The position numbers and the translations under genes are program-made. Below are positions 1 to 64,000 of a stretch of DNA of 64,000 nt, one piece after another. Source of the stretch: Nocardia shimofusensis NBRC 100134 (lineage in GTDB: Bacteria; Actinomycetota; Actinomycetes; Mycobacteriales; Mycobacteriaceae); contig NZ_BDBT01000005.1 in NCBI RefSeq assembly GCF_001613125.1, positions 124,001-188,000 on the forward strand, given 5' to 3'. Positions within the stretch are counted from its first letter, which is position 1, and each line of letters begins with the position of its first letter. Below the pieces are notes generated by a model, which saw nothing but the letters and a program-made list of their open reading frames with translations, was not told where the DNA came from and ran no database searches.

Positions 1-1452
1 AGCGCGATCCTGGCAGGCACCGATCGCGGCCACCACGCCAGGGCGCAGCTGTATCTCGGAGTGCTGCACGCCGAACGCGAGGATTTCGACCGCGCGAAGA
101 CGCTGCTCACCGCGGCCCGGGCAGATGCGCTGGAACTGCCGGATGCCCAACTGGCCGCCGACTGCGCCGTGCACCTGGCCGGCGTGCTGGCCCACATCGG
201 CGCATACCGCCCGGCGCTGCGGTTGCTGGACCAGGCCCGGGCGAGTTTCGTCGAAGGCGGCGAATGGGCGAAAGTCGCCCAGGTCCAGGATGTCCGCGGC
301 ATGTGTCAGTTCGCGCTGGGCAATCTCCGTGAAGCCGAGGAACTTCTGCTCCACGCTTGCGACGGGCTGGCGAGGCACGGCAAGACCCGCCACATCGCCC
401 TCGCGAACTGCCACCTCGGCCTGGTCTATCTGGAGACACACCGGCTATCCGAGGCGCGGGCGGCCTTCGAGCGCAGTCACGCGGCACTGCGGGGCTTCGC
501 CCCCGACCGCTTGACCGCCGTCGTGGAAGCCAACCTGGCCGGGCTGTTCCTACGGCAGGACAAGCATCGTGACGCCGAACAGATGTACACCGCGGCCGAG
601 GCCACGCTGGCCGCGGCCGGGCAGCCGATCCGGGCGGCCGTGTGCCGGCAGAATCGCGGCGGTACCCGCGTCCTGCTCGGCGAACTCGACGCCGCGATCG
701 CCGATCTCGAAGCAGCCCGAGCGATCTTCGAACCGCATGCGGCCTACCGACGCAATACCGCCGTCTGCGACCTGAACATCGGGCTGGCCCACAGCGCGCG
801 CGGCGACCACGACCGCGCCCTGCTCCATATCGGCCGCGCCCGCGCGACCAACGCCCGGATGAACCTCGTGCTCGAGACCGCCCGCTGCGATTTCCTCGCC
901 GCCACCGTCCGGGTCGCCCGCGACCCCGCCGATCTGCGCACCGCCCTCGACCTCGCCCTGCCCGCGCTGTTGTTCATCGACCATCAGCGCCTGCAGTTCG
1001 TGCACGCCAGGACGCGCTCGGCGTGGGCGGCCCGCTCGGCACTGTTCCGTTCGACGATCTTCGACTGGACCGCTCGTCTGGGCGACCCGGTCCTGATGGC
1101 CGAACTCGTCGAGGTCGCCGTGAATTCCGGCACGCACACACCGGGCACCGCCGACTCCCCCGCCCGGGCCGACCACCTCGCCGCCCTCGCCGCCGATATC
1201 GCCGCCGGACCGCAATCCGGTCCCAACCCGCTCGCAGGCACGGATCTGCTGTCGCCCGCCGATCCCGAGGCGCGCGCCGACGCCCCGGCCTTCGCCACCG
1301 CAGGCGCGCTCGTCGCCGGAGCGGTCCTGCCCATGCGTCCGCCGCCGCGGCTGCGCATGCCCGGCGGATCGATCGCCCTGGGCGAGTTCATCGACAGCGC
1401 CGAGGCACGCTACGGGTCCATCGATCGCCGGTTCGAGGTGCCCGCCTGGTGA
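1..1452 (+). CDS. TPR-repeat protein, 5' end outside the window
   Basis: The frame is open from the first base with no stop or convincing start, so this is the C-terminal 483 residues of a longer protein. The visible part is a run of paired helices of about 40 residues with the Leu/Gly/Tyr and Ala spacing of tetratricopeptide repeats (for example LGLVYLETHRLSEARAAFE and AGLFLRQDKHRDAEQMY). Such repeats bind other proteins. The last 130 or so residues are Pro/Ala-rich with no domain I recognise; no CHAT protease domain follows, although many actinobacterial TPR proteins of this type carry one. The GTG at base 61 has no ribosome-binding site and is unlikely to be the start. It ends 69 bases before the XRE regulator, with a GlnR-like box between them. 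The specific function is unknown. Confidence 0.75.
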   Translation, partial: SAILAGTDRGHHARAQLYLGVLHAEREDFDRAKTLLTAARADALELPDAQLAADCAVHLAGVLAHIGAYRPALRLLDQARASFVEGGEWAKVAQVQDVRGMCQFALGNLREAEELLLHACDGLARHGKTRHIALANCHLGLVYLETHRLSEARAAFERSHAALRGFAPDRLTAVVEANLAGLFLRQDKHRDAEQMYTAAEATLAAAGQPIRAAVCRQNRGGTRVLLGELDAAIADLEAARAIFEPHAAYRRNTAVCDLNIGLAHSARGDHDRALLHIGRARATNARMNLVLETARCDFLAATVRVARDPADLRTALDLALPALLFIDHQRLQFVHARTRSAWAARSALFRSTIFDWTARLGDPVLMAELVEVAVNSGTHTPGTADSPARADHLAALAADIAAGPQSGPNPLAGTDLLSPADPEARADAPAFATAGALVAGAVLPMRPPPRLRMPGGSIALGEFIDSAEARYGSIDRRFEVPAW

Positions 1453-1487
1453 AGCGGCATCCGACGCACCTCACACTCGCGCCGATG

Positions 1488-1503
1488 TCCACTGTGAGGA
1501 AAC
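1488..1503 (+). promoter_or_regulatory. putative GlnR box before the XRE regulator
   Basis: TCCAC-TGTGAG-GAAAC fits the actinobacterial GlnR consensus gTnAC-n6-GaAAC in the second half-site and in the AC-n9-AC spacing; the first half-site keeps only AC. It lies 18 bases upstream of the XRE start. A single box is weak evidence alone; the better array at 6468-6494 in the same gene cluster supports it. Confidence 0.4.
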
Positions 1504-1521
1504 GCCGACTACGATAGCGAC

Positions 1522-2214
1522 ATGGCAGAGTCCGCACAGGCCGCAGAGTCCGCGACGATCGCGGCCCACGTGCACCGCGACACCGGCGATCCGGCCCCGG
1601 TCCAGCGGGAAGTCATCGGCGAGCCCCCGACCGGCGGCGATCTGGAAGCCGCCATCGCTCGTCAGGTGCGGGCGCTGCGGCGGGCGAGCGGCATGTCCGT
1701 GGGCGAGATGGCCACCAGGGTCGGCATCTCCAAGGCCATGCTGTCCAAGATCGAAAACGCCCAGACCTCGTGCAGTCTGTCCACGCTCGCCCGCCTCGCC
1801 GCCGGTCTCGACGTGCCGGTGACGTCGCTGTTCCGTGGGGCCGACACCGTCCGCGAAGCCGTCTACGTCCCGGCCGGCAGCGGCGCGGTCATCGTCGGTC
1901 GCGGCACCCGCATCGGCCACCACTACGAACTGCTGGGCTCGCTCCGCGGTCAGCACAAGCGTCTCGAACCGGTTCTGGTCACCCTGACCAATGCCAGCGA
2001 GGTGTTCCCGCGATTCCAGCACGCGGGCACCGAACTGCTCTACATGCTCGAAGGCGTCATGGTCTACGGCCACGGCGATGCGGAATACACCCTCCGGCCC
2101 GGCGATTCGCTGTTGCTCGACGGCGAGGGCATCCACGGCCCGAACGAACTGGTGCGACTGCCGATCCGCTTCCTGGCTGTCACGGCCTACCCGGACAACC
2201 ACGAAGAGGACTGA
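1522..2214 (+). CDS. XRE-family regulator with C-terminal cupin
   Basis: A 230-residue DNA-binding regulator. Residues about 47-105 form a lambda-repressor-like helix-turn-helix (MSVGEMATRVGISKAMLSKI around 57-76). Residues about 150-225 form a cupin barrel (FPRFQHAGTELLYMLEG, then YTLRPGDSLLLDGEGIHGP), which in this family senses a small ligand. The first 40 residues look unstructured. XRE-cupin regulators commonly sit beside glutamine-synthetase-like and amine-catabolic genes, and this one is 4 kb from the amt/glnT/glx block, so it is a reasonable candidate for its specific regulator; that is inference. The GlnR-like box upstream suggests nitrogen control of its expression. No strong Shine-Dalgarno is visible: AGGAAA lies about 20 bases upstream. 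Confidence 0.88.
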   Translation: MAESAQAAESATIAAHVHRDTGDPAPVQREVIGEPPTGGDLEAAIARQVRALRRASGMSVGEMATRVGISKAMLSKIENAQTSCSLSTLARLAAGLDVPVTSLFRGADTVREAVYVPAGSGAVIVGRGTRIGHHYELLGSLRGQHKRLEPVLVTLTNASEVFPRFQHAGTELLYMLEGVMVYGHGDAEYTLRPGDSLLLDGEGIHGPNELVRLPIRFLAVTAYPDNHEED

Positions 2215-2313
2215 GCGATCCGGCGTCTCGACCGGTGGCGGTCTCCGGGACGCCGAAACCGGCCGCGCGGATGTCGTCTCCACCCGGCCGGTCTCCCCGA
2301 CATGTGCGCGATG

Positions 2314-4635
2314 TCAGCCGTTCAGCGCGGTCCCGGCCGGGCCGAGATCGAGGAACACCGTCTCCCCGTTGGCGTCGTCGAGTCCGTCGTTGTCGGTGAC
2401 CACATACAGGTTCCCGTTGCCGCCGACAGTGAGGCCCTCGACCTTCTCCTGCACATAGCCGTTCGTGGCACGCAGATCAGGCAGCAGGTCGCGAACCAGC
2501 TTCTTGGGCAGCACCTTCGGCACTTCGCCCGGCGCGCTCACACCCGCTTCGGCAGGGATCTCCACCCGGTAGACGGCCTTGAGCCGGGCATCGGGGCCGT
2601 TGAGCTTGTCGCGCTCGAGGATCAGCAGTCCGCCGTCGTGGACGGCGATCTCGGACAAGCCGATCCAGTCGCCCTCGGCGTCGGTGCTGTCCAGCTGGTA
2701 GCCGAACCACTCCCACGCACCGCTGCCGGGCGTGTAGCGGCCGATGCGTGCGAGGCCCTTCGGGTCCGTCTTCATCTCGCGCTGCACCACTACCCAGATC
2801 GCCTCGCCGTCCACGGCCACACCTTCCAGCCCCTGCCCGCCCAGGCCCGCCGCGATATCGGCGGGCAGCGCGACCCGCTCTTCGATGCGGCCGTCGGCGG
2901 CCGTGAGGACGAGTTCGTTGCCCGCGCCCTCCTTGCCCTCGACGGCCAGCACGAAACCGCCCTCGGGACGCGCCGAGAGACCCTCGACATCGAGCGTCAC
3001 AGGGGAGCCGTTGTCGGTGACCACGATCTCGGAGTCGATGAGCGCGGGCGTGCGCGAGACGTCGACGCCCAGAACGCGGGCCGGTCCGTAGGCGATGTCG
3101 GTGGCGGTGTAGAGACGGTTCTCGTTCGCCGGGTCGGCGGACAGCGCGCCGAGCGCGCCCCAGCCGATCGGCGTGCCGTCCCGGTCACCACCGACGATCG
3201 ACGGGAAGGCGGGCTTGCCTGCGGCAGTGGTGAAATCGGCGCCGTACCCGTAGACGTTCACCGAGGCACGCACCCGGTCTTCGGCGTCATCGGCCTCCGA
3301 GGCAACGATCAGCAGATCGCGTTGCGGGACAGGCACGATGCCCTCCGGCCCCGGCGTCGTCGGCAGGATCTGGACGAACTTCGGCGCGGTGACGTCGCCG
3401 ACGTCGTAGACCGCCACGAAATTGCTGCGCTCGGAGGCGATCAGCGCGGTCGGACGGCCGCCGATCTCGGTGATCGCCAGCCCTTCGGGCTCCGGGCCCT
3501 TCGACTCGGCGCGACCCTCGATGTGCAGGCCGGTCCGCACCGCGAGCTGGGAGAACGCATTGCCCGCGTCCCAGACCACCTTGCCGGTGGCGGCGTCGAA
3601 GATGGTCCAGCCGCGACTGCCGCCCTTCCAGTCGCCCTCGTTGGCGGTGGCCAGGTGATCGTCACCGATCCAGCCGATCGCGTCGGGCTCGCGGGCGACA
3701 TCGGCGATCGAACCGGTCTGGTCGAGCGCGCCGTCCTCGGCGGTGTCGATGCCGTCCACCGAGACCGCACCGGCGCCGAAGATCGAGGTCACCGCACCGG
3801 TTTTCCCGTCGACGATCGCGATGCCGTTGTTCTCCTGCAAGGTCACCGCGACCTGGCCGCGGGAGTTGATCGTGACGTACTCCGGCTCGAGGTCGCCGGG
3901 GGTGTCCAGCCCCGCGGTGCGCGCCGCTTCGACGTCGAACTCGACCTTGCGCGTCCGCCACGCGATCGGCTCGCCTGTGAGATCGACGAGCTGAAGGAAT
4001 CCCGTGGGCGGCTGAGGTAGATCGCCCTCCCCGCCGCCGTTCGGGGTGAACTCCTCGTCGCGCTGGTTCTCGATCGCGATCGCGGCGAACGCGCCGCCGG
4101 GGCTGATGGCGATCGAGTCCGGCTGGCCGCCGAGATCGATGCTGTGCACCCGAGTGCGGTCGCTGACGCGCACGACATCCACCCGACCGGACGGTGCGGC
4201 GTAGTTGCCGCCGGTCGTATCGACGACCACGAGGACGAACTCCCCGTGCGCGACCACGGAGGTGGGCTGATCGTCGGCATGGCCCAGCTCGGCCAGCGAG
4301 AGTGTGCCCAGCCCCGCCGGTTTCGCGGGATCGCGGATGTCGAGGAATCCGATGCGCTTGGCGGCGGCATCGGTGTAGACGACGGTGTTGCCGTCCGGCG
4401 TGACGGTGGAGATCTCCGCGACCGTCTCCGTCTCGATCGGCTCCCCGGCGGGCCGATTCAGGTGGACCGGATAGGTGGCCACGCGGTGGAAACGCTGCGC
4501 GTCCGCCAGGTTCCAATCGATCGGCGAGGTGGCCCGCGCGGTGTCCCCGTCCTGCTCGTCGGTAGAGCATCCGGCCGCCAGCAGGGCGGCGGCAGCGGCC
4601 AGCGCGGCCACGCGACTCAGGTTCGACGTCGTCAT
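2314..4635 (-). CDS. secreted beta-propeller lipoprotein, esterase-like phytase family
   Basis: A 773-residue exported lipoprotein. The start at 4635 places a signal peptide with lipobox LLAAGC (Cys23) at the N-terminus; longer upstream readings would bury it. The first two thirds resemble the alkaline-phosphatase-like beta-propeller region called choice-of-anchor I (SIAISPGGAFAAIAIENQRD, LLIVASEADDAEDRVRASV). The last third carries the esterase-like phytase signature (EGLSARPEGGFVLAVEG, then GLSEIAVHDGGLLILERD). Proteins of this kind are extracellular and are presumed phosphatases or phosphodiesterases; the substrate is unknown. It is convergent with the XRE gene and lies downstream of amt on the same strand with a 205-base gap, so co-transcription with amt is possible but unproven. 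Confidence 0.85.
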   Translation of the reverse strand: MTTSNLSRVAALAAAAALLAAGCSTDEQDGDTARATSPIDWNLADAQRFHRVATYPVHLNRPAGEPIETETVAEISTVTPDGNTVVYTDAAAKRIGFLDIRDPAKPAGLGTLSLAELGHADDQPTSVVAHGEFVLVVVDTTGGNYAAPSGRVDVVRVSDRTRVHSIDLGGQPDSIAISPGGAFAAIAIENQRDEEFTPNGGGEGDLPQPPTGFLQLVDLTGEPIAWRTRKVEFDVEAARTAGLDTPGDLEPEYVTINSRGQVAVTLQENNGIAIVDGKTGAVTSIFGAGAVSVDGIDTAEDGALDQTGSIADVAREPDAIGWIGDDHLATANEGDWKGGSRGWTIFDAATGKVVWDAGNAFSQLAVRTGLHIEGRAESKGPEPEGLAITEIGGRPTALIASERSNFVAVYDVGDVTAPKFVQILPTTPGPEGIVPVPQRDLLIVASEADDAEDRVRASVNVYGYGADFTTAAGKPAFPSIVGGDRDGTPIGWGALGALSADPANENRLYTATDIAYGPARVLGVDVSRTPALIDSEIVVTDNGSPVTLDVEGLSARPEGGFVLAVEGKEGAGNELVLTAADGRIEERVALPADIAAGLGGQGLEGVAVDGEAIWVVVQREMKTDPKGLARIGRYTPGSGAWEWFGYQLDSTDAEGDWIGLSEIAVHDGGLLILERDKLNGPDARLKAVYRVEIPAEAGVSAPGEVPKVLPKKLVRDLLPDLRATNGYVQEKVEGLTVGGNGNLYVVTDNDGLDDANGETVFLDLGPAGTALNG

Positions 4636-4840
4636 CGGTCCTCTACTTCGATCTCGACGGTGGTCGAGGCAGCGTGACGCGGTCAGGTGAGCCGATGGGG
4701 TTTGCCGGGTGAATGCCAGGCGACGATCAGGCGACGATGATGTCCGAATTGTCCACGTGCGCGCCTCCGGACACGACGAAGCCGACCGGGTGGGGTGGCG
4801 TCCCAGCCGGCCGGCTTGCTGTCTCGGGGCCCGCTGTCGA

Positions 4841-6286
4841 TCAGTCGGCGGTGGCGCCTGCCGGGGTTTCGGCCCCGGCCTTGCCTGCTTCTGCCTTGCC
4901 TGCTTCGGTCTCGCCCGGCTCGGGCTTGTCGTCGCTCGCGCTCTCCGAAGCGGCGGCCTCCGCGGCGATGGCCTCCGCCGCCGCGACCGTCGCCGCGGGA
5001 GTGATGACCGTGGTGGTGAGTGTGGTGGTCTCCAGGACGTAGGCGGATTCACCGTGAATCGTCGAGTCGAGGCCGTCGGCTTCGTGCTCGGCCGGAACAC
5101 GCAGCCCCATGACCATGTCGAGCACCTTGGCGATGAGGATGGTGACGATGAAGGTGTAGGCGAAGACCGCGATCACCGCGACGCACTGGCGCCACAGCAC
5201 ATCCACGCCACCGCCGTAGAACAGGCCGGCCGCGGCGTTGGGCGCCTCCGGCACGGCCAGGAAGCCGATCAGGATGGTGCCGATCACGCCGCCGACGAGG
5301 TGGATGCCCACGACGTCGAGCGAATCGTCCACGCCGAGGCGGAACTTCATCGACACGGCCAGGCAGCACACGGCGCCGGAGACCGCGCCGATGATCAGCG
5401 CGCCGATCGGCGAGACAGCGCCACAGGCGGGGGTGATGCCGACCAGCGCGGCGATCAGGCCCGAGCTCGCACCCAGCGAGGTGGCGCGCCCCTGCCGCAG
5501 CTTCTCCACGACCAGCCAGGCGCAGATACCGGCGCACGCCGCGGCGATGGTGTTGAGCACGACCACGGCGGCGGAGTTGCCCGCCGCCAGCGCCGAGCCG
5601 CCGTTGAAGCCGAACCAGCCGAAGAACAGGATGCCCGATCCGAGCATGGTCAGCGGAAGGCTGTGCGGGCGAGGCGGGTTCGGGAAAGTGCCGCGCTTGC
5701 CGAGGACGAGGACCAGCGCCAGCGCCGCGACACCGGCGTTCATGTGCACCGCGGTGCCGCCCGCGAAGTCGATGGCGCCCAGTTTGTTGGCGATCCAGCC
5801 GCCGAGCACCGAGCCGTCGGCGGAGTCGAAGGCGAAGACCCAGTGCGCGACCGGGAAGTAGACCAGCACGGCCCACACGCCGGCGAACAGCATCCACCCG
5901 CCGAACTTCATCCGGTCGGCGACCGCACCCGAGATCAGGGCGACGGTGATGGCCGCGAACAACAGCTGGAAGGCGGCGATCAACGCGGGTGGCAGACCCG
6001 GTTCGGCGGGCGCGTCCAGCAGGGCGGAGGAGCCGAAGTACTCCAGCGGGTTGCCGAGCAGGCCGAGGCCGCCGATCGAGTCACCCAGCACCGCCGAGTA
6101 CCCGAAGACGATCCACAGCACGCCGACCACGGCGAACGCGCCGAAGGTCATCATCGCCATGTTCAGCGTGTTCTTGATGCTGACCATGCCGCCGTAGAAC
6201 ATGGCCAGACCGGGCACCATGATGCCCACGGCGGCGCAGGCCGCCAGAATCCATGCGGTATCAGCCGCAGCGATCGCTTCCGTCAT
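4841..6286 (-). CDS. amt: ammonium transporter Amt
   Basis: A 481-residue channel for ammonium/ammonia in the cytoplasmic membrane. Eleven hydrophobic segments are readable, with Amt hallmarks: the N-terminal MVPGLAMFYGG, DFAGGTAVHMNAG with the pore-lining region, and FGWFGFNGGSALAAG. The cytoplasmic tail has the GLRVPAEHEADGLD and HGESAY motifs through which GlnK-type PII proteins gate the channel. An unusual Ala/Glu-rich extension of about 60 residues (ending AGAETPAGATAD) follows this motif. The gene diverges from the glnT/glx operon and shares its promoter region, which contains GlnR-like boxes, so nitrogen-limitation induction is likely. No glnK is adjacent in this window. Confidence 0.96.
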   Translation of the reverse strand: MTEAIAAADTAWILAACAAVGIMVPGLAMFYGGMVSIKNTLNMAMMTFGAFAVVGVLWIVFGYSAVLGDSIGGLGLLGNPLEYFGSSALLDAPAEPGLPPALIAAFQLLFAAITVALISGAVADRMKFGGWMLFAGVWAVLVYFPVAHWVFAFDSADGSVLGGWIANKLGAIDFAGGTAVHMNAGVAALALVLVLGKRGTFPNPPRPHSLPLTMLGSGILFFGWFGFNGGSALAAGNSAAVVVLNTIAAACAGICAWLVVEKLRQGRATSLGASSGLIAALVGITPACGAVSPIGALIIGAVSGAVCCLAVSMKFRLGVDDSLDVVGIHLVGGVIGTILIGFLAVPEAPNAAAGLFYGGGVDVLWRQCVAVIAVFAYTFIVTILIAKVLDMVMGLRVPAEHEADGLDSTIHGESAYVLETTTLTTTVITPAATVAAAEAIAAEAAASESASDDKPEPGETEAGKAEAGKAGAETPAGATAD

Positions 6287-6392
6287 TTTCCCTCATCATC
6301 CAGGTCAGCCGTTGAGATTCGGTGTCTCTCAGTGGTGAACGGTCCCGGTTTCCCAGTAGACGGCCGACCAGATTTCCGGTGAATGCACGCGA

Positions 6393-6408
6393 GTGACATT
6401 CCTGTTAA
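6393..6408 (-). promoter_or_regulatory. putative GlnR box oriented toward amt
   Basis: Read on the minus strand this is TTAAC-AGGAAT-GTCAC, matching the AC-n9-AC spacing of GlnR sites with an imperfect second half-site. It lies 107 bases upstream of the amt start. Confidence 0.45.
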
Positions 6409-6467
6409 CACCACCGAGCGGAACCGTTCCGCCTGACGCATGGTCCACGGCATTCCCTCCCAGCCGG

Positions 6468-6494
6468 GTCACACGGAACTGACGTTCGCGTAAC
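6468..6494 (+). promoter_or_regulatory. array of three GlnR-like half-sites
   Basis: GTCAC-n6-CTGAC-n6-GTAAC gives three half-sites at an 11-base period. Every AC is spaced nine bases from the next, as in GlnR a/b-site arrays, and the last pair (CTGAC-GTTCGC-GTAAC) is close to the gTnAC-n6-GaAAC consensus. It sits 108 bases before the FAD oxidoreductase and about 180 bases before amt, so it could serve both directions. Confidence 0.6.
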
Positions 6495-6537
6495 CCTGAC
6501 GACATATCGACGGAGTTTCATGTTGTTCGACAGCAAT

Positions 6538-6588
6538 TCACTCCATGAAACAGCGGGGTCACTCCATGAAGCATCACTCCATGAAGCA
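6538..6588 (+). repeat. three copies of a 15-base direct repeat in the operon leader
   Basis: TCACTCCATGAARCA occurs at 6538-6552, 6559-6573 and 6574-6588, between the GlnR-like array and the FAD oxidoreductase start at 6602. Copies two and three abut. Each contains CTCCATGA, so the leader has several ATGs out of frame with the gene. Function unknown. Confidence 0.75.
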
Positions 6589-6601
6589 GGGGGTGCACTG
6601 A

Positions 6602-7792
6602 ATGACCGAAACCCACAGCTACGTCATCGTCGGCGGCGGCCTGGAAGGACTGGCGATCGCCTGGACGCTCGCCGAGCGCGGCGAGACCGACGTCCTCGTC
6701 CTCGAACGCGACACCCTGTGCTCGGGTATGACCGGCAAGTCCAGCGGCGTGGTGCGCTGCCATTACGGGACACCCTCGCTGGCGGCCATGTCCTGGTACG
6801 GCGTGGACGTATTCCGTCATGCCGCCGAACTTCTCGGCGACGATCTCGGATTCCAGCAGTGCGGCTATGTCGTCGGCGTCGGCGAGAACAACGTCGAGCC
6901 GCTGCGCGCGAACATCGCGATGATGCGGGGCCTGGGCATCGACACGTATGTCATCGACCACGACGAGATGCGCGCGCTGTGGCCGGGCCTGCATCTGGAC
7001 GATTTCGCGGCCTTCGCCTACGAACCGCTGGGCGGACGCGGCGACGCCTACCTGGCCGGCATGGGATTCGCCGCCGCCGCCCGCAAGCTCGGGGTGCGTA
7101 TCCGCCAGTCCACCCCGGTCGCGACGCTGTTGCAGAGTCCCACCGGCGCGGTGTACGGCGTCGCCCTGACCGACGGCACACAGATCCACGCGGGCACCGT
7201 CGTCCTCGCCGCCGGGCCGTGGACCCCGGCCCTGGCCGCCACCGCCGGGGTCGACATCGACATCAAGGCCCAGCGCGCCCAACTGGTCATGATCGATCAG
7301 GGCGAGCCGACACCGATCGTTCCGGTGCTCTCCGATCTGGCCGGGCTGTCCTACCTGTGCCGCGAACCCAACGGCGAGATCCTGGCGGGCAATTCCGACC
7401 ACAGCGCGCCGCAGTACATCGACCCCGACAACTACGTCAACCGCGCCGACGAGTCGACGATCGACAAGGTCGTGGCGAAGCTCGGCCACCGCCTGCCCGA
7501 CATGCCCGACCCGCGGATCACCGGCTCCTACGTCGGCGCCTACGACGTGACGCCCGACTACAACCCGGTGATCGGCCCCGCCCCCGTCGCCGGACTGTTC
7601 CTGGCCGCGGGCTTCTCCGGCCACGGATTCAAGATCTCCCCCGCGGTCGGCCGCCTGGCCGCCGACCTGCTCACCAAGGGGACCACCGATCTACCGAACG
7701 TGGACCCGCGCGACTTCCGCTACGAGCGCTTCGCCGAGGACGACCTGCTCGTCAGCCCGCACCCCTACGACGGCGCGGGGGAAATGCGCTGA
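6602..7792 (+). CDS. FAD-dependent oxidoreductase of the sarcosine oxidase beta / DadA family
   Basis: A 396-residue cytoplasmic flavoenzyme. Residues 7-35 form the FAD-binding Rossmann fold (YVIVGGGLEGLAIAW, with the acidic residue in VLVLERD). The C-terminus has the second FAD-contact segment (GLFLAAGFSGHGFKISPAVG), typical of enzymes oxidising N-methyl or secondary amino acids. The length matches a single sarcosine-oxidase beta-type subunit; no alpha, gamma or delta subunits are nearby. It is the first gene of the glnT-glxBCD operon, so oxidation of an N-substituted amino acid, perhaps an N-alkylglutamate made by the downstream enzymes, is a reasonable guess. The GlnR-like array and the triple repeat lie upstream. 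Confidence 0.88.
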   Translation: MTETHSYVIVGGGLEGLAIAWTLAERGETDVLVLERDTLCSGMTGKSSGVVRCHYGTPSLAAMSWYGVDVFRHAAELLGDDLGFQQCGYVVGVGENNVEPLRANIAMMRGLGIDTYVIDHDEMRALWPGLHLDDFAAFAYEPLGGRGDAYLAGMGFAAAARKLGVRIRQSTPVATLLQSPTGAVYGVALTDGTQIHAGTVVLAAGPWTPALAATAGVDIDIKAQRAQLVMIDQGEPTPIVPVLSDLAGLSYLCREPNGEILAGNSDHSAPQYIDPDNYVNRADESTIDKVVAKLGHRLPDMPDPRITGSYVGAYDVTPDYNPVIGPAPVAGLFLAAGFSGHGFKISPAVGRLAADLLTKGTTDLPNVDPRDFRYERFAEDDLLVSPHPYDGAGEMR

Positions 7793-7918
7793 CTCCCGCC
7801 GGCGGTGGACCGGCCCGCGCTCACGGGCGCGTGTCCGCGCTGTCGAGACGTGCCCGCACCGAACAGTCCGCCGCACCACACCTTTCGCCGAGAAACCGCA
7901 TCGACATCTGGAGCTCCG

Positions 7919-9268
7919 ATGGCCACCGACACCGCCCTCGCCCCGGTCCCCGCCGCCACCACCGACACTCTCACCGAACTCGCCCGCGCCACCGGCACTC
8001 GCTACATCCTGGCGCTGTTCGTCACGCTGTCGGGCAAGCCCTGCGCCAAACTCGTCCCCGTCGAGGCCGCCGACCGGCTCGCCGTCGACGGCGCCGGGTT
8101 CGCGGGCTACGCGGCGGGCACCATGGGTCAGCAGCCGCGCGATCCCGACCTGGTCGCGATCCCCGACCCCGCGACCTTCACCCCGATCCCGTTCATCCGC
8201 CCCGGCCTCGCGCTCGTGCACTGCGATCCGCACGTCGACGGCACGCCGTGGCCGTTCGCGCCGCGTAATGTGCTGGCCGCGAGCCTGGCTCGCGCGGCGA
8301 AGCGCGGCTTGACCGTGAACGTCGGCGCGGAGATCGAGTACTTTCTCGTCGACCGGGACTCCGGCGGTGGGCTGCGCACCGCCGATCGCGCCGACACCAG
8401 CAGCCAGCCCTGCTACGACGCCCGCGACGTCACCCGCATGTACGACCACCTCACCGAGGTCGCGGCGGCGATGAACGCACTGGGCTGGGGTAATTACGCC
8501 AGCGACCACGAGGACGCCAACGGTCAGTTCGAGCAGAACTTCGACTACGCCGACGCCATGACCACCGCCGACCGCGTCATCACCGCCCGCTACCTGCTGT
8601 CGGTGATCGCCGAGAAGCGCGGCATGCGCGCCACTTTCATGCCCAAGCCGTTCACCGACCGCACCGGCTCGGGAATGCACCTGCACCTGTCGCTGTGGGA
8701 CGGCACGGGGGCGCTGTTCCCCGACGCCGCCGACCCGCGCGGGCTCGGCCTGTCGCGCACCGCGTACTCGACCATCGCGGGCATTCTCGACCACGCCTGC
8801 GCCCTGCAGGCCGTGCTCGCCCCGACGGTCAACTCCTACAAGCGCATCGGCGCGACCTCCACCTCCAGCGGCGCCACCTGGTCCCCGCGCTACGCCACCT
8901 ACGGCGGCAACGATCGCACGCAGTACCTGCGCGTGCCCGACCACCACCGGGTCGAGCTGCGCGGCGGCGACGGCTCGGCCAACCCGTACCTGGCCATCGC
9001 CGCGACCGTCGCGGCCGGCTTGGACGGCATCGAGCGTGATCTCGATCCGGGCGAGCCGGGCTCCGGCGCCGTCCACGGCGACATGCTGCCGATGACCCTG
9101 TTGCACGCCATGGACGCCCTCGACGCCGATCCGGTGATCGGCGCCGCGCTCGACGGCGCGGGCCCCGGCGTCAGCACCTATTTCAGCGGCCTCAAGCGCG
9201 AGGAGTTCTTCGCCTGGCACAACACGGTCTCGAGCTGGGAGATCGACCGCTACCTCACCGCCTTCTGA
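7919..9268 (+). CDS. glnT: type III glutamine synthetase (GlnT) / gamma-glutamylamide ligase
   Basis: A 449-residue ATP-dependent ligase that joins ammonia or an amine to the gamma-carboxyl of glutamate. Hallmarks: the metal-binding EIEYFLVD, DHEDANGQFEQNF, the glutamate/ATP site GMHLHLSLWD, NSYKRIG, and RVELRGGDGSANPYLA near the C-terminus. The family includes rhizobial GlnT and gamma-glutamylmethylamide synthetase (GmaS), which cannot be separated by eye. The ATG at 7919 with GGAG seven to ten bases before it is preferred over earlier in-frame starts, which would add a basic, low-complexity N-terminus. Its position ahead of glxBCD matches both GlnT-glx and GmaS-Mgs operons. Confidence 0.93.
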   Translation: MATDTALAPVPAATTDTLTELARATGTRYILALFVTLSGKPCAKLVPVEAADRLAVDGAGFAGYAAGTMGQQPRDPDLVAIPDPATFTPIPFIRPGLALVHCDPHVDGTPWPFAPRNVLAASLARAAKRGLTVNVGAEIEYFLVDRDSGGGLRTADRADTSSQPCYDARDVTRMYDHLTEVAAAMNALGWGNYASDHEDANGQFEQNFDYADAMTTADRVITARYLLSVIAEKRGMRATFMPKPFTDRTGSGMHLHLSLWDGTGALFPDAADPRGLGLSRTAYSTIAGILDHACALQAVLAPTVNSYKRIGATSTSSGATWSPRYATYGGNDRTQYLRVPDHHRVELRGGDGSANPYLAIAATVAAGLDGIERDLDPGEPGSGAVHGDMLPMTLLHAMDALDADPVIGAALDGAGPGVSTYFSGLKREEFFAWHNTVSSWEIDRYLTAF

Positions 9269-9315
9269 GGCGGTTCCCGACCAGACAGTCCTCCACTCAG
9301 AGAGAGAGTTTCCCC

Positions 9316-10215
9316 ATGTGCGGAATAGTCGGGTTGCACCTGCGCGACGAAACGCTGTATCCGCGGCTCGGCGCGCTGCTGACCGGCATGCTCGACCAGA
9401 TGTGCGACCGCGGACCCGATTCGGCGGGCATGGCCGTCTACGGTGACCCGATCTGGTCGCCGCCCGGCGAGTCCACCGTCTCGCTGCTGGACGCGGGCGT
9501 GCCCGCCGCGGAACTGGCCGCCGGACTCGGCGACCTGCTCGGCGTGACCGTGACGGGCATCGACCTCGCGCCGACCACCGTCCTGCACGCCCCGATCGAC
9601 GCCGCCGAGCTGGCCGCCGCCGTGCCCGGCATCGCACCGGCCGCCCGCGTCATCGGCTTCGGCGCGGATCTCACCGTCGTCAAGGGCATCGGCAATCCCA
9701 CCGAACTCGCGCACCGGTTCGGCCTGCCGCGGGCCGCGGGCCGGCAGGGCGTCGCGCACACCAGGATGGCGACCGAGTCCGCGGTCACCGCGGCAGGTTC
9801 GCACCCGTTCTCGGTGGGCCCGGACCAGTGCCTGGTGCACAACGGCTCGTTCTCCAACCACCGCAGCGTCCAGCACGAATTGCAGCGCGCGGGCGTGGTG
9901 TTCGACAGCGACAACGACACCGAGGTCGGCGCGCGGTTCATCGCCGACCGGCTGGCCCAGGGCGTCGATCTGGAGAAGGCGCTGCGGCTGCTCATGGAGC
10001 GCTTCGACGGCTTCTACACCCTGCTCGTCGCCAACTCCGAATCCTTCGCCGTGGTACGCGATCCCATCGCCTGCAAGCCCGCGGTGGTCGCCGAGACCGA
10101 CCGCTGGGTGGCGATGGCCTCCGAATATCGCGCGCTGGCCGATCTGCCCGGCGTCGCCGACGCCCACATCTTCGAACCCGAACCGGAAGAGGTCTACCTA
10201 TGGCACCGGCAGTGA
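9316..10215 (+). CDS. glxB: GlxB-type class II glutamine amidotransferase subunit
   Basis: A 299-residue amidotransferase resembling the N-terminal domain of glutamate synthase and the MgsA subunit of N-methylglutamate synthase. The nucleophile Cys2 follows the initiator Met (MCGIVGLH), then DRGPDSAG, HTRMATES, and the oxyanion/glutamine motif LVHNGSFSNH with DNDTEVGARF. It releases ammonia from glutamine, or an amine from a gamma-glutamylamide, and passes it to partner subunits. The gene overlaps glxC by 16 bases, implying translational coupling and stoichiometric assembly. Confidence 0.93.
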   Translation: MCGIVGLHLRDETLYPRLGALLTGMLDQMCDRGPDSAGMAVYGDPIWSPPGESTVSLLDAGVPAAELAAGLGDLLGVTVTGIDLAPTTVLHAPIDAAELAAAVPGIAPAARVIGFGADLTVVKGIGNPTELAHRFGLPRAAGRQGVAHTRMATESAVTAAGSHPFSVGPDQCLVHNGSFSNHRSVQHELQRAGVVFDSDNDTEVGARFIADRLAQGVDLEKALRLLMERFDGFYTLLVANSESFAVVRDPIACKPAVVAETDRWVAMASEYRALADLPGVADAHIFEPEPEEVYLWHRQ

Positions 10216-10925
10216 GCACCATGGCAACTGCGACCGAGACGGCGAGCGGCGCGCTCCGGCTGGATCTGACCGAGACCTCGGTGCGCGAGGTGAACGCGCT
10301 GCTGCACAGCTCCGACGCGCCCCGCCAGGTCACCCTCACCGAACCGCGCGGCGCGCACGCGCTGGCCTGCGGCCTCACCGACGACCTCGAGGTCACCATC
10401 GCAGGCCATGTCGGCTACTACTGCGCGGGGATGAACCAGAACGCCTCGATCACCGTGCGCGGCAATGCCGGCGTCGGGTTGGCCGAGAACATGATGTCGG
10501 GCACCGTCCGGGTCACCGGCGACGCCTCCCAGTCCGCGGGAGCCACCGCGCACGGCGGCCTGCTGGTCATCGAGGGCAACGCGGCCGCGCGTTGCGGTAT
10601 CTCGATGAAGGGCGTGGACATCGTGGTCGGCGGCGACATCGGTCACATGAGCGCCTTCATGGGACAGGCAGGCCGCCTGGTCGTGCTCGGCGATGCCGGT
10701 GAGGCGCTGGGCGATTCGCTCTACGAGGCCCGCATCTACGTGCGCGGCGCGGTGGCCTCCCTCGGCGCGGACTGCGTCGCCAAGCCCATGCGCGAGGAAC
10801 ACCTCGCCGAACTGGCCGCACTGCTGAAGGCCGCCGGCATGGACGCCGATCCGGCCGATTTCACCCGCTACGGCTCGGCCCGTTCGCTCTACAACTTCCA
10901 CGTCGACAACGTCAGCGCCTACTGA
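10200..10925 (+). CDS. glxC: GlxC, glutamate-synthase C-terminal-domain-like subunit
   Basis: A 241-residue protein made largely of GXXGXXXG-type right-handed beta-helix turns (GNAGVGLAENMMSG, GDASQSAGATAHGG, GDIGHMSAFMG), the same architecture as the structural C-terminal domain of glutamate synthase and MgsB. It probably scaffolds the amidotransferase and FMN subunits. The ATG at 10200 has GAAGAGG seven bases upstream; GTG at 10212 and ATG at 10221 are alternatives. Third gene of the putative six-gene operon. Confidence 0.9.
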   Translation: MAPAVSTMATATETASGALRLDLTETSVREVNALLHSSDAPRQVTLTEPRGAHALACGLTDDLEVTIAGHVGYYCAGMNQNASITVRGNAGVGLAENMMSGTVRVTGDASQSAGATAHGGLLVIEGNAAARCGISMKGVDIVVGGDIGHMSAFMGQAGRLVVLGDAGEALGDSLYEARIYVRGAVASLGADCVAKPMREEHLAELAALLKAAGMDADPADFTRYGSARSLYNFHVDNVSAY

Positions 10926-10956
10926 CCTGCCGATCGACCACGGACAGGAGACTCCG

Positions 10957-12279
10957 ATGACAACCCCCGCTCACGATCCCACGCTTCGCGAGTCCGCCAC
11001 CTTCCCGCGCTCGGTGATCGCCGAAATCCAGCGCGCCGCCGAGACCGGCATCTACGACATCCGCGGCTGGGGCGCCAAGCGAGCCCTGCCGCACTTCGAC
11101 GATCTGCTGTTCCTCGGCGCGTCCATGTCCCGCTACCCCCTCGAGGGGTACCGGGAACGCTGCGACACCGACGTGGTCCTCGGCGACCGGCACGCGAAAT
11201 ACCCCCTGCACCTGGATATCCCGATCACCATCGCCGGCATGAGCTTCGGCGCTCTCTCCGGCCGGGCCAAGGAGGCGCTCGGTCGCGGTGCCAGCGAGGT
11301 CGGCACGTCCACCACCACCGGCGACGGCGGCATGACCCCCGAGGAACGCGGCCAGTCCAAGAACCTGGTCTACCAGTACCTGCCCTCGCGCTACGGCATG
11401 AATCCCGACGACCTGCGCAAGGCCGACGCCATCGAGGTCGTGCTCGGCCAGGGCGCCAAGCCCGGCGGCGGCGGCATGCTGCTCGGTCAGAAGATCACCG
11501 AACGCGTCGCGACGATGCGCACCCTGCCCCAGGGCGTCGACCAGCGCTCGGCCTGCCGCCACCCGGACTGGACCGGCCCGGACGATCTGGCGATCAAGAT
11601 CATCGAACTGCGCGAGATCACCGACTGGGAAAAGCCCGTCTACGTCAAGGTCGGCGCGACCCGCACCTACTACGACGTGAAGCTGGCGGTGAAGGCGGGC
11701 GCCGACGTGATCGTCGTCGACGGCATGCAGGGCGGTACCGCCGCGACCCAGGACGTGTTCATCGAGCACGTCGGCATCCCCACGCTGGCGGCCATTCCGC
11801 AGGCGGTGCAGGCGTTGCAGGAACTGGGCGTGCATCGCCGGGTGCAGCTCATCGTCTCCGGCGGCATCCGCAGCGGCGCCGACGTGGCCAAGGCGATGGC
11901 GCTGGGCGCGGACGCGGTCGCCATCGGCACCGCCGCGCTGATCGCGCTGGGCGACAACAGCCCTCGCTTCGCCGCGCAGTACGCCGCGCTCGGCTCCGCG
12001 CCCGGCTTCTACGACGACTTCCAGGAAGGTCGCGACCCCGCGGGCATCACCACTCAGGACCCGGAGCTGGCCCGCAATCTCGATCCGGTGGCCGCGGGCC
12101 GTCGCCTGGCGAACTACCTGCGTGTGCTGACGATGGAAGCTCAGACCCTGGCCAGGGCCTGCGGCAAGTCGCATCTGCGCAATCTGGAGCCCGAAGATCT
12201 GGTCGCCCTCACCGTGGAGGCCTCCGCCATGGCGCGGGTGCCGCTGGCCGGAACCGACTGGATCCCCGGAAGGTACTGA
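10957..12279 (+). CDS. glxD: GlxD, FMN-binding glutamate synthase family subunit
   Basis: A 440-residue TIM-barrel flavoprotein homologous to the FMN domain of glutamate synthase and MgsC. Readable features are SFGALSGRAKEALGRGA, TTTGDGGMTPEER, the loop GQGAKPGGGGMLLG, VDGMQGGTAATQDV, and the phosphate-binding SGGIRSGADVAKAMALGADAV. Only two isolated Cys (SACRHP and ARACGK) are present near where glutamate synthases carry their Fe-S ligands, so the 3Fe-4S cluster may be absent or altered. With GlxB and GlxC it should form a reductive amination complex using ammonia or an alkylamine. A strong ribosome-binding site (AGGAGA) precedes it. Confidence 0.92.
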   Translation: MTTPAHDPTLRESATFPRSVIAEIQRAAETGIYDIRGWGAKRALPHFDDLLFLGASMSRYPLEGYRERCDTDVVLGDRHAKYPLHLDIPITIAGMSFGALSGRAKEALGRGASEVGTSTTTGDGGMTPEERGQSKNLVYQYLPSRYGMNPDDLRKADAIEVVLGQGAKPGGGGMLLGQKITERVATMRTLPQGVDQRSACRHPDWTGPDDLAIKIIELREITDWEKPVYVKVGATRTYYDVKLAVKAGADVIVVDGMQGGTAATQDVFIEHVGIPTLAAIPQAVQALQELGVHRRVQLIVSGGIRSGADVAKAMALGADAVAIGTAALIALGDNSPRFAAQYAALGSAPGFYDDFQEGRDPAGITTQDPELARNLDPVAAGRRLANYLRVLTMEAQTLARACGKSHLRNLEPEDLVALTVEASAMARVPLAGTDWIPGRY

Positions 12280-12349
12280 GTCTTTCCTCAGGACAAGCGT
12301 TTCCACCGTTCACGACGACCGCGCATCCGCGAACAGGAGTACCTCACCG

Positions 12350-13591
12350 ATGACCTTCGACACGATGTGGGAGTCGATCCTCGACGTCGGCCGGGAAGCC
12401 GCGACCGGCGGCTACCGCCGCTTCGCCTGGAACGACGCCGACATGACCTTGCGGGAATGGTTCACCGGATGCGCGGCCGAACGTGGCATGGATGTGGAGG
12501 AAGACCGCAACGGCAACCTGTGGGCGTGGTGGTTGCCCGAGGGCTGGCAGGGCGAGCCGCGGGACGCCTTCGTCACCGGATCGCACCTGGACTCGGTGCC
12601 CGACGGCGGCGCCTACGACGGACCGCTCGGCGTGGTCTCGGCTTTCGCCGCCGTCGACATCGTCCGCGCCCGCGGCATCGCCCCCACCCGTCCCGTCGCG
12701 GTCACCGCCTTCTCCGACGAGGAGGGCGCCCGCTTCGGCGTCGCCTGCGTCGGCTCCCAATTGAGCACCGGGGCGGTGACTCCCCAGCGCGCTCTCGGCC
12801 TACGCGACGCCGACGGCATCACCCTCGCCGAAGCGCTGACGCGAAACGCCCGCGATCCCCGCCACCTCGGTCCCGACCCCACCCTGACCGACCGCGTCGG
12901 CGTCTACGTCGAACTCCACGTCGAACAGGGCCGTACCCTCGATCTCGTGGACCGCCCGATGGCCGTCGCCTCCGCCATCTGGCCGCACGGCCGCTGGCTG
13001 TTCCGCTTCACCGGCGAGGCCAACCACGCGGGCGCCACCCGCCTCGTCGACCGCCACGACCCCATGCTCGCCTTCGCCTCCTCGGTCCACTCGGCCCGCC
13101 AGGCCGCCGAACTCCACGAAGCAGTCGCCACGTTCGGTAAGCTCCGCGTCCTGCCCAACGGCGCCAACGCCATCCCCTCGGAAATCCTCGCCTGGCTCGA
13201 CGCCCGCGCCGCCGACGAACCGACCCTCGACGCCCTCGTCGCCCGTATCGCCGCCGAAGCCAGGGAGCACGCCGCCCGTGACGGCATCGGCCTGGACATC
13301 GAAGCCGAATCCATCACGCCTATCGTCGAATTCCCGCCCGGACCACGCGACCGCGTCACCCGGGCCCTCACCCGCCTCGGCGAGATCCCCATCCTGCCCA
13401 CGCAGGCAGGCCACGACGCAGGCATCCTCTCCGCCGTGGTCCCGACGGCAATGCTGTTCGTCCGCAACCCGACCGGCGTCTCCCACTCCCCCGCCGAATT
13501 CGCCACCCCGGAGGACTGCCGATTCGGCGCCGGGGCGCTCGCCGACGTGATGGCCGAGTGGGTGAGCGCCCAGCGCCGCCTCAAGCAGTGA
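12350..13591 (+). CDS. M20-family amidohydrolase (allantoate / N-carbamoyl-L-amino-acid hydrolase type)
   Basis: A 413-residue binuclear metallo-amidohydrolase. Metal and catalytic residues are in place: GSHLDSVPDGGAYDGPLGV (His and bridging Asp), AFSDEEGARFG (catalytic Glu pair), YVELHVEQG, GHDAGIL and GVSHSPAEF. The dimerisation domain lies between residues about 210 and 320. Members release ammonia from allantoate, ureidoglycine or N-carbamoyl amino acids. It closes the nitrogen operon 70 bases after glxD, which suggests supply of ammonia or an amino acid to the GlnT/Glx route. The exact substrate is not evident. Confidence 0.9.
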   Translation: MTFDTMWESILDVGREAATGGYRRFAWNDADMTLREWFTGCAAERGMDVEEDRNGNLWAWWLPEGWQGEPRDAFVTGSHLDSVPDGGAYDGPLGVVSAFAAVDIVRARGIAPTRPVAVTAFSDEEGARFGVACVGSQLSTGAVTPQRALGLRDADGITLAEALTRNARDPRHLGPDPTLTDRVGVYVELHVEQGRTLDLVDRPMAVASAIWPHGRWLFRFTGEANHAGATRLVDRHDPMLAFASSVHSARQAAELHEAVATFGKLRVLPNGANAIPSEILAWLDARAADEPTLDALVARIAAEAREHAARDGIGLDIEAESITPIVEFPPGPRDRVTRALTRLGEIPILPTQAGHDAGILSAVVPTAMLFVRNPTGVSHSPAEFATPEDCRFGAGALADVMAEWVSAQRRLKQ

Positions 13592-13709
13592 TCGCTAGTC
13601 GACGGCGTCACGGGCGATCGTTCAGGTCATGCGGCGACGCGCAGCCCGGGCGACTCGCGTGCTTCGGCGACCGTCGGCGAAGCGGTCCTCCCGGTTGCGA
13701 CGGTCGTGG

Positions 13710-15533
13710 TCACGGCGTCACGATCGGGAAGGCCGGATCGGCGGTGTCGAGGCAGGCGGTGAATGTCGCCAGCAGGGTCGGATCGCCGTCGATGTCGACG
13801 CCGTCGATTCCCGCTCCCGCGAGGATTCCCAGCAGCTTCGGCTTGTCGAGGGTGAGGGTGAGGTCCGCGCTCCCCCGCAGCGGCGCCTCCGGCGTCGCCG
13901 TCCGATGGGTCAGCGCGCCGTTGGACGAGGTCAAGCGGATGACCCGATTCTCGTCGGTCAGCTTCCAGTCCATGACGAAAGGGCTCTCCGCCGCGCGCGG
14001 GCCGTCGATCCGGACCGCGAGCGCATCGATGATCATGTCCACGGTCAGCGCGCTCAGCATCTCCGGGTCGGCGTTGTCGAGCATCGCCGGGGTGACATCG
14101 TGGCGCAGTTCCCGGGCACCGACGAGGTAGAAGTTGCGCCAGACGCCGTTCTCGGCGCCGTGCCCGAGCCGGCGATAGACCTCGGCCAACGCGGCGCGCG
14201 CCCCGTCGTGGCCGGGCTCGGCGAACACCGCGTGGTTGAGCAAAGTGGCGGCGAACCGCAGATCGTCCCGGTCGGCGTACTCGCGGCCTTTCGCGACGAT
14301 CGCGTCCACCCCGCCGTAGTCGGCGACGTAGCGGCGGGCGATTTCGACGGGTGGGTGTTCCCAGAGGTGAGCGGGGTTGCCGTCGAACCAGCCGAGATAA
14401 CGCTGGTAGATCGCTTTGACGTTGTGGCTGAGCGAGCCGTAGTAGCCGCGGTTGGCCCAGAGTGCGTCGAGTGCGGGCGGGAAGGTCAGTTCTTCGGAGA
14501 TCTCCGCCCCGGTGAGGCCCTTGTTCGCCAGCCGCAGCGTCTGATCGTGCAGGTAGGCGTACATGTCGCGCTGGCCGGCCAGCCATGCCGTCCAGTTGTC
14601 GCTGCCCCAGGTCGGCCAGTGGTGTGAGGCGAAGGCGACGTCGGCGCGATCGGCGAACAGCCCGATCGCCTCGTCGAGATAGCCCGCCCAGACACGGGCG
14701 TCGCGCACCAGCGCGCCCCGCAGGGTCAGGACGTTGTGCATGTTGTGGGTGGCGTTCTCGGCCATGCAGAGCGCCCGCAGGTCCGGGAACAGGAAGTTCA
14801 TCTCCGCCGGCGCCTCGGTGCCCGGCGTCGGCTGGAAGACCATCCGGACGCCGTCGATCTCCTCCTGCTGCCCGGTGTGGGTGATGTCGACGGTCGGCGG
14901 GATCAAGGTGACTCGGCCGAGGGAGTTCGTCATGCCCAGACCGCAGCCGATCTGCCCGTCGGGGGCTTTGGCCAGCCCGGCTCCGTACATGAACACCGCG
15001 CGCCGAGCCATCGCGGTGCCCGCGTAGACGTTCTCGCTGACAGCGTGCTCGAGAAAACCGGCCGGGGCCAGGATCGGGATCTCCGGGTGTCCGGCGGGCA
15101 CCACGGCGCGCGAGCCGCCGAAATGATCGACATGGGAATGGGTGTAGATCATGCCCGTCACCGGGCGGTCGCCACGGTGTGTTCGATACAGGTCCAAGGC
15201 AGCGGCCGCCGTCTCCACCGACAGCAGCGGATCGATGACCACGACGCCCTCGCGTCCCTCGACCAGTGTCATGTTCGACAGATCGAGATTGCGCACCTGG
15301 TAGATGCCCTCGGTGACCTCGAACAGCCCCTGTCGGGAGCACAGGCGGCCCTGCCGCCACAGACTCGGGTTCGCGGTGTCGGGGCACTCCCCGTTCAGGA
15401 ACTCGTAGGCGGCGAGGTCCCAGATCACGCGCCCGTCCGCCGCGGTGACGGTGGGGCGGTCGAATTCGGCGACGAGTCCGCGTGCCGCGTTGTCGACATC
15501 GGTCCTGTCGTCGAAGTCCGGTCCGGGTTTCAT
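13710..15533 (-). CDS. SdsA-type alkylsulfatase, metallo-beta-lactamase fold
   Basis: A 607-residue zinc alkylsulfatase that hydrolyses alkyl sulfate esters to alcohol and sulfate. The N-terminal metallo-beta-lactamase domain has THSHVDHFGGSR with the full HxHxDH metal motif, and the family segment CMAENATHNMHN. An alkylsulfatase dimerisation domain follows (about residues 385-480), then an SCP2-like C-terminal domain that binds aliphatic chains. No signal peptide is visible, so it appears cytoplasmic. The ATG at 15533, preceded by GAGGTG, is preferred over 15545. It is convergent with the amidohydrolase and divergent from the amide hydrolase at 15677. Confidence 0.92.
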   Translation of the reverse strand: MKPGPDFDDRTDVDNAARGLVAEFDRPTVTAADGRVIWDLAAYEFLNGECPDTANPSLWRQGRLCSRQGLFEVTEGIYQVRNLDLSNMTLVEGREGVVVIDPLLSVETAAAALDLYRTHRGDRPVTGMIYTHSHVDHFGGSRAVVPAGHPEIPILAPAGFLEHAVSENVYAGTAMARRAVFMYGAGLAKAPDGQIGCGLGMTNSLGRVTLIPPTVDITHTGQQEEIDGVRMVFQPTPGTEAPAEMNFLFPDLRALCMAENATHNMHNVLTLRGALVRDARVWAGYLDEAIGLFADRADVAFASHHWPTWGSDNWTAWLAGQRDMYAYLHDQTLRLANKGLTGAEISEELTFPPALDALWANRGYYGSLSHNVKAIYQRYLGWFDGNPAHLWEHPPVEIARRYVADYGGVDAIVAKGREYADRDDLRFAATLLNHAVFAEPGHDGARAALAEVYRRLGHGAENGVWRNFYLVGARELRHDVTPAMLDNADPEMLSALTVDMIIDALAVRIDGPRAAESPFVMDWKLTDENRVIRLTSSNGALTHRTATPEAPLRGSADLTLTLDKPKLLGILAGAGIDGVDIDGDPTLLATFTACLDTADPAFPIVTP

Positions 15534-15676
15534 GGGGCACCTCATCCGTGGTCGCGTGCTGATTCGGCCGTAGCGGTCACCGGCAAGCTAATCTCGAGCA
15601 ATCTTTCTGTGCTCACCCACGACGGGTGAACCCCGATGTCCCCTTTCCCGACAACCGCTACCGAATCGAGGAAGTC

Positions 15677-16642
15677 ATGTGCACGCGAGCGATGTGGACC
15701 GACAGTGGGCACGGCGTTCTGGTGGGCCGGAACATGGACTGGCGCGAGGAGATGGACACCAATCTGTGGGTGCTGCCACGCGGCGTGGAGCGAATCGGTC
15801 ACGACCGCGACGCCTCGCCGATGCGCTGGACCGCCCGCCACGGCAGCGTGGTGGCCACGGTATGGGACAACGCCACCTCCGACGGCATCAACGAACAGGG
15901 CTTGGCCGCGCATCTGTTGTGGCTGGCCGAAGCCGACTTCGGCGAGCGGGACACCACCAAGGCGTCCGTGGCGGTCTCGCTGTGGGCCCAGGTGTTCCTC
16001 GACCTGTGCTCGACGATCGCGGAATGCGTGGAGCTCGTGCAGCGGGAACCCTTCCAGGTCCTGCCGCTGATCGAGCCGCGCAGCGGGCGGCCGGCAACCG
16101 TACACCTGGCCTTGGAGGACGCCACCGGCGATTCGCTGATCATCGAGCACATCGACGGCGTCGCGCGCCTGCACCACGACCGCACCTACACGGTGATGAC
16201 GAACTCCCCGCCCTATGAGCAGCAACTCGAACTGAAGAAGAACTTCGCCGGCTTCGGCGGCGCCACCCCGTTGCCCGGCACCACCGAGGCCGCCGACCGC
16301 TTCGTCCGCGCCTCCTACTATCTCGATCGTCTGCCGCCTGCCGAGACCGCGCCGCGCGCGTACGCCGCACTGCTCAGCGTCATGCGCAATGCCGCTCAGC
16401 CTTTCGGCGAACCCGACCCGGAGCGGCCCAACATCTCCGCGACCATCTGGCGCACGCTCAGCGACCTCACCCGGCGCCGCTACCTCTACGAATCCTCGTT
16501 CAGCCCCAACATCATCTGGGTGGACCTGGCCGATCTCGACTTCACCGCCCACTACGAACTCGAACTCGCCGACAGCGAACTCATCGGCGACGTCAGCCGC
16601 GCGTTCACCCCGGCCGAGCCGCCGCCGTTCGTGCTGTCCTGA
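15677..16642 (+). CDS. linear amide C-N hydrolase (choloylglycine hydrolase / penicillin V acylase family)
   Basis: A 321-residue N-terminal nucleophile hydrolase. The ATG at 15677 puts Cys at position 2 (MCTRAMW), which becomes the catalytic N-terminal nucleophile after Met removal; the longer reading from 15626 would bury it, and GAGGAAG lies just upstream of 15677. Further family residues are the Arg/Asp segment VGRNMDW and TVMTNSPPYEQQL. Such enzymes cleave amide bonds in bile-salt conjugates, penicillin V or N-acyl homoserine lactones; which applies here cannot be told. No signal peptide is seen. Confidence 0.88.
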   Translation: MCTRAMWTDSGHGVLVGRNMDWREEMDTNLWVLPRGVERIGHDRDASPMRWTARHGSVVATVWDNATSDGINEQGLAAHLLWLAEADFGERDTTKASVAVSLWAQVFLDLCSTIAECVELVQREPFQVLPLIEPRSGRPATVHLALEDATGDSLIIEHIDGVARLHHDRTYTVMTNSPPYEQQLELKKNFAGFGGATPLPGTTEAADRFVRASYYLDRLPPAETAPRAYAALLSVMRNAAQPFGEPDPERPNISATIWRTLSDLTRRRYLYESSFSPNIIWVDLADLDFTAHYELELADSELIGDVSRAFTPAEPPPFVLS

Positions 16643-16714
16643 ACTCGACCGACGAGTCCGTACCCGCTACCGCGGAAAGACGAGCAGGCCGCACCGAGGC
16701 GACCTGCTGATGGC

Positions 16715-16737
16715 ACGCGCGTTCTCCGAACGCGCGT
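16715..16737. terminator. hairpin between convergent genes
   Basis: Perfect 10-base stem ACGCGCGTTC / GAACGCGCGT with a 3-base loop, between the amide hydrolase and the small secreted protein. No U-tract, as is common in high-GC actinobacteria. Likely bidirectional. Confidence 0.65.
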
Positions 16738-16753
16738 ATGACGCGTTCCCGAA

Positions 16754-16915
16754 TCAGATGCAGATCGTCACGCTACCGAGGGGTACGCAGAGAATGACAG
16801 AACCGGCGACCGGGTCGGCCGATGGAGTGCTTGCGGCCGAGGCCATCGGCGCGGCGAACAAGCCGAGCGACAGTGCCACTGCCGTAGTGGCGAACAACTT
16901 CGTGAATCTGGACAT
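16754..16915 (-). CDS. small secreted protein, 53 residues
   Basis: Starting at 16915, the peptide has a clear signal sequence (KLFATTAVALSLGLFAAP) with a plausible cleavage after ASA near residue 27. The mature part of about 26 residues holds two Cys near the C-terminus (ILCVPLGSVTIC), so a single disulfide is possible. Small exported peptides like this are common in Nocardia and have no assigned function. The gene runs divergently from the DUF3089 hydrolase, across a region carrying a 25-base tandem repeat. Confidence 0.7.
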   Translation of the reverse strand: MSRFTKLFATTAVALSLGLFAAPMASAASTPSADPVAGSVILCVPLGSVTICI

Positions 16916-17095
16916 CTTCGAACCCTTCACGGTGGACGGGAGCTGATGGATCACAATGACTGATATACCGCCCCCAGTGTTCGCCGCGGAGCGGGTCGGA
17001 CACCAGACAAGGGAAGGTAAATTTCGCTGGTCCGCATCACAGTGATGTCACGACAGCGACGGGCGGCTGTCCGGGAAAGGCCCGCAGCGAGCCCT

Positions 17096-17169
17096 CTGTC
17101 GCTGTCGTACAGTGCCTGAACTGTCGCTGTCGCACAGTGCTCGAACTGTCGCTGTCGCACAGTGCCGAA
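17096..17169 (+). repeat. 25-base tandem repeat, three copies, in a divergent promoter region
   Basis: Units at 17096-17120, 17121-17145 and 17146-17169 each read CTGTCGCTGTCGyACAGTGC plus four or five bases ending GAA. Each unit contains the inverted repeat CTGT-CGC-ACAG. They occupy the 317-base gap between the small secreted protein and the DUF3089 gene and end 63 bases before the latter's start. The rest of the gap shows no coding potential. They look like repeated operator or protein-binding sites. Confidence 0.8.
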
Positions 17170-17232
17170 CCCCACCTCGCACGGGCGCGCCCGCCGTCCT
17201 AGAGTGGGCGCGTTCGTTCGAAGGGAGCTTGC

Positions 17233-18450
17233 GTGCCCGCCGAGTTCTTCGGTTCACCCCCGGCAAACGGTCCCCGCGCCGGGCTGGCCACGGTCCTCAT
17301 TCTGTTCGTCGCGTTTCTCGCGCCGCACGCGGCGACCGCTCCCGCCGAGCCGGAACCGCAGGACACCGTCTGGTTGTGCCGCCCCGACCTGCCCGCCGAC
17401 CCGTGCCGCGGTGATCTGACCACCACCGAACGTACCCACGATCAGCCCGATGTCGTGGTGCCCGCACCGTCGCCGAAGCGCCACGACGTGGACTGCTTCT
17501 ACGTGTATCCCACTGTCTCGCAGGAATTGTCGTACTCGGCGAGCCGCGATGTCAGCGCACCCGTGCGGGCCGTCGCCGAGCAGCAGGCGCAGCGGTTCTC
17601 GCAGGTGTGCGACGTCTACGCCCCCGTTTATCGGCAGCGCACGCTGCTCGGATTGCAGAATCCCGGCTCCCCGGGCCGGGCCGCGGCGGCCGCCGCGATG
17701 GCGTTCCGCGATGTGGCCCGGGCCTGGGAACAGTATCTTGCCGAGGACAACCACGGTCGCGGTGTGGTTCTCATCGGTCATTCCCAGGGCACCAGGATGC
17801 TGCGGCAACTGCTGCGCGAACGCATCGAGCCGGACCCGGCGGTCGGTGCCCGGCTCGTCTCGGCGGTCCTCGTCGGCGGCAATGTGGTGGTTCCGCGCGG
17901 CGCCGACATCGGCGGCGACTTCCAGACCGTGCCGCTGTGCCGCCGAGCCGACCAGACCCATTGCGTCGTCGCCTGGTCCGCGTTCGGCCGGACACCGCCT
18001 CCCGACGCGCGTTACGGCGTCACGCCCACCACCGCGGAAGCGGACCCGGCCCCCTTCGGCCCCGGCTACGAGATCGCCTGCGTCAATCCGGCCTCCCCGC
18101 AGCACAATGCCGAAGTTCGCCTGCACACCCTGATGCGCAGCACTCTGTTCCCCGGCGTCCTCGGTCTCGGCGACATCGTCAGCCACCGCGGTCTGCCTCC
18201 GACTGCCGACACTCCCTGGCTGCGGCCCGCCCAGCGCTACCGCGCCCGATGCACCCGCACCGGCAATGCCCATGTCCTGCTGGTCCGCCCGGAGCCGGGG
18301 ACTCCGGAACTCGGCCCGTTCCCCACCCCGGGCTGGGGCCTGCACTCCGCCGACGTCACCCTGGCTCTCGGCGACACCGTCGAGATGGTGGGCACTCAGA
18401 TCGCCGCCTACCGGCAACGTCTCGGGCAGCAGATCGGCCGGGGCCGGTGA
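17233..18450 (+). CDS. secreted DUF3089-family alpha/beta hydrolase
   Basis: A 405-residue protein with an N-terminal hydrophobic export segment (GLATVLILFVAFLAPHAA) followed by a lipase-like fold. The nucleophile elbow is VVLIGHSQGTRML around residues 180-190. DUF3089 members are putative extracellular lysophospholipases or esterases. Several paired Cys (for example VWLCRPDLPADPC) suggest disulfides in the exported protein. The GTG at 17233 has AAGGGAG six bases upstream. A terminator begins at its stop codon. The substrate is unknown. Confidence 0.85.
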   Translation: MPAEFFGSPPANGPRAGLATVLILFVAFLAPHAATAPAEPEPQDTVWLCRPDLPADPCRGDLTTTERTHDQPDVVVPAPSPKRHDVDCFYVYPTVSQELSYSASRDVSAPVRAVAEQQAQRFSQVCDVYAPVYRQRTLLGLQNPGSPGRAAAAAAMAFRDVARAWEQYLAEDNHGRGVVLIGHSQGTRMLRQLLRERIEPDPAVGARLVSAVLVGGNVVVPRGADIGGDFQTVPLCRRADQTHCVVAWSAFGRTPPPDARYGVTPTTAEADPAPFGPGYEIACVNPASPQHNAEVRLHTLMRSTLFPGVLGLGDIVSHRGLPPTADTPWLRPAQRYRARCTRTGNAHVLLVRPEPGTPELGPFPTPGWGLHSADVTLALGDTVEMVGTQIAAYRQRLGQQIGRGR

Positions 18451-18473
18451 CCGGAGCCGCATTGCTCCGGTCA
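18448..18473. terminator. strong hairpin overlapping the DUF3089 stop codon
   Basis: TGACCGGAGC / GCTCCGGTCA forms a perfect 10-base stem with a 6-base loop; the stem begins with the TGA stop of the DUF3089 gene. Confidence 0.75.
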
Positions 18474-18808
18474 GTTCCGGCCCCGGTTCCGGAACCTCTT
18501 GCTCCTGCGGAATGATCCCGGGTCAGGGTCGACTGGGCCGTCGACCCCGGGAATGCATTCTCAGCGCGTCGATCCCGGAGCCGAGGAATCCGGCGCCCTC
18601 GAAAGCCGCTGCACGGGACGACGAATACGGCACCGAACGGGCGAGTCCGAAAAGAATGTTCACGTAAAATGTTCCAAAACGATTTTCCCGGGTATTCGCT
18701 CCCGCTGTGAGGCTTTGACCATTACCGCCCGAATGGACGGCCCGGTCCGCGTGATCGTCGTGCCGGCATCGCGGGCGGAGGCTTGTCGGCGATCGAACGG
18801 AGGCTGGG
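18474..18808. other. 335-base non-coding stretch
   Basis: No reading frame here has a credible start plus actinobacterial codon use. It contains a second hairpin at 18526-18547 (GGGTCGAC / GTCGACCC, 6-base loop) and the palindrome GGTTCCGGAACC at 18485-18496. A relatively A/T-rich segment at about 18650-18690 may hold the promoter of the gene at 18809. Confidence 0.5.
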
Positions 18809-19102
18809 ATGTTCGCTCTCGGATGGTTGGACCCGTCGTCACCGACGGCCGAGTGGGATTCGGCTCAGGTACGTCGTCTCGCTCGGCAACTGGGATATTC
18901 GCTGCGCTGGGCGGATGCGGGCTCGATGACGAGCCTGCTGGATCAGGCGCTGTCGTCCGGCGCCGACGCGGTGTTGCTGCCTTCGACGGGCCATCTCGAC
19001 GCATCGACGCTGGAACGGGTGATGGCGGTCGTGGACATCGAGTGCGCCGCGCCGCGGGTCTCGCTCAACAGATGGTCGGCGATCGGCGGCAGCATGCGCT
19101 GA
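18809..19102 (+). CDS. conserved-looking small protein of unknown function
   Basis: A 97-residue cytoplasmic protein with a strong ribosome-binding site (GGAGG, five bases before ATG) and strong third-position G/C, so it is probably real. The pattern of alternating strands and helices (RRLARQLGYSLRW, then ADAVLLPSTGHLD, then VVDIECAAPRVSL) suggests a small Rossmann-like alpha/beta fold reminiscent of a resolvase N-terminal domain, but no catalytic Ser motif is present. I do not recognise a named family. It is convergent with the secreted protein at 19136. Confidence 0.6.
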   Translation: MFALGWLDPSSPTAEWDSAQVRRLARQLGYSLRWADAGSMTSLLDQALSSGADAVLLPSTGHLDASTLERVMAVVDIECAAPRVSLNRWSAIGGSMR

Positions 19103-19135
19103 CCCGACGCGAGACCCGGTGGACGCGGCGGCGGG

Positions 19136-19549
19136 CTAGCCGGAGAAGCTCGGCAGGATCGAGCTCAGCCCGCCCCCGCCGCACGAGCCGTCCTCGCGCA
19201 CCTCGACCACCAACGGCGTGACGAACACCGCAGCGCTCAGGTAGCCCAGGGAGGCGGTGATGTTGTGCGTTCCGGCGGTCTCCGGCGTCCATCGAGTCTC
19301 CAAGTCGCCGGTGAGGACCGAGGAACCCGAGGACGCGCCGATCTTCCGGCCGTTGTCGAAGAAGGTCGCCGACGCGGGCGACGGCGGGTCCACGATGGAC
19401 AGCTCGTAGGTACAGCCCACCGCGTGATCGGCGCCCGAGAGCGCCATCTCGTAGACGCCGTCGAGTGCCGTCGCCTGCGGCGCGGCCATCATCAGCGCGG
19501 CTGCCGCCACGCCCGTCATCGATACGTATTTCCCCACAAAGCTTTTCAC
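19136..19549 (-). CDS. secreted protein of about 137 residues, function unknown
   Basis: The GTG at 19549 gives an N-terminal signal sequence (MTGVAAAALMMAAPQATA) with cleavage likely after ATA; a TTG at 19570 is an alternative start. The mature part looks like a small beta-sandwich (CTYELSIVDPPSPASATFFD, RWTPETAGTHNITASLG), similar in feel to Ig-like secreted domains of Nocardia, and ends with a Gly/Ser-rich tail carrying one Cys (DGSCGGGG). A second Cys (VGCTYEL) could pair with it. It is not obviously linked to its neighbours. Confidence 0.65.
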   Translation of the reverse strand: MKSFVGKYVSMTGVAAAALMMAAPQATALDGVYEMALSGADHAVGCTYELSIVDPPSPASATFFDNGRKIGASSGSSVLTGDLETRWTPETAGTHNITASLGYLSAAVFVTPLVVEVREDGSCGGGGLSSILPSFSG

Positions 19550-19643
19550 AGGAGACTCGATCCTCTCCAAGCCCGCGGCCCCGACGGAGCCGAGTCACTT
19601 CGACCAGCCTAGATGTGAAACGACGATTCCTCAGACAGAGGAA

Positions 19644-20606
19644 TCAGGGGCTGGACAACGGCTCGGCGGCACCCACCGCGGCCTCGATCACGACCTGCCC
19701 GGCGCGCAGCTCCCGCGAACAGTGCCCGCACGCCAGCCACGGATGGAAATCGTTGCCGCACACCGTATGCGTGAAGACGATCGCCGGCCCCTCGGGCGCG
19801 TGGAACCATCGCTGCCCCCAGTCGATCATCAGGGCGATGACCGGAAAGAACGCCGCGCCTTTCGCGGTGAGGCCGTAGGTGACCCAATCCGGCCGGAGCG
19901 GGTTGGGCGCGGTCTCCACGACGCCGAGATCCTCGAAGCGCCGCAGCCGATCGGCGACCATCGCCGGCGGCGCACTCGTCCGTTCCGACAGCTCGCCGAA
20001 ACGGTTCGCGCCCAGGAACAGCGCGCCGAGCATGGCGGCGGACCAGCGGTTGCCCAGCAGTTCCATGGTGTGCGGCAGCACCTGCGAGGGGCGCGCGGCG
20101 GAGCGGCGGCGCCCGATCGAGGCGGGAACGCTGCGCGACCAGTCACCGCTCGGGCCGAGCGCGGCCGACACCTCGCGCCCGGCGGCCGCCGCACCGCAGG
20201 CGCGGCAGGCGAGCCGAGGCGCGAACCGCTCGCCGCAGGTCCGGTGCCGCATGATCGGTAGCGGAGTATCCGACTCCGGCGCCCACTCCTGCTCCCATGC
20301 CCACATGGCCAGCAGGATCGGCCACACGCCGCGGCCGCGCGCGGTCAGCACGTATTCGTGACGCACCGGGCGCCGCGAGTACTCGACCCGCTCGAACAGG
20401 CCGAGCTCGGTGAGCTGCGCCAACCGCGCGGCGAGGACCGAGTTCGAGATGGCGCCGCGCGCGAACCAGTCGCCGTAGCGGCGGCAGCCCTCGACGGCGA
20501 AACGCAGGATCCACAGGTTCCACTCGTCGCCGAGCGCGCCCAGGGTCACGGCGATCGCGTTGTCGCCGCCTTCCCGCAACTCGGTGGGCGCGTGGTCTAC
20601 TGCCAT
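19644..20606 (-). CDS. tandem-domain HxlR-family regulator with two Cys-rich knuckles (module A)
   Basis: A 320-residue protein made of two successive HxlR winged helices, whereas ordinary HxlR proteins have one domain of about 110 residues. Repeat one covers about 16-105 (LGALGDEWNLWILR, YVLTARGRGVWPIL) and repeat two about 178-265 (ELLGNRWSAAMLGALFLGA, YGLTAKGAAFFPVI). After each wing comes a C-x8-C-x2-C knuckle (CGERFAPRLACRAC; CGNDFHPWLACGHC) that could bind zinc. It lies 37 bases downstream of the SCP-x-like thiolase on the same strand, so the two are probably one transcript. It has a paralogue with the same double architecture at 40546. Its likely targets are the operator-like elements at 21902-22018. 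Confidence 0.9.
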   Translation of the reverse strand: MAVDHAPTELREGGDNAIAVTLGALGDEWNLWILRFAVEGCRRYGDWFARGAISNSVLAARLAQLTELGLFERVEYSRRPVRHEYVLTARGRGVWPILLAMWAWEQEWAPESDTPLPIMRHRTCGERFAPRLACRACGAAAAGREVSAALGPSGDWSRSVPASIGRRRSAARPSQVLPHTMELLGNRWSAAMLGALFLGANRFGELSERTSAPPAMVADRLRRFEDLGVVETAPNPLRPDWVTYGLTAKGAAFFPVIALMIDWGQRWFHAPEGPAIVFTHTVCGNDFHPWLACGHCSRELRAGQVVIEAAVGAAEPLSSP

Positions 20607-20643
20607 ATCGGCACTCTATCGGCGGGGGGCGGCGGCTCCGACC

Positions 20644-21864
20644 TCAGCCGACGACGAAGCTGACGGTCGTCGTCGTACTTCCGCCGATATTGAGCATGGC
20701 CGCCCGGCGAGCACCCGCGACCTGGTAGTCGCCCGCGCCGCCGGTGATCTGCCGGTGGCAGTCGAGCAGCATCCGGACGCCCGTCGCACCGACCGGGTGG
20801 CCGCCGCCGAGCAGGCCGCCGCTCGGGTTCATCGGCAGCCTGCCGCCGATCTCGAGATCACCGGCTTCGATCGCGCGCCAGCTCCGGCCCGGCTCGGTCA
20901 ACCCGAAATGGTCGATCGCCATGTACTCGCTGGCGGTGAAACAGTCGTGGGTCTCGATCAGGTCGAGATCGTCGACGCCGGCCAGGCCCGCCCGGCCGAA
21001 CGCGTCCTGGATCGTGGCCGCGACGTGCGGGAACATCAAGGGCTGGTCGGCGCTGCGCCGCAGCTTCTCCTCGAGCGGGAGCCCGACCGTCCGATGCCCC
21101 CAGCCGAGGATGCGCGACAGCGGCCGCGACCGCAGTCGCGGATGCGCGGCGAGGTAGCGCTCGGAGACCAGCACCACGCCCGCGCCCCCGTCGGTGAGCG
21201 GTCCGCAGTCGGCTTTGCGCAGGAAACCCTCGACCACTGGGTTCGCCACGGGGTCGTCGGTGAACGAATCCGGCCCGAACTGCCGGACCCGGGTCTGAGC
21301 GTTCGGATTGCTCCTGGCGTTGCGGGTGTTGAGCTCGGCGATGCGCCACAAGTGGGCGGGGTCGAGGCCGTAGCGCTTGTCGTACTCCTGGGCCACCCGG
21401 CTGAACATGAAGGGCCACATATATTTCGCGTCCTGGCCTTCGCGACCGATCCACGCCGCTCCGGCCATGTTCTGCGCACCGAGGTCGCCGGGCACGTTCT
21501 TCTCCAACTCGACGCCGAGCACGAGCGCGACGTCGTAGCGGCCGGATTCGAGGTCGGCCATGGCCGCCAGAACCGCCAGCGAACCCGAGGCGCACGCTCC
21601 CTCGTGCCTGGTGGCGGGCACCTCCCACAGCTCGGGCACGACCGAAGCGGGCATGGCGCCCAGGTGCCCCTGCCCGGTGTAGACCTGACCGAAGGCATTG
21701 CCGAGGTGGATCACGTCGATATCGGCCGCCTCGAAACCGGCCGATTCGAGCGTTCCGCCGACGATCTCCGCGGTGAGATCGCTGAGGTCGAGCCCTTCCT
21801 TGGTCAGGTTCCGCGCGAAGTCGGACTGATGTCCGCCGGCGATCCACACGGGTTCGGGAGCCAT
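20644..21864 (-). CDS. SCP-x-like thiolase family protein
   Basis: A 406-residue thiolase of the SCP-x/lipid-transfer class, which cleaves a 3-ketoacyl-CoA or acts in sterol side-chain and aromatic degradation. The nucleophile Cys91 is in HEGACASGSLAVL. The general-base His is in GLLGGGHPVGATG near residue 355. As is usual in this class, no second C-terminal Cys motif is present. The GTG immediately upstream (21867) is an alternative start; a GGAAAG lies 7-10 bases before these codons. It diverges from the dioxygenase gene across a 220-base region holding paired operator-like elements. Confidence 0.88.
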   Translation of the reverse strand: MAPEPVWIAGGHQSDFARNLTKEGLDLSDLTAEIVGGTLESAGFEAADIDVIHLGNAFGQVYTGQGHLGAMPASVVPELWEVPATRHEGACASGSLAVLAAMADLESGRYDVALVLGVELEKNVPGDLGAQNMAGAAWIGREGQDAKYMWPFMFSRVAQEYDKRYGLDPAHLWRIAELNTRNARSNPNAQTRVRQFGPDSFTDDPVANPVVEGFLRKADCGPLTDGGAGVVLVSERYLAAHPRLRSRPLSRILGWGHRTVGLPLEEKLRRSADQPLMFPHVAATIQDAFGRAGLAGVDDLDLIETHDCFTASEYMAIDHFGLTEPGRSWRAIEAGDLEIGGRLPMNPSGGLLGGGHPVGATGVRMLLDCHRQITGGAGDYQVAGARRAAMLNIGGSTTTTVSFVVG

Positions 21865-21901
21865 CACTGCACCGCTTTCCTGCTGGTAGAGCCCGGATTC
21901 G

Positions 21902-21921
21902 CTCTACTTCAACTAAGAGAG
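21902..21921 (-). promoter_or_regulatory. operator-like element facing the SCP-x thiolase
   Basis: On the plus strand CTCTACTTCAACTAAGAGAG, ending 38 bases upstream of the thiolase start. Its last 11 bases, AACTAAGAGAG, recur exactly in inverted orientation at 22001-22011 before the dioxygenase. Its core TACTTCAA is shared with the module B element at 39235-39262. Confidence 0.6.
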
Positions 21922-21974
21922 CGTAAACCTGTCCGACGTTTCTGCCCAGCCCCCGACGGATTCCGGCGGCGGCC

Positions 21975-22018
21975 TTGACAAGGGCGGGCACCGCTAGTCA
22001 CTCTCTTAGTTGTAGAAC
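21975..22018 (+). promoter_or_regulatory. promoter and operator-like element of the module A dioxygenase
   Basis: TTGACA at 21975-21980 is a good -35 box. About 17 bases downstream begins CTCTCTTAGTTGTAGAAC (22001-22018), whose reverse complement shares AACTAAGAGAG and TCTAC with the element at 21902-21921. No strong -10 is visible. The same layout, TTGACA followed by an ACTTCA-type element, recurs before the PaaN-type gene at 41501. Confidence 0.5.
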
Positions 22019-22083
22019 CAATGGCGAAAGGCGGCACGCCCCGTGCCGTGCGAGTCGTCGCATGTGAGAGGCGAGAACAGGTC

Positions 22084-23601
22084 ATGGACGTTGACGTGGT
22101 GGGACGATTGCTGTCGACCCTTCCTGAGGACGACAACCATCCGTATCGGACAGGTCCGTGGCGTCCGCAGACCACCGAGTGGAAGGCCGACGATCTGCGG
22201 GTCGTCGAGGGCGCCGTCCCCCACGACCTGGACGGCGTCTACCTGCGCAATACCGAGAATCCGCTGCACCCGGCAATCAAGAACTACCACCCGTTCGACG
22301 GTGACGGCATGATCCACCTCGTCGGCTTCCGCGACGGAAAAGCGTTCTACCGCAACCGGTTCGTCCGCACCGACGGTCTGCTCGCCGAGAACGAGGCGGG
22401 TCGCCCGCTGTGGGCGGGCATGGCCGAGATGCCGGACTGGGCCGTGCGCGAGGACGGCTGGGGTGCGCGCAGGCGTATGAAGGACGCCTCGAGCACCGAT
22501 GTCACCGTGCACCGGGGCCGCGCGCTGACCAGCTTCTGGCAGTGCGGTGACCTCTACCGCCTCGACCCCTACTCCGCCGAGACGCTCGGCAAGGAGGACT
22601 GGAACGGCGGATTCCCATTCCACTGGGGCGTTTCCGCCCACCCCAAGGTCGACGAGGCGACCGGCGAACTGCTGTTCTTCAACTACAGCAAACAAGCGCC
22701 CTACATGAAGTACGGCGTCGTCGACGACAACAACGACCTCGTGCACTACGTCGACATCCCGCTGCCGGGCCCGCGCCTGCCGCACGACATGGCCTTCACC
22801 GAGAACTACGCGATCCTCAACGATCTGCCGCTGTTCTGGGACGCGGCCCTGCTCGAGCACGGCGTGCACCTGCCCCGCTACCACCGCGATCTGCCCTCGC
22901 GCTTCGCGATCATCCCGCGCCGCGGCCAGACCTCCGACATCAAGTGGTTCGAAGCCGACACCACCTATGTCCTGCACTTCACCAACGCCTACGAGGACGG
23001 CGACGAGATCGTCATGGACGGCTTCTACCAGGGCGATCCCGAGCCGTCGGCCGACGGTATCTCCGACAAGTGGGAGCGTGCCTTCCGTTTCCTCGCCCTG
23101 GACCACCTGCAGACCAGGCTGCACCGCTGGCGCTTCGACCTGGTCACCGGTCAGGTGAAGGAGGAGCAGCTCAGCGAGCGGATCACCGAGTTCGGCATGA
23201 TCAACGGCGCGCACGGCGGCCGCGAACACCGCTACGTCTACGCCGCCACCGGCAAGCCGGGACGGTTCTTGTTCGACGGGCTCGTCAAGCACGATGTGCA
23301 GACCGGCGCGGAGGAGCACTTCGCCTTCGGCGACGGCGTCTTCGGCAGCGAGACCTCGATGGCCCCGCGCGTGGGCAGCACGTCGGAGGACGACGGCTAC
23401 CTGGTCACGCTGACCACCGACATGAACGACGACGCCTCGTACTGCCTGGTCTTCGACGCCGCGCGGGTGAGCGACGGCCCGGTCTGCAAACTCCAGTTGC
23501 CGGAACGCATCTCGAGCGGCACGCATTCGACATGGGCGGCGGGCGAGGAACTGCGTCGCTGGCGCACGACCGACACCGCGGCCGAGGCCATCGGCCTGTA
23601 G
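22084..23601 (+). CDS. carotenoid oxygenase family dioxygenase (module A)
   Basis: A 505-residue non-haem iron dioxygenase of the carotenoid-cleavage/lignostilbene family, which splits a conjugated C=C bond to two carbonyls. All four iron-binding His positions are present: SAHPKVDEATGELL, RLPHDMAFTENY, VLHFTNAYEDGDE and GTHSTWAAG. FDGDGMIH and YLRNTEN near the N-terminus are also typical. The start MDVDVVGRLL at 22084 is preferred; an ATG at 22021 would overlap the operator region. The closest relative in the window is the dioxygenase at 46827 (shared AHPKVDEATGELL and GPRLPHDMA). The substrate, whether carotenoid, stilbenoid or other, cannot be read from the sequence. A thiolase follows after 75 bases. 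Confidence 0.93.
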   Translation: MDVDVVGRLLSTLPEDDNHPYRTGPWRPQTTEWKADDLRVVEGAVPHDLDGVYLRNTENPLHPAIKNYHPFDGDGMIHLVGFRDGKAFYRNRFVRTDGLLAENEAGRPLWAGMAEMPDWAVREDGWGARRRMKDASSTDVTVHRGRALTSFWQCGDLYRLDPYSAETLGKEDWNGGFPFHWGVSAHPKVDEATGELLFFNYSKQAPYMKYGVVDDNNDLVHYVDIPLPGPRLPHDMAFTENYAILNDLPLFWDAALLEHGVHLPRYHRDLPSRFAIIPRRGQTSDIKWFEADTTYVLHFTNAYEDGDEIVMDGFYQGDPEPSADGISDKWERAFRFLALDHLQTRLHRWRFDLVTGQVKEEQLSERITEFGMINGAHGGREHRYVYAATGKPGRFLFDGLVKHDVQTGAEEHFAFGDGVFGSETSMAPRVGSTSEDDGYLVTLTTDMNDDASYCLVFDAARVSDGPVCKLQLPERISSGTHSTWAAGEELRRWRTTDTAAEAIGL

Positions 23602-23676
23602 ATCCGCGGCTTGCAGATCTCCGGCCTGGGCTCCCCGGGCCGAACTCCCGCCCTCACCTCCTGCGATCGGAAATCC

Positions 23677-24876
23677 ATGTCTCAGTTCGCTTCCGACGTC
23701 TACGTCTACGACGCCGTGAGAACACCGAAGGGCCGCGTCAGACGCGACGGCGGAACGCTGGCGGACGTGCCCGCCTACGAACTGCTCGCCACCCTGCTGC
23801 GGTCGCTCGGCGAGCGGGGCCTGGACACCGATCTCGTCGAGGACGTGGTCATCGGCACCAGTACCGCGGCGGGCGAGCAGGGCGGTGACGTCGCCCGCGC
23901 CGCGGCACTGTGGGCGGGCTGGCCCGATGCCGTTCCCGGCGGGGTGGTCTCGCGGCTGTGCTGCTCCGGTCTCGACGCCATCGGGACGGCGACGGCCAAG
24001 GTCGCCTCCGGGATGAACGAACTCGTCGTCGCGGGCGGCGTGGAATCGATGTCGCGGGTGCCGATGCTGTTCGACAAGCCCGCCTTCGCCTTCGAAGGTG
24101 AGCTCCAGGACCGCACCGGCTACGTGACGATCGGCGTCGCGGCGGACCTCACCGCCGCGGACGCGGGCTTCACCCGTGCCGATCTCGACACCTACGCCGT
24201 GCGCTCGCACCAGCGTTCGGCCGCCGCACCGCCCTCGGCGTCGATCATTCCCCTGATGTCCGGCGAGTCGGTGATCCTCGCCCACGACGAAGGAGCCCGA
24301 AGCAATGCCGCAGTCGAAGGATTCGCGTCGCTGCCGACCCTTTTCGCCGAAGACCCTTCCTGGGAACGGGTCGCCCGGCAACTGCCCGACTCCCGGCGCC
24401 CGGCCGGCGGCCTGCACACGTTCGGCACCGCTCCCCAGCTCGCCGACGGAGCCTCCGCCCTCGTCCTGGGATCAGGACGAGCAGGATCCGCGCTCGGCGC
24501 CGCTCCCCTCGCCCGCATCGTGGGCGTGGCTCAGACGGCCGTACGCTCACCCCGCCTCACCGCATCCGTGCAGGCCGCACAGGACGCCCTCGCCCGAGCC
24601 GGAATCACCGCCGAGCGGCTCGATGTCGTCGAGGCCAACGAGTCGTTTGCGGTGTCACCGCTGCTGCTGACCCGCGAACTCGGCCTGGACCCGGGCCGGG
24701 TGAACCCGAACGGCGGCGCCGTCGCCACCGGTCACCCCCTCGGCGCCACCGGGGGCATACTGCTGGTGAACGCCCTGGACGAACTCGAGCGCATCGACGG
24801 CGAATTCGCCCTGCTCGCCATCCCCGGCGGTCTCGGCCTCGGCGCGGCGGTCGTCGTCCAGCGCGTTCGCCGCTGA
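23677..24876 (+). CDS. thiolase-like protein lacking the C-terminal catalytic Cys (module A)
   Basis: A 399-residue thiolase-fold enzyme, expected to act on a beta-ketoacyl-CoA. The nucleophile is Cys95 in VVSRLCCSGLDA; VESMSRVP and the His loop ATGHPLGATGG (after NPNGGAV) are intact. The usual second Cys motif near the end (C-x-G-x-G-x-G) is replaced by AIPGGLGLGAAV, with Pro and no Cys, so the classical acid/base pair is altered. At about 72 of the first 100 positions it is identical to the thiolase at 43365, which shows the same change. The protein is short in the middle (around residues 205-230) compared with typical thiolases. The ATG at 23677 is preferred because VYVYDAVRTPKG aligns with thiolase N-termini. 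A hairpin follows at 24946. Confidence 0.88.
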   Translation: MSQFASDVYVYDAVRTPKGRVRRDGGTLADVPAYELLATLLRSLGERGLDTDLVEDVVIGTSTAAGEQGGDVARAAALWAGWPDAVPGGVVSRLCCSGLDAIGTATAKVASGMNELVVAGGVESMSRVPMLFDKPAFAFEGELQDRTGYVTIGVAADLTAADAGFTRADLDTYAVRSHQRSAAAPPSASIIPLMSGESVILAHDEGARSNAAVEGFASLPTLFAEDPSWERVARQLPDSRRPAGGLHTFGTAPQLADGASALVLGSGRAGSALGAAPLARIVGVAQTAVRSPRLTASVQAAQDALARAGITAERLDVVEANESFAVSPLLLTRELGLDPGRVNPNGGAVATGHPLGATGGILLVNALDELERIDGEFALLAIPGGLGLGAAVVVQRVRR

Positions 24877-24945
24877 CATCCGCGTGCCACGGGGCAGCGC
24901 GCGGGTCGGCGACCTGTCCACGGAAGACCGCTGATTCCCGGCGAT

Positions 24946-24964
24946 CTCACCCGTTTCGGGTGAG
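24946..24964. terminator. hairpin after the module A thiolase
   Basis: CTCACCCG-TTT-CGGGTGAG, a perfect 8-base stem, 70 bases after the thiolase stop. Confidence 0.55.
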
Positions 24965-25112
24965 GCGCCGACGCGCGCGGTGTGGCTGGATGAGCACGGC
25001 CGGTGTGTGTCCGACACCGGTCGGGGTTTCGCGCTCACCTCACGGATACGCGCAACGGCGCGCCGAGCGCATCCGAAGCTTTTCCGTTCGATCCCGACTC
25101 GTCTGGAGCGTA

Positions 25113-25829
25113 ATGACTCGTACGCAAGCGTCGTTCCTGGCCGCGTTCACAGTATTGGCGCTGGCCACCACCGGAGTGTCTGGCACCGTCGTCGCCTCGG
25201 CCGACGCCTTCCCGGGGGAGGTGAACGCAGGCGGCCTGCGGGTTGTCGCGGCGGTGGACTCCAGCAACTGGCTGCTCGCCGGTGATACGGCACTCGGGGT
25301 TCCGTTCTCCCACGCGGCCAAGGTGTCCGGGAACTACTCGGTGAATCTCGAGGGCGCCGGAGTACGCGGCGGCGAGATCGTCGCCGGCTATCTGGTCGGG
25401 TGCGCGGTCGACGTCTCCGAGGGTATCGGCATCGCCATCGCGCCGGAAATCGGTATCGGAGCGGAAACCTCGCCTTCGATCGGCGCCGACACCGTCATCG
25501 AGTTCGGACTCGCGGTCGACGCGCCGCCGGAGGTCGCGGTGGCGTTCGGCGGAGGCATCGACCTCGAGCAGACCTTCGGTATCGAGGGCGCGCTCGCCGG
25601 TGAACTGGCGGTCGGTCTCGCGCCGGGCACCGTGGTGGCCATGCCGATCGGCGCGGCGGAACTGGACGAGGAATCGACCTTCCCGTACACCTTCGCGCAC
25701 AGCAGCATGCCGCTGCACGTCAACGGCTGCCTCTTTCCCGCTTCGGCGATGCCGTTCATAACCGTGCGCGCCGACACGACCGGTAGCACCGTCCAGACGA
25801 CCGGCTACGGCGAGGCTTTCACCTTCTGA
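25113..25829 (+). CDS. MspA-family porin
   Basis: A 238-residue exported protein. The start at 25113 follows TGGAG and gives a signal peptide (FLAAFTVLALATTGVSG) cut near ASADA. The mature protein has the beta-rich, acidic composition of MspA porins (SNWLLAGDTALGVPFSHAAK, GCAVDVSEGIGIAIAPEIG), which form water-filled outer-membrane channels for small hydrophilic solutes in mycolic-acid bacteria. The length suits the Nocardia branch of the family. Two Cys (VGCAVD and NGCLF) could form a disulfide. It is monocistronic, with a hairpin before and a strong terminator after. Confidence 0.85.
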   Translation: MTRTQASFLAAFTVLALATTGVSGTVVASADAFPGEVNAGGLRVVAAVDSSNWLLAGDTALGVPFSHAAKVSGNYSVNLEGAGVRGGEIVAGYLVGCAVDVSEGIGIAIAPEIGIGAETSPSIGADTVIEFGLAVDAPPEVAVAFGGGIDLEQTFGIEGALAGELAVGLAPGTVVAMPIGAAELDEESTFPYTFAHSSMPLHVNGCLFPASAMPFITVRADTTGSTVQTTGYGEAFTF

Positions 25830-25840
25830 CATCCGCGGAC

Positions 25841-25868
25841 GCCGAGGCAGGGCTCAGCCTGCCTCGGC
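25841..25868. terminator. strong bidirectional terminator
   Basis: GCCGAGGCAGG / CCTGCCTCGGC, an 11-base perfect stem with loop GCTCAG, between the convergent porin and SDR-hydrolase genes. Confidence 0.8.
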
Positions 25869-25962
25869 GATCATCGGCGCCCGGCGCCGTTCGACCGGAG
25901 GGGCGACCGGGGTGGCCGATGCGCCGAGCCGGCTTGCCCGGCCTTCGCGGGCAGAGCCGCGG

Positions 25963-27759
25963 TCAGCGCGCCCGGTCGACGGCATCGGCTCCGATCAGCG
26001 TCGCCAACCGCTCGGGATGGGTCAGTTGCGGATGGTGCCCCGCGCCGTCGATGGTGGTGATCCGCGCGCGGGAGCCGAACCCGGTGAGCAGGTCCACCGC
26101 CCACGGGGCGAGCGGATCCTCGGTGCCGACGACGATGTGGACCGGTCCGGCAAAGGCGGTGAGCTGGCGGACAAGCTCTGCGCGCCAACGCTTCTCGGCT
26201 GCGCGGCGTAACAGCGCGGCGACCCGCCGGGAGACCCCGGCGCGGCGTAGATCCGCGACACTGCCTGCGAGTTCACGGGCGTGGTCGGGCGTGCCGGTGA
26301 GCCTCCGGGAGAGAGCTTCGGGGCGCATACGCCGCAAGAAGGCGCTCGTCAGCAGGCCGGCCCGGGTGCTCGGGCCGCCGGGTGGCTGGAGGAAGAACGG
26401 GGCGACGAGGGTCAGCCGCTCGATCCGGTCCGGATGCCGGTTCGCCGCCTCCACCACGGCTGCCGCGCCGATCGAGTGACCGATCAGGTGTCGCCTGCCG
26501 GGGAGCAGGGCATCGAGCCAATCCGGCCAGTCACCGGGCGCGCCGCTGCTCATGCCCAGTCCGGGCAGGTCGGCCACCGAGGTGTCGGCGGTCGCGGCGG
26601 CTACGGTCGCCCAGGTGTCGGCATTCACCGGAAGTCCGGGCAGCACAAGGTTGCCCGCGTTCTCGGGGCCGAGGGTGAAGGTGCGCACCCCGGCGTGCTC
26701 GGCGAACCGGCGATTCAGGTCTGTCTCCTCGGCGGCGCCGAAACGGTGTGCCGCCAGATGATCGGCCCACCGCTGGATCGCGGGCACGGTGGCAGGTATG
26801 GCCAGGCCGTGCCGCGCCGCGAACTCGTCGGCCGGGCCGGTCGGATATCGGTCGGAGGACATGAAGCCGATCGTCTCCGGATCGGCCTTGGTCAGCGCCG
26901 TCGGCAAGCGCTTCACGGCGGCGACCGGGATGCGGACCCGCGGCACCCGCACTCGATAGTGCTCGCCGACCACACGCAGCAACTCCGGCAGGGCGGGGGT
27001 CTCGTCGTCGAGTACCCAGTAGGAGTGACCCGCCGTGGCGGGATCGGTGGGCAGCAGTGTCATGAATCGAGCGAGATAGTCGACCGGGATCACAGGAACG
27101 AACGTGTCCGTGTCACCGGGCCGGGCGGCCATCTCGCCGTGCCACAACTGGCGGAAACTGTCTGCCAGGCCCAGATATTGATCGGACTCGCCCGTCGCGG
27201 CGATCCCGCTCACCGTGGACGGATTCACGATGCTCCACGGCACACCGAGCCGGTTCGCCTCCACCTGCACCACGGCGTCGGCCTCGACCTTGGACGCCTC
27301 GTAGGCCCCGAGTTCCCGATAGATCCGGCGCGTGTGTTCCGGGGTCCATCGCGTCTCCGCATTCGCCGCACCGACGCGATAGCCCGACACGTGCACCAAC
27401 CGCTCCAGCCCCGGCAGCCCGGCCGCCAGCTCCACGATCGCACGAGCACTGTCCACATTGGCTTGTCGTGCCTCGTCCTCGGACATCCCGAACCGATAGG
27501 CCCCGGCGCAGTTGTAGATCTCCGAGATACCGGCCGATCGCACGGCCGCGGCGATCCCGAGCCCGGGAGCGTCGAAATCCACCGGTACCGATGCCGGAAG
27601 CTCCGCACAGTCGTGCCGCACGAGCCACTCGGACAGCGCCCGCGCGGAGACCTCCGACCGGCACGCGACGATCACCGAAACGCCCTCGGCCACAAGAGCG
27701 GAGGTCAGGTGGCGCCCCAGGAAGCCGGTGGCGCCGAATACCAGCGCTCGCCTGCTCAC
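25963..27759 (-). CDS. fusion of an extended SDR/epimerase domain and an alpha/beta hydrolase
   Basis: A 598-residue two-domain protein. Residues 1 to about 330 are an NAD(P)-binding extended SDR: nucleotide loop VFGATGFLGRHL (8-18), catalytic Tyr153 and Lys157 in YEASK, and IVNPSTVSG downstream. Residues about 350-598 are an alpha/beta hydrolase with nucleophile Ser429 in GHSIGAA, acid in VGTEDPLAP and His in GAGHHPQL. The frame is continuous across the junction, so the fusion appears genuine. Activities of the two halves may be sequential, such as reduction plus ester or lactone hydrolysis; the substrate is unknown. It starts with a GTG overlapping the TetR stop (GTGA), so it is translationally coupled to its likely repressor. 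Confidence 0.85.
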   Translation of the reverse strand: MSRRALVFGATGFLGRHLTSALVAEGVSVIVACRSEVSARALSEWLVRHDCAELPASVPVDFDAPGLGIAAAVRSAGISEIYNCAGAYRFGMSEDEARQANVDSARAIVELAAGLPGLERLVHVSGYRVGAANAETRWTPEHTRRIYRELGAYEASKVEADAVVQVEANRLGVPWSIVNPSTVSGIAATGESDQYLGLADSFRQLWHGEMAARPGDTDTFVPVIPVDYLARFMTLLPTDPATAGHSYWVLDDETPALPELLRVVGEHYRVRVPRVRIPVAAVKRLPTALTKADPETIGFMSSDRYPTGPADEFAARHGLAIPATVPAIQRWADHLAAHRFGAAEETDLNRRFAEHAGVRTFTLGPENAGNLVLPGLPVNADTWATVAAATADTSVADLPGLGMSSGAPGDWPDWLDALLPGRRHLIGHSIGAAAVVEAANRHPDRIERLTLVAPFFLQPPGGPSTRAGLLTSAFLRRMRPEALSRRLTGTPDHARELAGSVADLRRAGVSRRVAALLRRAAEKRWRAELVRQLTAFAGPVHIVVGTEDPLAPWAVDLLTGFGSRARITTIDGAGHHPQLTHPERLATLIGADAVDRAR

Positions 27760-28361
27760 GACTGCTCCCCCGCGCTCGCGACGGCCTCGTCGAGCAATGT
27801 CGCGAGCACTCGCGCGGCGCTGCGCATCGGCTGCACATCCCGCATGGCGCGACTGACCACCATCGCCCCTTCGACGGCGCTCACCACCGTCTCGGCCAGC
27901 TCCCGCGCCCGCCGCGCCTCGAGCCCCGCACTCACGAGATAGTCGGCGACCGGCGCGATCCACGATTCGTAGGCCAGCGCGCACGCTGTGCGGAGCCGAT
28001 CGCTGTGCGCGCCCATTTCCAGGGTCACCACAGACACCGGGCAACCCAGCTCGTAGTCGCCGTCCACCAAGAGGCCGGACAGCACGTCCAGCACTCGGGA
28101 GATCACCCGGCCGGGACTCGGCTCGCTCGCCGAGGTCTCCGTGATCAGTGCCCGGAACTCCTCGGACGCCCGGCCGATCGCCCGCTCGGCCAACTGCTCC
28201 TTCCCCTCCGGAAAGTGGAAGTACATCGACCCTTTGGGTACCCCGGACTGTTCGAGCACAGTATTGATCCCGGTCCCGGCGTATCCCCGCGACTGGATCA
28301 ACCCGAGCATCACCTCGACCATCCGGGCACTCGTCGCCTCGCCTTTTCGCACCGCTGTCAT
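27756..28361 (-). CDS. TetR-family repressor (LmrA/YxaF-like)
   Basis: A 201-residue regulator. The N-terminal helix-turn-helix is clear (GYAGTGINTVLEQSGVPKGS then MYFHFPEGKEQL, residues about 25-55). The C-terminal domain (CPVSVVTLEMGAHSD) resembles the LmrA/YxaF_C type. The palindrome TAGACCGGTCTA, 12 bases upstream of its start, matches the operator style of that group, so autorepression and control of the coupled SDR-hydrolase gene are likely. The hydrophobic inducer is unknown. Confidence 0.92.
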   Translation of the reverse strand: MTAVRKGEATSARMVEVMLGLIQSRGYAGTGINTVLEQSGVPKGSMYFHFPEGKEQLAERAIGRASEEFRALITETSASEPSPGRVISRVLDVLSGLLVDGDYELGCPVSVVTLEMGAHSDRLRTACALAYESWIAPVADYLVSAGLEARRARELAETVVSAVEGAMVVSRAMRDVQPMRSAARVLATLLDEAVASAGEQS

Positions 28362-28372
28362 GACCCAAATAG

Positions 28373-28384
28373 TAGACCGGTCTA
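28373..28384. promoter_or_regulatory. TetR operator palindrome
   Basis: TAGACCGGTCTA is a perfect 12-base palindrome, flanked by AAATAG and TTTCT that extend the symmetry. It is 12 bases upstream of the TetR start and resembles LmrA/YxaF operators (TAGACC-type). Confidence 0.75.
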
Positions 28385-28452
28385 TTTCTGCCGTCCAGCG
28401 TGAGTTCGGGCCCGATCCGGTCGCTCGGCGCGGGCGAGGCAATCTGCGGGCG

Positions 28453-29397
28453 TCAACGCAAGGGGCGGAACGTCTTTCGATACACCCCCGGGGTGACGCC
28501 GACGGCCTGGACGAACTGGGTCCGGAAGTTGCTCGGCGTGGAGAACCCGACCTGCCCGGCGATCCGGTCGACGGTGTAGTCGGTGGTTTCCAGCAGTTCC
28601 TGGGCCTGGCGGATGCGGACACCCGCGACCCATTGGATCGGACTCTGGCCCGTCTCCTCGGCGAACCGGCGGGTCAGGGTGCGAACGCTCATCTCGGCGG
28701 CGGCCGCGATGTCGGCGAGCGTGAGATTGCGGTGCGCGTTGTCCTCGATCCAGGCCAGCACGTGCTCGAGGGTGGCGGTGCGGAAGATCGGACGATTGCG
28801 CAGGATGTACTGCGACTGGCCGCCGGTGCGCTGCAACGGCGTCACCGCCAGCCGGGCGGTGTCGGCGGCGACCGCGACACCGTAGTCCTTGCCGACGATG
28901 TGCAGGCACAGATCCAATCCGGCGGCGGCGCCCGCGGAGGTGAGGATCTGGCCGTTGTCGGTGTAGAGGACGTCCCGGTCGACTCGCACGGCCGGATAAC
29001 GGCGGGTGAGATCGTCGGCGGCCAGCCAGTGGGTGGTGGCGTCCCTGCCGTCGAGCAGGCCCGCCTCCGCGAGGACGAACGCGCCGACGCAGATGGAGGC
29101 GACGCGAGTGCCCCGGCGCACGGCGGCGCGAAGCGTGTCGAGCACTTCGGGCGAGCTCGGGCGGGCGGGCTCCGCGAGGCCGGGGACGACGATCAGGTCG
29201 GCGCGTTCGACCTCTTCCAGGCCCGCCTCGACGGTGATGCGCAGCGGTCCCGCGGCGATCTGCCGCTGCGGCCCGGCGACGACGACGCGATACCCGGCAC
29301 GGCCGTCCGGCAGCCTCACCCGTCCGAACACCTCGATCGGTGTGGCCAGATCGAAGGCGATCGCATCATCGAGCATGAGGACGACCACCGTGTACAT
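28453..29397 (-). CDS. GlxA-type transcriptional regulator (DJ-1/PfpI plus AraC domains)
   Basis: A 314-residue regulator. Residues 1 to about 170 form a class-I amidotransferase-like (DJ-1/PfpI) sensor domain with the nucleophile-elbow Cys in ASICVGAFVLAEAGLL. Residues about 215-310 form an AraC-type double helix-turn-helix (LTLADIAAAAEMSVRTLTRR and DRIAGQVGFSTPSNFRTQF). The start MYTVVVLM at 29397 is chosen because it begins the first strand of the fold. Such proteins usually activate nearby genes; the divergent small-membrane-protein gene at 29601 is the nearest candidate. Confidence 0.92.
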   Translation of the reverse strand: MYTVVVLMLDDAIAFDLATPIEVFGRVRLPDGRAGYRVVVAGPQRQIAAGPLRITVEAGLEEVERADLIVVPGLAEPARPSSPEVLDTLRAAVRRGTRVASICVGAFVLAEAGLLDGRDATTHWLAADDLTRRYPAVRVDRDVLYTDNGQILTSAGAAAGLDLCLHIVGKDYGVAVAADTARLAVTPLQRTGGQSQYILRNRPIFRTATLEHVLAWIEDNAHRNLTLADIAAAAEMSVRTLTRRFAEETGQSPIQWVAGVRIRQAQELLETTDYTVDRIAGQVGFSTPSNFRTQFVQAVGVTPGVYRKTFRPLR

Positions 29398-29541
29398 GCA
29401 CCGACCGTAGCGGTATGAAGCGTGGCCCGGAAGCGCCTGGGCACCGGTGGCCGGATTCAGGTGTTCTATGACCTGATCGCCACTGACGGCGCCGGGCGGT
29501 CGCGGGTGAACATGGCAGCACGTCACTCAGGAAGGATCTCC

Positions 29542-29604
29542 ATGCCACAACAGCGTGCACAGTTCGCGTCATTCACGGTCACCGGCGAACGGCTCGGCGC
29601 ATGA
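29542..29604 (+). CDS. 20-residue micro-ORF coupled to the membrane-protein gene
   Basis: Reads MPQQRAQFASFTVTGERLGA and stops. It has a strong ribosome-binding site (AGGAAGG, six bases before ATG), and its TGA overlaps the ATG of the next gene (ATGA). The downstream gene has no separate Shine-Dalgarno, so the micro-ORF probably delivers ribosomes to it. It may be a leader peptide or the stump of an eroded gene. Confidence 0.45.
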   Translation: MPQQRAQFASFTVTGERLGA

Positions 29605-30119
29605 CCGGATTCCTGCTGTCGGTCCACGTCCTCGCCGCGATCCTGAGCATCGGCCCGGTCGCCGTCGCGGCCAGCATGTACCCGCCTGCCGTGCGGGCCG
29701 CGCACCGCAGCCCGGAGGATCCGCGCAAGGCCGCCATCGTCGGTGTGCTGCACCGGATCAGCCGGGTCTACGCGGTGGTCGGCATCTCGGTCCCGGTGTT
29801 CGGCTTCGCCACCGGCGCCAGCTTGGGCGTGCTCAGCGACGCTTGGCTCGTGGTGTCCATAATTCTCACCGCAGTCGCCGCGGTGCTGCTCATGGGCGTG
29901 ATCCTGCCCGCTCAGGAGTCGGCGCTCGCGGCGATCGAAGCATCGCGTCCGGTGGGCGTGCCCGCCACGGGACCGGAAACGAGCGTCGCGGATTCACCGC
30001 CGCTGGAACGCCTCACCGCGCGACTGGGCATGTCGACGGGGATGTTCAACCTGCTCTGGGCGATCGTGGTCGTGCTCATGATCTACCGCCCCGGCTCGAC
30101 GACCGGGGCGGGCTTGTGA
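29601..30119 (+). CDS. small integral membrane protein, DUF2269-like
   Basis: A 172-residue protein with four hydrophobic segments (LLSVHVLAAILSIGPVAVA, VYAVVGISVPVFGFA, WLVVSIILTAVAAVLLMGVI, NLLWAIVVVLMIY). The N-terminal His in SVHVLAAI and the layout resemble the DUF2269 group of predicted membrane proteins; the match is by eye. A hydrophilic loop of about 45 residues lies before the last helix. Translation appears coupled to the 20-residue micro-ORF through ATGA. The function is unknown. Confidence 0.75.
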   Translation: MTGFLLSVHVLAAILSIGPVAVAASMYPPAVRAAHRSPEDPRKAAIVGVLHRISRVYAVVGISVPVFGFATGASLGVLSDAWLVVSIILTAVAAVLLMGVILPAQESALAAIEASRPVGVPATGPETSVADSPPLERLTARLGMSTGMFNLLWAIVVVLMIYRPGSTTGAGL

Positions 30120-30206
30120 TCGGTCGGTGAGAACTGTTGGTGCGCAACAGCAATGCTCCCGGCGGCCCGGGCTGCGCGAACCCGGCCGGGGCGAGATGAT
30201 CTTTCG

Positions 30207-30222
30207 GTAGTCGAACCACTAC
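30207..30222. promoter_or_regulatory. inverted repeat upstream of the SDR gene
   Basis: GTAGT-n6-ACTAC, extended by CG and ACCG outside, 31 bases before the micro-ORF that precedes the SDR gene. A possible repressor site, for example of a MerR or TetR protein; none is adjacent. Confidence 0.4.
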
Positions 30223-30253
30223 AACCGAACAGTCAGCTCGAGAGGACCGAATT

Positions 30254-30304
30254 ATGTTGTCGCATCCCACCGTCGGGATCATCCGTATCGACGGCGTCGC
30301 ATGA
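30254..30304 (+). CDS. 16-residue micro-ORF coupled to the SDR gene
   Basis: Reads MLSHPTVGIIRIDGVA and stops, with GAGAGGA eight bases upstream. Its TGA overlaps the ATG of the SDR gene (ATGA). This is the same arrangement as at 29542-29604, 0.7 kb upstream, with a different peptide. Confidence 0.45.
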   Translation: MLSHPTVGIIRIDGVA

Positions 30305-31143
30305 GCACGGCACGGGAACGCTTCGCCGGTGGGACAGCCGTCATCACCGGCGCGGGTTCGGGTGTCGGGGCGGGGCTCGCGCGCTACGCGGCCTCCATCG
30401 GCATGCGGGTCGTGGTCACCGACGTCGACGCCGACCGTGCCCGCATCGTCGCCGGCGACATCGTCGCGCAGGGACTCGAGGCCGAGGCTCAGATACTGGA
30501 TGTCACCGATGCCGAGGCCTTCGACAAGCTCGCCACCGACGTCTACGAGCGCTACGGCAGCGTGGAGTTGCTGATCAACAACGCGGGCCTCGAGACCGCG
30601 GGCGTGCTCTGGGAGATCCCGGTGCAGCGGTGGCGGCAGGTGATGAAGGTGAACGTCGACGGTGTGTTCCACGGCATCCGGGCCTTTCTGCCCAAGATGA
30701 TCGCGGCGGGCACCCCGGCGACGGTGGCCAATATGTCCTCGGTCGGCGGCGTGCTGACCCAGGCGCTGCAAACGCCCTACATCGTCAGCAAGCACGCGGT
30801 CGTCGCGCTGACCGAGAGTCTGCACCAGGAAGTCGCGCTGACCGGCGCGCCCATCCAGGTCACCGTGCTGTTGCCGTACTCGGTGCGCAGCCGGATCTTC
30901 GTCGACGCCCAGGCCGCCGCACCCAGCGGCAATGCCGCTGCCGACCAGATGTTCGACGTGCTGCACACTCTCGGCGAGACGGCGGGCATGGATCCGATCG
31001 ACGCCGCGGAGAACATGTTCGCCGACATCGCCGCGGGCGAGTTCTGGGGATTCACCGACAAGGCCTTCGGTCTCGGCGCCTTGGGACACCGCGCCGAGAC
31101 GCTCAGCGAGCGGCGCGCCCCGGCCCCGCCCATGTCGTTCTGA
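30301..31143 (+). CDS. classical SDR-family oxidoreductase
   Basis: A 280-residue NAD(P)-dependent dehydrogenase/reductase. The cofactor loop is GAGSGVGAGLA (about 15-25), followed by VVVTDVDAD, where Asp favours NAD. The NNAGLETAG strand, catalytic Ser in MSSVGG, and Tyr/Lys in YIVSKHAV complete the active site. The length and C-terminal extension (EFWGFTDKAFGLGALG) resemble SDRs annotated as acting on hydrophobic alcohols. Translation is coupled to the preceding micro-ORF. A very strong terminator follows. Confidence 0.93.
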   Translation: MSTARERFAGGTAVITGAGSGVGAGLARYAASIGMRVVVTDVDADRARIVAGDIVAQGLEAEAQILDVTDAEAFDKLATDVYERYGSVELLINNAGLETAGVLWEIPVQRWRQVMKVNVDGVFHGIRAFLPKMIAAGTPATVANMSSVGGVLTQALQTPYIVSKHAVVALTESLHQEVALTGAPIQVTVLLPYSVRSRIFVDAQAAAPSGNAAADQMFDVLHTLGETAGMDPIDAAENMFADIAAGEFWGFTDKAFGLGALGHRAETLSERRAPAPPMSF

Positions 31144-31222
31144 CCCGCCCCTGTCGTCCCAGCTCCGGCTCCGGCTCCGGTGCGGGAGCGCTTCTCGGAT
31201 CGGCGAACTGAGCGCCGAACCC

Positions 31223-31262
31223 CGATCCGGGCCGCTCATGCCACGATGAGCGGCCCGGATCG
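31223..31262. terminator. very strong bidirectional terminator
   Basis: A 16-base perfect stem, CGATCCGGGCCGCTCA with its complement, and an 8-base loop. It abuts the stop codon of the minus-strand Cys-rich protein and ends the SDR transcript. Confidence 0.9.
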
Positions 31263-31499
31263 TCAGGGCGCCCGATCGACCAGCGAGAAGTGACCGGACC
31301 GGCTCGCGCAGTGCGCGCAGCAGAAGATCTGATCCCCGGACTCCACGCCGTGACCGAGGATGCGGCAGCGGCAGTGGGCGCAGGACGGCGCGAGCTCGTT
31401 CGCGGCGCACTCCAAGCTGTCGAACGTCCAGCTCCGGCCGTCGAGGTTGACGGTGAACGTTTTGTCGTAGTCGTTGCCGCAGGTATCGCAGGTCGCCAT
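31263..31499 (-). CDS. small Cys-rich zinc-ribbon / metallothionein-like protein
   Basis: A 78-residue protein with ten Cys and two His arranged as two metal knuckles (CDTCGNDYDKTF, then CAHCRCRILGHGVE and CCAHCASRSGHF). The spacing is that of the prokaryotic metallothionein-like family common in Actinobacteria, which binds zinc and is possibly a metal buffer or redox protein. The ATG at 31499 begins MATCDTCG directly. It is monocistronic. Confidence 0.85.
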   Translation of the reverse strand: MATCDTCGNDYDKTFTVNLDGRSWTFDSLECAANELAPSCAHCRCRILGHGVESGDQIFCCAHCASRSGHFSLVDRAP

Positions 31500-31699
31500 G
31501 TCGGTTCGATCCTCCAGGCAGTCGTGGGGTGCGATTCGGCGGCACTCGCCGCCGTCAGCGGCCTACCCTGCGAGTTCCTGGGCAAACAGGAAAACGATCA
31601 CTTCCATTCGGGATCGCCTACCGGCGAGGCGCCGCGTGCGTTAACCTGATCAAGGCTCACGTGTCCACCTCGAAACCACCGGGGTTCGGCGGAGCCTCG

Positions 31700-32311
31700 A
31701 TGCCTCGTGCATCTCGAGCCGATCCGGGTAGTGTCATGAACTCGAAATCCAGCTCCTCCCCCTTGCTGTCGGTCAACTCCGCCACGGCGCCTGCCGAGTC
31801 GCCGGATCACCGACTGACATTCCGCACCCGTCACCGCGGTGACGTCGTCATCCTGTCGATCCGCGGCCAGGCCGATGCGTTCACTCTGTCGCTGTGGCGG
31901 CAGACGGTGCGCGAGGCCGCAGGCACGGCGGCGAAAGCAGGCGGTGCGCTCATCATCGACGCGGGCAGGCTCGACTTCCTCTCGCTGCGCACCCTCGGCG
32001 CACTCGTCGAGGACGCGGGCCGATTCTCCCGCGACGGTGTCCGGACCTGCCTGGTCACCACCGACCTGCGCATCGCCCGGCTCCTCGCCGCGGATCCGGC
32101 CACCGCGCCGCTGACCGTCCGTTCGACGGTGGTCAGCGCGCACACCGCACTCGAGTCGCCGACGCGGTCCGCCGCGCCCGCGGTTCTACCGGACGACGAC
32201 GCCGAGGTGAGTGGCGACGTGCTGCCCCCGCGCCGGCGTTTTCACGGCCGGTCCTCCACCGTTATCCCCATTTCGGCGAGGAAGGCGGTGGCCGCGGGCG
32301 TACGCCGGTAG
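31700..32311 (+). CDS. STAS-domain protein (anti-sigma factor antagonist-like)
   Basis: A 203-residue cytoplasmic protein. Residues about 40-135 form a STAS domain (VVILSIRGQADAFTLSLWR, ALIIDAGRLDFLSLRTLGAL, RTCLVTTDLRIARLL). The switch-loop residue after LDF is Leu-Ser-Leu-Arg, so a phosphorylatable Ser is available as in SpoIIAA-type antagonists. The start at 31700 has GGAG five bases upstream; 31736 is an alternative. The final 70 bases overlap the 3' end of the convergent LysR gene, an unusual tail-to-tail overlap. No cognate anti-sigma factor is adjacent. Confidence 0.8.
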   Translation: MPRASRADPGSVMNSKSSSSPLLSVNSATAPAESPDHRLTFRTRHRGDVVILSIRGQADAFTLSLWRQTVREAAGTAAKAGGALIIDAGRLDFLSLRTLGALVEDAGRFSRDGVRTCLVTTDLRIARLLAADPATAPLTVRSTVVSAHTALESPTRSAAPAVLPDDDAEVSGDVLPPRRRFHGRSSTVIPISARKAVAAGVRR

Positions 32312-33126
32312 CGGCTCCAGACGACGTACTCCACGCGAGTGGGTGCGTCGGCCACTTCGACGGTGACGACGTCGGTGAGCTGGGGGACATAGGCGGCGGC
32401 CATCATCGCCACGCAGAGATTCTCCGCGACGAGCCGGACGATGTAGTCGGCGCTGGACACCTCGTAGGCGACGTCACGGTCGAGGCCGACCGCCTCGAAG
32501 GCCAGATCGGATTGCATACGCCCGGCGGTCCCCGCCGGTAGGTCGACGAAGACCTCCTCGGACAATCTGCGCAGGTCGACCACCGATTCGACGGCGAACG
32601 GGTGGTCAGGTGCGACGACAGCGACAAGCCGGTCGCGAGCGAGCTCGCGGCCGGCTACGTTGCGTGGCCGCATCGTCGGCGGCAGGCCGAGGAAGGCCAC
32701 ATCGATCGCGCCCTGCTCGACCTGCTCGACGAGTTCTTCGCTCGCCCCGACCCGCAGGCTCACCCGCACCTTGGGGTATCGCCGACGAAAGGTGCGCAGC
32801 GCGCCGGGGATGTCGGCCGCGGCGACGGTGGGGATCAGGCCGATGGCGAGCCGCCCCCTGACCTCCCCGATCGCCGCGGCCACCTCGGCCGCCGCCCGCT
32901 CCGCGGCCTCGAGACACTCTCGGGCCGCGGGCAGGAACGCCGCGCCCGCCGGTGTCAGCCGTACCCGCCTGCTGGTGCGTTCGAACAGTCGCGCCCCGAG
33001 TTCCTTCTCCAGGCGGGCGATCTGGTGACTGAGCGCCGACTGGACGACCAGGCAGCGTTCGGCTGCCCTGGTGAAGCTGTTCGTCTCGGCGACCGCGAGA
33101 ACGTAACGCATCTGCTGGAGCTCCAT
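32242..33126 (-). CDS. LysR-family transcriptional regulator
   Basis: A 294-residue regulator with the N-terminal winged helix (MELQQMRYVLAVAETNSFTR, ALSHQIARLEKELGARLFER) and a periplasmic-binding-like effector domain from about residue 90 (GRLAIGLIPTVAAADIPGAL). It is divergent from the EamA transporter/NmrA operon, and a perfect LysR-type palindrome lies in the shared promoter, so it most likely regulates that operon and itself. Confidence 0.95.
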   Translation of the reverse strand: MELQQMRYVLAVAETNSFTRAAERCLVVQSALSHQIARLEKELGARLFERTSRRVRLTPAGAAFLPAARECLEAAERAAAEVAAAIGEVRGRLAIGLIPTVAAADIPGALRTFRRRYPKVRVSLRVGASEELVEQVEQGAIDVAFLGLPPTMRPRNVAGRELARDRLVAVVAPDHPFAVESVVDLRRLSEEVFVDLPAGTAGRMQSDLAFEAVGLDRDVAYEVSSADYIVRLVAENLCVAMMAAAYVPQLTDVVTVEVADAPTRVEYVVWSRYRRTPAATAFLAEMGITVEDRP

Positions 33127-33132
33127 GGATCA

Positions 33133-33147
33133 ATCGTGAATCACGAT
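33133..33147. promoter_or_regulatory. LysR operator
   Basis: ATCGTGA-A-TCACGAT is a perfect palindrome containing the T-N11-A pattern, flanked by GGAT and ATCC that extend it. It sits 6 bases upstream of the LysR start, in the divergent region with the EamA gene. Confidence 0.8.
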
Positions 33148-33205
33148 CCATCCGGTGACAAACATGCATTGGACTCATGGATCGGCTGCCGGTGAAATCG
33201 GAGGG

Positions 33206-34159
33206 GTGAACAGTCCACCAGCACAACTGGTTTCCGCCGGAACCAGCAGAAGCTCCCCCTCCGGGAATCTGCCTCGCGCCGCCGTGACGGCGATCGCCCC
33301 GCTGTCCTGGGGCACCACCTACATCGCCATCACCGAACTCCTCCCGTCCGGACATCCCCTGTTCGCGGGGGTCATGCGGGCGCTGCCCGCGGGCTTGATC
33401 GCACTCGCGGTCACCCGTGTGCTGCCGCGCGGCGAATGGTGGTGGAAGGCCGCGGTGCTCGGTGTGCTCAATATCGGCGTGTTCACCGCGCTGCTGTTCA
33501 TCGCGGCCGAACGCCTGCCGGGAGGCGTCGCCGCGACGCTGGCGGCGGCTCAGCCGCTGGTCGTCGCGGTGCTGGCGGTGGTCATTCTGCGCGAACAGCC
33601 CTCCGCCTGGCGGATCGTCTGGGGTGTGACCGGCGTGGCCGGTGTCGGCCTGGTGGCGATCGGCCCCGAGGCCGCGCTCGACGCGACCGGGCTGGCGGCG
33701 GGGCTGATCAGCGCGGCTTCCATGGCACTGGGATTGACGCTCACCAAGCGCTGGGGGCGGCCCGCGGGAGCCGGTCCGACCGCTTTCGCGGGCTGGCAAC
33801 TGGCCGCGGGAGGTCTGTTCCTGCTGGTGGTCACGCTGGTCGTCGAGGGACCGCCGCCCGCGATCGACGCCACCGCCGCTCTCGGCTATCTCTGGCTGGG
33901 ACTGGTCGGCGGTCTGATCGCCTACGTCCTCTGGTTCCGCGGAATCGGCGTCTTGCCGGTCACGTCCGTCGCGGTCCTGGTCCTGCTCTCACCGCTGGTC
34001 GCGGCGGGCCTCGGCGCCCTGCTGCTCGGCCAGACCCTCGGCCCGGTCCAACTCGCCGGATTCGGGCTGTGCCTGCTCGCGATCGTCGCGGGGCAGCTTC
34101 CCGCACCCACATTCTCGCCGCGTCGGCCGACGCCCGTCCAGGAGGAAACAGCTCGATGA
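33206..34159 (+). CDS. EamA-family (DMT) transporter
   Basis: A 317-residue membrane protein with ten predicted helices in two EamA repeats (AAVTAIAPLSWGTTYIAI, VLGVLNIGVFTALLFIAA, and ALGYLWLGLVGGLIAYVLW, SPLVAAGLGALLLGQ). It is a drug/metabolite exporter or amino-acid exporter type. The start is uncertain: the GTG at 33206 follows GGAGG with too little spacing, and 33155 or 33164 would lengthen the N-terminus by 14-17 residues. The stop overlaps the NmrA start (ATGA), and the promoter carries the LysR operator. Confidence 0.85.
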   Translation: MNSPPAQLVSAGTSRSSPSGNLPRAAVTAIAPLSWGTTYIAITELLPSGHPLFAGVMRALPAGLIALAVTRVLPRGEWWWKAAVLGVLNIGVFTALLFIAAERLPGGVAATLAAAQPLVVAVLAVVILREQPSAWRIVWGVTGVAGVGLVAIGPEAALDATGLAAGLISAASMALGLTLTKRWGRPAGAGPTAFAGWQLAAGGLFLLVVTLVVEGPPPAIDATAALGYLWLGLVGGLIAYVLWFRGIGVLPVTSVAVLVLLSPLVAAGLGALLLGQTLGPVQLAGFGLCLLAIVAGQLPAPTFSPRRPTPVQEETAR

Positions 34160-35040
34160 ATATGCTTGCGGCCCAGCACAAGACCATCCTCGTCACCGGT
34201 GCGACGGGCAGCCAGGGCGGCGCCGTCGCCCGCGCGCTGCTCGACGGCGGGTGGCCCGTGCGAGCGCTCGTCCGTGATCGCGGGAAGCCCGCCGCCGAGG
34301 CACTCGAGGCGCTCGGCGCCGACCTGGCCGTCGGCGACCTCGACGACCCCGATTCGCTGCGCGCCGCCGCACACGACACCTACGGCGTGTTCAGTGTGCA
34401 GCCCAGCGACATGACCGCTCCCGACCCGGAAACCGAAGTGCGGCAGGGCAGCAATGTCGCCGACGCCGCCGCGGCAGCGGGCGTCGCGCATCTGGTCTAC
34501 AGCTCGGTGGGCGCGGCCCCACGCGCATCCGGCGTCCTGCACTTCGAGACCAAGGCCGCCATCGAGGCGCACATCGACGCCATCGGCGTGCCCGCGACCG
34601 TCCTGCGACCGGTCTACTTCATGGAGAACTGGCGTCATGCGCTGCCGGAGCCGGTGGACGGCGAGCGGGTCGGCGCGATCGCGCTCGACGCCGACACCCC
34701 GCTACAGATGATCGCCGTGGCCGACATCGGCCGGATCGCCGCCGAGGCGTTCGGCCGTCCCGGCGAGTTCATCGGCGAGAAGATCGAGATCGCCGGCGAC
34801 GAGCTGACCGTGCGGCAGATCGCCGAGTCCTTCACCCGGGCCGACGGCATCCCGACGCGCTTCCGGCGGCAGCCGAGCGATCTGCTGCGGGCCGAGGCCG
34901 AAGAACTGGCGAAGATGTACGACTGGCTCGACGAGCACGGGCATCGAGCCGACATCGCCGCGCTCCGCGCACGCTTCCCGGAGCTGCTGACCTTCGACGC
35001 CTGGCTGCGAACCGCCGCCCACGTGGGAGACAGCCGCTGA
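34156..35040 (+). CDS. NmrA-family NAD(P)-binding protein
   Basis: A 294-residue atypical SDR. The dinucleotide loop is ILVTGATGSQGGAVA (about 11-25). Downstream segments fit NmrA/HSCARG (PVRALVRDRGK, GVFSVQPSDM, LVYSSVGAAPR, TVLRPVYFMENW). Such proteins sense the NADPH/NADP ratio or act as quinone reductases. GGAGGAAA seven bases upstream and the ATGA overlap with the EamA gene mark them as one operon, probably under the divergent LysR. Confidence 0.9.
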   Translation: MNMLAAQHKTILVTGATGSQGGAVARALLDGGWPVRALVRDRGKPAAEALEALGADLAVGDLDDPDSLRAAAHDTYGVFSVQPSDMTAPDPETEVRQGSNVADAAAAAGVAHLVYSSVGAAPRASGVLHFETKAAIEAHIDAIGVPATVLRPVYFMENWRHALPEPVDGERVGAIALDADTPLQMIAVADIGRIAAEAFGRPGEFIGEKIEIAGDELTVRQIAESFTRADGIPTRFRRQPSDLLRAEAEELAKMYDWLDEHGHRADIAALRARFPELLTFDAWLRTAAHVGDSR

Positions 35041-35065
35041 AAAACATCGTCGCCCCGTCCACCAC

Positions 35066-35119
35066 GACATCGGAGACCATTGACATCGGAGACCATTACT
35101 GTCGCAGGGGCGGGACAGT
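35066..35119 (+). repeat. 16-base tandem duplication and adjacent inverted repeat before the amidase
   Basis: GACATCGGAGACCATT occurs twice head to tail (35066-35081, 35082-35097). Immediately after comes the inverted repeat ACTGTC-n10-GACAGT (35098-35119). They lie 55-108 bases upstream of the amidase start, where an operator would be expected. Confidence 0.7.
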
Positions 35120-35173
35120 ACTCGACAACGGTGCGGCCCGCGCTCGACGAGTAGCGACGAAAGCACGGATCCG

Positions 35174-36574
35174 ATGAGCACAGTGCACGCCTTCACCGAC
35201 GACGCCCTCGGCGATCTCGACGCCCTCGGGGTCGCCGCCCGGATCCGTGGCGGCGAGGTGAGTCGTGACGAAGTGCTCGAGGCCGCCATCGCGCGGGTCG
35301 GCAAGGTGCAGCCGCAACTGAACGCCGTGCAGGTCGAGTGCTTCGAGCGGGCGCGCCACCAGCCGCCGACCTCGGGGCTGTTCGCCGGGGTGCCGACGTT
35401 CGTCAAGGACAACGCCGATGTCGCCGGTGTGCCCACCTGTCACGGGTCGGCCGCGTTCACCCCGTATCCGGCGAAGGCGGACAGCGCGCCGGCGCGACAG
35501 TTCCTGGCCCAGGGATTCACCGTGCTCGGCAAGTCGACGCTGTGTGAGTTCGGGCTGACCGCGAGCACCGAGTACGTCGATCGTCCGCCCACCAGGAACC
35601 CCTGGAACCCCGACTACTCCGTCGGCGCCTCCTCCGGCGGGTCCGCCGCGCTGGTCGCCTCCGGCGCGGTGCCGATCGCGCATGCCAACGACGGCGGCGG
35701 GTCCATCCGCATTCCGGCGGCGGTCACCGGGCTCGTCGGTCTCAAGGTGACCCGCAGCCGACTGCTCGACCAGCCCGGCGCCAGGCAATTGCCGGTCAAT
35801 CTGGTCTGCGAAGGGGTGCTCACCCGGACGGTTCGCGACACCGCCCACTATCTCGCCGCCGCCGAACGACACCATCCCGAGCCGGGGCTGGCGCCGGTCG
35901 GTCTCGTCGAAGGCCCCGCCGAGCGCAGACTGCGCATCGGCGTCATCCGCTACGACGTCCTCGGCCGCCCCGTCCACCCCGAGACCGACCGGATCCTGAC
36001 CTCGGCCGCCGAGACGTTCGCCGATCAGGGGCACGAACTCACCGAGCGGCGCTTGCTGGCCGACACACAGTTCGTCGAGGATTTCACGCTGTACTGGTCG
36101 CTGTTCGCGGTCTTGATGTCCGCCGGTTTCCTGGTCGGTCACGGCCGCCGTTTCGACCCACGCAAGCTCGACCCGTTCACCAGAGGTCTCGCCCGCAAGG
36201 TCGCCCGCAATCCGCACCGGCTTCCCGGCGCGATCCGCAGGCTACGCGGCGGGCCGGAGCTCTACGCCCGCCACTTCGCCGACGTCGACGTCCTGCTCAC
36301 CCCGACGCTGGCCCATCCCGCACCCCGCATCGGCGAGCACTCCCCCGGCCAGCCCGCGGACCAGTTGTTCGCCAAGCTCGTCGACTACGTCGGGTTCACC
36401 CCGCTGGCCAATGTCGGCGGCGGTCCGGCCATCTCGTTGCCGCACGGCCTGCACCCCGACGGGCTGCCCGGCTCGATCCAGCTCTTCGCGCCGCACGGCG
36501 ACGAGAGAACCCTGCTTCGACTGGCTTACGAACTCGAGGGCGTCGCGCCCTTTCCGCGCATCGTCGACCGATGA
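35174..36574 (+). CDS. amidase-signature family amidase
   Basis: A 466-residue amide hydrolase with the Ser-cisSer-Lys triad: Lys78 in PTFVKDNADVAG, cis-Ser in VGASSGGSAALVASG (around 153-154), and nucleophile Ser177 in NDGGGSIRIPAA. The family hydrolyses a broad range of amides, from nicotinamide and aryl amides to glutamyl-tRNA precursors in GatA; the absence of gatB/gatC neighbours argues against GatA. The repeats upstream suggest specific regulation. It is convergent with the nitronate monooxygenase with only 25 bases between. Confidence 0.93.
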   Translation: MSTVHAFTDDALGDLDALGVAARIRGGEVSRDEVLEAAIARVGKVQPQLNAVQVECFERARHQPPTSGLFAGVPTFVKDNADVAGVPTCHGSAAFTPYPAKADSAPARQFLAQGFTVLGKSTLCEFGLTASTEYVDRPPTRNPWNPDYSVGASSGGSAALVASGAVPIAHANDGGGSIRIPAAVTGLVGLKVTRSRLLDQPGARQLPVNLVCEGVLTRTVRDTAHYLAAAERHHPEPGLAPVGLVEGPAERRLRIGVIRYDVLGRPVHPETDRILTSAAETFADQGHELTERRLLADTQFVEDFTLYWSLFAVLMSAGFLVGHGRRFDPRKLDPFTRGLARKVARNPHRLPGAIRRLRGGPELYARHFADVDVLLTPTLAHPAPRIGEHSPGQPADQLFAKLVDYVGFTPLANVGGGPAISLPHGLHPDGLPGSIQLFAPHGDERTLLRLAYELEGVAPFPRIVDR

Positions 36575-36599
36575 TTCCGATCGATCGTTCCCGTGTGGC

Positions 36600-37553
36600 T
36601 CACCGCGCCAGGGCGGACCGCTCGCCGACCCGGCGCAGCGCGGCGGCGTATTCCTCGCCGATCCGGTCGACGATCTCCGACACCGGTTCGACCGCGCGGA
36701 TGTTCTGCAGGCCCTGGCCCGCGGCCCAGACGTCCTTCCACCGTTTGATCGAGGCGCCGCCCGCGGTGTAGTTCTTCGCGCCGGTGGCGGGTGCCAGGTT
36801 GTCGGGGTCGAGCCCCTGGGCGCGGATGCTGCCCTCGAGCCAGGAGGCCGGTGTGCCGGTGATGGCGTCGCTGACGATCAGGTCGTCGGGTCCGGCGTCG
36901 ACGACCATCTGCTTGTAGGCGGGCTCGGCCGAGCTCTCCCGGCTGGCGAGGAATCGGGTGCCCATGTAGACGAGATCGGCTCCGGCGGTGACGGCTCCGG
37001 CCACGCCGTGACCGTCGCTGATGCCGCCGCCGATGATGACCAGGCCGTCGAAGAAGTCGCGGATCGCCGAGGTGAAGGCGAACGGCGAGAGGTGGCCGGT
37101 GTGCCCGCCCGCCCCGGCGCAGACACACGCCATGCCGTCGACGCCGGCTTCGGCGGCCTTCCGGGCGAGCCGCATGTTCACCACGTCGGCGATGACCAGA
37201 CCGCCGTATCCCTTGACCACGTCCATCACCGGACGCGGTGAGCCGAGCGCGGTGATGACCACCGGGGGCCGGTACTCGGCGATCAGGCGCAGGTCGTCGG
37301 CGAGCCGGGCGTTGGTGCTGTGGGTGATGAGGTTGGCCGCCCAGGGGTCGGGCGAGCCGTCGCCGGAGCGTGCCTGATCGGTGATGGTGCCCATCCAGGT
37401 GTCGAGATCCTCGACGGTGCGGCAGTTCTGGGTGGGAAAGGAGCCGATGATGCCCGAGCGGCAGGCGGCGATCACGAGATCCGGTCCGGAGACGAGGAAC
37501 ATCGGCGCGGCGACGACGGGCAGGCGGAGGGCGGAGAGCAGGGCGTCGGTCAT
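36600..37553 (-). CDS. nitronate monooxygenase family flavoprotein
   Basis: A 317-residue FMN TIM-barrel of the 2-nitropropane dioxygenase/NMO family. Features are PVVAAPMFLVSGPDLV, GIIGSFPTQNCR, VCAGAGGHTGHLSP (flavin loop with the active-site His region) and GGGISDGHGVAGAVTAGADLVYMGTRFL (phosphate binding). In actinobacterial catabolic clusters such genes often act as enoyl-reductase-like or detoxifying enzymes, with substrate unknown. It is 24 bases upstream of the acyl-CoA ligase, on the ligase's strand, and so probably ends that transcript. Confidence 0.9.
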   Translation of the reverse strand: MTDALLSALRLPVVAAPMFLVSGPDLVIAACRSGIIGSFPTQNCRTVEDLDTWMGTITDQARSGDGSPDPWAANLITHSTNARLADDLRLIAEYRPPVVITALGSPRPVMDVVKGYGGLVIADVVNMRLARKAAEAGVDGMACVCAGAGGHTGHLSPFAFTSAIRDFFDGLVIIGGGISDGHGVAGAVTAGADLVYMGTRFLASRESSAEPAYKQMVVDAGPDDLIVSDAITGTPASWLEGSIRAQGLDPDNLAPATGAKNYTAGGASIKRWKDVWAAGQGLQNIRAVEPVSEIVDRIGEEYAAALRRVGERSALAR

Positions 37554-37577
37554 GAGTTCTTCCTCGGGACGGGATCG

Positions 37578-39218
37578 TCACGCACGCGAGGGCGCGGCGA
37601 CGACGGATCGACTGGTCAGCGGCGCGAGCATGCGGGCGACCGCGGCGCGATCGACCTTGCCCAGCGCGGTCAGCGGAAAGGCCGGCAGGCGGTGGACGGA
37701 CTTGGGGCGTTTGTAGTCGGGCAGCACCTCGCGGCTGCGGCGCAACACCTCCACCTCGGTGAGCTCCGGGTCGGTGAGCTCCGGGTCGGTGAGCTCCGGG
37801 TCGGTGAGCTCCGCCTCGGTGAGATCGGCCCGAGATTCGGCGGTGTAGGCCGCGACGATCCGCTGACCCCACACGGGGTCGGCCAGCCCGACCACCACCG
37901 CGTCGGTCACTCCGGGGATGGTCAGCAGCGCCTGCTCCACTTCGCGTGGATACACGTTGTACCCGCCGGTGATGATCATGTCTTTGCTGCGGCCGGTGAG
38001 ATGCAGGTAGCCGTCGGCCGCCCGGAAGCCCAGATCACCGGAGTGCAGACGGCCGCCGCGATGGCTCTTGCCGAGATCGGTCCGGGTTCCGGCATCGTGG
38101 TACCCCGGGCCGACGGCGGGTCCGGCGATCACCAGTTCACCGATCTGCCCGTCGGATACCGCGACATCGCCGTCACGGAAGTCGATGTCCACGCCGGCGC
38201 ACGGCCTACCGACCGAGGCGAGGATCTCGCTGTCCTCGTCCATCCCCCGGCGATGGGCGGCGATGCCGAGCACCGTCAGCGGCGGGATGGCCTCGACCAT
38301 GCCGTAGTACTGGACGAGATTCGGCGTGATGCGGTGGTAGGCCTGCCGGATGTGCTCGACCGGCATGGGCGCGCCCGCGTAGGCCAGCATGCGCAGGCGG
38401 CGCAGCGCGGTCAGTTCGGCATCGCCGAACTCCAGCAGCCTGGCGATCACCGTGGGGACGAGTGCGGTGTGGGTGCCGCGACAGCCGGCGACGGCGGCGA
38501 GCAGTTCCGCCGGACGGGCATGGTCGAGGAGCACCTGTTTCCCGCCCGCGGCGAGGAAGGGCAGGACGAACAGCCCGCTGGTGTGGATGACGGGCCCGGC
38601 GTGCACGAAGACCGGGGGCTCCGGTCCGTCCAGGGTGCCGGCGAGGACGTGGTCGAGCATGGCGCGCAGTGAGGCGAGCCGGTTGGCGTGGGTGCGCTTG
38701 GCGCCCTTGGGCACACCGGTGGTACCCGAGGAATAGTGCAGGGCGCACAGCGCATTCGGTTCTAGTTCGCGGAGCCGCGGGCGAGCAGGCGCCGCCGCGG
38801 CGATGCCGTCGAGTGTCGCGGTGCCGGTGTCGTCGTCCACGGCGGCGATCAGCACGGACACCGGGGCGGCTGCGGCGAACTCCCGTGCCCCGTCGACGCC
38901 GGGATCGTAGACGAGCGCGCACGGTCGGCAGTCGTCCATGATCCGCGCCCAGTCCCGTTGCCCCACCCGCGGATTGAGCGCGACACGGACGAACCCGCCG
39001 ATCGTGAGTGCCAGATCGACCTCGATCGAGGCCACCGAGTTCGGCAGCAGCACCGACACGGCGCCGCCCGGCGCGACCCCGCGCGCGGCGAATCCGGCGG
39101 CCAGCCGGTGCACGCGATCGGACAGTTCGGCGAAGCTCAGGCTCCGCGCGCCGTCCGCCACCGCGAGGTCCGCGCCGAACCTCTCGGCGGCGGTCCGGAC
39201 GACATTCGCGATCGACAT
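37578..39218 (-). CDS. acyl-CoA / aryl-CoA ligase (ANL superfamily, module B)
   Basis: A 546-residue AMP-forming ligase. The P-loop is LHYSSGTTGVPKGAKRTH; further motifs are QYYGMVEAIPPL, the hinge region HSGDLGFRAADGYLHLTGRSKDMIITG in overlapping parts, and catalytic Lys in LTALGKVDRAAVA near the C-terminus. It activates a carboxylate through an adenylate. The start at 39218 has GGAGGG about ten bases before it. The C-terminal domain contains the tandem peptide ELTDP repeated three times plus a variant, encoded by a 15-base DNA repeat. Its promoter has the operator-like element at 39235-39262 and is shared with the divergent thiolase. Confidence 0.92.
   Translation of the reverse strand: MSIANVVRTAAERFGADLAVADGARSLSFAELSDRVHRLAAGFAARGVAPGGAVSVLLPNSVASIEVDLALTIGGFVRVALNPRVGQRDWARIMDDCRPCALVYDPGVDGAREFAAAAPVSVLIAAVDDDTGTATLDGIAAAAPARPRLRELEPNALCALHYSSGTTGVPKGAKRTHANRLASLRAMLDHVLAGTLDGPEPPVFVHAGPVIHTSGLFVLPFLAAGGKQVLLDHARPAELLAAVAGCRGTHTALVPTVIARLLEFGDAELTALRRLRMLAYAGAPMPVEHIRQAYHRITPNLVQYYGMVEAIPPLTVLGIAAHRRGMDEDSEILASVGRPCAGVDIDFRDGDVAVSDGQIGELVIAGPAVGPGYHDAGTRTDLGKSHRGGRLHSGDLGFRAADGYLHLTGRSKDMIITGGYNVYPREVEQALLTIPGVTDAVVVGLADPVWGQRIVAAYTAESRADLTEAELTDPELTDPELTDPELTEVEVLRRSREVLPDYKRPKSVHRLPAFPLTALGKVDRAAVARMLAPLTSRSVVAAPSRA
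37756..37815 (+). repeat. 15-base in-frame tandem repeat inside the acyl-CoA ligase
   Basis: TCGGTGAGCTCCGGG occurs three times exactly (37756-37800), followed by one copy ending GCC (37801-37815) and a truncated copy. On the coding strand it gives ELTDP units in the C-terminal domain. The unit length of five residues keeps the frame, so copy number could vary between strains. Confidence 0.9.
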
Positions 39219-39234
39219 GGCTACTCGACCCTCC

Positions 39235-39262
39235 ATTTCACTACAGTTATTGAAGTAAACTA
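39235..39262. promoter_or_regulatory. 28-base operator-like element in the ligase/thiolase divergent promoter
   Basis: On the minus strand it begins TAGTTTACTTCAATAACTG and continues TAGTGAAAT. An almost identical element, TGGTTCACTTCAGCAACCG plus TAGTAAATT, is at 41521-41548 before the PaaN-type gene, with about 22 of 28 positions identical by hand count. The core TACTTCAA also occurs in the module A element at 21902-21921. It is 17 bases from the ligase start. Confidence 0.65.
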
Positions 39263-39321
39263 CGGACGTGCCGGATCGCGCAACAGACCATCCGGCCCCC
39301 GAGGCAGAGGAGCCACCACCG

Positions 39322-40509
39322 ATGACCCGTCCCGCCACCGACCCACGCACCCCCTGGATCGTGGACGCGGTCCGCACGCCGTTCGGCGCGGCCAGGGGCG
39401 CGCTGTCCCACATCCGCGCCGACGACCTCGCCGCATTGCCGATCGCCGATCTGCTGGCGCGGCATCCGGATCTGGACCCCGCGCGCATCGACGACGTGGT
39501 GTGGGGCAATGCCAACGGCGCGGGCGAGGACAACCGCAATGTCGCGCGGATGGCGCTGCTGCTGGCGGGACTCCCGCACACGATTCCGGGCGTCACCGTC
39601 AACCGGCTGTGCGGATCCGGCGCGGAGGCTCTGCTCTCGGCGTCGCGTCGAATCGCCGCCGGCGACGCCGACGTGGTGCTGACCGGCGGCTCGGAGAGCA
39701 TGAGCCGAGCGCCCTACGTGCTGCCGCCGATCGATTCCGCCTTTCCCCGGCACCTGGACCTGACGCCGACGACGGTCGGCTGGCGCATGGTCAACCCCCG
39801 CTTCCCCGCCGCCTGGGTCGAGTCGCTCGGCCGTTCGGCGGAACTGGTCGCCGAGAGCAAGGGCATCGGGCGGCTCGAACAGGACGAGTGGGCGCTGCGC
39901 TCCCACGAACTCGCGAAGAAGGCCTGGTCGGACGGCGTGCACACGGAATTCGCTCTGCCGCGGGCCGATCTCGCGCGTGACGAGTCCATCCGCGATACCA
40001 GCGCCGCGACGCTGGCCGGGTTGCGGCCTGCGTTCTCCCCGCAGGGCACCGTCACCGCGGGCAACTCCTCACCGATGAACGACGGAGCCGTGGCGGCGCT
40101 GGTGGCCGGTGGCGCTGTGGTGTCCGAACTGGGCGTGCGGCCGCTGGGCCGGGTGCTGTCGTCCGCTGTCGTCGGCGTGGAACCGGATCTGTTCGCCGTG
40201 GCCCCGGTTCCGGCGATCACCAAGGCACTCGAGCGCGCCGGGCGCGCCCCGGCCGACGTGCGCGTCCTGGAACTGAACGAGGCGTTCGCCGCGGTGGTGC
40301 TGGCGTGTCTGCGGGAACTGCCGGGGATCGCGCCCGAGCGGGTGAATCCGTTCGGCGGCGCGATCGCGATGGGACACCCGCTCGGCGCGTCGGCGGCCCG
40401 GATCGTCGTCGACTGCCTGCGTCACCTGCGACGGCTCGGCGGCGGAATCGGCGTCGCCGCGGCGTGCGTCGGCGTCGGACAGGGCATCGCTATTGTGTTG
40501 GAAGCCTGA
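39322..40509 (+). CDS. acetyl-CoA acetyltransferase (thiolase)
   Basis: A 395-residue thiolase of the degradative FadA type. The nucleophile Cys is in NRLCGSGAEALL; GGSESMSRAP, His in AMGHPLGASAARI and the second catalytic Cys in AACVGVGQGIA are all present, unlike in the two module thiolases at 23677 and 43365. It cleaves a 3-oxoacyl-CoA with CoA. The ATG at 39322 is preceded by GAGGAG; the GTG at 39268 lacks a ribosome-binding site. It is followed after 36 bases by the tandem-HxlR regulator. Confidence 0.93.
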   Translation: MTRPATDPRTPWIVDAVRTPFGAARGALSHIRADDLAALPIADLLARHPDLDPARIDDVVWGNANGAGEDNRNVARMALLLAGLPHTIPGVTVNRLCGSGAEALLSASRRIAAGDADVVLTGGSESMSRAPYVLPPIDSAFPRHLDLTPTTVGWRMVNPRFPAAWVESLGRSAELVAESKGIGRLEQDEWALRSHELAKKAWSDGVHTEFALPRADLARDESIRDTSAATLAGLRPAFSPQGTVTAGNSSPMNDGAVAALVAGGAVVSELGVRPLGRVLSSAVVGVEPDLFAVAPVPAITKALERAGRAPADVRVLELNEAFAAVVLACLRELPGIAPERVNPFGGAIAMGHPLGASAARIVVDCLRHLRRLGGGIGVAAACVGVGQGIAIVLEA

Positions 40510-40545
40510 GCGAGAGCGTCGGGACAGCCGGTACGGAAGGCGGGG

Positions 40546-41466
40546 TTGGCAGTGGCCGAGAACGCCGGTCCCGCCGCGACCGCCAGTCCGGTCGCCCAGA
40601 CCATCGATCTGCTCGGCGACCGGGTGACGGTGGCGATCCTGCGCGACGCCTTCGTCGATCACGTCAGACGTTTCGGCGAATGGCTCGACCGGACCGGCGC
40701 ACCGCCGGCGATTCTGACCTCCCGCCTCAACGCCCTGGTCGACGCCGGGCTGATGCGGCGGACGCCGCAGTCCGGCGGCTACGACCGGCACGACTACCTG
40801 CTCACCGACCTGGGGCTGGCGACATGGGAGCTGCTGGTCGCCATCTGGTCCTGGCAACGGGAATGGTCCGCCGACGGGCTGCTGCAGCCGGAGCTGGTGC
40901 ATGTGCGGTGCGGGCATCGTGGTCCGCCGGAACTGATCTGCCGGCACTGCGGCCGGCTCGCCAAGGCGCGCGACGTCCATGTGGAGATGGACCCCGACTC
41001 GCTGGTGCTGGCGGGCAAGGGCTGGCGCCGATCCACCCGCAGCACACCCACGCTCAGCCGGGTCGATCTGCAGTTCACCGAGGTCATGGAGGCGATCGGC
41101 GATCGCTGGAGCGCCCTGGTGACCGGACTGGCACTGTCGGGCGTGCGCCGATTCGGCGAGTTCCAGTCGATCCTGAAGATCTCCCCGTCCACGCTGACCG
41201 AACGGTTGGCGCGGCTGACGGAAGCGCAGATGATCACCCGCGACGACGGCGGCCGCGAGTACCGGATGACACCCCGCGGCCGGGCGCTGTTCCCCATCTT
41301 CGCTTTCCAGGTGGCCTGGGCGCAGCAGGCGCATCCCGATGTCCCGGTCGAGCAGCTGGGCCCGCGTCTGCACCACGACGCCTGCGGGAACTGGTTCGAT
41401 CCGGCGCTGCGCTGCCGTGGATGTGATGCCGTGCTCGACCGCACGTCGGTGCAGTTCCACGCCTGA
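40546..41466 (+). CDS. tandem-domain HxlR-family regulator with two Cys-rich knuckles (module B)
   Basis: A 306-residue protein with two HxlR winged helices: about 15-105 (LLGDRVTVAILRDAF, YLLTDLGLATWELL) and about 178-265 (AIGDRWSALVTGLALSG, YRMTPRGRALFPIF). Each is followed by a C-x8-C-x2-C knuckle (CGHRGPPELICRHC, CGNWFDPALRCRGC). The arrangement matches the module A protein at 19644-20606, including knuckle positions, so the two are paralogues. The start is a TTG at 40546 or a GTG at 40552; GGAAGG precedes both. It sits between two copies of the operator-like element (39235 and 41521) and probably recognises them; that is inference. Confidence 0.9.
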   Translation: MAVAENAGPAATASPVAQTIDLLGDRVTVAILRDAFVDHVRRFGEWLDRTGAPPAILTSRLNALVDAGLMRRTPQSGGYDRHDYLLTDLGLATWELLVAIWSWQREWSADGLLQPELVHVRCGHRGPPELICRHCGRLAKARDVHVEMDPDSLVLAGKGWRRSTRSTPTLSRVDLQFTEVMEAIGDRWSALVTGLALSGVRRFGEFQSILKISPSTLTERLARLTEAQMITRDDGGREYRMTPRGRALFPIFAFQVAWAQQAHPDVPVEQLGPRLHHDACGNWFDPALRCRGCDAVLDRTSVQFHA

Positions 41467-41500
41467 TCACGCACAGCGCCACCGCTTTTTCGCCGACACG

Positions 41501-41548
41501 TTGACAATCGCGCTGTGTCTTGGTTCACTTCAGCAACCGTAGTAAATT
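41501..41548 (+). promoter_or_regulatory. promoter with overlapping operator-like element for the PaaN-type gene
   Basis: TTGACA at 41501-41506, a 17-base spacer, then TTCACT as a weak -10. The element TGGTTCACTTCAGCAACCG plus TAGTAAATT (41521-41548) covers the -10 and start region, as a repressor site would, and nearly matches 39235-39262. Confidence 0.6.
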
Positions 41549-41592
41549 GCCGGGTAATCGAGGGCGTCTCCGGCCCCGAAGTCTCGGCACCG

Positions 41593-43368
41593 ATGCCTCA
41601 CCTCGCACCAGCCTTCGACAGGAACCCACTGTTCATGTTCTTCGAAAAGCACTCCGACCTGCTCGCCGCAGCCGTGGAGGCCAATCGGACCCGCACCGCG
41701 TGGACCGGCTTCGCACCGATCACCCCGCCCGAGGCGACCAGGGCCGTCGAACTCGTCGGCGCATACGACGGCCGCACGCTCGAGATGTCGACGCAGACCG
41801 CCTCGACCATCACCGCCGAGGAGATCTCCCCCTACACCGGCAAGGCGCTGAACGTCTCCTACAGCGCGCCCTCGCCGGAAGAAGCCCTGCACGCGGCAGC
41901 CGTGGCCGCGCCCGCCCTGCGCGCGGCCTCCGCCGAGCAGCGGGTGGGCGTGTGCCTGGAAGCGCTGTCGCGCATCCACGCGCGCGGCACGGAATTCGCC
42001 GCGGTCACCTCGCACACCACCGGGCAGAGCCTGGGCATGGCGTGCAGCGGCAGCGGCACCAACGCGCTGGATCGCGGGCTGGAAGGCGTCGCCATGGCGT
42101 GGGCCGCCCTCCGGCGGATTCCCGAATCCGTCACCTGGCAGGCGACGTTCGGCAAGACCGCGGTGACGCTGCGCAAGCGCTTCCGGCCCCGGCCGCTGGG
42201 CGCCGCGCTGGTCGTCGCGTGCGCGTCGTTCCCGGCGTGGAACGCTTACCCCGCCATCCTGGTCAACCTCGCCACCGGCAATCCGGTCCTGGTCAAACCT
42301 CATCCGTGTTCGGTCCTGGCCACCGCCCTGGCCGTGGGCGTGCTTCGCGACGTCCTGCGCGAGGCCGGCCTGCCCGCCGATGCCGTGCAATTGGTGGTCG
42401 ACACCGTCGAGGAGCCGATCGCCGGGCGGCTCGCGACCGACCCGGCCATTCGCATCATCGATTTCACCGGCAGCCCGGCCTTCGGGAACTGGCTCGAACA
42501 GAACTGCCGCCACGCACTGGTCTTCACCGAGACCGCGGGCGTGAACACGGTCGTGCTCGATTCCGTCCACGACCTGCCCGCCACGGTTCGCACACTGGCA
42601 GGCGGTCTTTCGCTGTTCAGCGGCCAGATGTGCACCACGCCGCAGAACATCTACATCCCCGACGCGGGGGTGCGCACCGATACGGGCACAGTGCCGCGCG
42701 AGGAGGTCGTCGCGGCACTCCGCGACGCCCTGGACGAACTCGCCGCGGCGCCGCGCCGGGCCGCGGCCGTCTGTGGGGCGCTGCAGTCGGAGTCCACGCC
42801 GGCTTCGCTGCGCGTCCTCGCCGAGGAAGCCGAACGCGACGGCACCCTCGTCCGTCCGCCCACCGCCTACGAGCACCCGGACCACCCTGGCGCGCGGGTC
42901 ACGACGCCGATGCTCATCCGCCTCGACCCCCGCCGAGGCGACACCTTGCCCGCGGGCGAGCAGTTCGGCCCGGTGGCCTTCCTCATCGACTGCGCCGACA
43001 CCGCGGCCGCGGTCGCCCACGCCACCGACAGCGTGCGCGCCCACGGTGCGATCAGTTCCTACCTGTACTGCACCGATGACGACACCGTCGACGAGATCGC
43101 CGACGCCTACGCCGACGCGGGCGCCTCGCTGTCGGTCGACCTGGTCTCCTCCATGCCGATGCAGTACGCGGCCGCCTACAGCGATTACCACGTCACCGGC
43201 CTGAATCCGGCGGGCAACGCCACCCTCACCGACGAGTCGTTCGTGGCCGGACGCTTCCGGCTCGTGCAGGACCGCCGCCAGGTGGCGGACCGAGAACACA
43301 GCCAGGTGGCGGACCGAGAACACAGCCAGGTGGCGGACCGAGAACACAGCCAGGTGGCGAGCCGATGA
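41593..43368 (+). CDS. paaN: PaaN-type aldehyde dehydrogenase
   Basis: A protein of about 591 residues in the PaaN group of the aldehyde dehydrogenase superfamily. Diagnostic stretches are LFMFFEKHSDLLAAA, TSHTTGQSLGMA, NPVLVKPHPCSVL, the catalytic Glu in VFTETAGVNTVV and the catalytic Cys in FSGQMCTTPQNIYIP. PaaN proteins oxidise a CoA-linked or free semialdehyde in phenylacetate-type catabolism; no other paa genes are here, so it may instead oxidise the aldehyde released by the dioxygenase. The family normally ends at RxVQxRR; here three and a half copies of QVADREHS follow, from a 24-base repeat. An ATG at 41635 is an alternative start. The stop overlaps the next ATG (ATGA). Confidence 0.88.
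   Translation: MPHLAPAFDRNPLFMFFEKHSDLLAAAVEANRTRTAWTGFAPITPPEATRAVELVGAYDGRTLEMSTQTASTITAEEISPYTGKALNVSYSAPSPEEALHAAAVAAPALRAASAEQRVGVCLEALSRIHARGTEFAAVTSHTTGQSLGMACSGSGTNALDRGLEGVAMAWAALRRIPESVTWQATFGKTAVTLRKRFRPRPLGAALVVACASFPAWNAYPAILVNLATGNPVLVKPHPCSVLATALAVGVLRDVLREAGLPADAVQLVVDTVEEPIAGRLATDPAIRIIDFTGSPAFGNWLEQNCRHALVFTETAGVNTVVLDSVHDLPATVRTLAGGLSLFSGQMCTTPQNIYIPDAGVRTDTGTVPREEVVAALRDALDELAAAPRRAAAVCGALQSESTPASLRVLAEEAERDGTLVRPPTAYEHPDHPGARVTTPMLIRLDPRRGDTLPAGEQFGPVAFLIDCADTAAAVAHATDSVRAHGAISSYLYCTDDDTVDEIADAYADAGASLSVDLVSSMPMQYAAAYSDYHVTGLNPAGNATLTDESFVAGRFRLVQDRRQVADREHSQVADREHSQVADREHSQVASR
43279..43362 (+). repeat. 24-base in-frame tandem repeat at the 3' end of paaN
   Basis: Three exact units (43279-43302, 43303-43326, 43327-43350), each beginning CAGGTGGCGGACCGAG and encoding QVADREHS, plus a partial fourth unit leading into the stop. 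The repeat appends a charged tail to the protein and runs up to the coupled start of the next gene. Confidence 0.92.
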
Positions 43369-44567
43369 CACAGTTCGAACCCGGCGTCTTCGTCTACGAC
43401 GCGATCCGCACCCCGAAGGCCCGCGTCCGCCGCGACGGCGGAACCTTCGCCGAGGTACCCGCCTACGAACTGCTGGCGCAGGTGCTGCGCGAGCTGACCC
43501 GGCGCGGCGTCCCGGCCGATCGCATCGACGACGTGGTGATCGGCACCAGCACCGCGTTCGGTGATCAAGGCGGCAATGTCGCCCGCGCGGCCCTGCTGTG
43601 GGCGGGCTGGCCCGACGAGACCGCCGCGGGCGTGGTGTCGCGGCTGTGCTGTTCGGGACTGGACGCCATCGAGACCGGCGCCGCGAAGATCGCCGCGCGC
43701 AGTGCGGATCTGGCGGTCGTGGGCGGCGTCGAATCCATGTCCCGGGTACCGATGATGTCCGACGACCCCGCTTTCGTCACCAGCGCCGCACTCGGCGACC
43801 GGACCGGATACGTCACCATCGGCGTCTCGGCCGACCTCACCGCGATGCGGTACGGATTCAGCAGGGAAGACCTCGACGCGAGCGCGGTCGTCTCGCACCG
43901 CCGTGCCGCGGCCGCGGCTGCCTCGGACTCGGACTCGATCGTGCCCGTACACGGCCCCGACGGGACCCTGCTGAGCGCCGACGAAGGCCCCCGACCCGAC
44001 ACCACGCTCGAGGGCCTGGCCGGCTTGCGGCCGCTCTTCGGCGCGGACCCGTCGTGGGAGCGCGTCGAACAGCGACTGCCCGGCGTCACCCGTCCCGCCA
44101 CCGGCCTGCACACCGCGGCCACGGCGCCCCAGCCCGCCGACGCCGCAGCCGCGGCGGTGCTCGGCAAGCGCTCCGCCGCAGCGCTTTTCGATCGTCCACC
44201 GCTTGCGGAGATCGTCGGCGTCGCGCACGCTGCGGTCCGCTCCCCGCTGCTGACCGCGCCGGTCGTCGCGGCGAGAAAGGCCCTCGACAGCGCGGGCATC
44301 TCGCCCGGCCGCCTCGACGTCGTCGAGGCGAACGAGTCCTTCGCCGCATCGACACTGGCGATGATCCGCGAGCTCGAGCTCGACCCGGCGAAGGTCAACC
44401 CCAACGGCGGGTCCATGGCCACCGGACACCCGCTCGGCGCGGCCGGCGGCGTGCTGCTCGTCGACGCGCTCGACCAGTTGCGCCGCATCGACGGCGAGCA
44501 CGCCCTGATCACCATCCCCGCCGCACTCGGCCTCGGCGCCGCACTCGTCGTCCGACGCCTGCGCTGA
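43365..44567 (+). CDS. thiolase-like protein lacking the C-terminal catalytic Cys (module B)
   Basis: A 400-residue paralogue of the thiolase at 23677 (72 of the first 100 residues identical by hand count, no gaps). The nucleophile is Cys95 in VVSRLCCSGLDA, and the His loop is ATGHPLGAAGG. The terminal motif is TIPAALGLGAAL, so the second catalytic Cys is missing here too, while the rest of the fold is kept. Strong coupling to paaN through ATGA suggests the two act on consecutive intermediates. It may have changed chemistry, for example hydrolysis, synthase-like activity or a different acid/base. Confidence 0.9.
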   Translation: MTQFEPGVFVYDAIRTPKARVRRDGGTFAEVPAYELLAQVLRELTRRGVPADRIDDVVIGTSTAFGDQGGNVARAALLWAGWPDETAAGVVSRLCCSGLDAIETGAAKIAARSADLAVVGGVESMSRVPMMSDDPAFVTSAALGDRTGYVTIGVSADLTAMRYGFSREDLDASAVVSHRRAAAAAASDSDSIVPVHGPDGTLLSADEGPRPDTTLEGLAGLRPLFGADPSWERVEQRLPGVTRPATGLHTAATAPQPADAAAAAVLGKRSAAALFDRPPLAEIVGVAHAAVRSPLLTAPVVAARKALDSAGISPGRLDVVEANESFAASTLAMIRELELDPAKVNPNGGSMATGHPLGAAGGVLLVDALDQLRRIDGEHALITIPAALGLGAALVVRRLR

Positions 44568-44600
44568 CCCCTCCCCACCCATCGAAGGAGATGGACGCCC

Positions 44601-46346
44601 ATGACCTCCACGGCGGAACGCCCTCCCGCTCAGCACCTTCGCTCCTGCCACCCCGAATCCCGCGTGCGGGATTTCCTCGGTCGCGGCTGGTGGCGGCCCG
44701 AGACCGTGCTCCACCTGTTCGACGGTCACGTCGCCGCACGCGGCGACCACGCCGCGATCACCGACGCCCCCAATCTCACCGAGCTGTGCGGCCTCACGCC
44801 GCGATCGCTGACCTGGCGTGAACTCGACACCGAGATCGACGAACTCGCCGCCCGCCTGCACGCCGACGGCATCCGCGCGGGCGACGTGGTGGCGGTGTTG
44901 ATGCCCAACTCCGTCGCGCTCACCGCCACCTACTTCGCGCTGTGGCGGCTCGGCGCGATCGCCGCGCCCATGCCCGCCTCCTACCGCCGCCACGAGCTGA
45001 GCCGGATCGTCGCCTCCTGCGAGGCGGTCGCGGTCGTCACTGTCACCGCTCTCGGCGATCGGACCCCGCACGAGGAGGCGCTGTCGCTGATCGGCGAAAC
45101 CTCATCCCTTCGTACTGTTTTCACTTTCGGCGCGGCGAGCGGCGCACAGTCCGTGGCGCTCGACGACGCATCACCGTCCGAGGAGACGATCCGCGACGTC
45201 CGGCACTACATCGCCCAGCTCCCCCGCACCGTCAACGACTGCCTCACCATCTGCTGGACCAGCGGCACCGAAGCCGCCCCCAAGGGCATCCCCCGCTGCC
45301 ACGCCGACTGGCTCGCCATCGGGCAGGCGGCCCAGGACGGCTTGCTGGCGGCGGCGGATTCGGTGATCGTGGGCCCCTTCCCGATGGTCAACATGGCCGG
45401 CTTCGCGACGTCGCTACTGCCCTGGCTCTTCGGCGGCAGCCATCTGGTGCAGCACCATCCCCTCGATCTCGGCGTCTACCTGTCCCAGATCCAGACCCAT
45501 CGCGCCACCCACACCAGCATGCCGCCCGCCATCCTGGCCCTGTTGTTGCAGAACGCCGCCCTGCGCGCGCAGTTCGATCTGTCCTCGCTGCGCAAGGTCG
45601 GCTCCGGCGGCGCCCCGCTGCCGCCCAGCGTGGTACGCGACTGGCAGGTCGACCTCGGCATCGACGTGCTCAACTTCTTCGGCTCCAACGAGGGCATCTG
45701 CCTGCTCGGCGTGCCCGCCGACACCCCTGACCCGATGATGCGCGCCGAATACCTGCCGAACTACAGCTCCCCGGCGAAGAAATGGTCGACGTCGGTGGCC
45801 GAACGCACCTCGGTGCGGCTGGTCGACCTCGACGGCGAAACGGAGATCACCACGCCCGGCGGACGCGGGGAACTGCGGTTGAAGGGCCCCACCGTCTTCG
45901 CCGGATACCTGCCCGGCACCGCCGAGAGCAGCCCGTTCGACGACGAGGGCTACCTGCGCACCGGCGACGTCTTCGAATTGTGCGGCGAGCACGGCGAATA
46001 CCTGAAGTTCGTCGACCGCAGCAAGGAGATCATCATTCGCGGCGGGATGAACATTGCGCCCGCCGAGATCGAGGGTCTGCTCATCGCCCATCCCGCGGTC
46101 GCCGATGTCGCCGTCGTCGGCTACCCGGACGCGGTGCTCGGCGAGAAGTGTTGCGCTGTAGTCGTTCCCGCGCCGGGTCAGGAACTTGCTCTCGACACCC
46201 TGGTGTCCTTCCTGCGCGAGAAGGACGTCGCCTCGTTCAAACTTCCCGAGAAACTGCTGACCGTCGAGACTCTGCCGCGCAACCCCATCGGCAAACTCCA
46301 GCGCCGTGAACTGCGCGGCCTGGTCACCGGGGACGAGCACCCGTGA
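44601..46346 (+). CDS. AMP-dependent acyl-CoA synthetase (module B)
   Basis: A 581-residue ANL-superfamily ligase. The P-loop is TICWTSGTEAAPKGIPR, the adenine-binding motif is NFFGSNEGICLLG, the hinge is FVDRSKEIIIRGGMNI, and the catalytic Lys is in PRNPIGKLQRRELRG. It differs from the ligase at 37578 in substrate-pocket segments and resembles cyclohexanecarboxylate/aryl-CoA ligases more; the substrate is unknown. A typical ribosome-binding site (AAGGAG) is upstream. The thioesterase gene starts within its stop codon (GTGA). Confidence 0.92.
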   Translation: MTSTAERPPAQHLRSCHPESRVRDFLGRGWWRPETVLHLFDGHVAARGDHAAITDAPNLTELCGLTPRSLTWRELDTEIDELAARLHADGIRAGDVVAVLMPNSVALTATYFALWRLGAIAAPMPASYRRHELSRIVASCEAVAVVTVTALGDRTPHEEALSLIGETSSLRTVFTFGAASGAQSVALDDASPSEETIRDVRHYIAQLPRTVNDCLTICWTSGTEAAPKGIPRCHADWLAIGQAAQDGLLAAADSVIVGPFPMVNMAGFATSLLPWLFGGSHLVQHHPLDLGVYLSQIQTHRATHTSMPPAILALLLQNAALRAQFDLSSLRKVGSGGAPLPPSVVRDWQVDLGIDVLNFFGSNEGICLLGVPADTPDPMMRAEYLPNYSSPAKKWSTSVAERTSVRLVDLDGETEITTPGGRGELRLKGPTVFAGYLPGTAESSPFDDEGYLRTGDVFELCGEHGEYLKFVDRSKEIIIRGGMNIAPAEIEGLLIAHPAVADVAVVGYPDAVLGEKCCAVVVPAPGQELALDTLVSFLREKDVASFKLPEKLLTVETLPRNPIGKLQRRELRGLVTGDEHP

Positions 46347-46789
46347 GCGGCGAGCCGCTGCCACGCCCGACGCCGAAAGGCTCCGGCCCGGCACTGGCCG
46401 AGGCATTGACCGGAATGCTCTGCGGCCGTCTCCCCGGCAACCTCGGCATCCGGGTCGTGTCCGCCTCGCCCGACCGGGTCGTCGGCGAATTCACCGTCCA
46501 CGAAGGCCTGCTCGCGCCCAACGGCTATCTGCACGCCGCGTCGGTCGTCGCGCTGGCCGACACCATGTGCGGCATCGGCACCCGGCTGTCCATCCCCGAC
46601 GACGCGGCCTTCACCACGGTCGAACTGAAAACCAACTATCTCGGCACCGCCCGCTCGGGCGTCGTCACCGCCACCGCGATCGCCGCCCATACCGGCAGAC
46701 GCACCCAGGTCTGGGACGCCACCGTGCGTGACGGCGACGACCGGACGATCGCGCTGTTGCGCTGCACGCAACTGGTCTTCCAGCCGTAG
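46343..46789 (+). CDS. PaaI-type hotdog-fold thioesterase
   Basis: A 148-residue single-hotdog protein. The motif GLLAPNGYLHAASVVALADTM contains the catalytic Asn/Asp-type region and HAA helix of the PaaI group, followed by TVELKTNYLGTARSG. It hydrolyses acyl- or aryl-CoA thioesters, perhaps to recycle CoA when intermediates stall. The GTG start overlaps the stop of the ligase gene. Confidence 0.9.
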   Translation: MSGEPLPRPTPKGSGPALAEALTGMLCGRLPGNLGIRVVSASPDRVVGEFTVHEGLLAPNGYLHAASVVALADTMCGIGTRLSIPDDAAFTTVELKTNYLGTARSGVVTATAIAAHTGRRTQVWDATVRDGDDRTIALLRCTQLVFQP

Positions 46790-46826
46790 CAGCCGCGGGC
46801 CGATTCCGCATCGAAAGGACCAGATC

Positions 46827-48302
46827 ATGACCAGCTCGAACCTCGAGGCGAGCGTTCCCGTCGCCGTCGCCCGCACGGCCGACCCGAGCGTGCAGAACCC
46901 CTACCTGCTCGGTGTCTTCGCTCCCGTCCGCGAGGAGCTGACCCTCGACGACCTGCCGGTGATCGGCGAGATCCCCGCCGACCTCAACGGCGTCTACCTG
47001 CGCAACGGCCCGAACCGCCAGTTCGACGCGCCCGGCCGGTACCACATGTTCGACGGCGACGGCATGATCCATGCCGCGCATTTCGAGAACGGCAAGGTCA
47101 GGTACCGCAACCGGTACGTGCGCACCCGCGCCTTCGCCCAGGAGTCCGAGGCGGGCCGCGCGCTGTGGACCGGCCTCATGGAGAACCCGAAGGACAACCC
47201 CTGGGGCAACGGCCACGGCCTGGGCATCAAGGACGCCGCCAACACCGACGTCATCTACCACCGCGGCCAGGTACTGGCCACCTGGTACCTGTGCGGCACT
47301 CCGTACGGCATCGACCCGCTCTCACTGGAAACCATCGGCGCGCAAGACTTCCTGGGCACCTTCGCCGGCGACATGATGGCCCATCCCAAGGTCGACGAGG
47401 CCACCGGCGAACTGCTCTGGTTCGACTACGGCCCGGACATGGACTACCTGCGCTACGGCATCATCGGCGCCGACGGCACCCAGACCCATCTCGCCCACAT
47501 CGATCTGCCCGGCCCGCGCCTGCCGCACGACATGGCGATCACCCCGAACTACTCGATCCTCATGGATCTCCCGCTGGTGCAGGACCACGAGGCGCGCAAG
47601 GCGGGCAAGTACCGCATCTACTACGACCGCGAACTCGTCTCCCGCTTCGCCGTCATCCCCCGCCACGGCGCGGGCGATCAGGTGCGCTGGTTCGAGGCGA
47701 AGCCCTGCTACATCTACCACGTCGTCAACTCCTGGGAAGAGGGCGACGAGATCGTCATGGACGTGTGCCGGGTGAAGAACCCCCAGCACCAGAGCACCTT
47801 CGACCACCCGCTGGCCAGCATGCTCGCCTACATGCGCCTGGACGCCCAGCTCTACCGCTATCGCTTCGACCTGCGCACCGGCGCCACCAGCGAACACGCC
47901 CTCGACGAGGCCAACATCGAATTCCCCAGCGTCGACTCGCGCATCATGGGCCGGCCGCACCGCTACTCCTACAACATGAGCCTCGCCCACGAGCCCACCC
48001 TGCTGTTCGACGGCCTGGTGCGGTTCGACTCCTCCACCGGCACGAAGGAGGAGCACAAGTTCGGTCCCGGCCGCTGGGGCTCGGAAGCCCCCTTTGCACC
48101 CCGCGACGGATCGACCGGCGAGACCGACGGCTACCTGGTCTGCTTCGTCAACGACGAGACCGAGGACCGAGGCGAGATCGACATCTTCGACGCCGCCGAT
48201 GTCGCCGCCGGTCCGCTCGCGAGAGTGCTTCTGCCGCAACGTGTCCCTTCCGGTTTTCACGCCACGTGGGTGCGCGGGGATCAGCTCGCCCAGGGGGGCT
48301 GA
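46827..48302 (+). CDS. carotenoid oxygenase family dioxygenase (module B)
   Basis: A 491-residue iron dioxygenase paralogous to the one at 22084. The four iron His are in MMAHPKVDEATGELL, RLPHDMAITPNY, YIYHVVNSWEEGDE and GFHATWVRG; VYLRNGPNRQF and FDGDGMIHAAHF are typical N-terminal motifs. The ATG at 46827 has GAAAGGACC upstream. It is the last gene of the module B operon, only 37 bases after the thioesterase, so cleavage of a conjugated double bond is linked by position to aldehyde oxidation and CoA chemistry. The alkene substrate is unknown. Confidence 0.93.
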   Translation: MTSSNLEASVPVAVARTADPSVQNPYLLGVFAPVREELTLDDLPVIGEIPADLNGVYLRNGPNRQFDAPGRYHMFDGDGMIHAAHFENGKVRYRNRYVRTRAFAQESEAGRALWTGLMENPKDNPWGNGHGLGIKDAANTDVIYHRGQVLATWYLCGTPYGIDPLSLETIGAQDFLGTFAGDMMAHPKVDEATGELLWFDYGPDMDYLRYGIIGADGTQTHLAHIDLPGPRLPHDMAITPNYSILMDLPLVQDHEARKAGKYRIYYDRELVSRFAVIPRHGAGDQVRWFEAKPCYIYHVVNSWEEGDEIVMDVCRVKNPQHQSTFDHPLASMLAYMRLDAQLYRYRFDLRTGATSEHALDEANIEFPSVDSRIMGRPHRYSYNMSLAHEPTLLFDGLVRFDSSTGTKEEHKFGPGRWGSEAPFAPRDGSTGETDGYLVCFVNDETEDRGEIDIFDAADVAAGPLARVLLPQRVPSGFHATWVRGDQLAQGG

Positions 48303-48307
48303 GGCCA

Positions 48308-48344
48308 CTGCCCGCTCGCTGCCCCGGCGCACCGCCGCGGGCAG
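48308..48344. terminator. possible terminator after module B
   Basis: CTGCCCGC / GCGGGCAG, an 8-base stem with a long loop, directly after the dioxygenase stop. Weaker than the other terminators here. Confidence 0.4.
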
Positions 48345-48438
48345 CAGGCGGCACGCAGGCCCTTGATGACCACCCGACGTCGAGCGGCTCACCACACAAT
48401 CGGAGATACTTCCTCCGCTTTGCTGTAGCGTCATTGTC

Positions 48439-50103
48439 ATGGGCGTGTCGCGTCGGCACTTGTTGAGCTATGGCGCCGTCGGATCCGCACTGCTGCTGGT
48501 GGGGACATCGGCGGTGAGCAGCAGCCGATTCCGCGCGCCCCGATGGTCGGACGATCCGTTCACCCTCGGCGTCGCTTCGGGCGATCCCTCCCCGGACGGC
48601 TTCGTCCTCTGGACTCGCCTCGCGCCGGACGCGTTCGCCCCGGACGGTCACGGCGGGATGGGGCCGCGGCCGGTGACCGTGGAATACGAGGTCGCCGAGG
48701 ACGAGGCGTTTACCGAGGTGGTGCGCCGCGGCGAGGCGGTGGCCACCAGGGAACTGGCCCACAGCGTGCATCCCGAGATCCACGGCCTCGCGCCGGACCG
48801 CTGGTATCACTACCGCTTCCGGGCCGGTTCGGCCGTGTCCCGGGTCGGACGCACCCGCACCGCACCGGCCCTGGACAGCCACCCCACGCGGCTGCGGTTC
48901 GCCTTCGCCTCGTGTCAGGCGTGGAACGACGGCTACTACACCGCCTACGACCACATCGCCGACGAGGATCTCGACCTGGTGGTCCACCTCGGCGACTACA
49001 TCTACGAAGACGCGCTCACCGGGCATCGCACCGGCAGGGCGGTGGAGTCCCACCTGCGTTCCGAAGCACGGGATCTCGCGGGATACCGCCTGCGCCACGT
49101 GCTCTCGAAGGTCGAGCGGCCGTTGCAGCGCGCGCACTCCCACTTCCCGTGGCTGGTGACCATGGACGATCACGAGGTCGACGACAACTGGGCCGGGGAA
49201 TCGTCGGGCCTCGACCTCGATATCGACAACATTCCTGCATTGTTCCGACGTCGCCGCGCCGCGGCCTATCACGCCATGTACGAGCACCAGCCGCTGCGAC
49301 TCGCGCAGCTTCCGGCGGGGACGCGAACGCGCCTGCATCGCCGCTACCACTTCGGCGGACTCGCCGACATCACCATGCTCGACACCCGCCAGTACCGCAC
49401 CCCGCCGGCCGTCCTCAACGGCGAGAAGACCACCGATCTCGCCGGACGTTCCGACAGTTCCGCCACGATTCTCGGCGGGCGGCAACGAGACTGGCTGGTC
49501 GACGGCTTCGCGCAGTCGAAAGCGCGCTGGCACATTCTCGGCAATCAGGTCGTGATGGGCCAGACCGACCACGATCCCGGACCGGACACCGAGGTCTCCA
49601 CCGACGCCTGGGACGGCTACGTCGCCGACCGCGACGCCGTCCTGGCCGCCGCGGCCGATCGCGGGGTACGCAACCTCGTCGTCATCAGCGGCGACCGGCA
49701 CGAGAACTACGCCGCGGACCTGCGTCACGACTACACCGACCCCGAATCCCCCGTCATCGGCAGCGAATTCACCGGTACCTCGGTGACCAGCGGCGGCGAC
49801 GGCGTCGACATCTACGACCACGGCAGGCGCCTGCTGGCGGCCAATCCGGACCTGAAGTACTACAACGCCCAGCGCGGCTATGTCCGCGTGGAGGTCGATC
49901 GGCAGCTGTGGCGCAACGACTTCCGCGTGGTGCCCTATGTGCAGCGGCCGGGAGCGCCCGTCCGCACCGACGCCACCTACATCGTGCAGGACGGCGTGCC
50001 GGGCGTTCTCGAGGCATGGCAGCCCGGCCGTCCCACCGCGGCCGATCTCGAAGCCGCCCGGGAAGTCGACGGTCTCGCCCAGGCCGAGGACGGGGATCGC
50101 TGA
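48439..50103 (+). CDS. phoD: alkaline phosphatase D (PhoD)
   Basis: A 554-residue secreted phosphodiesterase/phosphatase. The N-terminus has a Tat signal (SRRHLLSYG followed by a hydrophobic stretch), as expected for a folded metalloprotein. An N-terminal PhoD beta domain (FTLGVASGDPSPDGFVLWTR) precedes the catalytic domain, with metal ligands in FASCQAWNDGYY (the Cys that binds Fe), HLGDYIYED, MDDHEVDDN and ISGDRHENYA. It releases phosphate from phosphoesters outside the cell. It begins about 135 bases after module B and appears to be its own unit. No clear PhoP box is visible upstream. Confidence 0.94.
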   Translation: MGVSRRHLLSYGAVGSALLLVGTSAVSSSRFRAPRWSDDPFTLGVASGDPSPDGFVLWTRLAPDAFAPDGHGGMGPRPVTVEYEVAEDEAFTEVVRRGEAVATRELAHSVHPEIHGLAPDRWYHYRFRAGSAVSRVGRTRTAPALDSHPTRLRFAFASCQAWNDGYYTAYDHIADEDLDLVVHLGDYIYEDALTGHRTGRAVESHLRSEARDLAGYRLRHVLSKVERPLQRAHSHFPWLVTMDDHEVDDNWAGESSGLDLDIDNIPALFRRRRAAAYHAMYEHQPLRLAQLPAGTRTRLHRRYHFGGLADITMLDTRQYRTPPAVLNGEKTTDLAGRSDSSATILGGRQRDWLVDGFAQSKARWHILGNQVVMGQTDHDPGPDTEVSTDAWDGYVADRDAVLAAAADRGVRNLVVISGDRHENYAADLRHDYTDPESPVIGSEFTGTSVTSGGDGVDIYDHGRRLLAANPDLKYYNAQRGYVRVEVDRQLWRNDFRVVPYVQRPGAPVRTDATYIVQDGVPGVLEAWQPGRPTAADLEAAREVDGLAQAEDGDR

Positions 50104-50257
50104 CCTCTCGGGACCGGCAGGATGTCGCTGTCGAGCCTCCCGCGACCGACGCACCGCCGATTACCGTCGCCCGCGCCGCGGTATCGGATAATCTCGACAG
50201 GGCGGCAAATTTCAGGCAATCACGCTGCGCGCTGCGCACACACTCCAGGAGGATGCG

Positions 50258-51697
50258 GTGGTCGGTGGTTCCGGATATCGACGGCTCAGATCGGCGGTGG
50301 CGCTGGCCGCGACCATGGCGTTCGCGGCGACGACGGTGGCATGCGGCTCGGATTCCGCCGAGCCGGAGCCGACCACCGACGCGGCGCGAGAGGCCACCGC
50401 CGTGAAGGCCTACACCTACACCTACCCGTTGGTCGCGGTGGAGGTGACGCGGCGGCAGTCGACGAATCTCCCCGCCGCGAACCCGGCGATCGGCGCGGCG
50501 CCGATGAATCAACTCGCGCCGCTGAACTTCCTGCCGAACTCCGACTTCACCGGGGTGGTGCGCCCCAATATCGACACGCTCTACGTCTCGATGTTCTTCG
50601 ATGTGTCGGCGGAACCACTGGTGGTGAGCGTGCCCGATATGGGCGACCGCTATCACTTGTTCCCGCTGATGGACATGTGGACGAATGTCGATGCCTCACC
50701 CGGCACCCGCACGCTCGGCGACCGCCGCGGCTACGAGTTCGCCATCGTCGGCCCCGACTGGCAGGGCACGTTGCCCGAGGGCGTGATCGAGTACCGGCTG
50801 CCGACCGACGGCGGCTGGATGATCGGGCGCATCCAGGTGAACGGGCCCGAGGATGTGGCCAACGTCGTCGCCATCCAGAACCGGATGACCGCCAAGCCGC
50901 TCAGCGCCTACGGACAGCCCTACACCCCGCCGGAGAACACCGCGGTGAATCCCGACTGGCCGCGTGGTCAGGAGGTCGCTCGGTACATTCGCGATCTGAC
51001 GCCGCAGCAGTACTGGGATCTGTACTACTCGAGCCTGTCGCACGATCAGACTCGGTCCGAGGACGAGGCACTGCTCGACGAACTCGCCGCGATCGGCTGG
51101 TCACCGGACCGCCCACTCGACCTCGCCGCCTTGCCCGAAGAAGAGCGTGCCCGCTGGGAGCAGGCCTGGCCGACGGCGCTGTCGCAGATCGAGGTCGACC
51201 TGGGCGAGAAGCCGGTGAACGGCTGGCAGACCGCGCGCGGCAGTATCGGCGACTACGGCGACGACTACGCGGCACGCGCCGTCGTCGCCTACGCCGGCCT
51301 CGGCGCCAACCTGCCCGAGGACGCCGTCTACCCGGCCGGCCGCATCGACGACAAGGACGCGCAACTGCAGTCCGACAGCGCCTACGTCCTGCGCTTCCCC
51401 GCCGGCCAAGCGCCGCCGGTCCAGGCGTTCTGGTCGCTGACGATGTACGACGAGCGCGGGTTCCTCGTCGCCAACCCGATCAACCGTTACGCGCTGCGCG
51501 GGGAGACGCTCACCCAGAACCCGGACGGTTCGATCGAGATCTACATCCAGCGCGAGAGCCCCGGGGCGGAACGGGAGGCCAACTGGCTGCCCACCCCGGC
51601 CTCGGGCCCGTTCAACCTGCTGCTGCGCGCGTACTGGCCGGACGACGCCGTCATCGACGGCGGCTGGAACCCGCCCGCGGTCACCCGGGCGGACTGA
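50258..51697 (+). CDS. DUF1254/DUF1214-family lipoprotein
   Basis: A 479-residue exported protein. A signal peptide with lipobox-like ATTVACGS places the lipid-modified Cys near residue 29. The N-terminal part is DUF1254 (YTYTYPLVAVEVTRRQST, NIDTLYVSMFFDVS, YHLFPLMDMWTNV). The C-terminal part is DUF1214 (PVQAFWSLTMYDERGFLV, NPDGSIEIYIQRESPG). The family is widespread in Actinobacteria, with unproven roles in cell-surface or steroid-related processes. AGGAGG five bases before the GTG fixes the start. Its stop is only 3 bases from the end of the convergent LLM gene. Confidence 0.9.
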   Translation: MVGGSGYRRLRSAVALAATMAFAATTVACGSDSAEPEPTTDAAREATAVKAYTYTYPLVAVEVTRRQSTNLPAANPAIGAAPMNQLAPLNFLPNSDFTGVVRPNIDTLYVSMFFDVSAEPLVVSVPDMGDRYHLFPLMDMWTNVDASPGTRTLGDRRGYEFAIVGPDWQGTLPEGVIEYRLPTDGGWMIGRIQVNGPEDVANVVAIQNRMTAKPLSAYGQPYTPPENTAVNPDWPRGQEVARYIRDLTPQQYWDLYYSSLSHDQTRSEDEALLDELAAIGWSPDRPLDLAALPEEERARWEQAWPTALSQIEVDLGEKPVNGWQTARGSIGDYGDDYAARAVVAYAGLGANLPEDAVYPAGRIDDKDAQLQSDSAYVLRFPAGQAPPVQAFWSLTMYDERGFLVANPINRYALRGETLTQNPDGSIEIYIQRESPGAEREANWLPTPASGPFNLLLRAYWPDDAVIDGGWNPPAVTRAD

Positions 51698-51700
51698 GCC

Positions 51701-52678
51701 CTACTTCAGCAGCGCGAGACTGTTGCGGGTGTATTCGGCACGTCTGCGGGCGCTGGTGAGGAACGAGGGCGGCGCGAGATAGGTGAGATCCCGCGCCAGG
51801 GAGCCCTCCACCCGCCTCTTGCCGAGTTGCTCGCGCGCTCGATCGGTAGTGCCGCACACGGCGATGGCGTCGAGCATCTCGTCGGAGACGGCGGCGGCCA
51901 GTCCCTCGATGTCCCCCTGCGCGAACGCTGTACGCACGCGCGCGACCTCGTCGGTCCAGCCGTGGTACTCGACGAAGGGATCGTAGGTTTTGACGGTCAG
52001 ATAGAAGCCCACCATCCGCCGCGCGTCCCGGACGGCCCGCTCGGGGTCCCGGTCGTCGACGGAGGTGATGAGCCAGCCGTGCTCGAGCCAGCCGTCCGGC
52101 ACGTCCCCCGCGGCGGGCCGGACGACATCGTGCCACCAGCGGGCGGTGAACAGTCCGTGCCCGATCACTCCGTCGGCATGGGCGGCCGCGGCCGCCACCA
52201 TCCGTTTGTTGAAACCCGCGAACAGCACCGGTACGTCGAGCCTGCCCAGTACCGGCGCCTGCACCTTGGCGTCGACGCGATAGAACGGGCCCTCGTAGCG
52301 GACCCGCTCGCCGTTCTCGGCGTGCAGCCAGGCGCGCACCGCGCCGGCCAGATCGCTCATCCGCGCCACCGGCTTGTCCGCCTCGACGCCGAACCAGTGG
52401 CGATTGATGGAGTAAGCGCCCGATCCGAGCCCGAGGAACAGCCGGCCCGGAGCCTTGTTGTGCAGGGTCCTGATCGCCGAGGCGTGCGCGTAGGGCGTAC
52501 GGGCGAAAGCGTAGGCGATGGAGGTGCCGACCCGGGCCGATGCGGTGGTGTCGACCATCTCGGCGAGCACTTCGTAGGCGTCGTTGTCCACGAAGTCCCC
52601 GGTGCAGAAGGCGGTGACGCCCTCGGCCTCGGCCGCACGCGCGACCTCGGCGCCCGGCCACGGCAGCCCGAACTCCAT
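51701..52678 (-). CDS. LLM-class F420/flavin-dependent oxidoreductase
   Basis: A 325-residue luciferase-like TIM-barrel. Features are FGLPWPGAEVARAAEAEG, RVGTSIAYAFARTPY, GRLFLGLGSGAYSINRHWFG and VPVLFAGFNKRMVAAAAAHADGV. The length and pattern suit the F420-dependent LLM subgroup (TIGR03617-like) found in acyl-CoA catabolic clusters of Mycobacterium and Nocardia. The ATG at 52678 is five bases from AGGAG; the GTG at 52684 overlaps the ribosome-binding site. It is divergent from the MaoC-type gene. Confidence 0.9.
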   Translation of the reverse strand: MEFGLPWPGAEVARAAEAEGVTAFCTGDFVDNDAYEVLAEMVDTTASARVGTSIAYAFARTPYAHASAIRTLHNKAPGRLFLGLGSGAYSINRHWFGVEADKPVARMSDLAGAVRAWLHAENGERVRYEGPFYRVDAKVQAPVLGRLDVPVLFAGFNKRMVAAAAAHADGVIGHGLFTARWWHDVVRPAAGDVPDGWLEHGWLITSVDDRDPERAVRDARRMVGFYLTVKTYDPFVEYHGWTDEVARVRTAFAQGDIEGLAAAVSDEMLDAIAVCGTTDRAREQLGKRRVEGSLARDLTYLAPPSFLTSARRRAEYTRNSLALLK

Positions 52679-52695
52679 ATGCACTCCTTTAAGGC

Positions 52696-52718
52696 TTATC
52701 AGTTAGCTATTTGTACTA
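52696..52718. promoter_or_regulatory. AT-rich element in the LLM/MaoC divergent promoter
   Basis: TTATCAGTTAGCTATTTG followed by TACTA. Related elements are at 56077-56103 and 59660-59682, all in divergent promoters of this cluster. A candidate site for the FadR-type regulator. Confidence 0.45.
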
Positions 52719-52789
52719 TATTGTCCAGGAACCCCGCAGCGAGTCGGGGCGACTGCTCGCCGACCGAGCCCCGTGACAAGGAGGCCCCC

Positions 52790-54028
52790 GTGACCGAGGC
52801 AGCGACGTTCGGCGTGTTGAACGACGAGGCTTTCGAGCGCTCCCGCAGGCGCATCGGAATCCCCGACCGCCCCCTCACGCCGCACAACCTCGAGGTGACA
52901 GCGGACGGCACCCGGCATTTCGCGTTCGGCTACGGCGACGACAACCCGCTGTACTGCGAGCCCGACTACGGCAAGAACACCCGCTGGGGAACCCTGATCG
53001 CACCGCCGAACTTCATCTACACCATGGGTGAGAATGCCGCGGCTCCCCTCACTCCGGAGCAGAAAGCGCTGATGAAGGGCGATCCGTTCGCCGGACTCGG
53101 CTCCTATCAGGCGGTCATGGAGTTCGAGTGGTTCCGGCCGCTGCGGCTGGGTGACCGCTGCCGGGTGCTGCGCTCGCAGGTCGGCGTGCGGGACAAGCCC
53201 TCCGCGTTCGGCGGGCGCACCGCGCACGTCACCAACGACTTCCTCTTCGCCACCGCGGACGGCGACATGGTGGCCGTCCAGCGCGGCACCTGGATCAATG
53301 CCGAGCGCCACACCAGCAAGAAGCGCGCCGGGGAGAAGGCGCCCGTCGACGTGACCACCCCTTACACCGAGGAGATGCTCGCCGAGATCGACGCCGCCTA
53401 CGACGCCGAGACCCGACGCGGCGCGGAGCCGCGCTACTGGGAGGACGTACAGATCGGCGACGAGCTCCAGCAACGGGTCAAGGGACCGCTCACGGTCACC
53501 GACATCGTTGTGTGGCACGTGGGTTGGGGCATGCAGCTGACCCCGCCCGGCAGCTTCGGGATCAGCCGGGGCGTCCGCAGGAAGGTCCCCGGCCTCTACC
53601 CGCCCAACAACCGCAATATCCCCGACACCGTGCAGCGCCTGCATTGGGAGCCCGAGCGGGCGCGCGAACTCGGCATCCCCATGAGCTACGACTACGGTGC
53701 GATGCGCGAGGCCTGGCTGACCCACCTCGTCACCGACTGGATGGGCGACGACGCCTGGCTGTGGAAATTGTCCTGCCAGCACCGCAAATTCAACTACATC
53801 GGCGACACCTCGTGGGTCCGTGGCCGCGTGACCGGCACATCGGAGTCGGCGAACGGTCACGCAGCCGAGCTCGAGGTGTGGGTGGAGAACCAACGCGGCG
53901 AGACCACCACCCCGGGCACCGCCGTCGTCCTGCTGCCCACCCGCGATTCGGCGGTCACGCTGCCCGCCCCGCCCGCCGAGGGACTCCAGGGCATGCTCGA
54001 GTACGAGATCGCCCGCTTCGCGGAATGA
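52790..54028 (+). CDS. MaoC-type dehydratase with FAS1-like hotdog domains
   Basis: A 412-residue double-hotdog hydratase. The N-terminal half is a FAS1/MaoC-like dehydratase domain (HFAFGYGDDNPLYCEPDYG, NDFLFATADGDMV). The C-terminal half begins near residue 210 (YWEDVQIGDELQQRVKG, then VTDIVVWHVGWGMQL). Such proteins hydrate 2-enoyl-CoA esters of bulky side chains, as in sterol or bile-acid catabolism. AGGAGG precedes the GTG at 52790. A strong terminator follows. Confidence 0.88.
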   Translation: MTEAATFGVLNDEAFERSRRRIGIPDRPLTPHNLEVTADGTRHFAFGYGDDNPLYCEPDYGKNTRWGTLIAPPNFIYTMGENAAAPLTPEQKALMKGDPFAGLGSYQAVMEFEWFRPLRLGDRCRVLRSQVGVRDKPSAFGGRTAHVTNDFLFATADGDMVAVQRGTWINAERHTSKKRAGEKAPVDVTTPYTEEMLAEIDAAYDAETRRGAEPRYWEDVQIGDELQQRVKGPLTVTDIVVWHVGWGMQLTPPGSFGISRGVRRKVPGLYPPNNRNIPDTVQRLHWEPERARELGIPMSYDYGAMREAWLTHLVTDWMGDDAWLWKLSCQHRKFNYIGDTSWVRGRVTGTSESANGHAAELEVWVENQRGETTTPGTAVVLLPTRDSAVTLPAPPAEGLQGMLEYEIARFAE

Positions 54029-54035
54029 GGACAGG

Positions 54036-54066
54036 GGGTGCGGCGACCTTCCAGGTCACCGCACCC
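54036..54066. terminator. hairpin between the MaoC-type and enoyl-CoA hydratase genes
   Basis: GGGTGCGG-c-GACC / GGTC-a-CCGCACCC with a 5-base loop; a near-perfect 12-pair stem between convergent genes. Confidence 0.75.
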
Positions 54067-54093
54067 GACAGTCTCTCGGCTCTCGAGGGTCAC

Positions 54094-54867
54094 TCAGCGC
54101 GAGGTCCATTTCGGCTTGGCGAAGCCCGCGCGCGCGACCTCCGCCGTGCCGATCGGGTTGCCGCGCATCGGGTAGTTCCACGCCACCGCCTGCGCCGCGG
54201 CCCGGTCCATCCCGAGGGTCTCCCATACCGCCTTCACCGTCCCCTGAACGGCGGCGGCCGGCTTGGCGGCGATCTTGCGCGCGAGTTGGTCGACGTGGGC
54301 GTGCAGTTGCTCGACAGGCACCACTTCGGAAACGAGGCCGATCTGGTAGGCGCGCTGGGCCGACATCCGTTCGTCGAGTCCGAGCAGCGCCCACCGCATC
54401 ACCTCGCCCAGCGGCACCCGCCTGGCCAGACCGATCGGCTCCAGAGCCGAGGTCAGACCGTAGGACACGTGCGGATCGAAGAAGGTGGCGTCGTCGGCGG
54501 ACACGATGAAATCCACGTCGTTGAGCCAATAGAACGCACCGCCGGCCACCATCCCGTGCACCGCGGCGATCACCGGCTTCCACACCCGATTCGTCCGCGG
54601 CGACAAGGCCAGGCCGGGGTCCTCCTCGTTCCAGATGTTCTCCGGCAGGTCCAGGCCCTCGGCGACGTCGATCCCGGTGCAGAACGCCTTGTCCCCCGCG
54701 GCGCGCAGGACCACCACGTGGATATCGTCGTCGCGGCGCACCCGCGCCCAGATCTCGACGAACTCCGCGAGCATCTGCCGGTCGAAGGAGTTGAGCATCT
54801 CGGGGCGGTTGAGCGTGATGGTCGCGACGTGGTCGGCGACGTCGAACAGCACTGTCTTGTAAGCCAT
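54094..54867 (-). CDS. enoyl-CoA hydratase/isomerase (crotonase fold)
   Basis: A 257-residue crotonase. Motifs are ATITLNRPEMLNSFD, the CoA oxyanion loop KAFCTGIDVAEGL, HGMVAGGAFYWLNDVDFIVS (second oxyanion hole, with Gly-Gly) and the C-terminal helix. In place of the usual catalytic Glu of hydratases (E-x-x-x-G) the loop reads FDPHVSYGLTSA, so it may hydrate poorly or act as an isomerase or retro-aldolase-type enzyme. It starts 6 bases after the acyl-CoA dehydrogenase at 54873, so the two are co-transcribed. Confidence 0.9.
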   Translation of the reverse strand: MAYKTVLFDVADHVATITLNRPEMLNSFDRQMLAEFVEIWARVRRDDDIHVVVLRAAGDKAFCTGIDVAEGLDLPENIWNEEDPGLALSPRTNRVWKPVIAAVHGMVAGGAFYWLNDVDFIVSADDATFFDPHVSYGLTSALEPIGLARRVPLGEVMRWALLGLDERMSAQRAYQIGLVSEVVPVEQLHAHVDQLARKIAAKPAAAVQGTVKAVWETLGMDRAAAQAVAWNYPMRGNPIGTAEVARAGFAKPKWTSR

Positions 54868-54872
54868 TGCGC

Positions 54873-56033
54873 CTACCCTTTCCGGCGTGGTTCGCGCGGC
54901 ATGCCCAGCGCACGCTCGGCGATGACGTTCTTCAGTACTTCGGTGGCGCCACCGGCGATGGTGTAGGCACGCGCGTAGAGGAACGCGTCCTGCCACCAGC
55001 CGTCCGCCGTCGCTTGCGCATCCCCCTCGGCGACAATCGAGTTCGCCCCTTGCAGCCGCAGCCCGGCCTCGGCCAGCGCCAGATTGGTCTCGCTGAAGAA
55101 GATCTTGACCGCCGCGGCGTCCGCCGCGCCTTCGGTGCCCGCGAGCACATGCGATTGCACGGCCTTGCTCATCGCGTCGCTGACCAGCACCTTGGTGGCG
55201 ATGCTGCCGATCTCCTCCGGGCTCCCGCCGCCGAGCGCCAGCAGGTCGTGCAGTTGCTGGATCAGCTCCACCGAACTCGCGGCGACACCGCTGCGTTCGT
55301 GGGCGAGACTGGAATTGGCGACCCGCCAGCCGTCGTCGACCGCACCGAGCACCCGATCCTCCGGGATTCGGGCACCGTCGAGGAAGACCTCGTTGAAATC
55401 GCTGGTACCGGTGATCTCGCGCAGCGGCCTGACGTCGATGCCCGGGGTGGTCATATCCAGGATGAACGCCGTGATTCCCCCGTGCTTGGGCGCGTCGGGA
55501 TTCGTGCGGGCGAGCAGATAGCCGATATCGGCGTGATGACCGTTGGTCGTCCAGACCTTCTGCCCGTCGACGACCCAGTCGCCGTCGTCGAACACCGCGC
55601 GCGTGCTCAGGCCCGCCAGGTCACTACCCGCGCCGGGCTCGCTGAACAACTGGCACCAGAGGTGTTCGGCCGTGCGGATCTTCGGCAGGAACTCCGCCCG
55701 CTGGGCGGGGGTGCCGAACTCGATGAGCGCGGGCGCGGCCAGGTTCGTAGCCGCGCCGATGGGCCCCCAGGTGCCCGCCCTGGCGATCTCCTCGGCCACG
55801 ATGAACGCCTCCGACGGATCGTAATCGACGCGGCCGCCGTACTCGGCGGGCCAGTCCGCGCCCAGAAATCCCGCGTCGAACAACGCGGCGGTGAACGCGC
55901 GGATCGCCGGGACCAGTTCCGCATCCGGCGCGCGCACCCCACTGTGCTGCTTCGGGCCGGGATGGCGTTCGGCCACGAAAGCCCGCACGCGCGCGCGGAA
56001 ATCCGCGAGCCGCTCGGAGGTATCGATCCGCAT
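54873..56033 (-). CDS. acyl-CoA dehydrogenase, larger subunit of a putative pair
   Basis: A 386-residue FAD enzyme of the FadE type. Features are EFGTPAQRAEFLPKI, LFSEPGAGSDLAG (FAD site), the Trp-Thr-Asn segment VWTTNGHHADIGYLLAR and AHERSGVAASSVEL. The Glu in HERSG sits where isovaleryl-type dehydrogenases keep the catalytic base, since the usual Tyr-Glu-Gly near the C-terminus is replaced (IAGGATEV). It diverges from the smaller paralogue at 56189. In actinobacterial sterol-type catabolism such pairs form alpha2beta2 heterotetramers; pairing here is inference. Confidence 0.93.
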   Translation of the reverse strand: MRIDTSERLADFRARVRAFVAERHPGPKQHSGVRAPDAELVPAIRAFTAALFDAGFLGADWPAEYGGRVDYDPSEAFIVAEEIARAGTWGPIGAATNLAAPALIEFGTPAQRAEFLPKIRTAEHLWCQLFSEPGAGSDLAGLSTRAVFDDGDWVVDGQKVWTTNGHHADIGYLLARTNPDAPKHGGITAFILDMTTPGIDVRPLREITGTSDFNEVFLDGARIPEDRVLGAVDDGWRVANSSLAHERSGVAASSVELIQQLHDLLALGGGSPEEIGSIATKVLVSDAMSKAVQSHVLAGTEGAADAAAVKIFFSETNLALAEAGLRLQGANSIVAEGDAQATADGWWQDAFLYARAYTIAGGATEVLKNVIAERALGMPREPRRKG

Positions 56034-56076
56034 CGTCGTGGCTCCCTCGCCTGCCGCTGGATGCGGCCCCGCACCC

Positions 56077-56103
56077 TTAATTAGTTAGATGATTTGCCTA
56101 CTT
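56077..56103. promoter_or_regulatory. AT-rich element in the acyl-CoA dehydrogenase divergent promoter
   Basis: TTAATTAGTTAGATGATTTG followed by CCTACTT, matching the element at 52696-52718 in AGTTAG and ATTTG plus TACT. Lies between the dehydrogenases at 54873 and 56189. Confidence 0.45.
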
Positions 56104-56188
56104 GATTGATACCATACCGGGCGACGGGCGTCACGCCGACTGCGCCGAATCGCCCCGACAGTCTCGCCACCGACAGAGAGGCCGACGC

Positions 56189-57172
56189 GTGGACTTCGAA
56201 CTCACCGAAGAGCAGGGGCTGCTGCGCGAATTCTCCCGCAGCATGCTCACCGCGACCTGCCCGCCCGCTCTCGTGCGCGCCGTGGCGGACGCCGAGGCCG
56301 ACGGCGACGACGCGCTGTGGCAGAAGGCGATCGAGCTCGGCTGGCCGTCGCTGGCGGTCGCGGAGGAGGCGGGCGGCGCCGGACAGGGCCTCGTCGAGCT
56401 CTGCCTGCTCGCGGAGGAGGTCGGCCGGGCCGCCGCGCCCGGACCGTTCGCCGAGAGTGCCCTGGTCGCCGCCGCCGCGGCCGCTGGCGGCGCGCCCGAC
56501 GACGTGGTCACCGGGCTACTCGCCGGTGACCACAAAGGCACCGTGGTCGACGCCGGGGCTCCCGACTTCATCCAGGCAGCCGGATCGGCCGACTGGCTGC
56601 TCGTCCTCGGCGACGACGTGCGCCTCGCGCCCGCGCCGGCGACCAGACGCCGCACCACGATCGACCTGTCCCGTGGCTGGTATGCCGCGACCGGCCCGCT
56701 CGACGGCCGTGTCCTCGACCTCGATCCGCGGTGGTGGCGTGCCGCGATGACCGTGCTGACCGCGGCCGACGCACTCGGGGTCGGCACGCGCCTGCTGGAG
56801 ATGACGGTGTCCTACACCGCCGTCCGCGAGCAGTTCGATCGGCCGATCGGCTCGTTCCAGGCAGTGAAGCACAAGGCCGCCGAAATGCTGATCACGCTGC
56901 AGGGTGTGCGCGCGGCCACCTACCGCGCGGCGATGGCGCTGGACGCGGGCGCCGACGATGCCGCCCTGTGGGCGAGCGTGGCGAAAGCGTATGCGTCCGA
57001 AGGCGTCAGCGAGGTGGCGGGCACGGCCCTGCAGTTGCACGGCGGTATCGGCTTCACCTGGGAACACGACCTGCATCTGTTCCTGCGCCGCGCGAAGGTC
57101 GACGAAGCGGTATGGGGGAACGCGACCTTCCATCATCAGCGCGTCGCGCAGCTGCTCCGCCGAGCGGGGTAG
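56189..57172 (+). CDS. acyl-CoA dehydrogenase, smaller subunit of a putative pair
   Basis: A 327-residue FadE-type protein, shorter than a standard dehydrogenase (about 380) with a reduced middle domain. Features are FELTEEQGLLREFSRS, REQFDRPIGSFQAVKHKAAEM and LQLHGGIGFTWEHDLHLFLRRAK. No Glu is present where the partner has HERSG, as expected if only one subunit of the heterotetramer carries the base. The GTG at 56189, with AGAGAGG seven bases before it, is the best start. It is convergent with the dehydrogenase at 57280. Confidence 0.9.
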   Translation: MDFELTEEQGLLREFSRSMLTATCPPALVRAVADAEADGDDALWQKAIELGWPSLAVAEEAGGAGQGLVELCLLAEEVGRAAAPGPFAESALVAAAAAAGGAPDDVVTGLLAGDHKGTVVDAGAPDFIQAAGSADWLLVLGDDVRLAPAPATRRRTTIDLSRGWYAATGPLDGRVLDLDPRWWRAAMTVLTAADALGVGTRLLEMTVSYTAVREQFDRPIGSFQAVKHKAAEMLITLQGVRAATYRAAMALDAGADDAALWASVAKAYASEGVSEVAGTALQLHGGIGFTWEHDLHLFLRRAKVDEAVWGNATFHHQRVAQLLRRAG

Positions 57173-57226
57173 GCGAGTATTTCGGCGGCGCGGGCCGATT
57201 GCGCGGCGGCGCGGGGTCGGAAACAC

Positions 57227-57265
57227 AGAACGAGTGGCCGCGCCACCGGGCACGCCACTCGTTCT
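57227..57265. terminator. strong terminator between convergent acyl-CoA dehydrogenases
   Basis: AGAACGAGTGGC / GCCACTCGTTCT, a 12-base perfect stem with a 15-base loop. Confidence 0.8.
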
Positions 57266-57279
57266 CGCTACGCACTGCC

Positions 57280-58452
57280 TCAACGCGGCGGCATCGCCGG
57301 ATCGTAGGGCAATCGCAGGACCTGTTCGGCCACGGTATTGCGCTGGATCTCGGCGGTGCCCGCGCCGATGGTCGAGGCCCGCGTCATGAGGAACCCCGTC
57401 AACCACCGACCCCGCTGGACCGCTTGTCCGGAGGGAGCCGTCACGATCCCGTCCGGGCCGAGCATGTCCACGGCGAACTCGTGCAGATCCTGCTCGAACG
57501 CGGCGATCATCAGCCGCGACACCGACGACCCCGCCCCCGGCTCGCCCTTGGTGAGGATGTCGGAGACGGTGCGCTCGGCGTTGTAGCGGATCAGCCGCAC
57601 CCGCATCTCGAACTCGACGAGCCGGTCGCACACCAGCGGATCGCCGGTCAGCCCCCGCTCGTGCGCGAGGTCGATCAGTTCGCCGAGGACGCGGCGGTAG
57701 GACGCGGCCTGGTTCATGGCGCCCGCGGAACGCTCGTGCCCCAGCGAGGTGCGCACCAGCGGCCAGCCCTCGTTCTCCTCCCCTATGCGGTTGGCGACCG
57801 GCACGCGAACCTCGTCGAAGAACACCTCGGCGAAGATCGCGGCGCCGGTCAGATCGCGCAGCGGGCGAATCGTCACCCCCGGCGACCCGGCATCGATGTT
57901 CAGATAGGTGATGCCCTTCTGCCGCGATCCGGGCGAGCCGGTGCGAACCAGGCAGAACAGCATGTCGGCGAGGGTGCCGCTACTGGTCCAGACCTTCTGC
58001 CCGTTCACCACGTACTCCTCGCCGTCGCGTCGGGCGGTCGTGCGCAGCGACGGCAGGTCCGACCCCGCGCCGGGCTCGGAATAGCCCTGGCACCAGACGA
58101 CATCGCCGCGCAGCATCGGTCGCAGCCACCGCCGCTTCTGCTCCTCGGTGCCGTACTCGATAATCGTGGGCGCGACGATGCCGAGCCCGGTGCCGAGCGG
58201 ACCGGGGACTCTGGCCCTGGCGATCTCCTCCTGGTAGATGATCTGCCTGGCGAACGGCAGCTCCATGCCGCCGTACTCGCGCGGCCAGGACGGGCCCGCG
58301 TATCCGTGGTCGACCAGGGTCGCGTGCCAGGCTTTGGTCCATTCGACCCTGACCGCGGGATCACGCGGCCGCGGCCCGGGCGCGTGCGTGCTCAGGAACT
58401 TGCGCAGGCGGGCCCGGAACTGTGCGTCGGTCTCACGGTCGGCCCCGGTCAT
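57280..58452 (-). CDS. acyl-CoA dehydrogenase (second pair, larger subunit)
   Basis: A 390-residue FadE-type enzyme. Features are EYGTEEQKRRWLRPML, YSEPGAGSDLPSLRT, KVWTSSGTLADMLFCLVR and LGHERSAGAMNQAASY, with a Glu candidate base. The C-terminus reads STIGAGTAEIQRNTVAEQ. The start ATG overlaps the stop of the upstream dehydrogenase (ATGA), so the two are made together and are probably subunits of one heterotetramer. Confidence 0.93.
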   Translation of the reverse strand: MTGADRETDAQFRARLRKFLSTHAPGPRPRDPAVRVEWTKAWHATLVDHGYAGPSWPREYGGMELPFARQIIYQEEIARARVPGPLGTGLGIVAPTIIEYGTEEQKRRWLRPMLRGDVVWCQGYSEPGAGSDLPSLRTTARRDGEEYVVNGQKVWTSSGTLADMLFCLVRTGSPGSRQKGITYLNIDAGSPGVTIRPLRDLTGAAIFAEVFFDEVRVPVANRIGEENEGWPLVRTSLGHERSAGAMNQAASYRRVLGELIDLAHERGLTGDPLVCDRLVEFEMRVRLIRYNAERTVSDILTKGEPGAGSSVSRLMIAAFEQDLHEFAVDMLGPDGIVTAPSGQAVQRGRWLTGFLMTRASTIGAGTAEIQRNTVAEQVLRLPYDPAMPPR

Positions 58453-59570
58453 TCCGCTCCTCGGATTCCTGCCAGCGCGCCCACCCGGGCACGGTGGCGC
58501 GCCGTGGTGCCCAGCAACATCTCGCCGGCCTTGGCGCGTTTCAGGAACAAGTGCGCATCGTGTTCCCAGGTGAACCCGATACCGCCGAGGATCTGGATGT
58601 TCTCCTTGGCGACATGGGTGAAGGTCCGCCTCGCCCAGGCGGCGGCCAGCGACGCGGCCAGCGGGCCCTCGGGATCGCCCGTGGCCAGCAGCGAGGTCGC
58701 CGCGAACGCGGCATTGCGCGCGGATTCCACCTCCAGCAGCAGGTCGGCGCACCGGTGCTTGATCGCCTGGAACGAGCCGATCGGACGGTCGAACTGCACG
58801 CGCACACGCGCGTATTCGACGGCCGTGTCCAGCGCCGCGGCCGCACCACCCGCCTGCTCGGCGGCGAGCGCTGCGGCCGCCAGGTCCGCGACCCTGGGCA
58901 GCAGCGTGGTGGCGTCGTCGGCTATCCGGACCGCGGGGGCGCCGGAGAATTCGACGGTGGCCAGAGGCCGCGTCGGATCGAGATTCGGCAGCGGCTCGCG
59001 CCGCACACCGGTGGCGCCTCCGGCGACGGTGAACAACGTGACGACCCCGTCGGTCAGGGCCGCGACGATCAGCAGATCGGCCGTGGTTCCGTCGATCACG
59101 AAGCGTTTCGTGCCGGTCAGCCGCCAGCCGTCCCCCTCCCGCTCGGCCACCGTCGTCACCGCGTCGGCCGCGATCTCACCGGTGTCGTCGCCGATCGCGA
59201 CGGTCGCGGTCATCGATCCCGACGCGATGCCGGGCAGCCAGGTCTCGCGCGCCGCGGCATCGGAGCAACTGGTCAGCAGCTGCCCGGCCAGCGCCACGGT
59301 CGCGAAATACGGTGCGACAGACAGGAACCTGCCCATCTCCTCGAGCACGATGCCCAATTCCACCGGACCGTAACCCGCGCCGCCGTAGCGCTCCGGCACG
59401 GCGATGCCCTGGACCATGAGCTGCCCGGCGAGTTGCGTCCACACGGCCTCGTCGCGGTATTCACCTGCCTCGACCAGCGCACGCGCACGGGTCAGGTCCG
59501 ACTTCTCGCTCAGGAAGCGGCGCACCACTCCGCGCAGTTCCTCGTGTTCCTCGGTCGGCCCACCGCTCAC
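58449..59570 (-). CDS. acyl-CoA dehydrogenase (second pair, smaller subunit)
   Basis: A 373-residue FadE-type protein. Features are IAVPERYGGAGYGPVELGIV, the shortened middle domain (LTGTKRFVIDGTTADLLIV), VQFDRPIGSFQAIKHRCADL and ILGGIGFTWEHDAHLFLKRAK. It resembles 56189 more than 57280, supporting a large-plus-small pairing in both loci. The GTG at 59570 is preceded by GGAGAGG; longer readings would begin in a basic, low-complexity stretch. The divergent gene is the FadR-type regulator. Confidence 0.9.
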   Translation of the reverse strand: MSGGPTEEHEELRGVVRRFLSEKSDLTRARALVEAGEYRDEAVWTQLAGQLMVQGIAVPERYGGAGYGPVELGIVLEEMGRFLSVAPYFATVALAGQLLTSCSDAAARETWLPGIASGSMTATVAIGDDTGEIAADAVTTVAEREGDGWRLTGTKRFVIDGTTADLLIVAALTDGVVTLFTVAGGATGVRREPLPNLDPTRPLATVEFSGAPAVRIADDATTLLPRVADLAAAALAAEQAGGAAAALDTAVEYARVRVQFDRPIGSFQAIKHRCADLLLEVESARNAAFAATSLLATGDPEGPLAASLAAAWARRTFTHVAKENIQILGGIGFTWEHDAHLFLKRAKAGEMLLGTTARHRARVGALAGIRGAE

Positions 59571-59659
59571 GGCCTGCCCCCTCTCCTGCGCGGACGCATC
59601 ATGTCGCCGTCGTCTCCCGCCACCGCTTCGCCGGTCGAGAGCATGCCTGCACATCGAAT

Positions 59660-59682
59660 GGTTGAATCATATTACTGATATA
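59660..59682. promoter_or_regulatory. AT-rich element between the dehydrogenase and the FadR-type regulator
   Basis: On the minus strand TATATCAGTAATATGATT plus CAACC, related to 52696-52718 (TATCAGT, then an AT-rich stretch). It includes the near-palindrome ATATTACTGATAT. Confidence 0.4.
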
Positions 59683-59767
59683 CTCACTACGTCCATGTAT
59701 CCGGACTGCCCGGCGCCGAGCACGCGGCGGGGTGAGCGATGCTGTTCGCGACGATAGGATCAGTCCA

Positions 59768-60580
59768 ATGAGCCGACCGATCGGCGGTACAGGAACCGTC
59801 ACGCGTGTGGGAACCGTGCTGCGAGCACCCAAGACCGCAGAGCTGATCGCCACCCACCTGCGCCGTCAGATCGTCAAGGGCGAGTTGAAGACCGGCGACA
59901 CGTTGCCGTCCGAAGTCCACTTGATGGAACAGTTCGGGGTCTCCCGGCCGACCTTGCGCGAGGCATTCCGCATCCTCGAAGCCGAATCCCTGATCGGCGT
60001 GCGACGCGGTTCCCGCGGGGGCGCCCGCGTTCTCGAACCCGACCCGATGGTGGCCGCCCGGCACGTGGGCCTGCTGCTGCAACTGCAAGGCACCACCGTG
60101 CAGGACGTCTACGAGGCCCGCATGATCACCGAGCCGGCCTGCGCCCGCATGCTGGCCGAGAAGCACACCGACCAGGACATCACCGATCTGCGCGCGGTCC
60201 TGGAAGATCTCCGGCAGATCGTCGACGCCGGTTTCGAGGCCGTCCCGGACGTCGCCACCTGGTCACTGGCCAGCTACCGGTTCCACGAACTCATCATGCA
60301 GCGCTGTGGCAACAAGACGCTGGCCATCCAGGGCGCCGTTCTCGCCGACATCGTCGACACCCATCTGCGGCAAGCCCTGATCAAGGAACTCGGCGGCAAC
60401 GAGAACATGCCTGCCCGCTTCCGGAAGATGCTGCGCTCCTATGCCAAGGCCATCGATCTGATCGAGGCGGGCGACGCGGACGGCGCCGAGAAGCACTGGC
60501 GCAAGCACATGGAAGTGGCTGCCCAGTACACCTTCTCGCGCGACGACAAGAACACCCCGGTCATCGACCTGTTCGGATAG
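59768..60580 (+). CDS. FadR/GntR-family transcriptional regulator
   Basis: A 270-residue regulator. The N-terminal GntR winged helix (LKTGDTLPSEVHLMEQFGVS, SRPTLREAFRILEAESLI, about 40-90) is followed by an all-helical FadR-C/FCD ligand domain (YEARMITEPACARMLAE, YRFHELIMQRCGN, EHWRK-type terminal helix seen as EKHWRKHMEVAAQY). The Asp/His positions suit a metal-dependent FCD fold. It stands next to the acyl-CoA dehydrogenase genes and probably senses an acyl-CoA or carboxylate intermediate of that cluster. No strong ribosome-binding site is visible before the ATG at 59768. Confidence 0.93.
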   Translation: MSRPIGGTGTVTRVGTVLRAPKTAELIATHLRRQIVKGELKTGDTLPSEVHLMEQFGVSRPTLREAFRILEAESLIGVRRGSRGGARVLEPDPMVAARHVGLLLQLQGTTVQDVYEARMITEPACARMLAEKHTDQDITDLRAVLEDLRQIVDAGFEAVPDVATWSLASYRFHELIMQRCGNKTLAIQGAVLADIVDTHLRQALIKELGGNENMPARFRKMLRSYAKAIDLIEAGDADGAEKHWRKHMEVAAQYTFSRDDKNTPVIDLFG

Positions 60581-60674
60581 CGCCGGGCACCCTGGGCCAC
60601 CATGCGCCGGCCGTCCGGGTCGCCGCGCAGGACCGCACGCGGTGCACGATCCACCACCGCCGGAAAGGATCATC

Positions 60675-61685
60675 ATGCTCGATCTGCGCGACCTGACGTT
60701 GCCTCTCGTCGGCGCTCCGATGGCAGGCGGACCGTCCACTCCCGCGCTCGCCGCCGCCGTCGCCGCGGCGGGCGGACTCGGCTTCCTCGCCGCCGGATAT
60801 CGCACCACCGAGCAGGTCGCCGACCAGATCGAGCAGACCCGGGCACTCACCACTCGACCGTTCGGCGTGAATCTGTTCGTGCCCCAGCCCAGCATCGCCC
60901 GCGAGCCGGAGCTCGTCCGATACCGCGAGTCGCTGACCGCCGAAGCCGCCCATTTCGGCGCCGAACCCGGCGCACCGCATCCGGACGACGACGGCTGGCA
61001 GGCCAAGCTCGAACTCGTCGAAGCCGCCCGCCCGGCAGCGGTGTCCTTCACCTTCGGCTCCCCCGGCCGCGAGTGGATGACCGCCTTCGCCCGAGCAGGC
61101 ATCCTGACCCTCGCCACGGTCACCACTCCCGCCGAAGCCGAGCTGGCCGTCGCCGACGGCGCCCGGGCACTCGTCGTGCAGGGTCCCGCGGCCGGTGGAC
61201 ATCGCGGGACATTCGACCCGGCAGCGGAGCCGGGGACCACCTCCCTGGACGAACTCCTCACCCAGGTCGGGCGTGTGGTTCCGGTGGTCGCGGCGGGCGG
61301 GCTGTCCACCGCGGAAGCCGTCGCGCGAATTCTCGGGCTCGGGGCCGTCGCCGCGCAGATCGGGACCGCCCTGCTGCCGGCCGAGGAAGCGGGTACGAAT
61401 GCCGTCCACCGAGCCGCTCTGCAGTCCCCCGAGTTCACCGAGACCGGCCTGACCCGAGCGTTCTCCGGCCGCTACGCGCGCGGGCTCGTCAACGACTTCA
61501 TGCGCCGCCACGACCCGCATGCTCCGCTGGGCTATCCGGAGGTCCATCAGATCACCGGGCCGTTGCGCGCGGCCGCGGTCCGCTCGGGTGATCCGCACGG
61601 CACCAGTCTGTGGGCAGGCATGGGATTCCGGTCCGCCCGGCCGGGGTCCGCCAAGGCGATCCTGGAGGATCTGACCCCGCAGTAA
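60675..61685 (+). CDS. nitronate monooxygenase family flavoprotein (second copy)
   Basis: A 336-residue FMN TIM-barrel of the same broad family as 36600. Features are PLVGAPMAGGPSTPALAAAV, GLGFLAAGYRTTEQVADQI, VQGPAAGGHRGTF with the His loop, and VVAAGGLSTAEAVARILGLGA. The ATG at 60675 has GGAAAGGA six bases upstream. It lies 94 bases downstream of the FadR-type gene and may share its transcript. Known members oxidise alkyl nitronates, and many actinobacterial members have no assigned substrate. Confidence 0.9.
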   Translation: MLDLRDLTLPLVGAPMAGGPSTPALAAAVAAAGGLGFLAAGYRTTEQVADQIEQTRALTTRPFGVNLFVPQPSIAREPELVRYRESLTAEAAHFGAEPGAPHPDDDGWQAKLELVEAARPAAVSFTFGSPGREWMTAFARAGILTLATVTTPAEAELAVADGARALVVQGPAAGGHRGTFDPAAEPGTTSLDELLTQVGRVVPVVAAGGLSTAEAVARILGLGAVAAQIGTALLPAEEAGTNAVHRAALQSPEFTETGLTRAFSGRYARGLVNDFMRRHDPHAPLGYPEVHQITGPLRAAAVRSGDPHGTSLWAGMGFRSARPGSAKAILEDLTPQ

Positions 61686-61840
61686 TCCGTCGACGGCACC
61701 TTCGCCCCCTCCCGCCCCTTCAGCACCTTCACCAACTCCCGCGTTCAGGGGCATTGCTATTTTTCGCCCGCGCTGTTTGGACACCCCGGTACCGGGAATA
61801 GCCGTCGTGTCACAACATTTCAGCGTGAAGCGGGAAACTC

Positions 61841-62248
61841 ATGTTCATTGTTCCAGGGCTCGCGGTTCTGCTAACCGCGGTCGCAGTCGGGTTCGCGGTG
61901 GTCGCGGCCGACATCGACCAGATGCGTGTTGCCGCAGGCGATTTCGAAATTTTCGGTCATTCTTTCACTCCCTCCGTGGGAGAGGTTTTCGGCTCGGGCA
62001 TCGGTATCGGTGCCGTGGGCATGCTCGGTCTGCTGCTCCTGCTGATCGGTGTGTGGCGTACCGCCCGCCGCGGCAGTGAAGCGCGCCGGGAGCTACGTCG
62101 TTCACGCCGGGAGGTCGCGGCAGCCCGTCGCGCCACTCCCGCACCCCAGGTCACTCAGGACACCGCGGCACCCCGCAGCGGACCCGTCTGGAGTGCGAAC
62201 CGGTTTCTGAAACGCCCCGCGGGCGACTCCGGACCGGCCAAGGCGTGA
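61841..62248 (+). CDS. small membrane protein with a basic cytoplasmic tail
   Basis: A 135-residue protein with two transmembrane helices (LAVLLTAVAVGFAVVAADI and GIGAVGMLGLLLLLIGVW). It is followed by an Arg/Ala-rich, probably coiled-coil tail (RRELRRSRREVAAARRA). GGGAAA precedes the ATG. It is followed by two more small stress-type genes on the same strand. The function is unknown; cytoplasmic-tail proteins of this type are common in Nocardia stress-response clusters. Confidence 0.7.
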   Translation: MFIVPGLAVLLTAVAVGFAVVAADIDQMRVAAGDFEIFGHSFTPSVGEVFGSGIGIGAVGMLGLLLLLIGVWRTARRGSEARRELRRSRREVAAARRATPAPQVTQDTAAPRSGPVWSANRFLKRPAGDSGPAKA

Positions 62249-62291
62249 ACACATTCAGTCGGAACACGACTGTCGAGGAAAGGGAAAGACC

Positions 62292-62447
62292 GTGATCGTA
62301 CTCGGATTGATTCTGCTGATCGTCGGCTGGTTGCTCGGTATCAACCTGCTGGTCACCGCGGGCATCGTGGTGTTGCTGGTCGGCGCCGCACTGTGGATCG
62401 CGGGCTCGGTGGGCCGCCCGGTCGGCGGCCGCAGGCACTACTACTGA
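62292..62447 (+). CDS. DUF6131-like small hydrophobic protein
   Basis: A 51-residue protein, too small for most ORF callers. It has two hydrophobic helices (IVLGLILLIVGWLLGINLL, VTAGIVVLLVGAALWIAG) and a basic C-terminus (GGRRHYY). A GTG start follows AGGAAAGGGAAAG-type purines. It resembles the DUF6131/YtjA-like actinobacterial membrane peptides often found beside CsbD. It is probably co-transcribed with its neighbours. Confidence 0.7.
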   Translation: MIVLGLILLIVGWLLGINLLVTAGIVVLLVGAALWIAGSVGRPVGGRRHYY

Positions 62448-62500
62448 CACCGATCGACCAACGCTGTCGATCGACCAACTACTGACGCGGGAGGTGCGCG

Positions 62501-62689
62501 ATGGACCGGAATCCACCACGCCGTGAAAGCCGGCTCGGACATCGAGTGCAGGCCACGCGCGGCAACATGAAGAAGTTCCTGGGCAGGGCGACCGACAATC
62601 CCCGGCTCGAGTCACAGGGTCGCCGAGATCAGTTCCGCGGCAACATCAAACAGGCCGCGAACAAGGTGCGAGACGCCTTCAAGCGTTGA
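62501..62689 (+). CDS. CsbD-family stress protein
   Basis: A 62-residue highly charged protein. The segment FLGRATDNPRLESQGRRDQFRGNIKQAA in pieces matches the CsbD family, general-stress proteins of unknown mechanism (SigB-controlled in Bacillus). Together with the two preceding small genes this looks like a stress mini-operon. A strong bidirectional terminator follows. Confidence 0.8.
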   Translation: MDRNPPRRESRLGHRVQATRGNMKKFLGRATDNPRLESQGRRDQFRGNIKQAANKVRDAFKR

Positions 62690-62708
62690 CGCATCGGCTC
62701 TGTGCAGC

Positions 62709-62746
62709 AGAGGGCCCCATCCGGCTTCGGCCGGACGGGGCCCTCT
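62709..62746. terminator. strong bidirectional terminator
   Basis: AGAGGGCCCC / GGGGCCCTCT outer stem with an inner TCCGGC / GGCCGGA hairpin, between the convergent CsbD and flavoprotein genes. Confidence 0.88.
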
Positions 62747-62772
62747 GGCTCGTCCCGAGCAATCCGGATGGA

Positions 62773-63846
62773 TCAGTCGTGGAGCTCGAGCTGCGCCACG
62801 GCCGCTTTGGCGGTGCGCCCCACCCCGATCAGTGTGGCCGAACCCGGACCGGTCCAGTCTCCGTACCCGAGCAGATGCAGTCGCGATTCCTTCACCGCTC
62901 GCGTGCCCGACACCGCTACCGTGCCGTCGGACTCCCTCAACCGCAAAGACCGCAGATGCGCGAGAGCCGGACGGAACCCGGTGGCCCACACGATGACTTC
63001 GGCGCGCCGGCTCCGACCGGTCTCGTCCCAGTGGATACCTCGACTGGTCAGCCTGTCGAACATCGGCAGCGTCCGCAGCGCACCGCGGTCCCTGGCGGCA
63101 CGGACTTCCGGCACCATCACTACGTCTCCGAGGCTGCTGATGCCACCTGGGTCCTGGCGTCCGGCCGCCAATGCCATGGCGCGCCGCGACGCCATGTCGA
63201 ACAGCACACGTCCGTCCACATCGTCCGGCAGAAACCGCGGCGGCCGGGTGGTCACCCACGCGGTGTCGGTGATCTCGGAGATCTCGGCGACCAGTTGCGC
63301 ACCGGAATTGCCGCCGCCGACCACGACGACCGACCGACCGGCGAATTCGTCCGGCGTGCGGTAGTGCACGGTGTGCAATTGCCTGCCGGTGAAGGAGCGG
63401 GCGCCGGGGTAGATCGGCCAGAACGGCTGCTGCCAGGTGCCGGTGGCGCTGAGCACCCGCCGGGCCCGCCACACCCCGGCGGTGGTGTCGAGGCGCAGTC
63501 GCTGCCCGTCGTCGTCGCGGGTGACGGCCCGCACGCGCACCGGTCGCCGGACCGGCAACTCGTAGCGTCGCTCGTAATCGGAGAGGTACTCGATGACGTG
63601 CCGCGCGGGCGGGAACCCGCCCTGCCACGGTGGCATCGGACGGCCCGGCAGGGACGCGTACTCCGCAGGAGAGAACAGTCGCAGCGACGGCCAGGTGTGG
63701 GGCCACGCACCGCCGGGAACCGGCTGATCATCGAGGATGACGAAATCGTGTCCGGCTCGGCGGAGGTAATACCCGGCTGCCAGCCCGGCCTGCCCGCCGC
63801 CGATCACCAACACATCGACGTCGATCGTGCTCAGCGAAGTGGCCAC
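62773..63846 (-). CDS. CzcO-type flavin-containing monooxygenase / NAD(P)-FAD oxidoreductase
   Basis: A 357-residue flavoprotein with two dinucleotide folds: the FAD site VLVIGGGQAGLAAGYYL (about 12-28) and the NAD(P) site VVVVGGGNSGAQLV (about 170). The FMO fingerprint-like FTGRQLHTVHYRTP lies between them, and the ATGF motif WATGFRPAL follows. Such enzymes oxygenate soft nucleophiles or perform Baeyer-Villiger chemistry; the protein is shorter than a typical BVMO. The substrate is unknown. Confidence 0.92.
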   Translation of the reverse strand: MATSLSTIDVDVLVIGGGQAGLAAGYYLRRAGHDFVILDDQPVPGGAWPHTWPSLRLFSPAEYASLPGRPMPPWQGGFPPARHVIEYLSDYERRYELPVRRPVRVRAVTRDDDGQRLRLDTTAGVWRARRVLSATGTWQQPFWPIYPGARSFTGRQLHTVHYRTPDEFAGRSVVVVGGGNSGAQLVAEISEITDTAWVTTRPPRFLPDDVDGRVLFDMASRRAMALAAGRQDPGGISSLGDVVMVPEVRAARDRGALRTLPMFDRLTSRGIHWDETGRSRRAEVIVWATGFRPALAHLRSLRLRESDGTVAVSGTRAVKESRLHLLGYGDWTGPGSATLIGVGRTAKAAVAQLELHD

Positions 63847-63933
63847 ACGGCCCGATCCTAGGCGATCGACTGCACCGGCCTCCGCCGCCGCGACGTCCTC
63901 CGACGATCGCAGCAGCCGCAGGCGATCGACCGG

Positions 63934-64000
63934 TCAGGCGGCGATCATGTGCAGCGAGGCGGTCCCGTGGCGTTGCCACCGCAGGCTGATCACCGCCGCG
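63934..64000 (-). CDS. C-terminal end of an unidentified gene, truncated by the window
   Basis: On the minus strand the frame is open from the window edge to a TGA at 63934, giving the ending AVISLRWQRHGTASLHMIAA. It is too short to identify. Its codon use is normal for the region, so it may be a real 3' end. Confidence 0.35.
   Translation of the reverse strand, partial: AAVISLRWQRHGTASLHMIAA

Follow-up and report, generated by a model that had tools for sequence, protein, structure and literature searches.

Two similar short elements stand at two catabolic promoters on either side of a gene for a regulator with two HxlR domains, which raises the question of whether they are operators and, if so, of which protein. 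We addressed this question by sequence comparison within the window (the whole 64,000-nt stretch of Nocardia DNA that was analyzed), across the genome, and among related genomes. The comparisons make it very probable that the two elements, O1 and O2, are operators of the tandem HxlR encoded between them, and that this protein represses a carotenoid-oxygenase/thiolase/CoA-ligase pathway. The region, referred to here as module B, has the following features.

36600 to 37553, minus strand: NMO/FabK-like flavoprotein, probably in the ligase operon (adjoins the ligase in relatives)
37578 to 39218, minus strand: AMP-binding acyl-CoA ligase, the first gene left of O1
39237 to 39259, minus strand: candidate operator O1, TTTACTTCAATAACTGTAGTGAA read in the ligase direction (from sequence; copy upstream of HxlR at 50 of 52 loci)
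39323 to 40509, plus strand: thiolase, upstream of HxlR in the same direction (ATG at 39323 behind GAGGAG, or GTG at 39268)
40546 to 41466, plus strand: tandem-HxlR regulator of 306 amino acids with two units, each a winged HTH and HxxC-x9-CxxC (PF01638, two stretches)
41524 to 41546, plus strand: candidate operator O2, TTCACTTCAGCAACCGTAGTAAA read in the paaN direction (copy downstream of HxlR at 49 of 51 readable loci)
41635 to 43368, plus strand: PaaN-like aldehyde dehydrogenase, first gene of the O2 operon (TIGR02288 below cut-off)
43365 to 44567, plus strand: second thiolase, O2 operon
44601 to 46346, plus strand: second acyl-CoA ligase, O2 operon
46343 to 46789, plus strand: hotdog (4HBT) thioesterase
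46827 to 48302, plus strand: carotenoid-cleavage-oxygenase family (RPE65) enzyme (PF03055)

Two related elements flank the tandem-HxlR gene

An earlier note on this DNA had described nearly identical 28-base elements, one at the divergent ligase/thiolase promoter and one behind the TTGACA of paaN, with the tandem-HxlR gene between them. The position at the divergent promoter and the placement on both sides of HxlR proved right. The likeness itself also stood, at a corrected 21 rather than about 22 identical bases of 28 (minus strand 39262 to 39235 against plus strand 41521 to 41548, in inverted orientation); none of 1,000 Markov-resampled versions of both intergenic regions reached 21, the maximum being 20. 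Both sites stand out as A+T-rich in a genome otherwise rich in G+C, and two such promoter stretches might resemble each other by chance; these controls, together with the conservation and the promoter geometry described below, refute that explanation.

The GTT-n9-AAC frame that the earlier note had seen in the elements was abandoned, since it is not kept in relatives; the frame conserved instead is ACT-N11-AGT, with a 17-base asymmetric core, ACTACAGTTAWTGAAGT. The symmetric frame common to both elements, TTYACTWCR-N5-YGWAGTRAA, is a 23-base imperfect inverted repeat at 39237 to 39259 (minus strand) and 41524 to 41546 (plus strand). Allowing up to 3 mismatches, this pattern occurs at 2 places within the window, and none of 100 shuffles reached two; it was derived from the same two sites that the count returns, so the independent evidence lies in conservation. 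Across the whole genome (6.33 Mb, 75 contigs), the same search gave 9 places (O1 and O2 exactly, and 7 others with 2 or 3 mismatches), compared with 6 for the reversed control. A pattern variant with a four-base spacer had zero matches. The asymmetric core, again with up to 3 mismatches, was found in the whole genome only at O1 and O2 (2 for the control), with O2 being a diverged copy that has 3 mismatches to it; the occurrence at random frequency that the earlier note had named as one outcome contradicting its reading was not seen in this genome-wide scan.

The element is inherited together with the tandem-HxlR gene

Relatives of the protein of 40546 to 41466, counted at E<=1e-60, occur in 41 of 150 same-genus genomes and 27 of 401 family genomes (the samples overlap). 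The core with at most 1 mismatch was found in 38 of the 150 genus genomes, all inside the 41 carrying HxlR, whereas the reversed-pattern control gave 0 (Fisher p 2e-32 for the co-occurrence, with relatedness ignored). In the family sample, it was found in 22 of 401 genomes, 21 of them inside the 27 with HxlR; G153 has one core match without HxlR, and the control pattern gave 7 matches in this sample by our count. HxlR genomes missed at this threshold (G003, G035, and G131 in the genus; G003, G198, G214, G221, G254, and G304 in the family) have sites with 2 to 4 mismatches. The named relatives, at 12 loci, belong to Nocardia, Prescottella, and Rhodococcus, and the element goes with the tandem-HxlR gene in these genera as well as in further genomes of the family. 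The operator is co-inherited with the regulator, as in a local repressor-operator system; this and the fixed distance from a -35 box (see below) support, at the level of sequence, the proposal in the earlier note that the element is the operator of a local regulator.

Which local regulator this might be is another matter, as relatives of the oxygenase occur in 45 of the 150 genomes, including all 41 with the module B HxlR, and HxlR is therefore not separable from the rest of the cluster by co-occurrence alone. O1 and O2 could belong to a regulator encoded elsewhere (TetR, GntR, LysR, or another HxlR), with the tandem-HxlR gene merely carried along: regulator and cluster are always together, the genome counts do not single out HxlR, and of the 18 HxlR-domain matches in this genome, 14 lie elsewhere than in the two tandem genes. 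We nevertheless consider an outside regulator quite improbable. HxlR was chosen as the owner because of its gene position and because of a paralogue with a matching operator variant, both of which are described in the following sections.

The pair is kept in three gene arrangements

The ARRANGEMENTS locus survey covered 52 of the 57 HxlR places from the genus and family searches; G042, G091, G111, G149, and G104:C23 stand outside the survey and the promoter and core counts. Copy positions and orientations relative to HxlR were set by tblastn, with up to 4 mismatches to the core allowed. The core lies upstream of HxlR at 50 of 52 loci and downstream at 49 of the 51 with readable DNA, and the two copies form an inverted pair at every locus having both. 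The L113 locus reaches a contig edge, with no downstream DNA; the same genome has a copy next to its oxygenase gene, where a different contig ends. L116 and L117, where HxlR is about 50% identical, have no good copy flanking the HxlR gene; an "up -" match at L117, from two neighboring tandem-HxlR genes that had been merged, and a weak 4-mismatch "dn" match were not counted. Both L117 matches are still among the 97 distinct 47-base sites, and a recount was made without L116 and L117.

Three gene orders were found around the operator pair. In the first, that of this window, O1 lies between the ligase and thiolase-HxlR, and O2 lies before paaN-thiolase-ligase-thioesterase-oxygenase. In the second, HxlR by itself lies between the two sites, followed by an oxygenase-thiolase-ligase operon; the absence of any other gene between them speaks against an outside regulator, as does the finding that no other regulator is common to the arrangements among the open reading frames matched to those of the window (unmatched ones are partly annotated). 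In the third (G259 and G264), the pair, with sites of 1 to 3 mismatches, is about 160 bases apart between divergent ligase and paaN genes, and an HxlR about 50% identical lies about 4 kb away; the oxygenase gene was not seen in the two stretches examined. Since the pair stayed at the promoters with the HxlR gene about 4 kb off, the sites follow the promoters.

The copies lie over predicted -10 elements at a fixed distance from the -35 box

The promoter elements assigned in the window are the following.

39254 to 39259, minus strand: predicted -10 TTTACT of the ligase promoter, 18-base spacer, overlapped by O1
39278 to 39283, minus strand: predicted -35 TTGCGC of the ligase promoter (TTGC-type box at 19 of 19 loci)
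41501 to 41506, plus strand: -35 box TTGACA of the paaN operon promoter (from sequence; 49 of 49 loci)
41524 to 41529, plus strand: predicted -10 TTCACT, 17-base spacer, overlapped by O2 (weak consensus match)

A perfect TTGACA ends 20 to 22 bases before the downstream core at 49 of 49 loci, this genome included (L116 and L117 were left out beforehand, and L113 is without a downstream copy), and the predicted -10 of the downstream copies (TTCACT or TATCAC) includes or abuts the opening bases of the operator. The overlap of the second element with the -10 behind the paaN TTGACA, as claimed earlier, is thereby borne out. On the ligase side, a TTGC-type hexamer ends 20 to 21 bases before the core at 19 of 19 loci of the first arrangement, in a search that used this genome's TTGCGC as the target. 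The -10 hexamers are weak, and a plain sigma-70 consensus scan found no promoter, which counts against the model. With TTGACA at 20 to 22 bases, the copies fall on the -10/start region, the usual place of a repressor operator; overlap with the predicted -10 and start of the promoters that would be controlled is a second property expected of a local repressor-operator system.

The same geometry bears on the direction of regulation. HxlR family members act both ways: in the available text of PMC7835342, Bacillus subtilis HxlR is a positive regulator, and in that of PMC6798810, YodB is a repressor. The protein might therefore bind O1 and O2 and activate, like HxlR at hxlAB. We regard activation as unlikely, since the sites begin 20 to 22 bases after a perfect TTGACA and lie over the predicted -10 and start, where a bound protein would block the polymerase.

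In the first arrangement, the copies share polarity toward their promoters and are therefore inverted to each other. In the second, the upstream copy stands before HxlR with a polarity opposite to HxlR transcription, and the rule of equal polarity fails there. DNA looping from the inverted arrangement was dropped as unneeded, the promoters at O1 (ligase side) and O2 pointing apart with the same polarity for each.

A paralogous module has a different candidate operator pair

The window contains a second module of similar composition, module A, where a tandem HxlR and thiolases accompany a further RPE65-family oxygenase (22021 to 23601).

19644 to 20606, minus strand: paralogous tandem-HxlR regulator (PF01638, two stretches)
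21906 to 21922, plus strand: candidate operator OA1, ACTTCAACTAAGAGAGC, in the divergent promoter of module A
22000 to 22016, minus strand: candidate operator OA2, TCTACAACTAAGAGAGT, 19 bases after TTGACA at 21975 to 21980

OA1 and OA2 are an inverted pair in the divergent promoter of module A, with the consensus WCTWCAACTAARAGAGY, and they keep the frame of O1 and O2. Among the 150 genomes, this pattern with at most 1 mismatch occurs at 8 places in 5 genomes, each of which belongs to the 9 that carry a module A-type HxlR; outside this genome there are 6 places, all directly before thiolase or oxygenase genes. Since the reversed control outnumbers the pattern, the count proves nothing by itself, and the proof lies in the positions. 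Likewise, operator-like pairs per locus were near the shuffled mean even where true pairs lie (L201, L202, and L204), and what supports the module A pairs is their identity and their location. Around another module A-type gene, L202 shows a second inverted pair. No operator pair accompanies the G064 copy of the module (L203), in which the thiolase is fragmented, and the more distant tandem-HxlR loci (L197 to L200 and L206) gave no further operators clearly above shuffled controls.

Read in the same direction, the operators of modules A and B share ACTWCA and the center, and the other half is NAGAGT in A and TGAAGT in B. Different operators in the two modules, each beside its own tandem HxlR, are not easily explained by a regulator encoded elsewhere. 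Because the protein encoded at 19644 is associated with another operator pair, located at its own promoters, the HxlR encoded at 40546 is the likely owner of O1 and O2. The pairing of regulator type and module extends to other genomes: 4 of the 45 oxygenase genomes are without the module B HxlR and carry a module A-type tandem HxlR. The exceptions are G117, which has a module A-type HxlR and no oxygenase at E<=1e-100, and G102, where the two are on different contigs.

A two-domain chain and a consistently asymmetric candidate operator

The protein of 40546 to 41466 belongs to the PF01638 family (76 bits against a cut-off of 20.8, in two stretches). H119/C122/C132/C135 and H277/C280/C290/C293 are invariant in 13 aligned sequences (L050, whose frame stops early, was left out of the alignment); among more distant relatives, HxxC-x9-CxxC is not kept in all, one cysteine being replaced in L144. 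The form of this motif suggests zinc binding. An AlphaFold2 model was of fair quality (pLDDT 80, pTM 0.79); the PDB entries that it matches best are HxlR proteins with a single unit, and such structures match each half.

Core positions 4 and 14, which would be an A/T pair in a palindrome, are A/A in 49 of 49 downstream and 46 of 50 upstream copies. In the recount of distinct 17-mers, A/A occurs in 27 of 31 and a complementary pair in 3 of 31. The TACAGT made by A/A is kept in the downstream copies, though it points back into HxlR there. A consistently nonpalindromic operator fits a single-chain pseudo-dimer, and such a pseudo-dimer on a directional operator would be the natural reading. Alternatively, the operator might be of a symmetric homodimer type, its nonpalindromic positions merely reflecting overlap with promoter elements, with TACAGT serving as a -10 in the HxlR direction. 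Where the HxlR start codon adjoins, TACAGT in the upstream copy could indeed be a -10, and the few cores with a complementary pair fit symmetry; the uniform A/A of the downstream copies and its near uniformity upstream argue against it, and we view a symmetric operator as a possible but doubtful explanation.

The single-chain reading can be widened to single-chain HxlR pseudo-dimers in general. They would read directional operators in which the ACTWCA half is shared between paralogues and the other half, over the -10, is paralogue specific; gene fusion would have freed the domains to diverge, giving orthogonal, oriented repressors, as a rule one per carotenoid-oxygenase catabolic module. We give this wider proposal about an even chance. 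The recognition helices of both domains differ between modules A and B, and the assignment of half-sites to domains had no clear answer.

Proposed mode of action and related systems

Control by operators at promoters is a feature of the HxlR/DUF24 family, and a palindromic operator is usual for its canonical repressors, though not defining for the domain family. By sequence, each module B copy starts within the predicted -10 of a catabolic promoter and extends across the start region, and the tandem HxlR would repress by blocking RNA polymerase at O1 and O2. The target of O2 would be the paaN-thiolase-ligase-thioesterase-carotenoid oxygenase operon, and those of O1 would be ligase-NMO on one side and thiolase-HxlR on the other, so that HxlR synthesis may itself be controlled via the thiolase-HxlR promoter. 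One molecule might occupy each operator, with each HxlR domain reading one half, because two unlike HxlR domains share one chain and the operator is consistently nonpalindromic.

YodB, CatR, HypR, and QsrR (HxlR/DUF24, MarR-like, from Firmicutes) share the PF01638 winged HTH with the tandem HxlR, whose C-terminal unit aligns with YodB. HxlR/DUF24 repressors are dimers of single-domain subunits, as far as the available text of PMC6798810 and PMC7835342 goes. Compared with the YodB type, each chain of the protein described here contains two unlike HxlR domains together with two HxxC-x9-CxxC units, and O1 and O2 are imperfect inverted repeats instead of palindromic operators; it is accordingly filed under the domain family only. 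Bacillus subtilis HxlR, a formaldehyde-sensing activator of the same Pfam family, is a dimeric winged-HTH protein on DNA; the available portions of PMC7835342 describe the dimer crystallized on a fully palindromic 20-mer and two monomers joined artificially through a fluorescent protein, whereas the domain fusion here is natural. The nearest solved structures to the N-terminal unit are PA1607 and PA1374 of Pseudomonas aeruginosa (2f2e and 4gcv), which have a single unit, the HxxC-x9-CxxC segment falling outside the part aligned by phmmer; no operator for either appeared in the searches made here. The accessible part of PMC3751702 mentions HxlR once, in a legend. Among the matches listed from titles and abstract starts of the open-licence PMC literature, there was no double HxlR regulator or such an operator, and on that alone we take the sites as unreported.

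A double-domain HxlR regulator thus gains a defined candidate operator, a promoter position, and a target set, which a pair of short DNA probes can test. Should the single-chain reading be correct, the system would offer a natural test of how half-site reading is split by a duplicated winged-helix repressor, and it could supply actinobacteria with repressors that are oriented and insulated from one another.

The proposed target pathway and its possible inducer

From the gene families, the pathway would cleave a conjugated double bond and degrade the products through CoA esters. The longer oxygenase frame, 46728 to 48302, belongs to PF03055 (460.5 bits against a cut-off of 27); against the three NCBIfam equivalogs listed, the oxygenase scored below every cut-off, the closest being apocarotenoid and lignostilbene enzymes. 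The aldehyde dehydrogenase reached 539.8 bits with TIGR02288, below the cut-off of 578.75, and is called only PaaN-like. The pathway itself probably supplies the inducer: release from O1 and O2 may occur when a substrate, aldehyde, or CoA intermediate binds or modifies the protein. The element marks a group of oxygenase/thiolase/CoA-ligase modules, for which the operator would be a handle on the inducer. On the O1 side, the NMO/FabK-like gene adjoins the ligase gene in L040, L042, L045, L049, L149, and L150.

The window contains a second carotenoid-oxygenase/thiolase module (module A, 19644-24876), which has a tandem HxlR of its own and an inverted pair of predicted operators of its own, in the same ACT-N11-AGT frame as in module B. 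Both tandem-HxlR proteins (40546-41466, plus strand, in module B; 19644-20606, minus strand, in module A) carry a segment of the HxxC-x9-CxxC type behind each winged helix, and this segment is likely a zinc site; the closest solved structures (for the N-terminal unit, the single-unit PA1607 and PA1374 of Pseudomonas aeruginosa, 2f2e and 4gcv) lack it in the part that aligns.

Several tandem-HxlR genes occur in one genome (G064; loci L202 and L203), where one is reported with an internal TAG and another adjoins a fragmented thiolase and is without operators; these loci look like the outcome of a duplication of module A, with decay under way.

Where two operator copies flank HxlR alone, the upstream operator shares its last bases with a possible GTG start codon of HxlR (L031, L039, and L107), which suggests, at the sequence level, that the HxlR transcript in this arrangement may be leaderless, with TACAGT as the -10 element.

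Two enzyme genes of module B contain in-frame tandem repeats: the paaN-like gene has 24-base units repeating QVADREHS at its 3' end (about 43279-43360), and the acyl-CoA ligase gene has 15-base units repeating LTDPE (about 37757-37828).
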